A DNA stretch of 64,000 bases from Lepisosteus oculatus (Eukaryota; Chordata; Actinopteri; Semionotiformes; Lepisosteidae), in contig NC_090699.1 in the NCBI RefSeq assembly GCF_040954835.1, positions 14,315,817 to 14,379,816 on the forward strand, given 5' to 3'. Numbering within the stretch: position 1 is the stretch's first letter; the number at the start of each line of letters is the position of its first letter. The notes under the pieces were generated by a model. The model was not told where the DNA came from and ran no database searches. It saw only the letters and a program-made list of their open reading frames with translations. Positions 1-64,000 of the stretch are shown here, piece after piece. The translations under genes were made by a program, and so were the position numbers.

Positions 1-1820
1 GACACTACAGTCCATTACCACTGCACTGAGAGAGAGGGATTCATACAGACACACTGACTGACTGGACACTCCAGTACATTAACACTGCACTGAGAGAGAG
101 GGGTTCATACAGACACACTGACTGACTGGACACTCCAGTACATTAACACTGCACTGAGAGAGAGGGGTTCATACAGACACACTGACTGGACACTCCAGTA
201 CATTAACACTGCACTGAGAGAGAGGGGTTAATACAGACACACTGACTGACTGGACACTCCAGTACATTAACACTGCACTGAGAGAGAGGGGTTCATACAG
301 ACACACTGACTGGACACTCCAGTACATTAACACTGCACTGAGAGAGAGGGGTTCATACAGACACACTGACTGACTGGACACTCCAGTACATTAACACTGC
401 ACTGAGAGAGAGGGGTTCATACAGACACACTGACTGGACACTCCAGTACATTAACACTGCACTGAGAGAGAGGGGTTCATACAGACACACTGACTGACTG
501 GACACTCCAGTACATTAACACTGCACTGAGAGAGAGGGGTTCATACAGACACACTGACTGGACACTCCAGTACATTAACACTGCACTGAGAGAGAGGGGT
601 TCATACAGACACACTGACTGGACACTCCAGTACATTAACACTGCACTGAGAGAGAGGGGTTCATACAGACACACTGACTGGACACTCCAGTACATTAACA
701 CTGCACTGAGAGAGAGGGGTTCATACAGACACACTGACTGGACACTCCAGTACATTAACACTGCACTGAGAGAGAGGGGTTCATACAGACACACTGACTG
801 GACACTCCAGTACATTAACACTGCACTGAGAGAGAGGGGTTAATACAGACACACTGACTGACTGGACACTCCAGTACATTAACACTGCACTGAGAGAGAG
901 GGGTTCATACAGACACACTGACTGGACACTCCAGTACATTAACACTGCACTGAGAGAGAGGGGTTCATACAGACACACTGACTGGACACTCCAGTACATT
1001 AACACTGCACTGAGAGAGAGGGGTTAATACAGACACACTGACTGACTGGACACTCCAGTACATTAACACTGCACTGAGAGAGAGGGGTTCATACAGACAC
1101 ACTGACTGGACACTCCAGTACATTAACACTGCACTGAGAGAGAGGGGTTCATACAGACACACTGACTGACTGGACAGTCCAGTACATTAACACTGCACTG
1201 AGAGAGAGGGGTTCATACAGACACACTGACTGGACACTCCAGTACATTAACACTGCACTGAGAGAGAGGGGTTCATACAGACACACTGACTGACTGGACA
1301 CTCCAGTACATTAACACTGCACTGAGAGAGAGGGGTTCATACAGACACACTGACTGACTGGACACTCCAGTACATTAACACTGCACTGAGAGAGAGGGGT
1401 TCATACAGACACACTGACTGGACACTCCAGTACATTAACACTGCACTGAGAGAGAGGGGTTCATACAGACACACTGACTGGACACTCCAGTACATTAACA
1501 CTGCACTGAGAGAGAGGGGTTCATACAGACACACTGACTGACTGGACACTCCAGTACATTAACACTGCACTGAGAGAGAGGGGTTCATACAGACACACTG
1601 ACTGGACACTCCAGTACATTAACACTGCACTGAGAGAGAGGGGTTCATACAGACACACTGACTGACTGGACACTCCAGTACATTAACACTGCACTGAGAG
1701 AGAGGTTCATACAGACACACTGACTGACTGGACACTCCAGTACATTAACACTGCACTGAGAGAGAGGGGTTCATACAGACACACTGACTGGACACTCCAG
1801 TACATTAACACTGCACTGAG
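1..1820 (-). repeat. MS-A minisatellite array 1 (60/64-bp unit)
   Basis: Head-to-tail array of a unit of 60 or 64 bp, the difference being one or two copies of ACTG. It runs from the window edge, where the first unit is diverged, to 1820. On the minus strand, which is the sense strand of the adjacent exon, the unit reads as a pyrimidine tract ending in CTCTCTCAG followed by TGCAGTGTTAATG. The array begins about 20 bp inside the intron whose donor is at 1841/1840. The same family recurs at five other places in the window. Confidence 0.97.
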
Positions 1821-1841
1821 GGTGTAGTAAGTTAGACTGAC

Positions 1842-2370
1842 CTGCTGCAACACTTGTCTTAGCTGCCCAGCTCTGTCTTTAGTGTTGGGAGTGATAAAGG
1901 GTGGGGAGCCCAGTGAGTAGGGCAGGGAGGTGTACCCCAGAACCCTGCCCCCCATCACGGCCCCTTCAGATACCCTCTCCCTCTCCCACCCACAGTTCCC
2001 ACTGGAGACAGCAGGGGGAGACAGAGTCACGCCGCTTGCTGAGACCTGGGTGCGAGGCATCCTGTCCATCCGGAAGGGCTGAGCGGCTGCGGAGGAGAAG
2101 GGGGGCTCGGCGAGGGTGCAGGGTTCGAGGGCCGGAGCCATGTGGTCCCCGAAAGCGGAGGCGTCCGGCGCCAGGGGCCGCGCCGGCATCCTGGAGGCGC
2201 TGAAGGCGGGCAGAGGCCCGGAGGAGACAAACATGGCGGCAGGGGAGGAGCTCGGCCCGCTGGACATGCGGAGTGAGGGGCGTAGAGAGTCCGAGCACGA
2301 CGAGCGCCCGGCCGTGTCGTCCTTGTGAAATGGGTTGTGAAAAGCGATCCTTCTCCAGAGAGTCCTGGTC
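1842..2370 (-). CDS. Internal coding exon of an unrecognised gene
   Basis: A 529-bp exon bounded by a strong acceptor (a T-rich tract then TTTTGCAG, just above 2370) and a good donor (CAG/GTCAGT at 1841). One frame is open throughout and fits the boundaries, with one base completing a codon on entry and phase 0 on exit. The roughly 176 residues begin RTLWRRIAFHNPFHKDD and continue with Ser/Pro-rich low-complexity sequence (SSCSDSLRPSLR, MSSGPSSSPA) to LGYTSLPYSLGSPP and an end at QLRQVLQQ. A basic, aromatic start followed by a Ser/Pro tail could be a cytoplasmic tail, but I do not recognise the family. A second frame is open for part of the exon but looks less protein-like. The neighbouring exons lie outside the window or beyond the 7.9-kb minisatellite at 2390. 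Confidence 0.6.
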
Positions 2371-2389
2371 CTGCAAAACAAAAAAAAGT

Positions 2390-5300
2390 TCAGGGCAGCG
2401 CTGAGCTATACTGCAAGTCTGAGCACAGAGACTGCAGGAGCAGCACAGGGCAGCGGTGAGCTATACTGCAAGTCTGAGCACAGAGACTGCAGGAGCAGCG
2501 CAGGACAGCGGTGAGCTATACTGCAAGTCTGAGCACAGAGACTGCAGGAGCAGCGCAGGGCAGCGGTGAGCTATACTGCAAGTCTGAGCACAGAGACTGC
2601 AGGAGCAGCACAGGACAGCGGTGAGCTATACTGCAAGTCTGAGCACAGAGACTGCAGGAGCAGCGCAGGGCAGCGGTGAGCTATACTGCAAGTCTGAGCA
2701 CAGAGACTCTGCAGGAGCAGCGCAGGACAGCGGTGAGCTATACTGCAAGTCTGAGCACAGAGACTCTGACTACAGCAGCGCAGGGCAGCGGTGAGCTATA
2801 CTGCAAGTCTGAGCACAGAGACTCTGACTACAGCAGCGCAGGGCAGCGGTGAGCTATACTGCAAGTCTGAGCACAGAGACTCTGACTACAGCAGCGCAGG
2901 GCAGCGGTGAGCTATACTGCAAGTCTGAGCACAGAGACTCTGCAGGAGCAGCGCAGGACAGCGGTGAGCTATACTGCAAGTCTGAGCACAGAGACTCTGA
3001 CTACAGCAGCGCAGGGCAGCGGTGAGCTATACTGCAAGTCTGAGCACAGAGACTGCAGGAGCAGCGCAGGGCAGCGGTGAGCTATACTGCAAGTCTGAGC
3101 ACAGAGACTCTGACTACAGCAGCGCAGGACAGCGGTGAGCTATACTGCAAGTCTGAGCACAGAGACTCTGACTACAGCACCGCAGGGCAGCGGTGAGCTA
3201 TACTGCAAGTCTGAGCACAGAGACTCTGCAGGAGCAGCGCAGGGCAGCGGTGAGCTATACTGCAAGTCTGAGCACAGAGACTCTGCAGGAGCAGCGCAGG
3301 GCAGCGGTGAGCTATACTGCAAGTCTGAGCACAGAGACTCTGACTACATTACCGCAGGGCAGCGGTGAGCTATACTGCAAGTCTGAGCACAGAGACTCTG
3401 CAGGAGCAGCGCAGGGCAGCGGTGAGCTATACTGCAAGTCTGAGCACAAAGACTCTGACTACAGCAGCGCAGGACAGCGGTGAGCTATACTGCAAGTCTG
3501 AGCACAGAGACTCTGACTACAGCACCGCAGGGCAGCGGTGAGCTATACTGCAAGTCTGAGCACAGAGACTGCAGGAGCAGCGCAGGGCAGCGGTGAGCTA
3601 TACTGCAAGTCTGAGCACAGAGACTGCAGGAGCAGCGCAGGGCAGCGGTGAGCTATACTGCAAGTCTGAGCACAGAGACTCTGACTACAGCAGCGCAGGG
3701 CAGCGGTGAGCTATACTGCAAGTCTGAGCACAGAGACTGCAGGAGCAGCGCAGGGCAGCGGTGAGCTATACTGCAAGTCTGAGCACAGAGACTCTGACTA
3801 CAGCAGCGCAGGGCAGCGCTGAGCTATACTGCAAGTCTGAGCACAGAGACTCTGCAGGAGCAGCGCAGGACAGCGGTGAGCTATACTGCAAGTCTGAGCA
3901 CAGAGACTCTGACTACAGCAGCGCAGGGCAGCGCTGAGCTATACTGCAAGTCTGAGCACAGAGACTGCAGGAGCAGCGCAGGGCAGCGGTGAGCTATACT
4001 GCAAGTCTGAGCACAGAGACTCTGCAGGAGCAGCGCAGGACAGCGGTGAGCTATACTGCAAGTCTGAGCACAGAGACTGCAGGAGCAGCGCAGGGCAGCC
4101 GTGAGCTATACTGCAAGTCTGAGCACAGAGACTCTGACTATAGCAGCGCAGGGCAGCGGTGAGCTATACTGCAAGTCTGAGCACAGAGACTCTGCAGGAG
4201 CAGCGCAGGGCAGCGGTGAGCTATACTGCAAGTCTGAGCACAGAGACTCTGCAGGAGCACCGCAGGACAGCGGTGAGCTATACTGCAAGTCTGAGCACAG
4301 AGACTCTGACTACAGCAGCGCAGGGCAGCGGTGAGCTATACTGCAAGTCTGAGCACAGAGACTGCAGGAGCAGCGCAGGGCAGCGGTGAGCTATACTGCA
4401 AGTCTGAGCACAGAGACTCTGCAGGAGCAGCGCAGGACAGCGGTGAGCTATACTGCAAGTCTGAGCACAGAGACTGCAGGAGCAGCGCAGGGCAGCGGTG
4501 AGCTATACTGCAAGTCTGAGCACAGAGACTCTGACTACAGCAGCGCAGGACAGCGGTGAGCTATACTGCAAGTCTGAGCACAGAGACTCTGACTACAGCA
4601 GCGCAGGACAGCGGTGAGCTATACTGCAAGTCTGAACACAGAGACTGCAGCAGCAGCGCAGGGCGGCGGTGAGCTATACTGCAAGTCTGAGCACAGAGAC
4701 TCTGACTACAGCAGCGCAGGGCAGCGGTGAGCTATACTGCAAGTCTGAGCACAGAGACTCTGACTACAGCAGCGCAGGACAGCGGTGAGCTATACTGCAA
4801 GTCTGAGCACAGAGACTCTGCAGGAGCAGCGCAGGGCAGCGGTGAGCTATACTGCAAGTCTGAGCACAGAGACTCTGACTACAGCAGCGCAGGGCAGCGG
4901 TGAGCTATACTGCAAGTCTGAGCACAGAGACTCTGACTATAGCAGCGCAGGGCAGCGGTGAGCTATACTGCAAGTCTGAGCACAGAGACTGCAGGAGCAG
5001 CGCAGGGCAGCGGTGAGCTATACTGCAAGTCTGAGCACAGAGACTGCAGGAGCAGCGCAGGGCAGCGGTGAGCTATACTGCAAGTCTGAGCACAGAGACT
5101 GCAGGAGCAGCGCAGGGCAGCGGTGAGCTATACTGCAAGTCTGAGCACAGAGACTCTGCAGGAGCAGCGCAGGGCAGCGGTGAGCTATACTGCAAGTCTG
5201 AGCACAGAGACTCTGCAGGAGCAGCGCAGGGCAGCGGTGAGCTATACTGCAAGTCTGAGCACAGAGACTCTGCAGGAGCAGCGCAGGGCAGCGGTGAGCT

Positions 5301-8300
5301 ATACTGCAAGTCTGAGCACAGAGACTCTGACTACAGCAGCGCAGGGCAGCGGTGAGCTATACTGCAAGTCTGAGCACAGAGACTCTGCAGGAGCAGCGCA
5401 GGGCAGTGGTGAGCTATACTGCAAGTCTGAGCACAGAGACTCTGACTACAGCAGCGCAGGGCAGCGGTGAGCTATACTGCAAGTCTGAGCACAGAGACTC
5501 TGCAGGAGCAGCGCAGGGCAGCAGTGAGCTATACTGCAAGTCTGAACACAGAGACTGCAGCAGCAGCGCAGGGCAGCGGTGAGCTATACTGCAAGTCTGA
5601 GCACAGAGACTCTGACTACAGCAGCGCAGGGCAGCAGTGAGCTATACTGCAAGTCTGAACACAGAGACTGCAGCAGCAGCGCAGGGCAGCGGTGAGCTAT
5701 ACTGCAAGTCTGAGCACAGAGACTCTGCAGGAGCAGCGCAGGGCAGCGGTGAGCTATACTGCAAGTCTGAGCACAGAGACTCTGACTACAGCAGCGCAGG
5801 GCAGCGGTGAGCTATACTGCAAGTCTGAGCACAGAGACTCTGCAGGAGCAGCGCAGGGCAGTGGTGAGCTATACTGCAAGTCTGAGCACAGAGACTCTGA
5901 CTACAGCAGCGCAGGGCAGCGGTGAGCTATACTGCAAGTCTGAGCACAGAGACTCTGCAGGAGCAGCGCAGGGCAGCGGTGAGCTATACTGCAAGTCTGA
6001 GCACAGAGACTCTGACTACAGCAGCGCAGGGCAGCGGTGAGCTATACTGCAAGTCTGAGCACAGAGACTCTGACTACAGCAGCGCAGGGCAGCGGTGAGC
6101 TATACTGCAAGTCTGAGCACAGAGACTCTGACTACAGCAGCGCAGGGCAGCGGTGAGCTATACTGCAAGTCTGAGCACAGAGACTCTGCAGGAGCAGCGC
6201 AGGACAGCGGTGAGCTATACTGCAAGTCTGAGCACAGAGACTCTGACTACAGCAGCGCAGGGCAGCGGTGAGCTATACTGCAAGTCTGAGCACAGAGACT
6301 GCAGGAGCAGCGCAGGGCAGCGGTGAGCTATACTGCAAGTCTGAGCACAGAGACTCTGACTACAGCAGCGCAGGACAGCGGTGAGCTATACTGCAAGTCT
6401 GAGCACAGAGACTCTGACTACAGCACCGCAGGGCAGCGGTGAGCTATACTGCAAGTCTGAGCACAGAGACTCTGCAGGAGCAGCGCAGGGCAGCGGTGAG
6501 CTATACTGCAAGTCTGAGCACAGAGACTCTGCAGGAGCAGCGCAGGGCAGCGGTGAGCTATACTGCAAGTCTGAGCACAGAGACTCTGACTACATTACCG
6601 CAGGGCAGCGGTGAGCTATACTGCAAGTCTGAGCACAGAGACTCTGCAGGAGCAGCGCAGGGCAGCGGTGAGCTATACTGCAAGTCTGAGCACAAAGACT
6701 CTGACTACAGCAGCGCAGGACAGCGGTGAGCTATACTGCAAGTCTGAGCACAGAGACTCTGACTACAGCACCGCAGGGCAGCGGTGAGCTATACTGCAAG
6801 TCTGAGCACAGAGACTGCAGGAGCAGCGCAGGGCAGCGGTGAGCTATACTGCAAGTCTGAGCACAGAGACTTCAGGAGCAGCGCAGGGCAGCGGTGAGCT
6901 ATACTGCAAGTCTGAGCACAGAGACTCTGACTACAGCAGCGCAGGGCAGCGGTGAGCTATACTGCAAGTCTGAGCACAGAGACTGCAGGAGCAGCGCAGG
7001 GCAGCGGTGAGCTATACTGCAAGTCTGAGCACAGAGACTCTGACTACAGCAGCGCAGGGCAGCGCTGAGCTATACTGCAAGTCTGAGCACAGAGACTCTG
7101 CAGGAGCAGCGCAGGACAGCGGTGAGCTATACTGCAAGTCTGAGCACAGAGACTCTGACTACAGCAGCGCAGGGCAGCGCTGAGCTATACTGCAAGTCTG
7201 AGCACAGAGACTGCAGGAGCAGCGCAGGGCAGCGGTGAGCTATACTGCAAGTCTGAGCACAGAGACTCTGCAGGAGCAGCGCAGGACAGCGGTGAGCTAT
7301 ACTGCAAGTCTGAGCACAGAGACTGCAGGAGCAGCGCAGGGCAGCCGTGAGCTATACTGCAAGTCTGAGCACAGAGACTCTGACTATAGCAGCGCAGGGC
7401 AGCGGTGAGCTATACTGCAAGTCTGAGCACAGAGACTCTGCAGGAGCAGCGCAGGGCAGCGGTGAGCTATACTGCAAGTCTGAGCACAGAGACTCTGCAG
7501 GAGCACCGCAGGACAGCGGTGAGCTATACTGCAAGTCTGAGCACAGAGACTCTGACTACAGCAGCGCAGGGCAGCGGTGAGCTATACTGCAAGTCTGAGC
7601 ACAGAGACTGCAGGAGCAGCGCAGGGCAGCGGTGAGCTATACTGCAAGTCTGAGCACAGAGACTCTGCAGGAGCAGCGCAGGACAGCGGTGAGCTATACT
7701 GCAAGTCTGAGCACAGAGACTGCAGGAGCAGCGCAGGGCAGCGGTGAGCTATACTGCAAGTCTGAGCACAGAGACTCTGACTACAGCAGCGCAGGACAGC
7801 GGTGAGCTATACTGCAAGTCTGAGCACAGAGACTCTGACTACAGCAGCGCAGGACAGCGGTGAGCTATACTGCAAGTCTGAACACAGAGACTGCAGCAGC
7901 AGCGCAGGGCAGCGGTGAGCTATACTGCAAGTCTGAGCACAGAGACTCTGACTACAGCAGCGCAGGGCAGCGGTGAGCTATACTGCAAGTCTGAGCACAG
8001 AGACTCTGACTACAGCAGCGCAGGACAGCGGTGAGCTATACTGCAAGTCTGAGCACAGAGACTCTGCAGGAGCAGCGCAGGGCAGCGGTGAGCTATACTG
8101 CAAGTCTGAGCACAGAGACTCTGACTACAGCAGCGCAGGGCAGCGGTGAGCTATACTGCAAGTCTGAGCACAGAGACTCTGCAGGAGCAGCGCAGGGCAG
8201 TGGTGAGCTATACTGCAAGTCTGAGCACAGAGACTCTGACTACAGCAGCGCAGGGCAGCGGTGAGCTATACTGCAAGTCTGAGCACAGAGACTCTGACTA

Positions 8301-10290
8301 TAGCAGCGCAGGGCAGCGGTGAGCTATACTGCAAGTCTGAGCACAGAGACTGCAGGAGCAGCGCAGGGCAGCGGTGAGCTATACTGCAAGTCTGAGCACA
8401 GAGACTGCAGGAGCAGCGCAGGGCAGCGGTGAGCTATACTGCAAGTCTGAGCACAGAGACTGCAGGAGCAGCGCAGGGCAGCGGTGAGCTATACTGCAAG
8501 TCTGAGCACAGAGACTCTGCAGGAGCAGCGCAGGGCAGCGGTGAGCTATACTGCAAGTCTGAGCACAGAGACTCTGCAGGAGCAGCGCAGGGCAGCGGTG
8601 AGCTATACTGCAAGTCTGAGCACAGAGACTCTGCAGGAGCAGCGCAGGGCAGCGGTGAGCTATACTGCAAGTCTGAGCACAGAGACTCTGACTACAGCAG
8701 CGCAGGGCAGCGGTGAGCTATACTGCAAGTCTGAGCACAGAGACTCTGCAGGAGCAGCGCAGGGCAGTGGTGAGCTATACTGCAAGTCTGAGCACAGAGA
8801 CTCTGACTACAGCAGCGCAGGGCAGCGGTGAGCTATACTGCAAGTCTGAGCACAGAGACTCTGCAGGAGCAGCGCAGGGCAGCAGTGAGCTATACTGCAA
8901 GTCTGAACACAGAGACTGCAGCAGCAGCGCAGGGCAGCGGTGAGCTATACTGCAAGTCTGAGCACAGAGACTCTGACTACAGCAGCGCAGGGCAGCAGTG
9001 AGCTATACTGCAAGTCTGAACACAGAGACTGCAGCAGCAGCGCAGGGCAGCGGTGAGCTATACTGCAAGTCTGAGCACAGAGACTCTGCAGGAGCAGCGC
9101 AGGGCAGCGGTGAGCTATACTGCAAGTCTGAGCACAGAGACTCTGACTACAGCAGCGCAGGGCAGCGGTGAGCTATACTGCAAGTCTGAGCACAGAGACT
9201 CTGCAGGAGCAGCGCAGGGCAGTGGTGAGCTATACTGCAAGTCTGAGCACAGAGACTCTGACTACAGCAGCGCAGGGCAGCGGTGAGCTATACTGCAAGT
9301 CTGAGCACAGAGACTCTGCAGGAGCAGCGCAGGGCAGCAGTGAGCTATACTGCAAGTCTGAGCACAGAGACTCTGACTACAGCAGCGCAGGGCAGCGGTG
9401 AGCTATACTGCAAGTCTGAGCACAGAGACTCTGACTACAGCAGCGCAGGGCAGCGGTGAGCTATACTGCAAGTCTGAGCACAGAGACTCTGCAGGAGCAG
9501 CGCAGGACAGCGGTGAGTTATACTGCAAGTCTGAGCACAGAGACTCTGACTACAGCAGCGCAGGGCAGCGCTGAGCTATACTGCAAGTCTGAGCACAGAG
9601 ACTCTGACTACAGCAGCGCAGGGCAGCGCTGAGCTATACTGCAAGTCTGAGCACAGAGACTGCAGGAGCAGCGCAGGGCAGCGGTGAGCTATACTGCAAG
9701 TCTGAGCACAGAGACTCTGCAGGAGCAGCGCAGGGCAGCGGTGAGCTATACTGCAAGTCTGAGCACAGAGACTGCAGGAGCAGCGCAGGACAGCGGTGAG
9801 CTATACTGCAAGTCTGAGCACAGAGACTCTGCAGGAGCAGCGCAGGGCAGCGGTGAGCTATACTGCAAGTCTGAGCACAGAGACTCTGACTACAGCAGCG
9901 CAGGAGAGCGGTGAGCTATACTGCAAGTCTGAGCACAGAGACTCTGACTACAGCAGCGCAGGACAGCGGTGAGCTATACTGCAAGTCTGAGCACAGAGAC
10001 TCTGACTACAGCAGCGCAGGGCAGCGGTGAGCTATACTGCAAGTCTGAGCACAGAGACTGCAGGAGCAGCGCAGGGCAGCGGTGAGCTATACTGCAAGTC
10101 TGAGCACAGAGACTCTGACTACAGCAGCGCAGGACAGCGGTGAGCTATACTGCAAGTCTGAGCACAGAGACTCTGACTACAGCAGCGCAGGGCAGCGGTG
10201 AGCTATACTGCAAGTCTGAGCACAGAGACTGCAGGAGCAGCGCAGGGCAGCGGTGAGCTATACTGCAAGTCTGAGCACAGAGACTCTGCA
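2390..10290. repeat. 7.9-kb minisatellite MS-B (about 54-58 bp unit) with higher-order duplication
   Basis: About 140 tandem copies of a unit containing GGTGAGCTATACTGCAAGTC followed by TGAGCACAGAGACT. Two main spacer variants alternate (CTGACTACAGCAGCGCAG and CTGCAGGAGCAGCGCAG). Rare marker variants recur at a fixed distance: TACATTACCG at about 3350 and 6596, CACAAAGACT at about 3446 and 6692, and CAGCCGTGAG at about 4096 and 7342. All are 3246 bp apart. The array therefore contains a head-to-tail duplication of about 3.25 kb (about 2760-6005 and 6006 onward). The second copy has roughly 115 bp (two units) extra near 8155-8270. It lies upstream of the minus-strand exon at 1842-2370. Confidence 0.97.
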
Positions 10291-10855
10291 GCAGAAGCAC
10301 TCTGAGCTCTTTGACTATTTGTTACTGTTACTGTTACTAAGGACTTTCTCCCGCTGCTGGAAGTGAAGACAGCAGCAGTCCTGCTGTTGTGCCCCCCGTA
10401 CCCCCGAGGGACCCTGAATCACCTGGTGGTGTGGGAGCAGTGGGGGGGTGTCACCCCTCCGTGTGAGGCGGCGGCGGCGGCGGTGGCTCACCTAGTGCGT
10501 CTGCTCCCAGCGTCTCTGCGCCCGTCCCAGCGTCTCTCTGTGTCCCGCAGGGGCGGCACACCGCTCTATAAGAGCAGCAGTGCTCGATCAGGCCAGCCCC
10601 CCCTTACCCAACCTCCCCACGGGACTTCCTCAAACGCCCCCGGCTGTCCCCGGGCCTGCCTCCCTCCCACTTCCCTCTTTCAAACTGTCTCTCTCTCTCC
10701 ATCGCCGCGCTGGTTCACAGCACAGGGGATGGGGGATCATCGGGATCGCCGGGACGAGCCGGAGGACTGGGTGGAGAGTAGGGCTCCCGTGAGGACGAGA
10801 GTGGCTGTGGGCTCTGGGAGCACGCCGTGATCTTGACCTGACGAGGGCCGCAGGG
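10291..10855. other. Unique, partly GC-rich spacer
   Basis: Single-copy sequence between MS-B and an interspersed repeat. It has a GCG-rich stretch near 10,465-10,490 and a 155-codon plus-strand open frame from 10,363 that I do not believe, because it is low-complexity with no recognisable domain. On the minus strand a donor-like GTGAGC follows position 10,492, and an acceptor-like CTGCTGCTCTTATAG ends near 10,567. A small exon of about 75 bp between them would splice in phase with the exon ending at 2370. This is tentative. Confidence 0.3.
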
Positions 10856-10857
10856 GG

Positions 10858-11470
10858 GTGACGATAATAATAAACTGTATTTTATATAGCGCCTTTAAAG
10901 GTGGCTTCTCAAAGCGCTTTACAGGATGACAACAACAATAAATAAAAATAATACACAAGATTAAACACAATTACAATATACAGAGGAGACCGTGGAAGGT
11001 GGTACTAAGAAGAGCAGAGGGGTGAAGAATGGAACCAGTTCAGTAAAGGCTCTTCTGAAGAAGAGGGTTTTGAGTCTGGATTTGAAGGAGTTTAGAGAAG
11101 GTGACTCTCTGATATCCTTGGGAGAGAGTTCCAGAGCTTGGGGGCATCACAGGAGAAGGCCCTGTCGCCCATACAATGGGACAATACGATGTAGGGTGAC
11201 AGAGCCCCATGTTGCACCAGCCCGTCCGGAGATCAGCTTGCTCCTGGTCCTGCCCCAGAAGGCCACACTGACCCTGTCCAGTGTCGCTCTGAGGCGGGCA
11301 GGAGCAGGGCGGGGCTGCGCTTTCTGAGCGCTCCTCTGAGCGTCAAGCTGTCTTTGTAGCTTTTGGATTGTGGAGGTGCAAGAGGCCGGATTCTGTTTTG
11401 TGGGGCTCGTGTTTCCATACTGTTCAAGTTCTGATATGTCCTCATTTAGGACCTGGTCTCTTCAGGTGTT
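10858..11470. repeat. Interspersed repeat remnant (fish type)
   Basis: The segment starts near an ATAATAATAA run followed by a near-palindromic GCGCCTTTAAAGG ... AAAGCGCTTTACAGG block. It continues with TTTGAAGGAGTTTAGAGAAGG and GGAGAGAGTTCCAGAGCTTGG phrases that I associate with a common dispersed repeat in fish genomes. It has no durable open frame. The class cannot be fixed without a repeat library. Confidence 0.5.
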
Positions 11471-11484
11471 GAGACTGAGGGCTT

Positions 11485-12215
11485 GTGTTGCCGGACAGAT
11501 GTCACCAGTGTATATCAGGTCAGAGCCAACTCTATTTTCTTAGGAGACTCAGGTCCTTTGGTGTGTGTGGAACACTGCTACACATTTTTTATGAATCAGT
11601 GGTGGCGCCGGCCATCTTCTATGCTGTTGTGTGCTGGGGCAGCAGCATCATGACAAGAGATGCAAATAGGCTCAATAAACTCATTAAGAAGGCTGGCTCT
11701 GTGTTGGGGATGAGCCTTGACCCCATGGAGGTGGTGACTGACAGGAGAATGCTGACCAAGCTCTCAGCCATCATGAACAACACCTCTCATCCGCTTCATG
11801 GGACTGTTACTGGGCAGCGGAGCACTTTTAGCAACAGACTGCTCCAGCTCCGGTGTTCAAGGGAACGTTTCCACAGGTCTTTCCTCCCGGCGGCTGTCAG
11901 GGTGTGTAACACTGCCCTTGGCTAGGAATGTTAGCCCTTCGTCTGCTCCTCTATGGACAGCATGTTCCTCCATTGTACTTTTTGGACAATCAGTCTGTAT
12001 AAACCTATGCACACTTTGCACATATTTTATTGTTTTTACAGTGACTATGATCAGCACATTTCGCACACACCTATGTATTTATTTATTTGTATTTATTTTG
12101 TTGTCTTTTCTTTTTATAACTATTCTGATGTCTGTTTTGCTTGTCTTGGGCTGGACTGCTGTAACACATCGATTTCCCTACGGGATTAATAAAGTATTAT
12201 CTATCTATATAAACT
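11485..12215 (+). mobile_element. 3' end of a non-LTR retrotransposon (L2/jockey-like LINE)
   Basis: The open frame at 11,485-11,925 encodes the C-terminal part of a LINE reverse-transcriptase protein. Diagnostic pieces are FYESVVAPAIFYAVVCWG, LNKLIKKAGSVLG, DRRMLTKLSAIM and ERFHRSFLPAAVRVCN. The frame ends in AAVRVCNTALG and is followed by an AT-rich 3' UTR. The element finishes near 12,215 with a GGATTAATAAAGTATTATC tail and a short TATC-like repeat, typical of fish L2-type elements. The 5' part of the element is missing, so it is a 5'-truncated dead copy. It sits about 4.4 kb beyond the zfhx2 stop codon. Confidence 0.85.
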
Positions 12216-12590
12216 TACAGTCACAGACACCCAGGAGGACTCAAGCTGTGCTTTACTGCCACCTGCTGGCCACTCTGGAGGAGTGCAGTCATGAAAATAA
12301 ATGACTGTTTCTTCAGGACCCCTGTGTCCTCCAGCTGAGCAAGCTTATTGATCTCCATAATTAAACTGCTTTCTTGATTAGGCCTTTTGCTAACTGCTTC
12401 CAATGCTCAGTCCCTGGTTACAGAAACACACTACTGTAAACATATAGTTATTAAACCTTACAAGGCTGCTGACTTACTGTAACAGGTCCTGATCCTGGGG
12501 AACCAACCAACCCCCAGTCTGACAGGTGCTGCAGACACACTGACCAGCCCTTCAGGACCAGGACTGGACAGCCCTGCTGCAGACACACTG
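12216..12590. other. Non-coding spacer
   Basis: Single-copy-looking sequence between the LINE tail and the next minisatellite. I see no splice-bounded frame or RNA gene. A phrase near 12,480-12,590 (CTGATCCTGGGGAACCAACC, CTGCTGCAGACACACTGACC) may be a dispersed repeat. Confidence 0.4.
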
Positions 12591-12593
12591 ACC

Positions 12594-13270
12594 CCAGAGT
12601 GAGCCCTGATTGGAGGAGCAGTGCGTCTCTCAATGACAGAGTGAGCCCTGATTGGAGGAGCAGTGTGTCTCTCACTAACAGAGTGAGCCCTGATTGGAGG
12701 AGCAGTGTCTCTCACTGACAGAGTGGGCTCTGATTGGAGGAGCAGTGTCTCTCACCGACAGAGTGAGCTCTGATTGGAGGAGCAGTGTGTCTCTCAGTAA
12801 CAGTGAGCCCTGATTGGAGGAGCAGTGTCTCTCACTGACAGAGTGAGCCCCAGTTGGAGGAGCAGTGTGTCTCACTAACAGAGTGAGCCCTGATTGGAGG
12901 AGCAGTGTGTCTCACTGACAGAGTGAGCCCTGATTGGAGGAGCAGTGTGTCTCACTGACAGAGTGAGCCCTGATTGGAGGAGCAGGGTGTCACACTGATA
13001 GAGTGAGCCCTGATTGGAGGAGCAGGGTGTCACACTGACAGAGTAAGCCCTGATTGGAGGAGCAGTATGTCTCCCAGTAACAGTGAGCCCTGATTGGAGG
13101 AGCAGTGTGTCAAACTGATAGAGTGAGCCCTGATTGGAGGAGCAGGGTGTCTCACTGACAGAGTGAGCCCTGATTGGAGGAGCAGGGTGTCTCACTGACA
13201 GAGTGAGCCCTGATTGGAGGGGCAGTGTGTCTCTCACGGACAAAGTGAGATCTTAGTGGAGGGGCAGTGT
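12594..13270. repeat. Minisatellite MS-C (about 42-bp unit)
   Basis: About 16 copies of a unit built on GAGTGAGCCCTGATTGGAGG then AGCAGTGTGTCTCTCACTGA. Copies differ by small deletions of 2-6 bp. Open frames across it are products of the repeat. Confidence 0.95.
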
Positions 13271-14020
13271 CTCCGGGGGAACAAGCAGACAGACAATAGC
13301 CTTGTACAAACACAGCTGCAACAGCCAACACAAGGGTTTCAGACAAACAGGTGACCTACCCGAGGCCGGAGCAGGCCAGACAGACAGAGCACTGTCCCTG
13401 CAGAGAGCAGACCAGCTGCCACACAGACAAAACACGCTGCAGCACTACTGCTTTTCTCCAAAAAAAAAAGAGTCAGAACAGTTTTTTTATTTTTCATTTC
13501 TTCGAAAACCAAAAGCAAAACAGATCGAACACAAAAAAGTTACAAGTGGAGGAAAAGAAAGACGAATTATTCTGAGGTCCCAGGCTGCAATGCCAGTCCG
13601 ATCGTCCACAGTCGCAGTCATTAGAATAGTGTGGCTAACGATGGAAAACAGTTCGATTAGAGTATAAAGTTGATGCACAGGCCGGGCGGACCACAGACCG
13701 CCATCACGGCGCATAAGACATCTTCCTCACCATCATCATCGATTGGTTTTTTTTGGTTTTCTCAACAACAGAAAACAGCAGAAGAACATAACAACTTTGG
13801 AATAACAGGCTTTTATAGTTTTAAAAAAATGAAAACATGGTTTGTCTGTTTTATTACTAACAGCAATATTATTAATAACAATAATATACAACTTAAAACC
13901 AAAAATTATCTTTAGTATTTTTTATTGATGTGTCCTTCAAAGAATCTCTCCTCCACCCGTGTCTCTCTCAGCCCAGCTGTGACATACTGTAGTGTGAGAA
14001 TCAAGTGTTAAAGGATTTTC
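13271..14020. other. AT-rich unique stretch
   Basis: No gene is supported. It contains A-runs near 13,460, an AT-rich section at 13,740-13,930, and TTTATT hexamers near 13,851 and 13,918 that read AATAAA on the minus strand. These could serve a long zfhx2 3' UTR, but the distance (2.7 kb or more from the stop) makes this weak. Confidence 0.35.
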
Positions 14021-14029
14021 ATTAGTGTC

Positions 14030-14560
14030 GATCTCCCTTACGGCCTGTCCTGTTGCATGTTTATTACTAAGGAATTCCCTGCGATCTCCTCTCTCACTGT
14101 CTCCTGTCCTGTTGTGTTTATTACTAAGGGATTCTCCTCTCTCTCTCACTGTGTCTCCTGTCCTGTTGCAGGTTTATTACAGAGGGCCCCTCTGTGATCT
14201 CCTCTCTCTCACTGTGTCTCCTGTCCTGTTGTGTGTGTCTATTACAGAGGGCCCCTCTGTGATCTCCTCTCTCTCACTGGGTCTCCTGTCCTGTTGTGTG
14301 TGTCTATTACTGAGGGCCTCTCGGTGATCTCTCTCTCACTGTGTCTCCTGTCCTGTTGTGTGTGTCTATTACAGAGGGCCCCTCTGTGATCTCCTCTCTC
14401 TCACTGTGTCTCCTGTCCTGTTGTGTGTGTCTATTACAGAGGGCCCCTCTGTGATCTCCTCTCTCACTGTGTCTCCTGTCCTGTTGTGTGTGTCTATTAC
14501 TGAGGGCCTCTCGGTGATCTCTCTCTCACTGTGTCTCCTGTCCTGTAGTGCGTGGACTCT
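14030..14560. repeat. Minisatellite MS-D (about 62-66-bp unit) with a palindromic core
   Basis: About eight copies of a unit combining GTCTCCTGTCCTGTTGTGTG, a TCTATTACAGAGGGCCCCTCT core and a CTCTCTCTCACTGT stretch. The core AGAGGGCCCCTCT is nearly self-complementary. Early units (14,030-14,160) are diverged. Confidence 0.9.
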
Positions 14561-15240
14561 GCGGGGGACCACGCTGAGCAGATGGGGCTGTGTGCGTCAG
14601 TGAAGGGAGCCTTCCTGTAATGAAAGTGGTGAACGAGCAGCGGCGCGCTCGTGCTGCAGGAGCTGGGAAATGGTACAAGTGCACGTGGGGCACAGGCTCT
14701 GCTCCTGGGAGACAGGCCGTGTGCGCGGAGACGCGTTCCTAACGGGCAGCAGGCAAGATCTGGAGCCTCCCGCGCGAGCAGACCCAGGTTCGAGCCTGGC
14801 TCATGTGACCAGCCCCCACTGTTTAATTGACTTAATCGCATCGCACCGGGGGCAGGCCGGGCCTGTGTCATGTGACCAGCTAGGTCACAGGTGTCCCAAG
14901 AGTGGGTGACCCCCTTTTTTATGACAGGGCGGGTCATAAAAAAGGTCCCCTTCTGAATGCCGGACAGCAGAGAGGAGTCTTTTAAATAAACAGTGTGGAC
15001 ATGCCCGTGTGTGGACAGGCCAGCACGCGAGTGTGGACATGTCAGTCAGTGGACATGCCCGTGTGAGGACAGGCCTGCCAGACCAGGCATCTCCCTGCCC
15101 TGCAGATCCACAGGAGACACAAGACCCAGCTGATGGGGACACATGCGAAACCGCAGCCCGTGAGTGGCTGAGCTGTGTCACATGACCACGTGCCTATACT
15201 AGCCCGTGACACCACCTTGTCCTCCTGAGAGAACCACCCC
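14561..15240. other. Non-coding flank with a short GTGGACATG repeat
   Basis: No splice-bounded frame is visible. The segment 14,995-15,080 carries several imperfect copies of GTGGACATGCCCGTGTG and GTGGACAGGCC, a very small tandem repeat. Confidence 0.4.
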
Positions 15241-15244
15241 AAAA

Positions 15245-15668
15245 AAAACGAGACACAGAGAGAGTGGGGGTGCCTGTGAACCCCATCATCCCGAGCCTGA
15301 CGGAGACAGAGAGAGAGTAAGGGTGGATTTGTGAACCCCATTAATCTGAGCCAGATCGAGACAGAGTAGGGGTGCATCTGTGAACCCCATTATTTTGAGA
15401 CAGACAGAGAGAGTAGGGGTGCATCTGTGAACCCCGTTAATCTTAGCCAGATGGAGACAGAGTGGGGGTGCATCTGTGAACCCCATTAATCTGAGGCAGA
15501 CGGAGACAGAGTGGGGGTGTATCTGTGAACCCCATTAATCTGAGGCAGAAAAAGACAGAGTGGGGGTGCATCTGTGAACCCCATTAATCTGAGGCAGACG
15601 GAGACAGAGTGGGGGTGCATCTGTGAACCCCATTAATCTGAGGCAGACGGAGACAGAGTGGGGGTGCT
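15245..15668. repeat. Minisatellite MS-E (about 50-bp unit)
   Basis: About eight copies of GAGTGGGGGTGCATCTGTGA followed by ACCCCATTAATCTGAGGCAG and ACGGAGACA. The last copies are nearly identical and the first ones diverged. It lies within about 1 kb of the zfhx2 stop codon, so it may be in or just beyond the 3' UTR. Confidence 0.93.
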
Positions 15669-16608
15669 TGCTCATTCGGTTACCTCACTTTCCTTCGTTC
15701 TCATCTGGGTTTGGTTTCGGAGCAGGTAGGTGCAGGTAGTTCTTTAGTTTGTTTTTGGGGTACAATGGGTCGACCCGTTTTTTTCTTTTAAAAAAAGAGT
15801 TCCCTCCAGCGCACCAGAGGGGGGCTCAGAGGGGTCAGAGGTCGGGCATAGAGGAGAGGGGGCGCAGGGGGTTGGGGGTGACAAGTTGACCCAGTTTTTT
15901 TTCAAAAAGTTCTGTCTGAACCCCCGTTTAGAATCAATATTTAAACATACATACACATTTTATATATATACTTTCTTATAAAAGACAAGATTGTCCACAT
16001 CCAGTCCCATCTGGGTCAGTTCTGCACGGGGCGAGTCGTGGTGCCCGCTGGGGGCCCGGTCCAGTTCTGCTGGGGCCCGGTAGTGTGTACAGACGAGACC
16101 CATCTGAAGAACTGGTTTTAAAAACAAGAGAAAAGAATCGAGTCCAGGTCCAGGAAGCGGGCGTGGAAACGTGAAGGAAACTCGTAAAAATATTAATCCC
16201 GTTAGTCTTCGCTAAAACGCAGGGGGGTGGTGGTGGGGGGGAGGGCGTGAGGATGTCGGCTCAGGCGGTCTCGCGTTCCGGAAGGGGCTGCTCGAACCCA
16301 TCACAGGCCGGTCCGGTAACACCAAGAGGGACCCCAGAACAAACCCAGGTGTCACGTGATCACCCCCACAGTCGGCCGATAGTTAATAAATACAAAAATC
16401 AAGGGGAGTCGGGGGGGTGGGGGTTTGGGGTGTTCAAAGGCAGGGGTCGAAGGTCAGCTGGAGCCAGTTCACGACGTGATTAAAAACAGATCCGCGCGGG
16501 TACCTCTTAAACCTCCGGGCGTCGCCACTGCCTGTGAGCCGCCGCGCGGCGCCGGGGCTCGGACCAGTACCAGAGTCAGTACCGCTTGTGAGGGCCGCGC
16601 CGCGGGCC
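15669..16608 (-). other. Probable zfhx2 3' UTR and flank
   Basis: Non-repetitive sequence immediately downstream of the zfhx2 stop on the minus strand. I could not find a canonical minus-strand AATAAA here, so the transcript end is undefined. There are CpG-rich pieces near 16,230-16,340 and 16,480-16,600. Confidence 0.4.
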
Positions 16609-27064
<10,456 letters not shown>

Positions 27065-27199
27065 CTGAGAGAGAGAGGGGACGTTAATACAGACACCCCG
27101 ACTGACCACACTTTGCTGAAAGCGGATACTGGTTTCTTTCAGATCTAATCGCAGAATCTGTCCTCCAGACAGCTCTGTCTGTCCACCCCTCACAAAATC

Positions 27200-28795
27200 T
27201 CAAAACACCCCTACACTTACAGTGTCCTGGGATCTGTACTGACCAGTCAGGACACCCCTACTCTTACTGACAGTGTCCTGGGATCTGTACTGACCAGTCA
27301 GGACACCCCTACTCTTACTGACAGTGTCCTGGGATCTGGACTGACCAGCGGTCAGGACACCCCTACTCTTACTGACAGTGTCCTGGGATCTGGACTGACC
27401 AGCAGTCAGGACACCCCTACTCTTACTGATAGTGTCCTGGGATCTGGACTGACCAGCAGTCAGGACACCCCTACTCTTACTGACAGTGTCCTGGGATCTG
27501 GACTGACCAGTCAGGACACCCCTACTCTTACTGACAGTGTCCTGGGATCTGGACTGACCAGCAGTCAGGACACCCCTACTCTTACTGACAGTGTCCTGGG
27601 ATCTGGACTGACCAGCCAGGACACCCCTACTCTTACTGACAGTGTCCTGGGATCTGGACTGACCAGCAGTCAGGACACCCCTACTCTTACTGACAGTGTA
27701 CTGGGATCTGGACTGACCAGCAGTCAGGACACCCCTACTCTTACTGACAGTGTCCTGGGATCTGGACTGACCAGTCAGGACACCCCTACTCTTACTGACA
27801 GTGTCCTGGGATCTGGACTGACCAGCAGTCAGGACACCCCTACTCTTACTGACAGTGTACTGGTATCTGGACTGACCAGCAGTCAGGACACCCCTACTCT
27901 TACTGACAGTGTCCTGGGATCTGGACTGACCAGCAGTCAGGACACCCCTACTCTTACTGACAGTGTCCTGGGATCTGGACTGACCAGCAGTCAGGACACC
28001 CCTACTCTTACTGACAGTGTCCTGGGATCTGGACTGACCAGCAGTCAGGACACCCCTACTCTTACTGACAGTGTCCTGGCATCTGTACTGACCAGTCAGG
28101 ACACCCCTACTCTTACTGACAGTGTCCTGGCATCTGGACTGACCAGCAGTCAGGACACCCCTACTCTTACTGACAGTGTCCTGGGATCTGGACTGACCAG
28201 CAGTCAGGACACCCCTACTCTTACTGACAGTGTCCTGGGATCTGGACTGACCAGCAGTCAGGACACCCCTACTCTTACTGACAGTGTCCTGGGATCTGGA
28301 CTGACCAGCAGTCAGGACACCCCTACTCTTACTGACAGTGTCCTGGCATCTGTACTGACCAGTCAGGACACCCCTACTCTTACTGACAGTGTCCTGGGAT
28401 CTGGACTGACCAGCAGTCAGGACACCCCTACTCTTACTGACAGTGTCCTGGGATCTGGACTGACCAGCAGTCAGGACACCCCTACTCTTACTGACAGTGT
28501 CCTGGGATCTGGACTGACCAGCAGTCAGGACACCCCTACTCTTACTGACAGTGTCCTGGCATCTGTACTGACCAGTCAGGACACCCCTACTCTTACTGAC
28601 AGTGTCCTGGCATCTGTACTGACCAGTCAGGACACCCCTACTCTTACTGACAGTGTCCTGGGGTCTGTACTGACCAGTCAGGACACCCCTACTCTTACTG
28701 ACAGTGTCCTGGGATCTGTACTGACCAGCAGTCAGGACACCCCTACTCTTACTGACAGTGTCCTGGCATCTGTACTGACCAGTCAGGACACAGAA
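27200..28795. repeat. Minisatellite MS-H (about 51/54-bp unit)
   Basis: About 29 copies of GACAGTGTCCTGGGATCTGG then ACTGACCAGCAGTCAGGACA and CCCCTACTCTTACT. The 3-bp length difference is presence or absence of one CAG. It lies in the proposed first zfhx2 intron. Confidence 0.96.
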
Positions 28796-31761
28796 GTCTA
28801 AATCTCTATTCTTGTCCTTAAAACTGCTGAAAAAACAGCACTGCTGTAATTCTTTATTTTACTGAATACTAAAAGAATAACGTTAGGGAATGCATTAAAA
28901 CTTTTTTTTAAAAAAAAGCTCTCTTTCAGGGCTCAAATTCCGCGGAAAACGGTTATCAGATTATCCCTTTTAAAAAACACCAGAACCCGGCACAGAAGCC
29001 CACAGAGGAAGACGAGCTGAAAAGCCAAGAGTAGAGGAGAGATCCGGAGATCTCAGTTATACTTCATCACCGCGCCAGACCGGACAGGTGCGTCTCTCCC
29101 GCTTCTCCTGAACCGGCACATCTCTCTCCCTCTCACCCACACACACAGAGAGAGAGAGAAACACGGACACAGCCGAAACAGATCCAATTGCGCCCGTAAT
29201 TGAACCCATTAAGTCATTAAGCCGGCGGGAGGGGCGGGCCCAGCCGACCCCCGCAACTCTGATCCCCAAAGCCGGACGCTCGAGTCGAACTCCCTCCCAG
29301 GCGACGTCGTCTTCCTCAAATCCCGAGTTTTCACACCGACACAAGAGTTGGGAAAGTTTGGGAATCGAGCCCCCCCCCCACCGCACCCACGGACTCTCCA
29401 GCAGCCTCCCCGGCGCGGCGCGTGCATTCATGACCTCTCTACACCCGCACCCTGCCCACCGCGCGCGCGCGACAGGCGGGGTGGGTGGGACAGGTGATGA
29501 GCGGCCCGTGACGGGAGCCCAGCCCCGGGGGAGGAAGGGTCTCCTTACAGTAACCGCGTCATCGGCCGCCCCCCCTCTCCAGCCCGGCCGGCCCGGGGAG
29601 ATCAAAGCCCGGCGCGGGACCGGATCGGCTGGGAACGCGCCGGGCCGCGTGAACAGAACTGCCCTTCGCCTCCGATTTCAAACACCGCAACTGCAACCGC
29701 CGCCACCAACAACAAACACAAACACAAACAAACACAATCCGAGAGAGAGAGAGCGGCCCAGGAGCCCGCAGACACCACAGAGCGCCCCGACCGCACAGAT
29801 CAACAACTAGAAAGAAGAAAAAGAAAATGTAAAAAAAAATAAAATAAACCGATCCCGAACTCGCATTTTCACCCCAGACGAAGTCGCGTCGGGGGCGACA
29901 TTGAAGTGTCACGATTCCGGCGCGCACACACACACAAAAAAAGACAAATCTGTCCCTGATTATCCAACCCCCCCCAGTCTCTCGACTTTACAAGTTAAGA
30001 ATTGGAGTGGGGCATTATAACTCAATGTGGGAAGTGTTACATAAAAACTCGCCGCCGGTGTGCTCCAGTAAATTAAAACAGGCTCATAAACGCGTGGCTG
30101 TCTCTCTCTCTCGCTGTTATTTTTTACTGAACAGCAGGGAAATTTCGCAATGTGATAACGTCCCGCTGAAAGAGAAATTATCATATAATCGCCATCGCAC
30201 CGCAATCTGCCAGTTGAGGACACTTAACCCCTTCAAAATACGGCACCGACTCCCAAGCACAACAGCCTGCGAACGACAGGCGCCCCACTGCCAATTAAAC
30301 CAGGGCTTAATTAATTCATCCCACCTTGCCTAATTGCCTAATGTTTCCTCGGCTTTATTTTCGTGCGAGGGCGCCTACGACCGTTTTCTTTTCTCACTAC
30401 AAAAAAAAAAAGGTCACAAGAATGCTTTTTAAAAAGCTTGACGGGTGGTCTTGCCATCAAAGCGACAAGGATACCGGTTTTTCTCGCCCGTATCTTCAAC
30501 CCAACCGGTTCACCGCGGTTTCCACATACCAGGTAGGGACCGAGGAGACGCGGGGACCCGGCCGGGTCAGAGTCTCTCCCGAGTCCCGCCCGGCAGCCGT
30601 CTCGGTCGGGGACGGAACACCCGGATTACCGTACCATCAGCGGGGAGACCGCAGCCTCGGTTTGCGTAAGGAATACCGATCTTTTTTTAACTTAACAGTG
30701 ACCACATCGCGTTAATGAGAAATCGGGGGAAAATGTTTTTTTTTTTAAAAAACAACAACCCCAATTCACACTTACAACTCAACAACAACAACAACTCCGT
30801 CCAATGTCATCAAAACCAGCCCAGATTAAACACACATATTGAAAACATAACCACAGAAAAAGGCACCAAACCACAAGCAGGGTTATATAACACGGACGAC
30901 TTCCAAAATTAAAAACAACACAACGTCCCCCCCCCGCCTCCTCCTTGACCAGCAAGGGGACCCTCTCCCATCCTGGGCCTCGAGTAGTGCCCTCACCCCG
31001 CGGCTGAGCGCTGTCAGCCGGCGAGCGGCGCCTCACCGACCGCCGGCCGGGCGCCGACACCAGCGGAGGCCTACCGTCGGCTCGCCTCCTGCTGTAATTA
31101 ATAAATTTGGCTCCGTGCAGATGTGCCGCGAAAAAAACACTCTCGATCCCCCCTCACCGCTCCTCCACAAATACACACACATATATATCCACGCACCCCC
31201 ACCCTACGACCACCTCCAAAAACATAAAAATATATTTTTATTAACACACCCCCCCCTCCTCAACTGTCTCCCTCCCCCCGAATACCCTCCGCTCCCGGTA
31301 CTACCACCTCTCTCGGAGCGGAAAAAAAAGCGACCGTGCGGGTCTGTTCATTTACTTTTGACGGCTTCCCAACCCCACGGAGCCCCCCCCCCACCCCACG
31401 TCCCAGCAACCGTGTCGGGGAAGAGGGGAGAAACACGCACCGCCAGGTCGAGCCCGATCTCGCCCGGACACGGCGCGACCCGGGGGAGGGAAGAGAGAGG
31501 AGGAGGAGGAGGGGGGGAGCTCCGCTCGGAGAGACGGAAAAGAGGAGAAAAAGTTTGGGAATTTCTGGCAGGCAGGCACACGATTGCACAAAACGCACAC
31601 ACACGCACCGAAATACACACGTCCAAATTTACGTTTTCGGGTCCGGCGCTCATGGTCTCCCGGCGGCTGCACGGCGCAAGCAGGATCCGTCGGACTCCCC
31701 CGGTTTTAGGAGCGGCGCTATTCTGGTTTAATTAGCGGCAGCGCAACGGGAGCCCAGTTAC

Positions 31762-31767
31762 CTGCAT
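31762..31767 (-). CDS. zfhx2: Proposed zfhx2 first coding exon end (Met-Gln)
   Basis: On the minus strand the sequence reads GCCGACCATGCAG/GTAACTGG: an ATG with a purine at -3, one more codon, then a strong donor. The exon would leave in phase 0, which is what the C2H2 exon at 27,064 requires, giving Met-Gln-Glu-Val-Ser-Gly. The upstream sequence (31,768 to about 31,830) would be 5' UTR inside the CpG-rich region. This is inferred from splice signals only. Additional exons between it and 27,064 are possible. Confidence 0.4.
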
Positions 31768-32536
31768 GGTCGGCGGTTCAGCCCGCACGCTTCCTCTTGC
31801 TCTTTAAAACCTACTGAAAACTTTTTTCTCTCTCTCTCTTTCTCCCGTCTTTCCCCTCTCTGTCGTAGTAAACAGACGACAGCTCCCCAGTGCGGCCGCC
31901 TCCCCACCTCACACCTCACGCCCCCCTCGCCCCCTCCCGACACCTCCCATTAAAGTGCCCCAGCTCCCGAGGCGCAGGCAAGAAAAAAAAAAACGCCGGA
32001 ATAAAAAAAAAAAAGAAAAAGACCCCGCTTGGGCTCAAGTCTGGGCGACTCTGGAAAGCTGCCGCCGGAGAGACCGAGGTACGTCCCCCCAGCTCTGCGC
32101 GATACCGGCGGGGAGCTGTCGGAAAAGGCGAACGCGGATCTGCTCTGGCTATGGAGGGGAGGGGAAATTAAATCGTGGGCACAAGTGGTTGGTTTTTTTT
32201 TTTCCCCCAGCTTCTCTGTTTGGAGACGCACGAGAAAACGTTTTATTTAAACGAAGCCTGCGGTGGTAAAGCGAGTCTCCGTGTGCCGCTGGAGTCATAC
32301 AGAGTATGTACGTTCCTATGATAACATCCCATGTATATATATAATATTTTTCCTTTCCATATCGGTGTTTCCGTTCTCCTTTCTCCCGACACCTTGCGCT
32401 TCACGTGTCAGGGGGATATGGACGGCACCGATAGCTCGAATAACTGGCCTCTATGCCTCAATGAACCCGTTCAGTTCGTACACATTTCCGTGCCATTCCT
32501 CTCCGCCGTAAAGCTCCATTAATCCCACCGGCGCAA

Positions 32537-32627
32537 ACTACATTGACCAGAAGGCCCCGCGATGCGGAGGCTCCGTGAGACGGAAGTAGAAATGTTGGAG
32601 GCGCGATTCCTGTTGGGAACTGTAGTT
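32537..32627 (+). promoter_or_regulatory. Two ZNF143/STAF-like motifs and an ETS site (thtpa promoter)
   Basis: At 32,537 ACTACATTGACCAGAAGGCC followed by CCGCG resembles the ZNF143 SBS motif (ACTACAA-TCCCAGAATGC-CCGCG). At 32,627-32,601 the reverse strand reads ACTACAGTTCCCAACAGGAA then TCGCG, a second match. Between them is GACGGAAGTAG, an ETS-type core. Such elements mark TATA-less housekeeping promoters. Confidence 0.55.
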
Positions 32628-32640
32628 TAAGGTCGGCATT

Positions 32641-33145
32641 AAAACGGTAAAGCCCAAATGTAATTTTTAAAAATGTTTTTTTTTCAAAGCATATTGCGAG
32701 AGCGAAACAACACGCCCCCGAGATTGTAGGCGCAACTGCGATCTGAATTCACAATTTATTTGTTTAGTCTACGATCTAAAATAAACTACAATCCCACAAG
32801 GCACATGGAAACGGCCAGTGAGGCCCCGAGCTGGGGTGCCCGATTATTGCCTGAATAGTTTCAAGGTGCACTGGTGTGTCGGTATTTGCCTGTGTATTTT
32901 GGTATGTACTGATATTACTTATGGTTTGTTAAAGAGACGAGTCCAAGTTACTGCGATGATAGACATGCAGTTATATTAAAAACAACGATTCTATTATGCA
33001 GCTACTTCAACAACAATAATAATAATAATAATAATAATCGTACTGCCGTAAAACAACAGATGAGTTCAATTTAAACTCTTCAGAAAGGTAGAAATACCTG
33101 TATACTCTTTTAATGCATTCATTCTTTTTATGAACTGATACTGAT
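32641..33145. other. AT-rich spacer with a third ZNF143-like motif
   Basis: ACTACAATCCCACAAGGCAC at 32,785 is a third SBS-like site. An (AAT)n microsatellite of about nine copies lies at 33,011-33,040. No coding signal. This is probably 5' UTR or first intron of thtpa. Confidence 0.45.
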
Positions 33146-33149
33146 TTTA

Positions 33150-34490
33150 CTGTGATCTTGATTAGTTAGTAGCTGAGATCATAATCACTGACACTGACAG
33201 CAATGTGAGACTCTCCAGACTGGACTGGACTGACTTTACTGTGATCTTGATTAGTTATTAACTGAGATTATAATCAGACTCCACTGACAGAGCAGTGTGA
33301 GACACTCCAGGCTGGACTGGACTGACTGGACTGTGATCTTGATCAGTTATTAACTGAGATTATAATCAGACTCCACTCACACTGACAGAGCAGTGTGAGA
33401 CTCTCCAGACTGGACTGGACTGACTGTACTGTGATCTTGATTAGTTATTAACTGAGATTATAATCAGACTCCACTGACAGAGCAGTGTGAGACACTCCAG
33501 GCTGGACTGGACTGACTGGACTGTGATCTTGATTAGTGATTAACTGAGATTATAATCAGACTCCACTGACACTGACAGAGCAGTGTGAGACTCTCCAGAC
33601 TGGACTGACTTTACTTTGATCTTGATTAGTTATTAATTGAGATTATAATCAGATTCCACTGACACTGACAGAGCAGTCTGAGACAATCCAGGCTGGACTG
33701 GACTGACTTTACTGTGATCTTGATTAGTTATTAACTGAGATTTATAATCATACTCCACTGACACTGACAGAGCAGTGTGAGACTCTCCAGGCTGGACTGG
33801 ACTGACTGTACTGTGATCTCGATCAGTTATTAATTGAGATTAGAATCAGACTCCACTGACACTGACAGAGCAGTGTGAGACTCTCCAGGCCGGACTGGAC
33901 GGATTGTACTGTGATCTTGATTAGTTATTAACTGAGATTATAATCAGACTCCACTGACACTGACAGAGCAGTGTGAGACACTCCAGGCTGGACTGACTTT
34001 ACTTTGATCTTGATTAGTTATTACCTGAGATTATAATCAGACTCCACTGACACTGACAGAGCAGTGTGAGACTCTCCAGGCCTGACTGGACTGATTGTAC
34101 TGTGATCTTGATTAGTTACTAACTGAGATTATAATCAGACTCCACTGACAATGACAGAGCAGTGTGAGACACTCCAGACTGGACTGGACTGACTGTACTG
34201 TGATCTTGATTAGTTACTGACTGAGATTATAATCAGACTCCATTGACACTGACAGAGCAGTGTGAGACACTCCAGGCCGGACTGGACTGACTGTACTGTG
34301 ATCTCGATCAGTTATTAATTGAGATTTTAATCAGACTCCACTGACACTGACAGAGCAGTGTGAGACTCTCCAGGCTGGACTGGACTGACTGTACTGTGAT
34401 CTTGATTAGTGATTCACTGAGATTATAATCAGACTCCACTGACACTGACAGAGCAGTGTGAGACTCTCCAGGCTGGACTGGACTGGTCCT
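33150..34490. repeat. Minisatellite MS-I (about 98-bp unit) upstream of thtpa
   Basis: About 13 copies of TGATCTTGATTAGTTATTAA followed by CTGAGATTATAATCAGACTC, CACTGACACTGACAGAGCAG and TGTGAGACTCTCCAGGCTGG. Units are more diverged than in the other arrays, so it is probably older. It ends about 20 bp before possible acceptors (GGGCTGTCAG, TGCTGTGCAG) of the thtpa start-codon exon, suggesting it lies in a 5' UTR intron. Confidence 0.94.
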
Positions 34491-34550
34491 TATCTTGTTC
34501 TGGGCTGTCAGATATCAATGTTGCTGTGCAGGAGAGAGCGCACTGAGAGG

Positions 34551-34620
34551 ATGAGTGTGGAGGTGGAGAGGAAGTTTGTGTGCGGCCCGGATATCCAGAC
34601 CAGACTGAACGATTTGGCAG
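34551..34620 (+). CDS. thtpa: thtpa coding exon 1
   Basis: Encodes MSVEVERKFVCGPDIQTRLN and then DLAG across the junction. It contains the CYTH signature ExExK (EVERK) near the N-terminus, as in thiamine triphosphatase. The donor is GCAG/GTGAGC. An upstream in-frame Met at 34,458 lies in MS-I-like sequence and is rejected as start. Confidence 0.9.
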
Positions 34621-36581
34621 GTGAGCTCCCGCGGGTCTAGCCAGGAAATGTAATCAAATGCGGATGAATCGGATTATCCGTGACCAGGTTAGCGCGGGCT
34701 CTCTCGGATCGTCGCGGCGGCTCTCCCTCCTCCCCGGCAGAGCCCCGAGAGTGTGGGAAGATGAGCTGGACGTCCGCTCTGCCCTATTCCCCGGTCCAAG
34801 TCAGCCCCGACACGGGGACAGGGGAGAGTGTTTCACAAAATGTAAAGGAGGAGGTTACTGCTTGCTGGCTGTCAGAGCCACAGTTAAAATGCTTGTTGTG
34901 TCCAGGCGTCATGCTCATGTAGTTAATACTCTCCCGCTCTCTCCTCTCCCTCCCTGTCACTGCTCTCGCTCTCTCCTTTCAAGTTCAAGTCTGTCACGTG
35001 TACCTGAGTACTATGAAGTGCTTACTTGCATGTTTTCCTCAGCTGACAATTGACCTAACAGGTGACATAACAGTGACATAGAAAATGACATCACAAATGA
35101 CATCACAAATCCTGGAGACAGGAACAGGGTAGTAGCTGTAATTTAAATCTCTGCCCCCTCTCTGCCTTCTCTCTCCCCTCTCTCTTTCCTCGCGTTCCTA
35201 TCTCGCCTCTCTCCCCTCTCTGTCAGTAGCAGTGTGTCTGGGATGTGCTCAGTTCCTGGACCAGTATTTTGACACTCCTGACTGTCGCCTCACGCTCCGG
35301 GACGTCTGGTTGCGCCGCCGCCAGGGCAGCTGGGAGCTGAAGTGTCGCGACGGAGCGACAAGGCGCCGGAGCGCCGCGGAGAGCCGCCAACAGGAGAGAG
35401 GAGGGGACGCGCTCTGCACCCGCTACCGGGAGATCACAGAGCTGGCAGAGGTCATCGCCAGGGTGAGAGAGGAGCTGCGAGAGGGAGACCATGAGCAAGC
35501 AGCGAGGGTTCGAGACGGACAGATGAGGGAAGATGGAGGGGGAGAAGGAAAAAGCCCAGCTTCAACAGAGACACAGGTGACTGGAACTGGAGCCCGCCTT
35601 GGGACAGGAAGTGACATCGGGCAAGGAAATGCAGAAATCCCACCCACGGGAAGTGACATCAAGACAAGTGATACAGAAGACCCTCCCACAGGAAGTCAGG
35701 TGTCAGGGGGAGAGGAAGAGAATAGTAGCCCCTCCTGGGTTCGGGAACTCGGCCTCTTCCCCTTTGCTCAGTTCACCACTGAGAGGTGCTCTTACATCCT
35801 GCCCATGGAGGGGGAGGAGGAAGAGGTGGAGGGAGGGGGGACGCGGATCGATCTGGACCGGACAGATTTTGGGTTCTGTGTTGGTGAGATCGAGGTGCTG
35901 GTCCAGAGCCCAGAGGAGATGGATTCTGCACTCAGGAAGATTGAGAGGACAGCCCAGAGACTGGGTAACTGACTGTCTGTGTGACTGTGAATGAGTCTGT
36001 GTGACTGGCTGTCTGGCTGACCGTGTGTCTGAGGGTCTGTATTAACTCTCTGTCTGGCTGACCGTGTGTCTGAGGGTCTGTATTAACTCTCTGTCTGGCT
36101 GACTGTGTGTCTGAGGGTCTGTATTAACTCTCTGTCTGGCTGACTGTGTCTCTGAGGGTCTGTATTAACTCTCTGTCTGGCTGACCGTGTGTCTGAGGGT
36201 CTGTATTAACTCTCTGTCTGGCTGACTGTGTGTCTGAGGGTCTGTATTAACTCTCTGTCTGGCTGACTGTGTCTCTGAGGGTCTGTATTAACTCTCTGTC
36301 TGGCTGACTGTGTCTCTGAGGGTCTGTATTAACTCTCTGTCTGGCTGACTGTGTGTCTGAGGGTCTGTATTAACTCTCTGTCTGGCTGACCGTGTGTCTG
36401 AGGGTCTGTATTAACTCTCTGTCTGGCTGACTGTGTGTCTCAGGTCTGTATTAACTCTCTGTCTGGCTGTGTGTCTGCAGGTCTGTCTGGGGATCAGAAG
36501 GTTCCAGGGAAGATGGACGCTTATTTACAGAAGTTCCGCCCAGAGCATTATGGGAAACTGCTTTCTGCCCACGTGCTCTGA
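34551..36581 (+). CDS. thtpa: Thiamine triphosphatase (gene span)
   Basis: Cytosolic Mg-dependent enzyme of the CYTH fold that hydrolyses thiamine triphosphate to the diphosphate. The exons 34,551-34,620, 35,230-35,964 and 36,481-36,581 join in frame to about 301 residues, against about 230 in human. Family landmarks in order: EVERKF; YFDTPDCRL; WLRRRQGSWELKC; TRYREITE; FTTERCSY; IDLDRTDFGFCVGEIEVLV; LQKFRPEHYGKLL. These line up with the human enzyme, including the acidic and basic tunnel residues. The extra length is an insert of about 65 residues in the middle of exon 2. A polyadenylation signal follows at 36,723. It lies head-to-head with zfhx2, as in human. Confidence 0.95.
34621..35226. 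other. thtpa intron 1
   Basis: Contains no long minisatellite, unlike almost every other intron here. Only a short doublet of TGACATCACAAATGACATCA near 35,085 and a CT-rich stretch before the acceptor. Confidence 0.7.
35230..35964 (+). CDS. thtpa: thtpa coding exon 2
   Basis: The acceptor is a triple tandem CAG-TAG-CAG (35,224-35,232). All three choices are in frame, giving exon starts at 35,227, 35,230 or 35,233. The middle one gives the same spacing as the human protein. It encodes the central CYTH strands. Between TRYREITE...ARVREEL and FTTERCSY lies a hydrophilic insert with three imperfect TGSDI/TGSQV repeats. The donor is CTGG/GTAACT at 35,964. Confidence 0.9.
35985..36475 (+). repeat. 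Minisatellite MS-J (about 41-bp unit) filling thtpa intron 2
   Basis: About 11 copies of GGGTCTGTATTAACTCTCTG then TCTGGCTGACTGTGTGTCTGA. The array occupies almost the whole 516-bp intron. The true acceptor reads TGTGTGTCTGCAG/GTCTGTCTGG and looks like a repeat unit in which CTGAGG became CTGCAG. The unit also carries GTCTGTATTAAC, shared with MS-A. Confidence 0.95.
36481..36581 (+). CDS. thtpa: thtpa coding exon 3 (last)
   Basis: Joins exon 2 in phase to give RLGLSGDQKVPGKMDAYLQK and FRPEHYGKLLSAHVL, ending TGA at 36,579-36,581. The LQKFRPEHYGKLL segment matches the human LQRFRPQDYQRLL, which fixes frame and gene end. Confidence 0.92.
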
Positions 36582-36722
36582 CAGCAGGAGTCAGAAGTAA
36601 CATGGGCTCCATGCAGCGTAGATGTTAATCATTCTTATTCATAGGAAACTCCCTAGTTCTCCACTTGTCTGTTCAGACTGCTTTCCTTGGCCAAGGTCAA
36701 GCTCAGTGACATCAGAGGATGA

Positions 36723-36728
36723 AATAAA
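36723..36728 (+). terminator. Polyadenylation signal of thtpa
   Basis: Canonical AATAAA about 140 bp after the thtpa stop codon, in single-copy sequence. Cleavage would follow in the AGAGCATGTGGCC to GTGGTGTGTC stretch. Confidence 0.7.
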
Positions 36729-36729
36729 A

Positions 36730-37024
36730 GAGCATGTGGCCACGGAGTGGTGTGTCTCTCAGCCTGCGATTTCTGCTGTCGCTAGAACATGACAGATCGC
36801 GCGAACGCCAACACAGGCCCACAGGTCAGTGTCCCAGCATACACAGACTGAGAGTGTACTCCAGCACGGCGCGTCCATACTCCTGCGATGCTCCACTCTG
36901 ATCACACGGCTGCAGCTCAGACTGCTCTTCAGTTGTTTTTTATTAGTGCTTTTAGACATCCAGACCCCCCAACACAGAGAGGTCTGCCTGTCATATAACA
37001 GCAGTGAGGAGTGATACAAGTATA
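36730..37024. other. Single-copy spacer between thtpa and MS-K
   Basis: No splice-bounded frame or RNA gene seen. It separates the convergent 3' ends of thtpa (plus) and the nat8-like gene (minus). Confidence 0.5.
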
Positions 37025-38475
37025 GTTGATATAAAGGATACAGTCCAGTACAGGAGAACAGTCTGTTACAATAGGAGCTACAGTCCAGTACAGGAGAACA
37101 GTCTGTTACAATAGGAGCTACAGTCCAGTACAGGAGAACAGTCCTGTTACAATAGGAGCTACAGTCCAGTACAGTAGAACAGTCTGTTACAATAGGAGCT
37201 ACAGTCCAGTACAGGAGAACAGTCTGTTACAATAGGAGCTACAGTCCAGTACAGGAGAACAGTCTGTTACAATAGGAGCTACAGTCCAGTACAGTAGAAC
37301 AGCCCTGTTACAATAGGAGCTACAGTCCAGTACAGGAGAACAGTCTGTTACAATAGGAGCTACAGTCCCAGTGCAGTAGAACAGTCCTGTTACAATAGGA
37401 GCCACAGTCCAGTACAGGAGAACAGTCTGTTACAATAGGAGCTACAGTCCAGTACAGGAGAACAGACCTGTTACAATAGGAGCTACAGTCCAGTACAGTA
37501 GAACAGTCCTGTTACAATAGGAGCTACAGTCCAGTACAGTAGAACAGTCTGTTACAATAGGAGCTACAGTCCAGTACAGGAGAACAGTCCAGTTACAATA
37601 GGAGCTACAGTCCAGTACAGGAGAACAGTCCTGTTACAATAGGAGCTACAGTCCAGTACAGGAGAACAGTCCTGTTACAATAGGAGCTACAGTCCAGTAC
37701 AGGAGAACAGTCCTGTTACAATAGGAGCTACAGTCCAGTACAGTAGAACAGTCTGTTACAATAGGAGCTACAGTCCAGTACAGGAGAACAGTCTGTTACA
37801 ATAGGAGCTACAGTCCCAGTACAGGAGAACAGTCCCATTACAGTAGGAGCTACAGTCCCAGTGCAGTAGAACAGCCCTGTTACAATAGGAGCTACAGTCC
37901 AGTACAGTAGAACAGCCCTGTTACAATAGGAGCTACAGTCCAGTACAGGAGAACAGTCTGTTACAATAGGAGCTACAGTCCAGTACAGGAGAACAGTCTG
38001 TTACAATAGGAGCTGCAGTCCAGTACAGGAGAACAGTCTGTTACAATAGGAGCTACAGTCCCAGTACAGGAGAACAGTCCAGTTACAATAGGAGCTACAG
38101 TCCAGTACAGGAGAACAGTCCTGTTACAATAGGAGCTACAGTCCAGTACAGGAGAACAGTCTGTTACAATAGGAGCTACAGTCCAGTACAGGAGAACAGT
38201 CTGTTACAATAGGAGCTACAGTCCAGTACAGGAGAACAGTCTGTTACAATAGGAGCTGCAGTCCAGTACAGGAGAACAGTCTGTTACAATAGGAGCTACA
38301 GTCCCAGTACAGGAGAACAGTCCAGTTACAATAGGAGCTACAGTCCAGTACAGGAGAACAGTCTGTTACAATAGGAGCTACAGTCCAGTACAGGAGAACA
38401 GTCTGTTACAATAGGAGCTACAGTCCAGTACAGGAGAACAGTCTGTTACAATAGGAGCTACAGCCCAGTACAGCA
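37025..38475. repeat. Minisatellite MS-K (about 40-bp unit) 3' of the nat8-like gene
   Basis: About 36 copies of GTTACAATAGGAGCTACAGT followed by CCAGTACAGGAGAACAGTCT, with 1-3 bp indels. It stops about 40 bp short of the nat8-like stop codon; the last diverged unit (GCCCAGTACAGCAGGACAGT) lies between. It may therefore be part of the 3' UTR. Confidence 0.96.
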
Positions 38476-38512
38476 GGACAGTCCTGTCCCAGGAGACGTG
38501 GCACAGGGAGTG

Positions 38513-39180
38513 TCACAGCAGCTTCTCCAGGCTCAGGACAGTGACACGGCTCAGTCTGGCCGCCCACTGGGGCAGGGTGGGGGTGAGCCGAGTGCGGACG
38601 TGCGTGAAGCCCAGCGCGCGGTACAGGCGGCAGGCGTCCGTCTGGATGCTGGAGGTCTCCAGGGCGACGCGCGAGAACCCCCGGGCCCGGCAGAACTCCA
38701 GGGCGACCTGGGTCAGGCGGGACCCCAGGCCTCGGTGGCGGAACGCGGGAGACACGTTCAGCCGGAACACCTCCCCGCAGTCTCCCCGCCTCGCCACGGC
38801 AACCGTCCCCGCGACCACCCTGGACCCCCCCGCCTCTTCGGCCTCCGCCACCCAGAAGCAGCGGTCGGGGCGGGACAGGAAGTGGGCCGGGATGTCGCTC
38901 ATGTCCGTGCGCAGCTTCGCCCGGACGTAGCCGTGGAACGTCTCGTGGCACACGAGGAGCAGCAGGCCGGCCCACGCCGCCACGGCCGCCGCAGCCGGCC
39001 ACAGGCTGCCGCGGGACACCACCACAGCCGCCACGGCCAGGCCCAGGGCCCAGCCCACGTTGTCGGGGTGGAACAGCGCCTGCCGGAACGCTGGGAGGAC
39101 GTGCTCGGTGATCCCGGAGCGGAATAGAGTGACAACAGCATCGTGGTCTGAAGGCTGGTACTTCCTGATCACAAACTGCA
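38513..39180 (-). CDS. nat8-like: N-acetyltransferase 8 (camello)-like, main coding exon
   Basis: A membrane-anchored GNAT acetyltransferase of the NAT8/camello family; human NAT8 members use acetyl-CoA on cysteine conjugates or lysines in the ER. The exon encodes about 222 residues. It has an N-terminal IRKYQPSDHD (human: IRKYQESD), a hydrophobic segment at about residues 44-83 that anchors the protein, the family motif LRTDMSDI, then the GNAT core with FRLNVSPAFRHRGLGSRL (acetyl-CoA loop R-x-x-G-x-G) and ALGFTHVRTR near the end. The stop TGA is at 38,513-38,515. The acceptor CTCTCTCTCAG/TGCAG is itself the edge of MS-A array 3. The exon starts with TG, so the Met codon is completed by the last base of the previous exon. 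Confidence 0.9.
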
Positions 39181-39915
39181 CTGAGAGAGAGAGGGGTCAA
39201 TACAGACACACTGACTGACTGGACACTCCAGTACATTAACACTGCACTGAGAGAGAGGGGTTCATACAGACACACTGACTGACTGGACACTCCAGTACAT
39301 TAACACTGCACTGAGAGAGAGGGGTTCATACAGACACACTGACTGACTGGACACTCCAGTACATTAACACTGCACTGAGAGAGAGGGGTTCATACAGACA
39401 CACTGACTGACTGGACACTCCAGTACATTAACACTGCACTGAGAGAGAGGGGTTCATACAGACACACTGACTGACTGGACACTCCAGTACATTAACACTG
39501 CACTGAGAGAGAGGGGTTCATACAGACACACTGACTGACTGGACACTCCAGTACATTAACACTGCACTGAGAGAGAGGGGTTCATACAGACACACTGACT
39601 GACTGGACACTCCAGTACATTAACACTGCACTGAGAGAGAGGGGTTCATACAGACACACTGACTGGACACTCCAGTACATTAACACTGCACTGAGAGAGA
39701 GGGGTTCATACAGACACACTGACTGACTGGACACTCCAGTACATTAACACTGCACTGAGAGAGAGGGGTTCATACAGACACACTGACTGGACACTCCAGT
39801 ACATTAACACTGCACTGGGAGAGAGGGGTTCATACAGACACACTGACTGGACACTCCAGTACATTAACACTGCACTGAGAGAGAGGGGTTCATACAGACA
39901 CACTGATTGGATATT
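39181..39915 (-). repeat. MS-A minisatellite array 3, filling the nat8-like intron
   Basis: About 12 copies of the 60/64-bp unit occupying more than 90% of the intron between 39,974 and 39,181. The last unit runs straight into the acceptor of the coding exon. That unit reads GTCTGTATTGACCCC then CTCTCTCTCTCAG. Confidence 0.97.
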
Positions 39916-39974
39916 ACAGTAAATTAGTGATGCGCTGAGAGATGCACAAGCAAAGAGATGTTAAAATCACTTAC

Positions 39975-40020
39975 TGTTTTTGTGTTGTCTCTGCTTTCTG
40001 CTCTGTTTCTCTTCTTTCAT
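39975..40020 (-). CDS. nat8-like: Upstream exon of the nat8-like gene (optional N-terminal extension)
   Basis: On the minus strand an exon ends AAAAACA/GTAAGTG. Its last base A joins TG of the next exon to make ATG. An upstream ATG at 40,020-40,018 is in the same frame and would add MKEEKQSRKQRQHKN before MQFVIRKY. The junction Met gives a protein of normal family length, so this exon may be pure 5' UTR or encode a basic N-terminal tail. The upstream exon limit is not defined. Confidence 0.55.
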
Positions 40021-40094
40021 GTTTCTCTCTGTCTCCTCTCGAATGTGACTTCTGCTCCCTGCCCTCCTGCACTTTGACCACTGCAGTCACTCTG

Positions 40095-42060
40095 CACTCG
40101 TGACACACACCTGCAACTTCACACACACCCACAGCCTCACACGCGACACTCCTACTCACAATCTCACTCGTGACACACACCTGCAACTTCACACACACCC
40201 ACAGCCTCACACGCGACACTCCTACTCACAATCTCACTCGTGACACACACCTGCAACTTCACACACCCACAGCCTCACACGCGACACTCCTACTCACAAT
40301 CTCACTCGTGACACACACCTGCAACTTCACACACACCCACAGCCTCACACGCGACACTCATACTCACAATCTCACTCGTGACGCACACCTGCAACTTCAC
40401 ACACACCCACAGCCTCACACGCGACACTCCTACTCACAATCTCACTCGTGACGCACACCTGCAACTTCACACACACCCACAGCCTCACACGCGACACTCC
40501 TACTCACAATCTCACTCGTGACGCACACCTGCAACTTCACACACACCCACAGCCTCACACGCGACACTCCTACTCACAATCTCACTCGTGACACACACCT
40601 GCAACTTCACACACACCCACAGCCTCACACGCGACACTCCTACTCACAATCTCACTCGTGACACACACCTGCAACTTCACACACACCCACAGCCTCACAC
40701 GCGACACTCCTACTCACAATCTCACTCGTGACACACACCTGCAACTTCACACACACCCACAGCCTCACACGCGACACTCCTACTCACAATCTCACTCGTG
40801 ACACACACCTGCAACTTCACACACACCCACAACCTCACACGCGACACTCATACTCACAATCTCACTCGTGACGCACACCTGCAACTTCACACACACCCAC
40901 AACCTCACACGCGACACTCATACTCACAATCTCACTCGTGACGCACACCTGCAACTTCACACACACCCACAGCCTCACACGCGACACTCATACTCACAAT
41001 CTCACTCGTGACGCACACCTGCAACTTCACACACACCCACAGCCTCACACGCGACACTCCTACTCACAATCTCACTCGTGACGCACACCTGCAACTTCAC
41101 ACACACCCACAGCCTCACACGCGACACTCATACTCACAATCTCACTCGTGACACACACCTGCAACTTCACACACACCCACAGCCTCACACGCGACACTCA
41201 TACTCACAATCTCACTCGTGACACACACCTGCAACTTCACACACACCCACAGCCTCACACGCGACACTCATACTCACAATCTCACTCGTGACACACACCT
41301 GCAACTTCACACACACCCACAGCCTCACACGCGACACTCGTACTCACAATCTCACTCGTGACACACACCTGCAACTTCACACACACCCACAGCCTCACAC
41401 GCGACACTCGTACTCACAATCTCACTCGTGACACACACCTGCAACTTCACACACACCCACAGCCTCACACGCGACACTCGTACTCACAATCTCACTCGTG
41501 ACACACACCTGCAACTTCACACACACCCCCAACCTCACACGCGACACTCGTACTCACAATCTCACTCGTGACACACACCTGCAACTTCACACACACCCAC
41601 AGCCTCACACGCGACACTCCTACTCACAATCTCACTCGTGACACACACCTGCAACTTCACACACACCCACAGCCTCACACGCGACACTCATACTCACAAT
41701 CTCACTCGTGACACACACCTGCAACTTCACACACACCCACAGCCTCACACGCGACACTCATACTCACAATCTCACTCGTGACACACACCTGCAACTTCAC
41801 ACACACCCACAGCCTCACACGCGACACTCATACTCACAATCTCACTCGTGACACACACCTGCAACTTCACACACACCCACAACCTCACACGCGACACTCA
41901 TACTCACAATCTCACTCGTGACACACACCTGCAACTTCACACACACCCACAGCCTCACACGCGACACTCATACTCACAATCTCACTCGTGACACACACCT
42001 GCAACTTCACACACACCCACAGCCTCACACGCGACACTCATACTCACAATCTCACTCCTG
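40095..42060. repeat. Minisatellite MS-L (70-bp unit) upstream of the nat8-like gene
   Basis: About 28 very regular 70-bp copies: GCGACACTCCTACTCACAAT, CTCACTCGTGACACACACCT, GCAACTTCACACACACCCAC, AGCCTCACAC. Variants are single-base (CTCC/CTCA/CTCG; GACACA/GACGCA; AGCC/AACC). Each unit keeps CpGs (CACGCGACAC, CTCGTGAC). It abuts the 5' end of the nat8-like upstream exon. Confidence 0.97.
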
Positions 42061-43139
42061 ACACACACAATCACAACCTCACACATGACACACACACCTA
42101 TAACCTCAAATTTACAGCCAAACAACACACACTCACAACTTCACGCACACTCATAACCTCACACACGACACACACACTCACAACCTCACCCACGACATAC
42201 ACAGACCCATAACCTCAAAGTCACACCCATTCAACACACACACTCACAACCTCACACCCCCCACAGCTGTGTGTGTCCGGGTGCGAGTGTCCTCCTGTGT
42301 GTGAACTGAACTCCCGTTACTGCGGCTGCCCGCTGTTACCAGTGGGAGTGGACATACCAGTTTTTACAGAGAGAAACGTGACCCGGGACAGTGGGCTGCG
42401 GTGCAAACGCCAGTAAGATGAGAGAGCACCTCAGGTGTCTTGTCTTGTGTTTCCACCGACATATCAGGTTTGAACCAAAACGGAGTGACTCAAAGGACCG
42501 GGGTGTACACATCCCCCCCAAAAAAAAAAACCAGGAGAGACAACAGCACGTGCGCGTGTGCCATGTGCCAGTATCTCGCATCTCCAGAGCACCTGCAGAC
42601 AGAAAGCGAGCTAGTTAGAAGCGTAACGACTAGAAAGCCCTGTGACGGCAGATACGGCTGCGGATCTAAGACACGCCCCTTTGTCCCCGGGGCTGGCATG
42701 CCCCGCCCCCGTGTGCTCTCACCATCCAGTCAGATCGTGCCAACCGGCGTTAACCCCCGCCTCCTCGGCACACGGCCCCTCCCCCTCCACTTCACTTCAT
42801 TTGTTTTTCAATTCAATTCAAACTACTTCAATCGTGCCTGGTGGCGGGGATGGGGTGACTTACACAGCAAGCAGTGCAACATGCTGTACTGTACAACACA
42901 TTATAAATACAGCTGCTGAGGAACACAGTATCACAACACTTTGAAGAAAAAGAATACGTGAAAAAGACATGATACGTGAAAACACATAGTAGAAAAAATA
43001 CACAGAGAGAGAAAAATAACACAAACAGCAAACAGACCATAAAATGATCAAGAAGGTAGCTGTTTGCATGGTGAGGACTCTGTCCTATACTACAAGTGAA
43101 ATAATAATCAGATCATTTGATATTTAAGAAAGTATAAAA
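42061..43139. other. Possible nat8-like promoter flank and spacer
   Basis: Degenerate CA-rich sequence to about 42,260, then single-copy sequence. GC-box-like CCCCGCCCCC near 42,700 and CACGCCCC near 42,673 could serve a minus-strand promoter. There is no coding support; the short frames are composition effects. Confidence 0.35.
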
Positions 43140-43590
43140 GTATGTGTACATTTGGTTGGGGGGCGCTCACCCTGCGGTCTGTGTGGGTCCTAATGCCCCA
43201 GGACAGTGACGGGGACACTAGACTGTAAACAGGCACCGTCCTTTGGATGAGACACAAAACGGAGGTCTTGACTGTCTGTGCTCATTAAAAACCCCAGGGT
43301 GTTTCTCGAAGAGAGTAGGGGTGTTACCCTAGTGTCCTGGCCAAATTTCCCCCCTGTCCTTTACCAATCATGGCCTCCTAATAACCCCCCTCTCTGAACT
43401 GGCTTCATCACTCTGCTCTCCTCCCCACTGAGAGCTGGTGTGTGAGCAGACTGGAGCATCATCCAGGTGGGGCTGCACACTGGTGGTGGAGGAGGGGATC
43501 CCCATTACCTGTGAAGAGCTTTGAGGGGAGTGTCCAGAAAAGCGCTATAGATTATTTAGGATTAAGGATTATGAAGAGTAAGGATTATTG
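43140..43590 (+). mobile_element. SINE-like interspersed repeat
   Basis: Contains phrases I associate with a dispersed fish SINE: TGTCCTGGCCAAATTTCCCC, CAATCATGGCCTCCTAATAA, TGAACTGGCTTCATCACTCT, GAGAGCTGGTGTGTGAGC, ACCTGTGAAGAGCTTTGAGG and AAAAGCGCTATAG. It ends with an ATTA-rich tail near 43,590. The 5' promoter part is not clear. Family name not assigned. Confidence 0.65.
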
Positions 43591-44149
43591 TTAAACTTCT
43601 TTACTTACACCTGTTGATCGGTTGAGAGCCGGCTGGCCTCTGGAAACCAAGCTGAAGGTCCCGTTGCTCGTCCTGCCCTGCGGACAGAGGAAAGCTCTTC
43701 CCGAAGCCCGTTGCCCGGGAGCCTGCAGAGGGCTGTGGGATCGAGGTGGGCGCTCAGTGGTGGCGCCCTGCTGGGCTCCCAGCTGCCACAGGGGTCTGAA
43801 AGGCCCTCCAGGGCCTCGACAGCTGAGGGCCACAGCGTTCTAAGGCCGAGTTGGTCAATGGTGGCCGAGTGATGTGAACCAGCAGACGTTCGATCTGATG
43901 TGATCTGATGTGATCTAAAATACTTTTGGATGAAAGTGCTACAGAATGGTGAGAGAAGTCTTTTGCGGGCTCCGAAGGAGTTCGGGTGTCTCAGACCACA
44001 CCAGCGCTGTATGCGATTACTCCACAAGAAACTTGAGTTCATCGTCCAACGCAGTGGACTACACCACCAGACCCCCCACCATGGATCGCTGTGGGAATGA
44101 TGTTTTTCAAATCAACAGTCATTTCTTTTGTTTCTGACACCTTTATAAA
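43591..44149. other. Single-copy spacer
   Basis: No convincing exon. Minus- and plus-strand frames of 60-145 codons here lack recognisable domains and paired splice signals. It contains an imperfect GATCTGATGTGATCTGATGT stutter near 43,890. Confidence 0.4.
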
Positions 44150-44420
44150 ATAAGATACGATCACTTTATTGGCCCTATACAATCGCTTGCATTAGGAATT
44201 TGTCTTTTCCCAGACCCCAGCTTGTTCTCCATGAGACACACAGACAGGGGAAGAAGCTGGGGGTCAGAGCGCAGGGTCAGCCATTTGTACAGCACCCTTA
44301 GAGGGGCTGGGGTGAAGGGCCTGGCAGTAGGATTCCTCTGCCAGCCGTGGGATTCGAACCGGCAGCCTTCCAGTCACAGGCGCAGATCCTGAGCCACAGA
44401 GCCACCACACCACCCTTCAT
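44150..44420 (-). mobile_element. tRNA-derived SINE
   Basis: On the minus strand, from about 44,417 downward, a tRNA-like head is visible: GTGGTGGCTCTGTGGCTCAGG (A-box region) and, about 35 bases later, GGTTCGAATCCC (B box). This pol III promoter layout identifies a tRNA-derived SINE. The body runs toward 44,150. The element is old, and no target-site duplication was resolved. Confidence 0.7.
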
Positions 44421-44499
44421 CTCCTGGTAAGAAGTATCAGACCAGTTGCCGAATTCATCCGGACTGGGTCTGTGTGCTCATCCAGGCTCTGAGAGGAGG

Positions 44500-44805
44500 G
44501 ACACTAGTACACTCTCACCAGCAGGCCTGGTGATGTAATGATTTTCAGAGTTGCTTCGATGGCTACCGCCATCGCTATATAAGAGGAAGAGAAGGGGGAA
44601 ATAGCACCGCCTGGTGGTGATCCAGCAGAACTACAAATGGAGTCAGAGGCCAAACCATTAACAGATACATTTTGTGTTTTATTGGCCAGAAAACTAACGA
44701 TGCACATGATCAGCTGATGATCCCATCTGAAACCTGTGATTAGGTTTTCAACCAAAATGTGTGGCTGCATTGTGTGAAAGGCTGATGAGGACACAGCAAA
44801 CACAA
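44500..44805 (-). mobile_element. LINE reverse-transcriptase fragment
   Basis: The minus-strand open frame contains SSAFHTMQPHILVENLITGF, WDHQLIMCIVSFLANKTQNV, VNGLASDSICSSAGSPPG and GAISPFSSSYIA. These correspond to the conserved middle of non-LTR reverse transcriptases (SAFNTIQP..., ...GSPQGCVLSP). The catalytic region that follows is absent, so the copy is dead. It is similar in type to the LINE 3' end at 11,485, on the opposite strand. Confidence 0.75.
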
Positions 44806-44829
44806 GTCTGGCAGCTGATTTATTCTAAG

Positions 44830-45330
44830 TGCTTATACAGAATCAATCAAAGGTTCAATCAATCAGTCGGAGTTTATTTATCAAACGCACAACAATACCA
44901 CGTGCAGCAGTAGTTGCTGGCAGTGAAATGTCTGTTCTACAAGCTCACGGGGGGGGAATCACAAAATTAAAGTTGCAAAATAAGGTGAAATAATGATCGA
45001 TAACAGTGCACTAGAAATTGAATGAGATAAAGTCAGACAGAGCTCAGTATAGATATCAATGGAGCTGCTCTGTGTCCAGGGTGTGTGCAGTACAGTGTGT
45101 CCCAGTAGTGCAGTTATGCTGAATACGGTGAAACTGTGTGTCCCTGTAGCCAGTACAGGTGATTTGCTGAAGGAGCTGCAGCTTGGCTGTTTAGCGGTCT
45201 TATTGCCTGGAGGTAGAAGCTGTTCCCTGATCTGTCGGACTTTGACCGAATGCGTAAGAGAAAACAGTTTGTGACTGGGATGACTGGGGTCCTCGAGAAT
45301 GGACCTGGACTTCTAAAAGAAAAATCTTAG
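44830..45330. repeat. Probable interspersed repeat
   Basis: GTTTATTTATCAAACGCACA, GGCAGTGAAATGTCTGTTCT and CTTATTGCCTGGAGGTAGAA then GCTGTTCCCTGATCTGT resemble a dispersed repeat common in fish genomes. No intact frame. The class is uncertain. Confidence 0.4.
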
Positions 45331-45569
45331 CATCATGGGCTCCCCTTCCAGGACAGCAGGCCAACTGGAGGGGGCCGGGACCTGACTGTACTGCGGCCAT
45401 GGTATGGGACTGGCCTGCTTCTTCAAGAGTCCTGCTCGCTCATGGAGCCAGAGCTGTTGGCCTCAAGTCAAGTCTAGTCCTCTTAGGAACGGGTACGGGT
45501 GTCTAGAGCTTCCGAACAGCCCACTGCCCACCAGACAGCACCAGTGTCTACAGCAGGGGCCCCCAGTCC

Positions 45570-45572
45570 TGG

Positions 45573-45609
<37 letters not shown>

Positions 45610-45787
45610 TAATTCCTTACACTTATATGGGACAATGTGCAGCTGGATGATGAGACAGCAGCTAGACCAGTGTCTACAGCAGGGGCTCCCAGTCAATTAT
45701 TATTATTATCATCAACAATAATAATAATCTGTTATTGCTGTAGACTAGTGTCTACAGCAGGGCTCCAAGTCCTGGTAAAAGAACAAC

Positions 45788-45827
<40 letters not shown>

Positions 45828-45830
45828 TCT
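45570..45830. repeat. (AAT)n microsatellites
   Basis: Runs of AAT/ATA at about 45,576-45,610 and 45,787-45,826, with a diverged ATT/ATC piece at 45,697-45,730. They flank two copies of CAGTGTCTACAGCAGGGGC-like sequence, so a short segment is itself duplicated (near 45,541, 45,668 and 45,746). Confidence 0.85.
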
Positions 45831-45839
45831 CCTGCAGGG

Positions 45840-46772
45840 GCTCCATCACACCTGAGCTGGACTGGTGTCCTGTCCAGGGTGTGTGTGTGTGTGTGTGTGT
45901 GTCCTGTGATGGACTGGTGTCCTGTCCAGGGTGCGTGAGAGTGTGTGTCTGTGTGTGTCCTGTGATGGACTGATGTCCTGTCCAGGGTGCGTGAGAGTGT
46001 GTGTCTGTGTGTGTCCTGGGATGGACTGGCGTCCTGTCCAGTGTGTGTGAGAGTGTGTGTGTGTGTGTGTGTCCTGTGATGGACTGGTGTCCTGTCCAGG
46101 GTGTGTGAGTGTGTGTCTGTGTGTGTCCTGTGATGGACTGGTGTCCTGTCCAGGGTGTGTGAGAGTGTGTGTGTGTCCTGTGATGGACTGGTGTCCTGTC
46201 CAGGATGCGTGAGAGTGTGTCTGTGTGTGTCCTGTGATGGACTGGTATCCTGTCCAGGGTGTGTGAGAGTGTGTGTCTGTGTGTTTCCTGTGATGGACTG
46301 GTGTCCTGTCCAGGGTGCGTGAGAGTGTGTGTCTGTGTGTGTCCTGGGATGGACTGGCGTCCTGTCCAGTGTGTGTGTGAGAGTGTGTGTGTGTGTGTGT
46401 GTCCTGTGATGGACTGGTGTCCTGTCCAGGGTGTGTGAGAGTGTTTGTCTGTGTGTGTCCTGCAATGGACCCATGTCCTGTCCAGGGTGTGTGAGAGTGT
46501 TTGTCTGTGTGTGTCCTGCGATGGACCCATGTCCTGTCCAGGGTGTGTGAGAGTGTGTGTGTGTCTGTGTGTGTCCTGTGGTGGACTGGTGTCCTGTCCA
46601 GGGTGTGTGAGAGTGTGTGTCTGTGTGTGTCCTGTGATGGACTGGCGTCCTGTCCAGGGTGTGTGACAGTGTGTGTGTGTGTCCTGTGATGGACTGGCGT
46701 CCTGTCCAGGGTGTGTGAGTGTGTGTCTTTGTGTGTCCTGTGATGGACTGGCGTCCTGTCCAGGGTGTGTGA

Positions 46773-46810
<38 letters not shown>

Positions 46811-47110
46811 TGTGATGGACTGGTGTCCTGTCCAGGGTGTGTGAGAGTGTGTGTCTGTGTGTGTCCTGTGGTGGACTGGTGTCCTGTCCAGGGTGTGTGA
46901 GTGTGTGTCTGTGTGTGTCGTGTGATGGACTGGTGTCCTGCCCAGGGTGTGTGAGAGTGTGTGTCTGTGTGTGTGTCCTGTGATGGACTGGTGTCCTGTC
47001 CAGGGTGTGTGAGAGAGTGTGTCTGTGTGTGTCCTGTGATGGACTGGCGTCCTGTCCAGGGTGTGTGAGAGTGTGTGTCTGTGTGTGTCCTGTGATGGAC
47101 TGGTGTTCTT
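45840..47110. repeat. GT-rich minisatellite MS-M (about 55-60-bp unit) with a SINE-like core
   Basis: About 22 copies of TGTGATGGACTGGTGTCCTG then TCCAGGGTGTGTGAGAGTGT and a variable GTGTCTGTGTGTGTCC run. The core GATGGACTGGCGTCCTGTCC AGGGTG is a phrase I associate with a common fish SINE/dispersed repeat, so the array may have grown from one insertion by (GT)n-mediated slippage. The long three-frame His/Thr-rich frames on the minus strand are repeat artefacts. Confidence 0.93.
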
Positions 47111-47119
47111 CCTTGTGGC

Positions 47120-47480
47120 CCTTGCCTGCTGCAGCTCTCCCACACGACCCTGTACCTGATAAAGTTGGATGGAACACAAGACAGGTCTCAAACGAGACGA
47201 GGCCACTCGGTTCATCCAACCTGTTTGGTAATTAGTTTTGTAATTAGTGGCTCATTAACCCCAAGATCTCATCCAGCTGTTTCTTGAGAGCAGCCAGGGT
47301 ATCGGCTTCAGGAACATGGCTGGGCAGCTTGTTACACACTCCCACCACTCTTTGTGTAAAGAAGGGAAAACTCATAGGCTTCTCTATTTGTCAGTGTACG
47401 AAACTGTCAAACCCCAGAATGTATCAGGTTGCAATATCTATTGCACATTGTCTGATGAATTTAAATTAATTGCACTTATG
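47120..47480. repeat. Interspersed repeat remnant
   Basis: CCAAGATCTCATCCAGCTGT, TTCTTGAGAGCAGCCAGGGT and CATGGCTGGGCAGCTTGTTA then CACACTCCCACCACTCTTTG TGTAAAGAAGG match a phrase I recall as widely dispersed in fish genomes. No coding capacity remains. Confidence 0.5.
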
Positions 47481-47499
47481 TATCACATTTCAGTTAACT

Positions 47500-48007
47500 C
47501 TTGAATTTGTTACCAGAAAAGAGGAAAAATAAATTAACTGGACCGTATCCTTCCACTTACTGCGAGGTGACGTCAGGATCAGCCAATCACCGTGTGGGAT
47601 GCGGTGACAGACGGATTGATGTCACTTCAGAGAGTGACAGTTCTGGAGCTCCGCTTCCACCCGTCGGACGGCCATTTTGGCTCCAGTTTCCAACTGCGCG
47701 CTGGCAATCCATGTCAACGAGGAAGCAAAATGGAGCCCTTCGGTGGCTGGGTGTCCTTGGCGATGGGCCGGTCATGTGACCGCGGCGGGGGCAAAGCTCG
47801 TCGATGTAAACAACATGGCGACTCGGAGAGAAAAGACCGGGGCCTACCTGGGGATTATTCCTTAACGTAAACTCAAGCAGTGACAATAAAAAAAAACCCA
47901 AGCAGTATCGATTCGCTAGTATTGATAAGCCTATTGATTGTTAAAGGAAGAACGTGCAAGACAACAACGCGATCCGCGAACGAAGCCCTAAATACAAATT
48001 TCACCAG
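47500..48007 (+). promoter_or_regulatory. dcaf11: dcaf11 promoter and probable non-coding exon 1
   Basis: CpG-enriched single-copy segment upstream of dcaf11 with a perfect CRE (TGACGTCA, 47,568-47,575), CCAAT at 47,583, an E-box-like GTCATGTGAC at 47,771 and a YY1-like CAACATGGCGACT at 47,811. A good donor CACCAG/GTACTG lies at 48,007/48,008, so transcription probably starts near 47,700-47,850 with an untranslated first exon ending at 48,007. The start codon is in the next exon (49,923). Confidence 0.55.
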
Positions 48008-48264
48008 GTACTGTATTTTCTATTTATCTGTTGAGTTTCTTGTTAAGTGTTCATTGAGCCTTTTTATGATTGTCATTTTCGGAAGGGGATTAATTCACTG
48101 AAATAGACGCGAGTCTTCCCGTGTCGTCGGTGTAACATAACGATACATTTAATTTGATTAGATAATTAGCTTGGTTAATTAGTCGAGGAGTATAAGGAAA
48201 GCATTTTGACACTGAACAACTGCCGTTTCGATTTTGGCGAGTGAGGAAACTAGACGAATTACTG

Positions 48265-49888
48265 ATTAACCCCTCTCTCCCAGTGCAGTGTTAATGTACT
48301 GGAGTGTCCAGTCAGTCAGTGTGTCTGTATGAACCCCTCTCTCTCAGTGCAGTGTTAATGTACTGGAGTGTCCAGTCAGTGTGTCTGTATGAACCCCTCT
48401 CTCTCAGTGCAGTGTTAATGTACTGGAGTGTCCAGTCAGTCAGTGTGTCTGTATGAACCCCTCTCTCTCAGTGCAGTGTTAATGTACTGGAGTGTCCAGT
48501 CAGTCAATGTGTCTGTATGAACCCCTCTCTCTCAGTGCAGTGTTAATGTACTGGAGTGTCCAGTCAGTGTGTCTGTATGAACCCCTCTCTCTCAGTGCAG
48601 TGTTAATGTACTGGAGTGTCCAGTCAGTCAGTGTGTCTGTATGAACCCCTCTCTCTCAGTGCAGTGTTAATGTACTGGAGTGTCCAGTCAGTGTGTCTGT
48701 ATGAACCCCTCTCTCTCAGTGCAGTGTTAATGTACTGGAGTGTCCAGTCAGTCAGTGTGTCTGTATGAACCCCTCTCTCTCAGTGCAGTGTTAATGTACT
48801 GGAGTGTCCAGTCAGTGTGTCTGTATGAACCCCTCTCTCTCAGTGCAGTGTTAATGTACTGGAGTGTCCAGTCAGTCAGTGTGTCTGTATGAACCCCTCT
48901 CTCTCAGTGCAGTGTTAATGTACTGGAGTGTCCAGTCAGTGTGTCTGTATGAACCCCTCTCTCTCAGTGCAGTGTTAATGTACTGGAGTGTCCAGTCAGT
49001 CAGTGTGTCTGCATGAACCCCTCTCTCTCAGTGCAGTGTTAATGTACTGGAGTGTCCAGTCAGTCAATGTGTCTGTATGAACCCCTCTCTCTCAGTGCAG
49101 TGTTAATGTACTGGAGTGTCCAGTCAGTCAGTGTGTCTGTATTAACCCCTCTCTCTCAGTGCAGTGTTAATGTACTGGAGTGTCCAGTCAGTCAGTGTGT
49201 CTGTATGAACCCCTCTCTCTCAGTGCAGTGTTAATGTACTGGAGTGTCCAGTCAGTCAGTGTGTCTGTATGAACCCCTCTCTCTCAGTGCAGTGTTAATG
49301 TACTGGAGTGTCCAGTCAGTGTGTCTGTATGAACCCCTCTCTCTCAGTGCAGTGTTAATGTACTGGAGTGTCCAGTCAGTGTGTCTGTATGAACCCCTCT
49401 CTCTCAGTGCAGTGTTAATGTACTGGAGTGTCCAGTCAGTGTGTCTGTATTAACCCCTCTCTCTCAATGCAGTGTTAATGTACTGGAGTGTCCAGTCAGT
49501 GTGTCTGTATTAACCCCTCTCTCTCGGTGCAGTGTTAATGTACTGGAGTGTCCAGTCAGTGTGTCTGTATGAACCCCTCTCTCTCAGTGCAGTGTTAATG
49601 TACTGGAGTGTCCAGTTAGTGTGTCTGTATGAACCCCTCTCTCTCAGTACAGTGTTAATGTACTGGAGTGTCCAGTCAGTCAGTGTGTCTGTATGAACCC
49701 CTCTCTCTCAGTGCAGTGTTAATGTACTGGAGTGTCCAGTCAGTCAGTGTGTCTGTATGAACCCCTCTCTCTCAGTGCAGTGTTAATGTACTGGAGTGTC
49801 CAGTCAGTCAGTGTGTCTGTATGAACCCCTCTCTCTCAGTGCAGTGTTAATGTACTGGAGTGTCCAGTCAGTCAGTGTGTCTGTGTTA
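48265..49888 (+). repeat. MS-A minisatellite array 4, dcaf11 intron 1
   Basis: About 26 copies of the 60/64-bp unit, here in the plus (sense) orientation with CCTCTCTCTCAGTGCAGTGT visible directly. A few units (near 49,137, 49,447 and 49,507) read GTATTAACCCC while most read GTATGAACCCC. The array ends about 25 bp before the acceptor of the start-codon exon. Confidence 0.97.
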
Positions 49889-49913
49889 ATTCCTGTCTTT
49901 ACCTTTCTCAAAG

Positions 49914-50134
49914 TGTCGGTCTATGGGCTCTCAGTCCAGTTCTGGGATGTCCGGTCGGGCCTCCAGTGGTGACCCAGACGAGACAGAGCCAGAACGCAGC
50001 CAGAACCGGGGCCAGCAAAGCCGCAGACAGGCGAGGAGACAGTTGGACAGAGGGGCAGAGGAGCAGAGCGACAGAGGGTCCGCAGCAGAGGAGGACGTCG
50101 ACTTAGCGCAAGTGCTGGCGTACCTACTGAGGAG
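49914..50134 (+). CDS. dcaf11: dcaf11 exon 2 (start codon exon)
   Basis: The acceptor is CCTTTCTCAAAG and the start ATG is at 49,923. It encodes MGSQSSSGMSGRASSGDPDE, an acidic/Gln/Arg-rich N-terminus, and ends EEDVDLAQVLAYLLRR, matching the DVDLAQVLAYLLRR of human DCAF11. The donor GGAG/GTAAGA splits the second Arg codon. The N-terminal region is variable in the family. Confidence 0.95.
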
Positions 50135-53100
50135 GTAAGAGTGCAGCACTGTGTCTCTCACGGGCTTCCTGCAGGGACACTGAGTCTAGGAGAACAAACT
50201 GACACACTGTCCAGACATCCTGACACACTGTCCAGACACTGAGTCTAAGAGAACACACTGACACACTGTACAGACACACTGACACACTGTCCAGACACTG
50301 AGTCTAGGAGAACACACTGACACACTGTGTAGACACTCTGACACACTGTCCAGACACTGAGTCTAAGAGAACACACTGACACACTGTACTGACACACTGA
50401 CACACTGTCCAGAAACTGAGTCTAGGAGAACACACTGACACACTGTCCAGAAACACTGACACACTGACTCACTGTACAGACACACTGACACACTGTACAC
50501 AGAGTCTAGGAGAACACACTGACACACTGTACAGACACAGAGTCTAGGAGAACACACTGACACACTGTCCAGACACACTGTACACTGAGTCTAGGAAAAC
50601 ACACTGACACACTGTGCAGACACACTGTCCAGACATGCTGACACACTGTACTGACACTGTCAAGGAGAACACACTGACATACTGTGTGGACACACTGTCC
50701 AGACACTCTGACACACTGTACTGACACTGAGTCTAGGAGAACACACTGACACACTGTGTGGACACACTGTCCAGACACTCTGACACACTGTACTGACACT
50801 GAGTCTAGGAGAACACACTGACACACTGTCCAGACACGCTGACACACTGACACACTGTACAGAAACTGAGTCTAGGAGAAGACACTTACACACTGTCCAG
50901 ACACGCTGACACACTGTACAGACACTGAGCCTAGGAGAACACACTGGCACACTGTCCAGACACACTGACACACTGTCCAGACACTGAGCCTATGAGAGCA
51001 CATTGACACACTGTACAGACACTGAGTCTAGGAGAACACACTGACATACTGTACTGACACTGAGCCTAGGAGAACACACTGACACACTGTCCAGACACAC
51101 TGACACACTGTCCAGACACTGAGCCTATGAGAGCACATTGACACACTGTACAGACACTGAGTCTAGGAGAACACACTGACACACTGTACTGAAACTGAGT
51201 CTAGGAGAACACACTGACACACTGTCCAGACACACTGACACACTGTCCAGACACACTGACACACTGTACAGACACTGAGTCTAGGAGAAGACACTTACAC
51301 ACTGTCCAGACAAGCTGACACACTGTCCAGACACTGAGCCTAGGAGAACACACTGACACACTGTACAGACACACTGACACACTGTCCAGACACTGAGTCT
51401 AAGAGAACACACTGACACACTGTACTGACACACTGACACACTGTCCAGAAACTGAGCCTAGGAGAACACACTGACACACTGTCCAGACACACTGACACAC
51501 TGTCCAGACACTGAGTCTAGGAGAACACACTGACACACTGTACTGACACGCTGACACACTGTCCAGACACTGAGCCTAGGAGAACACACTGACACACTGT
51601 CCAGACACTGAGCCTAGGAGAACACACTGACACACTGTCCAGACACTGAGCCTAGGAGAACACACTTGACACACTGTCCAGACACGCTGACACACTGTCC
51701 AGACACTGAGCCTAGGAGAACACACTGACACACTGTCCAGACACTGAGTCTAGGAGAACACACTGACACACTGTCCAGACACTGAGTCCAGGAGAACACA
51801 CTGACACACTGTGGAGACACTGAGTCTAGGAGAACACACTGACACACTGTGCAGACACACTGACACACTGTCCAGACACTGAGCCTAGGAGAACACACTG
51901 ACACACTGTCCAGACACTGAGTCCAGGAGAACACACTGACACACTGTCCAGACACTGAGTCTAGGAGAACACACTGACACACTGTACAGACACTGAGTCT
52001 AGGAGAACACACTGGCACACTGTCCAGACACACTGACACACTGTCCAGACACTGAGCCTATGAGAGCACATTGACACACTGTACAGACACTGAGTCTAGG
52101 AGAACACACTGACACACTGTACTGACACTGAGCCTAGGAGAACACACTGACACACTGTCCAGACACACTGACACACTGTACAGACACTGAGTCTAGGAGA
52201 AGACACTTACACACTGTCCAGACAAGCTGACACACTGTACAGACACTGAGTCTAGGAGAACACACTGACACACTGTACTGACACTGAGCCTAGGAGAACA
52301 CACTGACACACTGTCCAGACACACTGACACACTGTCCAGACACACTGACACACTGTACAGACACTGAGTCTAGGAGAAGACACTTACACACTGTCTAGAC
52401 ACGCTGACACACTGACACACTGTACAGAAACTGAGTCTAGGAGAAGACACTTACACACTGTCCAGACACGCTGACACACTGTACAGACACTGAGTCTAGG
52501 AGAACACACTGGCACACTGTCCAGACACACTGACACACTGTCCAGACACTGAGCCTAGGAGAACACACTGACACACTGTACAGACACACTGACACACTGT
52601 CCAGACACTGAGTCTAGGAGAACACACTGACACACTGTCCAGACACTGAGTCTAGGAGAACACACTGACACACTGTACTGACACACTGACACACTGTCCA
52701 GACACTGAGCCTAGGAGAACACACTGACACACTGTCCAGACACTGAGCCTAGGAGAACACACTGACACACTGTCCAGACACTGAGCCTAGGAGAACACAC
52801 TGACACACTGTCCAGACACTGAGTCTAGGAGAACACACTTGACACACTGTCCAGACACGCTGACACACTGTCCAGACACTGAGCCTAGGAGAACACACTG
52901 ACACACTGTCCAGACACTGAGTCTAGGAGAACACACTGACACACTGTCCAGACACTGAGTCCAGGAGAACACACTGACACACTGTGGAGACACTGAGTCT
53001 AGGAGAACACACTGACACACTGTGCAGACACACTGACACACTGTCCAGACACTGAGCCTAGGAGAACACACTGACACACTGTCCAGACACTGAGTCCAGG

Positions 53101-56100
53101 AGAACACACTGACACACTGTCCAGACACTGAGTCTAGGAGAACACACTGACACACTGTACAGACACTGAGTCTAGGAGAACACACTGGCACACTGTCCAG
53201 ACACACTGACACACTGTCCAGACACTGAGCCTATGAGAGCACATTGACACACTGTACAGACACTGAGTCTAGGAGAACACACTGACACACTGTACTGACA
53301 CTGAGCCTAGGAGAACACACTGACACACTGTCCAGACACACTGACACACTGTACAGACACTGAGTCTAGGAGAAGACACTTACACACTGTCCAGACAAGC
53401 TGACACACTGTACAGACACTGAGTCTAGGAGAACACACTGACACACTGTACTGACACTGAGCCTAGGAGAACACACTGACACACTGTCCAGACACACTGA
53501 CACACTGTCCAGACACACTGACACACTGTACAGACACTGAGTCTAGGAGAAGACACTTACACACTGTCCAGACACGCTGACACACTGACACACTGTACAG
53601 AAACTGAGTCTAGGAGAAGACACTTACACACTGTCCAGACACGCTGACACACTGTACAGACACTGAGTCTAGGAGAACACACTGGCACACTGTCCAGACA
53701 CACTGACACACTGTCCAGACACTGAGCCTAGGAGAACACACTGACACACTGTACAGACACACTGACACACTGTCCAGACACTGAGTCTAGGAGAACACAC
53801 TGACACACTGTCCAGACACTGAGTCTAGGAGAACACACTGACACACTGTACTGACACACTGACACACTGTCCAGACACTGAGCCTAGGAGAACACACTGA
53901 CACACTGTCCAGACACTGAGCCTAGGAGAACACACTGACACACTGTCCAGACACTGAGCCTAGGAGAACACACTGACACACTGTCCAGACACTGAGTCTA
54001 GGAGAACACACTTGACACACTGTCCAGACACTGAGTCTAGGAGAACACACTGACACACTGTCCAGACACTGAGCCTAGGAGAACACACTGACACACTGTC
54101 CAGACACTGAGCCTAGGAGAACACACTTGACACACTGTCCAGACACTGAGTCTAGGAGAACACACTGACACACTGTCCAGACACTGAGCCTAGGAGAACA
54201 CACTTGACACACTGTCCAGACACTGAGTCCAGGAGAACACACTGACACACTGTACTGACACACTGACACACTGTCCAGACACTGAGCCTAGGAGAACACA
54301 CTTGACACACTGTCCAGACACTGAGTCTAGGAGAACACACTGACACACTGTCCAGACACACTGACACACTGTCCAGACACTGAGCCCAGGAGAACACACT
54401 GACACACTACTGACACACTGTCCAGACACTGAGTCTAGGAGAACACACTGACACACTGTCCAGACACTGAGTCTAGGAGAACACACTGACACACTGTGCA
54501 GACACACTGACACACTGTCCAGACACTGAGCCTATGAGAGCACATTGACACACTGTACAGACACTGAGTCTAGGAGAACACACTGACACACTGTACTGAC
54601 ACTGAGCCTAGGAGAACACACTGACACACTGTCCAGACACACTGACACACTGTCCAGACACTGAGTCTAGGAGAACACACTGACACACTGTGCAGACACA
54701 CTGACACACTGTCCAGAAACTGAGTCTAGGAGAACACACTGACACACTGTCCAGAAACTGAGTCTAGGAGAAGACACTTACACACTGTCCAGACACGCTG
54801 ACACACTGTCCAGACACTGAGTCTAGGAGAACACACTGACACACTGTACTGACACACTGACACACTGTCCAGACACTGAGCCTAGGAGAACACACTTGAC
54901 ACACTGTCCAGACACTGAGCCTAGGAGAACACACTGACACACTGTCCAGACACTGAGTCTAGGAGAACACACTGACACACTGTGCAGACACACTGACACA
55001 CTGTCCAGACACTGAGTCTAGGTGAACACACTGACACACTGTGCAGACACACTGACACACTGTGCAGACACACTGGCACCCTGACACACTGTGCAGACAC
55101 ACTGGCACCCTGACACCCGGTCGTCTCTGTGGTGTTTAGTGGGTGTCTTCCCTTGCTCCCTCTGTCTCCGCCCCTCTTCCTGATTGGAGGGGACAGGTGC
55201 GGCTGGTCCATGGGAGCGGGGCCACGGGGCTGCAGCTCGTCCAATCGTACTCCGACTCCGACGATGACAGCGAGGGGGCGTGGGAGGGCCGCCTCGGAGA
55301 CCGCTACAACCCGCCCGGTAGCTCGCCGACCGCGACCTGATCTCACACCCGCGCGTGCACACAGACGCAGGACGGCAGCGTGCTCCTGTCCACAGGCCGT
55401 TCCCACCGCTGCCTCTGGTTCCTCTGTCCAGTAGAGCAGAGCGCTGTTTTCCCTCTGCCCTGCCCCCTCACGTGCTTCACGACTCGTGTGTTCAGACTGT
55501 GCTGACACTGCTGTGACCTTTCACCTCTGACCTATATCGCACAGAGCTCAGGTATTCCTTCTGTGCTGTGATTGCGCTCACACTGCTGTGTCCTTTCACC
55601 TCTGACCTTAAGTGCCTTGTAAAATGATACTGACACACACAGTGCAGTGCTCATATCCTGCGTCTGTATGAACCCCCCTCTCTCAGTGCAGTGTTAATGT
55701 ACTAGAGTGTCCAGTCAGTCAGTGTGTCTGTATGAACCCCTCTCTCTCAGTGCAGTGTTAATGTACTAGAGTGTCCAGTCAGTCAGTGTGTCTGTATGAA
55801 CCCCTCTCTCTCAGTGCAGTGTTAATGTACTGGAGTGTCCAGTCAGTCAGTGTGTCTGTATGAACCCCTCTCTCTCAGTGCAGTGTTAATGTACTGGAGT
55901 GTCCAGTCAGTCAGTGTGTCTGTATGAACCCCTCTCTCTCAGTGCAGTGTTAATGTACTGGAGTGTCCAGTCAGTCAGTGTGTCTGTATGAACCCCTCTC
56001 TCTCAGTGCAGTGTTAATGTACTGGAGTGTCCAGTCAGTCAGTGTGTCTGTATGAACCCCTCTCTCTCAGTGCAGTGTTAATGTACTGGAGTGTCCATTC

Positions 56101-59100
56101 AGTCAGTGTGTCTGTATGAACCCCTCTCTCTCAGTGCAGTGTTAATGTACTGGAGTGTCCAGTCAGTCAGTGTGTCTGTATGAACCCCTCTCTCTCAGTG
56201 CAGTGTTAATGTACTGGAGTGTCCAGTCAGTGTGTCTGTATGAACCCCTCTCTCTCAGTGCAGTGTTAATGTACTGGAGTGTCCAGTCAGTCAGTGTGTC
56301 TGTATGAACCCCTCTCTCTCAGTGCAGTGTTAATGTACTGGAGTGTCCATTCAGTCAGTGTGTCTGTATGAACCCCTCTCTCTCAGTGCAGTGTTAATGT
56401 ACTGGAGTGTCCAGTCAGTCAGTGTGTCTGTATGAACCCCTCTCTCTCAGTGCAGTGTTAATGTACTGGAGTGTCCAGTCAGTCAGTGTGTCTGTATGAA
56501 CCCCTCTCTCTCAGTGCAGTGTGTATTAACCCCTCTGTCTGTGTCAGTGGACGCTCACCCTGACACGCAGGAAGTGGACTGCAGTGAGATCAGGACTCGG
56601 ATCCTCTTGGCCACGGCCTCCTCAGGGTCCCGGAGTCCCCGCAGCTTCACTCAGATGCTCAGAGAGGTGAGAGCTCAGGGATGGGTGGGTACTGGTGTAA
56701 TTGTGTGTTTGTGTGCGCCGGCAGTTTCAGGGCAGCGTTGTGTGGTGGTTGTTTTTCTTCAGTTGTGCGGTTATTTGTTGTGCTGTGGTTCAGTGACCTC
56801 CCTGTGTGATGGTTGTGTTGTGTGACTGTTGTGTTGTTGTTCCAGAGGGAGCAGGGTCGCTGCCTGGGCTCCAGTTTCTCTCACGGAGAGTGCAGCAACA
56901 TCCGCTCACAGTGAGTACACAACCTGCACAGCATACTCAACACACACTGCTACACAGTACACACAACACTGCACAGCACACACTGCTGTACAGCACACAC
57001 TGCTACACAACCCTGCACTACACATGCTGCTGCACAACACTGCACAGCACACAACTCTGCACAGCACACACTGATATACAGTACAACAGACTGCTACACA
57101 GCTCTGCACAGCACACAACACTGTACAGCGCACACTGATACACAACACACACTGATACACAGCACTGATACACAAAACATACTGATGCCCAGCACACAAC
57201 ACTATACAGCGCACACTGATACACAACACACACTGCTACACAGCATTGACACACAACACACACTGATACACAGTTCTGCACAGCACACAACACTGTACAG
57301 CACACATTGATACACAATACACACTGATACACAGCTCTGCACAGCACACAACACGGTACAACATGCACTGATACACAACACACACTGATACACAGCTCTG
57401 CACAGCACACAACACTGCACAGCGCACACTGATACACAACACACACTGCTACACGGCACTGCTACACATCACACACTGCTACACATCTCTACACAGCACT
57501 GTACAGCGCACACTGATACACAATACACATTGATACACAGCTCTGCACAACACACAACACTGTACAACATGCACTGATACACAACACACACTGATACACA
57601 GCTCTGCACAGCACACAACACTGTACAGCGCACACTAATACACAACACACATTGATACAGAGCTCTGCACAGCACACAACACTGTACAACGCACACTGAT
57701 ACACAACACACACTGCTACACATCTCTGCACAGCACACAGCACTGCACAGCGCACACTGCCTGGCAAGCCTGCGCAGAAAGCTCCTGGCTGCAGGGGGCG
57801 CTGTGTGCTGTTGCCCTGGGCCGTAGAGCTCGTCCTCTAGGTGTCGCTCCTGTGACCTGCCCCTGCGCTCCCACAGTGGCCCGATCCCACAGCGAGCGGC
57901 CGGGAGTCACGTCTGCTCATCTGCTCTCCTTCCAGTTTCCTGCCCAACTATGTGACGTACAAGGACATCTATCAGCAGAAGGTGTTCTGTGGAGTTTACT
58001 CTGAGGATGGCAGACTGTTCCTCTCGGCCTGCCAGGGTCAGTGTCTCTCTCCTTCTGAATGTGTGTCTGTATGAACCCCTCTCTCAGTGCAGTGTTAATG
58101 TACTGGAGTGTCCAGTCAGTCAGTGTGTCTGTATGAACCCCTCTCTCTCAGTGCAGTGTTAATGTACTGGAGTGTCCAGTCAGTCTGTGTGTCTGTATGA
58201 ACCCCTCTCTCTCAGTGCAGTGTTAATGTACTGGAGTGTCCAGTCAGTCAGTGTGTCTGTATGAACCCCTCTCTCTCAGTGCAGTGTTAATGTACTGGAG
58301 TGTCCAGTCAGTCAGTGTGTCTGTATGAACCCCTCTCTCTCAGTGCAGTGTTAATGTACTGGAGTGTCCAGTCAGTCAGTGTGTCTGTATGAACCCCTCT
58401 CTCTCAGTGCAGTGTTAATGTACTGGAGTGTCCAGTCAGTCAGTGTGTCTGTATGAACCCCTCTCTCTCAGTGCAGTGTTAATGTACTGGAGTGTCCAGT
58501 CAGTCAGTGTGTCTGTATGAACCCCTCTCTCTTAGTGCAGTGTTAATGTACTGGAGTGTCCAGTCAGTGTGTCTGTATGAACCCCTCTCTCTCAGTGCAG
58601 TGTTAATGTACTGGAGTGTCCAGTCAGTCAGTGTGTCTGTATTAACCCCTCTCTCTCAGTGCAGTGTTAATGTACTGGAGTGTCCAGTCAGTCAGTGTGT
58701 CTGTATGAACCCCTCTCTCTCAGTGCAGTGTTAATGTACTGGAGTGTCCAGTCAGTCAGTGTGTCTGTATGAACCCCTCTCTCTCAGTGCAGTGTTAATG
58801 TACTGGAGTGTCCAGTCAGTCAGTGTGTCTGTATGAACCCCTCTCTCTCAGTGCAGTGTTAATGTACTGGAGTGTCCAGTCAGTGTGTCTGTATGAACCC
58901 CTCTCTCTCTCAGTGCAGTGTTAATGTACTGGAGTGTCCAGTCAGTGTGTCTGTATGAACCCCTCTCTCTCAGTACAGTGTTAATGTACTGGAGTGTCCA
59001 GTCAGTCAGTGTGTCTGTATGAACCCCTCTCTCTCAGTGCAGTGTTAATGTACTGGAGTGTCCAGTCAGTGTGTCTGTATGAACCCCTCTCTCTCAGTGC

Positions 59101-61231
59101 AGTGTTAATGTACTGGAGTGTCCATTCAGTCAGTGTGTCTGTATGAACCCCTCTCTCTCAGTGCAGTGTTAATGTACTGGAGTGTCCATTCAGTCAGTGT
59201 GTCTGTATGAACCCCTCTCTCTCAGTGCAGTGTTAATGTACTGGAGTGTCCAGTCAGTCAGTGTGTCTGTATGAACCTCTCTCGTCTTACCCTCCTGTCT
59301 CTCTCAGATCAGAACGTGCGGCTGTATGACACCAGCTCCGGCCGGTTCCGAGTGATCCGTACAGTGAAGGCCCGTGATGTTGGCTGGAGTGTGCTGGATG
59401 TCGCCTTCACCCCAGACGGACACAACCTGTTGTACTCCAGCTGGTCTGACTACAGTGAGTTGCGATGGGGAGAGGGGGAGGGGGCTCCCAAAATTCCACC
59501 AGCATGTTGGGTTACCAATAGCGATCCATCAGCCTGTCCTTGTGGAATCCCCGGATATCGAGCCGGGAACGGCCCTTTTGTAAATAAGAGCCCCTTGTTC
59601 ATGGTATTTATTCAAGTTTTAGTCTGCTTCGAAGGACAGTTTGAGTTGGAATCGCGGGTCCAGGTTGGGATTCTGGGTAGGTTCGTGGGTCCGGGTTGGG
59701 ATTTTAGTTGGAATCGCAGGTGACGGTTGGGTTTTCCGTTGGAATCGCAGGTCCAGGTTGGGATGTCTGTGGAATCGGGGGTCCAGGTTGGGATGTCTGT
59801 GGGAATCGGGGGTCCAGGTTGGGATGTCTGTGGAATCGGGGGTCCACATTGGGATGTCTGTGGAATCGGGGGTCCACGTTGGGATGTCTGTGGGAATCGG
59901 GGGTCCAGGTTGGGATGTCTGTGGGAATCGGGGGTCCAGGTTGGGATGTCTGTGGGAATCGGGGGTCCAGGTTGGGATGTCTGTGGGAATCGGGGGTCCA
60001 GGTTGGGATGTCTGTGGGAATCGGGGGTCCAGGTTGGGATGTCTGTGGAATCGGGGGTCCAGGTTGGGATGTCTGTGGGAATCGGGGGTCCAGGTTGGGA
60101 TGTCTGTGGGAATCGGGGGTCCAGGTTGGGATGTCTGTGGGAATCGGGGGTCCAGGTTGGGATGTCTGTGGAATCAGGGGTCCAGGTTGGGATGTCTGTG
60201 GGAATCGGGGGTCCAGGTTGGGATGTCTGTGGAATCGGGGGTCCAGGTTGGGATGTCTGTGGGAATCGGGGGTCCAGGTTGGGATGTCTGTGGAATCGCA
60301 GGTCCAGGTTGGGATGTCTGTGGAATCGGGGGTCCAGGTTGGGATGTCTGTGGAATCGGGGGTCCACGTTGGGATGTCTGTGGAATCGGGGGTCCAGGTT
60401 GGGATGTCTGTGGAATCGCAGGTGCAGGTTGGGATGTCTGTGGAATCGGGGGTCCACGTTGGGATGTCTGTGGAATCGGGGGTCCAGGTTGGGATGTCTG
60501 TGGGAATCGGGGGTCCAGGTTGGGATGTCTGTGGAATCGGGGGTCCAGGTTGGGATGTCTGTGGAATCGGGGGTCCAGGTTGGGATGTCTGTGGGAATCG
60601 GGGGTCCAGGTTTGGGTGTCTGTGGGAATCGGGGGTCCAGGTTTGGGTGTCTGTGGGAATCGGGGGTCCAGGTTGGGATGTCTGTGGAATCGCGGGTCCA
60701 GGTTGGGATGTCTGTGGGAATCGGGGGTCCAGGTTGGGATGTCTGTGGAATCGGGGGTCCAGGTTGGGATGTCTGTGGAATCGGGGGTCCAGGTTGGGAT
60801 GTCTGTGGGAATCGGGGGTCCAGGTTGGGGTGTCTGTGGGAATCGGGGGTCCAGGTTGGGATGTCTGTGGAATCGCAGGTGCAGGTTGGGATGTCTGTGG
60901 AATCAGGGGTCCAGGTTGGGATGTCTGTGGAATCGGGGGTCCAGGTTGGGGTGTCTGTGGGAATCGGGGGTCCAGGTTGGGATGTCTGTGGAATCGCAGG
61001 TGCAGGTTGGGATGTCTGTGGAATCAGGGGTCCAGGTTGGGATGTCTGTGGAATCGGGGGTCCAGGTTGGGATGTCTGTGGGAATCGGGGGTCCAGGTTG
61101 GGATATTGGTTGGAATCGCAGGTGCAGGCTGGGAATGGAGGAAGCCCAGTGGGTGATTTTGCGTCTCTGATTGCAGTTCATGTGTGCAGCCTGGATGGCG
61201 ACAATGAGACTCACACAGCGCTGGATCTCAA
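49923..61231 (+). CDS. dcaf11: DDB1- and CUL4-associated factor 11, 5' part (gene span)
   Basis: A WD40 substrate receptor of the CUL4-DDB1 E3 ubiquitin ligase (also called WDR23; known to act on NRF2). Seven coding exons are visible: 49,923-50,134; 55,190-55,317; 56,548-56,666; 56,846-56,910; 57,936-58,036; 59,308-59,454; 61,177-61,231. All phases match. They give about 275 residues with clear family matches: DVDLAQVLAYLLRR, GRLGDRYNPP, VDAHPDTQEVD, SHFLPNYVTYKDIYQQKVFCG, DQNVRLYD, KARDVGWSVLDVAFTPDG, YSSWSDYIHVC and THTALDL. This is about half of the family length (about 550 residues); the remaining WD repeats lie beyond 64,000. Each of the seven introns seen here carries a tandem repeat array. 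Confidence 0.97.
50190..55110. repeat. Minisatellite MS-N filling dcaf11 intron 2 (about 4.9 kb), with higher-order repeat
   Basis: Units combine GACACTGAGTCTAGGAGAAC then ACACTGACACACTGTCCA (about 38 bp) and optional GACACACTGACACACTGTCCA (about 21 bp). A long identical stretch is repeated at 51,614 and 52,787, so a 1,173-bp higher-order segment is duplicated head to tail. The array begins about 55 bp after the donor at 50,134 and ends about 80 bp before the next acceptor. Reverse-strand frames over it (Cys/Ser/Val-rich) are artefacts. Confidence 0.97.
55190..55317 (+). CDS. dcaf11: dcaf11 exon 3
   Basis: Encodes (R)GQVRLVHGSGATGLQLVQSY, then SDSDDDSEGAWEGRLGDRYN and PP. It aligns with human GQVRLVQGGGA...LQF...GRLGDRYNPP. 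The acceptor is the unusual purine-containing CTGATTGGAG/GGGAC, placed by protein homology and phase. The pyrimidine tract lies just before, at CTCCGCCCCTCTTCC. The donor is CCCG/GTAGC. Confidence 0.93.
55318..55664. other. dcaf11 intron 3, single-copy first third
   Basis: Non-repetitive intron sequence apart from two copies of CTGTGACCTTTCACCTCTGACC / CTGTGTCCTTTCACCTCTGACC near 55,511 and 55,587. It precedes MS-A array 5. Confidence 0.6.
55665..56540 (+). repeat. MS-A minisatellite array 5, dcaf11 intron 3
   Basis: About 14 copies of the 60/64-bp unit in sense orientation. The last, shortened unit, GTGTATTAACCCCTCTGTCT then GTGTCAG, is the acceptor of exon 4 at 56,548. It carries the intact TATTAAC. 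Confidence 0.97.
56548..56666 (+). CDS. dcaf11: dcaf11 exon 4
   Basis: Encodes (V)DAHPDTQEVDCSEIRTRILL ATASSG...FTQMLRE, aligning with human VDATPDTRELEFNEIKTQVELATG...FPRMLHQ. The previous exon supplies the first base of the Val codon. The donor is AGAGAG/GTGAGA, phase 0. Confidence 0.95.
56846..56910 (+). CDS. dcaf11: dcaf11 exon 5
   Basis: A 65-bp exon with acceptor TTGTTGTTCCAG. It encodes REQGRCLGSSFSHGECSNIR SH across the next junction (human: RERGLCHRGSFSLGEQSRVISH). The donor CTCACA/GTGAGT leaves two bases. Confidence 0.93.
56920..57765. repeat. CA-rich minisatellite MS-O, dcaf11 intron 5
   Basis: Irregular array of about 28-60-bp modules: CACAACACTGTACAGCGCAC, ACTGATACACAACACACACT and GATACACAGCTCTGCACAGC. 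It starts about 10-20 bp after the donor at 56,910. Open frames on both strands (Cys/Val-rich or His/Thr-rich) are artefacts. Confidence 0.93.
57936..58036 (+). CDS. dcaf11: dcaf11 exon 6
   Basis: Encodes (H)FLPNYVTYKDIYQQKVFCGV YSEDGRLFLSACQ, aligning with human HFLPNDLGFTDSYSQKAFCGIYSKDGQIFMSACQ. This is the start of the WD40 propeller. The acceptor is CTCCTTCCAG and the donor CCAGG/GTCAGT (phase 1). Confidence 0.96.
58055..59280 (+). repeat. MS-A minisatellite array 6, filling dcaf11 intron 6
   Basis: About 20 copies of the 60/64-bp unit in sense orientation. It occupies practically the whole intron between the donor at 58,036 and the acceptor at 59,307. The last unit (TGTCTGTATGAACCTCTCTC) merges into the acceptor tract. 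Confidence 0.97.
59308..59454 (+). CDS. dcaf11: dcaf11 exon 7
   Basis: Encodes DQNVRLYDTSSGRFRVIRTV KARDVGWSVLDVAFTPDGHN LLYSSWSDY, nearly identical to the human WD-repeat segment (KARDVGWSVLDVAFTPDG, YSSWSDY). The acceptor is CTGTCTCTCTCAG and the donor TACA/GTGAGT. Confidence 0.97.
59640..61135. repeat. Minisatellite MS-P (30/31-bp unit), dcaf11 intron 7
   Basis: About 46 copies of GTCCAGGTTGGGATGTCTGT then GGAATCGGGG, with the optional extra G making 31 bp. Because the unit has no stop codon in any plus frame, three overlapping frames of about 500 codons run through it; none is a gene. The sense strand is G-rich with GGG/GGGGG runs in each unit. Confidence 0.97.
61177..61231 (+). CDS. dcaf11: dcaf11 exon 8 (last in the window)
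   Basis: A 55-bp exon with acceptor CTGATTGCAG and donor TCAA/GTGAGT. It encodes (I)HVCSLDGDNETHTALDL, matching human IHICNIYGEGDTHTALDL. The gene continues past the window end. Confidence 0.95.
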
Positions 61232-61719
61232 GTGAGTATAGTGTCATGTTGAACAACAGGAGTGTGTGTTGTGTTGTGTGTGGAAGAGTGATTTGCTTAC
61301 AGCAGAATCATCCTGGGCTAATTTTGTTGTCTGAGTGATCCTGAGTCAGCTGTATTGTGTGAATGATCGATGGCCGGTTGTGTTGTTAGGTTTTGTGTGT
61401 TGTATTAATAATCCTTTACTGGGTGTGTTGTATAATCTGGAAGTCCTGTGCTGACTGTGGTATGGTGTTTTGTGTTGACACTCGGTGGTTGTGTGCATTG
61501 GTACTGAAGTAGTTACGTTGTGATCTGTTGTGTTGTGATGGTTGGTGTGCATGTTTTTACTGAAGAAGTTGTGTTCTGTTGTGATGGAGGTCATCCACGC
61601 TGGTATTGAAGTAGTTGTGTTGTGATGTGTTGTACTGAAGAAGTTGTGGTGTGTTGTTTTGTGAAGTACTTGTTTTGTACTTGTATGTTGTGATATGTTG
61701 GGTTTTGTTGTGATGTGCG

Positions 61720-64000
61720 CTCTGGTGCTGAAGGAGTTGTGTTGTGTGCTGATGTGTGTGCTGGTGCTTAAGAAGTTGTTGTGTGCTGATGTGTGTGCTG
61801 GTGCTGAAGGAGTTGTGTTGTGTGGTGATGTGCCCTGGTGCTGAAGGAGTTGTGGTGTGTTGTGTACTGATGTATGCAAGCTCCTGCTGAAGGAGCTGTG
61901 TTGTGTTGTATATTGATGTGCGCCGGTGCTGAGGGAGTTGTGTTGTGTGGTGTTGTACGGGCTGCTGCTGAAGGAGTTGTGTTGTATTGTGTGTGCTGAT
62001 GTACGCTGCTGCTGAAGGGGTTGCGTTGTGTGGTGTTGTACGCACTGCTTTTAAAGGAGTTGTGTTGTGTGGTGTTGTGCGCGCTGCTGCTGAAGGAGTT
62101 GTGTTGTGTGGTGTTGCGCGCTGCTGCTGAAGGAGTTGTGGGGTGTTGTGTGGTGTTTTGTGCTGCTACTGAAGGAGCTGTGGGGTATTGTGTGGTGTTG
62201 TGTGCTGCTGCTGAAGGAGTTGTGTGGTGTTGTGTGCTGCTGCTGAAGGAGTTGTGTGGTGTTGTGTGGTGTTGTGCGCTGCTGCTGAAGGAGTTGTGGG
62301 GTGTTGTGTGGTGTTGTGTTCTGCTGCTGAAGGAGTTGTGTGGTGTTGTGTTCTGCTGCTGAAGGAGTTGTGTGGTGTTGTGTGCTGCTGCTGAAGGAGT
62401 TGTGGGGTGTTGTGTGGTGTTGTGCGCTGCTGCTGAAGGAGTTGTGGGGTGTTGTGTGGTGTTGTGCGCGCTGCTGCTGAAGGAGTTTTGGGGTGTTGTG
62501 TGGTGTTGTGTGCTGCTGCTGAAGGAGTTGTGGGGTGTTGTGTGGTGTTGTGTTCTGCTGCTGAAGGAGTTGTGGGGTGTTGTGTGGTGTTGTGTTCTGC
62601 TGCTGAAGGAGTTGTGGGGTGTTGTGTGGTGTTGCGCGCTGCTGCTGAAGGAGTTGTGGGGTGTTGTGTGGTGTTTTGTGCTGCTACTGAAGGAGCTGTG
62701 GGGTATTGTGTGGTGTTGTGTGCTGCTGCTGAAGGAGTTGTGTGGTGTTGTGTGCTGCTGCTGAAGGAGTTGTGTGGTGTTGTGTGGTGTTGTGCGCTGC
62801 TGCTGAAGGAGTTGTGGGGTGTTGTGTGGTGTTGTGTTCTGCTGCTGAAGGAGTTGTGTGGTGTTGTGTTCTGCTGCTGAAGGAGTTGTGTGGTGGTGTG
62901 CACGCTGCTGCTGAAGGAGTTGTGTGGTGGTGTGCACGCTGCTGCTGAAGGAGTTGTGTGGTGGTGTGCATGCTGCTGCTGAAGGAGTTGTGGGGTGTTG
63001 TGTGGTGTTGTGCGCGCTGCTGCTGAAGGAGTTTTGGGGTGTTGTGTGGTGTTGTGTGCTGCTGCTGAAGGAGTTGTGGGGTGTTGTGTGGTGTTGTGTT
63101 CTGCTGCTGAAGGAGTTGTGGGGTGTTGTGTGGTGTTGTGCGCTGCTGCTGAAGGAGTTGTGGGGTGTTGTGTGCTGCTGCTGAAGGAGTTGTGGGGTGT
63201 TGTGTGCTGCTGCTGAAGGAGTTGTGGGGTGTTGTGTGGTGTTGTGTTCTGCTGCTGAAGGAGTTGTGGGGTGTTGGTGGTGTGCATGCTGCTGCTGAAG
63301 GAGTTGTGGGGTGGTGTGTGGTGTTGTGCGCTGCTGCTGAAGGAGTTGTGGGGTGTTGTGTGGTGTTGTGTTCTGCTGCTGAAGGAGTTGTGGGGTGTTG
63401 TGTGGTGTTGTGTGCTGCTGCTGAAGGAGTTGTGGGGTGTTGTGTGCTGCTGCTGAAGGAGTTGTGGGGTGTTGTGTGCTGCTGCTGAAGGAGTTGTGGG
63501 GTTTTGTGTGGTGTTGTGCGCGCTGCTGCTGAAGGAGTTGTGTGGTGGTGTGCATGCTGCTGCTGAAGGAGTTGTGTGGTGTTGTGTGCTGCTGCTGAAG
63601 GAGTTGTGGGGTGTTGTGTGGTGTTGTGCGCTGCTGCTGAAGGAGTTGTGGGGTGTTGTGTGCTGCTGCTGAAGGAGTTGTGGGGTGTTGTGTGGTGTTG
63701 TGCGCTGCTGCTGAAGGAGTTGTGGGGTGTTGTGTGGTGGTGTGTGCTGCTGCTGAAGGAGTTTTGGGGTGTTGTGGGGTGTTGTGTGCTGCTGCTGAAG
63801 GAGTTTTGGGGTGTTGTGTGGTGTTGTGTGCTGCTGCTGAATGAGTTGTGTGGTGTTGTGTGCTGCTGCTGAAGGAGTTGTGGGGTGTTGTGTGGTGTTG
63901 TGTGCTGCTGCTGAAGGAGTTGTGGGGTTTTGTGCGCGCTGCTGCTGAAGGAGTTGTGTGGTGGTGTGCATGCTGCTGCTGAAGGAGTTGTGTGGTGTTG
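61720..64000. repeat. Minisatellite MS-Q (about 42-bp unit), dcaf11 intron 8, to the window end
   Basis: About 50 copies of GAAGGAGTTGTGGGGTGTTG then TGTGGTGTTGTGCGCTGCTG CT, with units shortened by loss of GTGTTGTGTGG. A diverged leader of related units starts near 61,555. The long Gln/His/Ser/Thr-rich minus-strand frames (about 600 codons) are artefacts of a stop-free repeat. Confidence 0.96.

Follow-up and report, generated by a model that had tools for sequence, protein, structure and literature searches.

The window analysed here, a stretch of 64,000 nucleotides of the Lepisosteus oculatus genome (1.2 Gb, 813 contigs), consists to 62% of tandem repeats and carries on its plus strand the gene DCAF11, seven exons of which are recognised in the window by reading frames and homology (PDB 9ptu, DCAF11, E=1e-93). 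A CYTH-domain gene lies on the same strand, and a GNAT acetyltransferase gene and a homeobox/zinc-finger gene lie on the minus strand. The CYTH gene is presumably THTPA, and we take the GNAT gene to be NAT8-like and the homeobox/zinc-finger gene to resemble ZFHX2. Several very long minisatellites are present, including a 7.9-kb array of a 58-bp unit at 2391-10298. A scan of the window against Rfam gave no match, and neither did a search of viral contigs with a 31-mer.

A unit-profile search (nhmmer) delineates six arrays of one minisatellite, MS-A, three per strand. An earlier note had reported the repeat for the interval 48265 to 59307; the repeat unit is indeed real and far beyond chance, and the interval resolves into three separate arrays of nearly perfect repeats (48265-49875, 55660-56549 and 58062-59283), with exons and an unrelated repeat (50176-55116) between them. 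The first array, of 26 units, occupies the first DCAF11 intron visible in the window, the acceptor AG of which ends at 49913, and is followed after 38 nt by the exon with the start codon (49914-50134), joined by an open frame to the later exons and covered by the 9ptu homology. The second, of 15 units, holds within its last unit the acceptor of the exon at 56548-56666, and the third, of 20 units, fills almost all of the intron 58037-59307, ahead of the exon at 59308-59454 (both exons from reading frame and homology). With boundaries drawn by TRF the gaps to the three acceptors are 29, 25 and 24 nt; with those of the unit profile, the first array ends 38 nt before its exon, the second overlaps its acceptor and the third ends 24 nt before its exon. 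DCAF11 introns contain three further minisatellites, which end 42, 73 and 176 nt before acceptors.

On the minus strand, a 13-unit array (39174-39942) ends in a unit that is the likely acceptor of a NAT8-like coding exon starting at 39180 and carrying the GNAT domain. A 12-unit array in a ZFHX2-like intron (24948-25692) is an exception, with about 690 bp between it and the acceptor. The remaining array, of 30 units (1-1822), begins about 19 nt past the GTCAGT donor of an open frame that matches no Pfam family, and its 3' end lies beyond the window. Moreover, a solitary MS-A-like unit on this strand (GTGTCTGTATTAACGTCCCCTCTCTCTCTCAG, 27065-27096) ends in the likely acceptor of a ZFHX2-like exon, which was recognised by eye and has no Pfam match; it possibly represents the unexpanded state.

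The MS-A unit and the sampled arrays

The unit reads TGTGTCTGTAT(G/T)AACCCCTCTCTCTCAGTGCAG... in tandem and is laid out as a branch site, a polypyrimidine tract and a CAG, followed by a spacer of about 35 bp. The TATTAAC-like branch site, pyrimidine tract and CAG some 15 bases further on, as proposed previously, are thus all found; the branch-like heptamer is mainly TATGAAC in the window (101 copies vs 8 of TATTAAC), and across all 80 arrays examined TATTAAC occurs 684 times and TATGAAC 406 times. The branch A of the TATTAAC form lies 15 nt upstream of the end of the unit's own CAG, or 17 nt in 62-bp units. Common units measure 56-66 bp (TRF, nhmmer) and stand head to tail, within the ~10-100 bp by which minisatellites are defined, and the arrays kept contain 3-92 units each. 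In these common units the CAG is followed by TG (CAG/TGCAG), not by the GT that would follow the AG of a recursive splice site. The predicted RNA fold of about three units is better than that of shuffled sequences (z -3.1), a value inflated by tandem repetition, so that nothing is concluded from it.

MS-A is dispersed through the genome. The 16-mer AACCCCTCTCTCTCAG has 8,370 exact genome copies, against 3 for its reversed control, and the 24-mer CAGTGTTAATGTACTGGAGTGTCC, which belongs to the MS-A core and is not acceptor-like, has 10,051 against 0. The sample comprised 80 arrays of at least 3 units from the window and 55 fetched loci, mostly on contigs C3 and C4. Specifically, 16 loci came from among the first 100 genome positions of the 16-mer, and 39 were chosen through two rare internal variants (83 and 41 places), which are uninformative about the flanks; 20 of these 39 regions were taken along C3 and C4 in contig order, and 7 and then 12 were picked by hand on other contigs, the last 12 being shifted toward the 3' side of the match.

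The DCAF11 exons were all missed by de novo exon prediction with human codon usage, which was dropped. Prediction with a strict donor score marked 10 of 73 array 3' ends vs 3 of 64 antisense ones, and it was replaced by Pfam searches and by an open-frame test, in which a YAG with a polypyrimidine tract and an open frame had to lie within -20 to +60 of the array end, five arrays of contig C14 being excluded. In addition, 47 acceptors were located by eye with the frame as a guide (4 in the window, 13 in loci L009-L024, 23 in L025-L044 and 7 in L045-L063), and acceptors were scored with a position-weight matrix.

Array ends and the acceptors of host introns

Array 3' ends are enriched at acceptor-like sites, predominantly in sense orientation. 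An acceptor-like site with an open frame of at least 120 nt occurs within 60 nt of 51 of 69 array 3' ends; the equivalent donor-side figure is 10 of 62, and the antisense controls give 6 of 62 for acceptors and 0 of 69 for donors. This enrichment, in sense and in many genes, is what the earlier note had asked to see, and it bears out the earlier description of the unit as a 3' splice-site cassette. With a frame of 150 nt the counts are 47 of 69 for the sense 3' ends and 2 of 62 for the opposite end in antisense, and 17% of 3,000 random positions pass. The 51 passing arrays comprise 3 of 5 in the window, 13 of 16 in L009-L024, 25 of 31 in L025-L044 and 10 of 17 in L045-L063 minus C14. Where the gaps on both sides could be measured (25 arrays), the 3' gap is the smaller one in 22, with medians of 6 vs 98 nt.

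Pfam searches at E<=1e-3 recovered 20 families from 103 fragments of sense 3' flank and 17 from 108 of sense 5' flank, against 1 from 104 and 1 from 110 in antisense. Since the two sense counts are alike, this evidence speaks for orientation and an intronic setting, not for a 3' preference. When 20 of the 103 sense 3' fragments were scanned singly, 9 scored above the curated cut-off, 3 only below it (HHH_3, NOP9 and a zinc finger) and 8 gave no match, several of the latter being alternative frames of flanks that otherwise match Pfam. Domains that start a few residues past an array end include SWIRM-assoc_2, E1_dh, MCM_OB, sulfotransferase, matrixin, Ras and abhydrolase.

The acceptor could be located in 47 of the 80 arrays. 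Measured from the last unit it lies at -20 to +76 nt, and in 38 cases no more than 20 nt away, with a median of 6 nt to the exon; an exact TAT(T/G)AAC precedes the exon by no more than 45 nt in 29 of the 47. By profile position, 26 of 60 array 3' ends fall at 22-29, in the tract and AG, and 13 at 60-64. Judged from these sequence features, the terminal unit, or the sequence just past it, would usually be the working 3' splice site of the host intron.

Acceptor adjacency has exceptions. The 60-nt test fails for 18 of 69 arrays, and the pass rate is lower outside contigs C1-C4 (10 of 17, vs 13 of 16 in L009-L024 and 25 of 31 in L025-L044). Inspection by eye revealed no sense exon near L011, L016, L035, L036, L053, L054 and some further arrays. 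At L028, L040, L042, L052- and L057 the exon lies about 110-210 nt from the array, and the arrays at L012, L045, L046, L052+, L056+ and L044- are apparently antisense to a gene. At L056, an insulin-like gene (by eye) has a sense array upstream of the first coding exon and an antisense array past its stop codon. The C14 arrays, with 0 of 4 in the acceptor test, had first given the impression of a mobile element from their shared flanks (1.4 kb at 90% among L048, L060 and L061, and shorter fetched stretches of L049 and L062), a candidate that was set aside; by eye, the L048 flank is LINE-like and then becomes a coding-looking stretch of zinc-finger type, for which Pfam gave no confirmation.

Terminal and internal units

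Terminal and internal units differ in the placement of the branch site. A yTnAy motif with its A at -18 to -45 is present at 31 of 47 terminal acceptors vs 93 of 1,082 internal CAGs, and when the range is widened to -16 to -45 the counts become 39 of 47 and 386 of 1,082. Paired by array (n=46), the terminal site has the advantage in 30 arrays and the internal sites in 6 for the narrower range (p=7e-5), and the terminal site in 38 and the internal sites in 5 for the wider one (p=2.5e-7), both p-values being nominal because units within one array are not independent. The terminal heptamer is TATTAAC in 23 of the 47, TATGAAC in 6 and neither in 18, and yTnAy is absent in 8. Among 6 ordinary acceptors in the window just 2 carry yTnAy at -16 to -45, so that absence of the motif does not exclude use as an acceptor.

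Conversely, the tract and AG of internal units are good. The splice-site scoring proposed in the earlier note, performed with the position-weight matrix, gives median scores of 6.6 for terminal acceptors and 5.1 for internal core CAGs, against -1.0 for shuffled arrays and -3.95 for random YAG; the scores of seven ordinary window acceptors span -0.3 to 8.4, with a median of about 4.4. Internal CAGs therefore score like ordinary acceptors, and internal units are perhaps not truly weak: they combine a good tract and AG with poorer branch placement. The description of each array as a ladder of acceptor-like sites is fair for the tract and AG, because internal CAGs score far above random and shuffled YAG; equal or recursive use of the rungs is less supported, given the branch placement, the TG after the CAG and the premature stop that 31 of the 32 internal CAGs of two DCAF11 introns would introduce if used.

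A separate 41-bp minisatellite in a THTPA intron (36009-36469, plus strand) runs into the acceptor that precedes the exon at 36481. It contains TATTAAC 11 times, TCTGAGG in 10 copies and TCTCAGG in one, and its terminal copy reads CTGCAG; its internal AGs are thus mostly GAG, with the branch motif retained. The terminal/internal difference of MS-A is paralleled here through another change.

Regional homogenisation, origin and spread

Neighbouring arrays carry the same version of the unit. Among 65 arrays of at least 5 units (C14 and L054 excluded), the modal unit is identical in 50% of 36 pairs from one fetched piece, the window included, in 53% of 195 pairs at up to 1 Mb, in 23% of 163 pairs at 1-5 Mb, in 1% of 288 pairs beyond 5 Mb and in 1% of 1,398 pairs between contigs, and the mean unit similarity declines with distance from 0.96-0.97 to 0.85. 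The homogenised arrays sit in different genes, which implies that exchange or copying crosses gene boundaries, mostly nearby. A former acceptor at the 5' edge of the arrays gave no clear signal (15 of 28, vs 38% for random YAG in a range that was slightly narrower), and this candidate is not clearly supported. The part of the unit after the CAG was compared with 47 host exons, and none stands out (best score 10, median 7); NAT8 was considered as the founder gene because its exon starts with TGCAGT, as the unit does, and was not retained, its score of 8 being unremarkable.

The earlier note knew of no described family of this kind. That statement has to be qualified by amphioxus mirages and human IFI6, which are known systems with partial likeness; in the open-licence literature searched no dispersed acceptor minisatellite was found. 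The minisatellite of human IFI6 (6-16/G1P3) reportedly supplies splice sites; both are splice-site minisatellites, IFI6 being a donor with a short unit at a single locus and MS-A an acceptor. Introner elements are dispersed, intron-linked repeats that carry both splice sites and create introns; MS-A is likewise dispersed and tied to introns, but would contribute the 3' end only and forms tandem arrays. With ordinary intronic minisatellites MS-A has in common its 56-66 bp units, homogeneous arrays and irregular copy number, and it differs from them in being dispersed and in having its orientation and position bound to the acceptor. Amphioxus mirages, as portrayed in excerpts of two reports, are minisatellite-like tandem copies of an intron/exon boundary in Adh3, globins, TnC and PGBD5, many with splice signals, and splicing is reportedly undisturbed by them (PMC3087553, PMC3902484). 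MS-A resembles the mirages of these excerpts in repeating the splice boundary of its host intron in tandem; the mirages, however, are portrayed there as arising gene by gene and including exon sequence, whereas MS-A is one unit in many genes, nearly all intronic and regionally homogenised. Lacking the gene-specific, exon-including feature, MS-A is not counted among them.

On the sequence evidence, we consider it probable that MS-A is a minisatellite family, dispersed and homogenised by region, in which the terminal unit usually acts as a working 3' splice site. The sample establishes its dispersal, its orientation bias, its closeness to acceptors, the contrast of terminal and internal units and the regional homogenisation, whereas actual splicing, selection and the mode of copying are inferred. 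It is unlikely that each array is instead an independent duplication of its own intron end, with the likeness between arrays reflecting the strong acceptor consensus that they have in common: amphioxus mirages behave in this way according to PMC3087553, and the THTPA array resembles such an independent case, but the ~35-bp spacer, which is non-consensus, is common to genes and contigs, which only a strong functional constraint on it could reconcile with this reading, the unit sequence follows the chromosomal neighbourhood, and the part after the CAG has no stand-out match among host exons. It also appears improbable that MS-A is a passive repeat that inserts anywhere in introns and owes its position and orientation to ascertainment or survival. 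The repeat-rich window, in which some introns are almost filled by repeats, would suit such a repeat, as would the arrays away from acceptors, more numerous outside C1-C4, and the DCAF11 minisatellite that stops at 42 nt, near the 24-29 nt of MS-A (both by TRF). Against it stand the 3'/5' asymmetry of the open-frame test, the shorter acceptor-side gap in 22 of 25 paired arrays, the selection of 39 of 55 loci through internal variants blind to the flanks, and the sense/antisense contrast in Pfam matches.

Use of the internal CAGs, stepwise or as alternative exon starts, is in our judgement quite improbable: their high median score, similar to that of ordinary window acceptors, would favour it, and the inferior branch spacing of internal units, the premature stops in DCAF11 and the TG in place of GT argue against it. 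We regard it as very improbable that the arrays created their host introns in the manner of introners, since 48 of 62 arrays show no donor with an open frame within 100 nt of their start, and the donors listed fall outside the MS-A unit; in its favour, 10 of the 62 do have such a donor within 60 nt, GTCAGT in two cases.

If MS-A is an acceptor-bound family of the kind favoured above, its unit would descend from an intron 3' end, comprising branch site, polypyrimidine tract and CAG, together with a spacer. Selection probably maintains the branch-to-AG geometry of the last unit, and splicing would pass over the units upstream. Copies seem to pass between acceptors that mostly lie no more than about 1 Mb apart; microhomology-guided copying, or gene conversion at the common CT tract, is the probable route, and it would preserve both sense orientation and position. 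A further-reaching proposal, which we consider possible and put forward tentatively, is that MS-A is a selfish "acceptor-replacing" repeat that would colonise the 3' splice sites of neighbouring genes tract to tract, take over the branch site and AG and homogenise neighbourhoods, with perhaps 1,800-2,100 arrays genome-wide as a rough estimate.

Splice acceptors are usually assumed to evolve singly, and in this genome a single repeat seems to have remodelled the intron 3' ends of many genes, with neighbouring genes carrying the same MS-A version. The arrays may moreover serve as a natural replicate experiment on the branch-site and AG geometries that are tolerated, as one presumed functional terminal copy stands beside many near-identical internal ones, and the copying route between introns is directly testable through relatives and populations. 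Lastly, a related array at L012 (1134-1664) shows a 31/47-bp spacing and has the branch-tract-CAG core in common with MS-A, joined to a different spacer.
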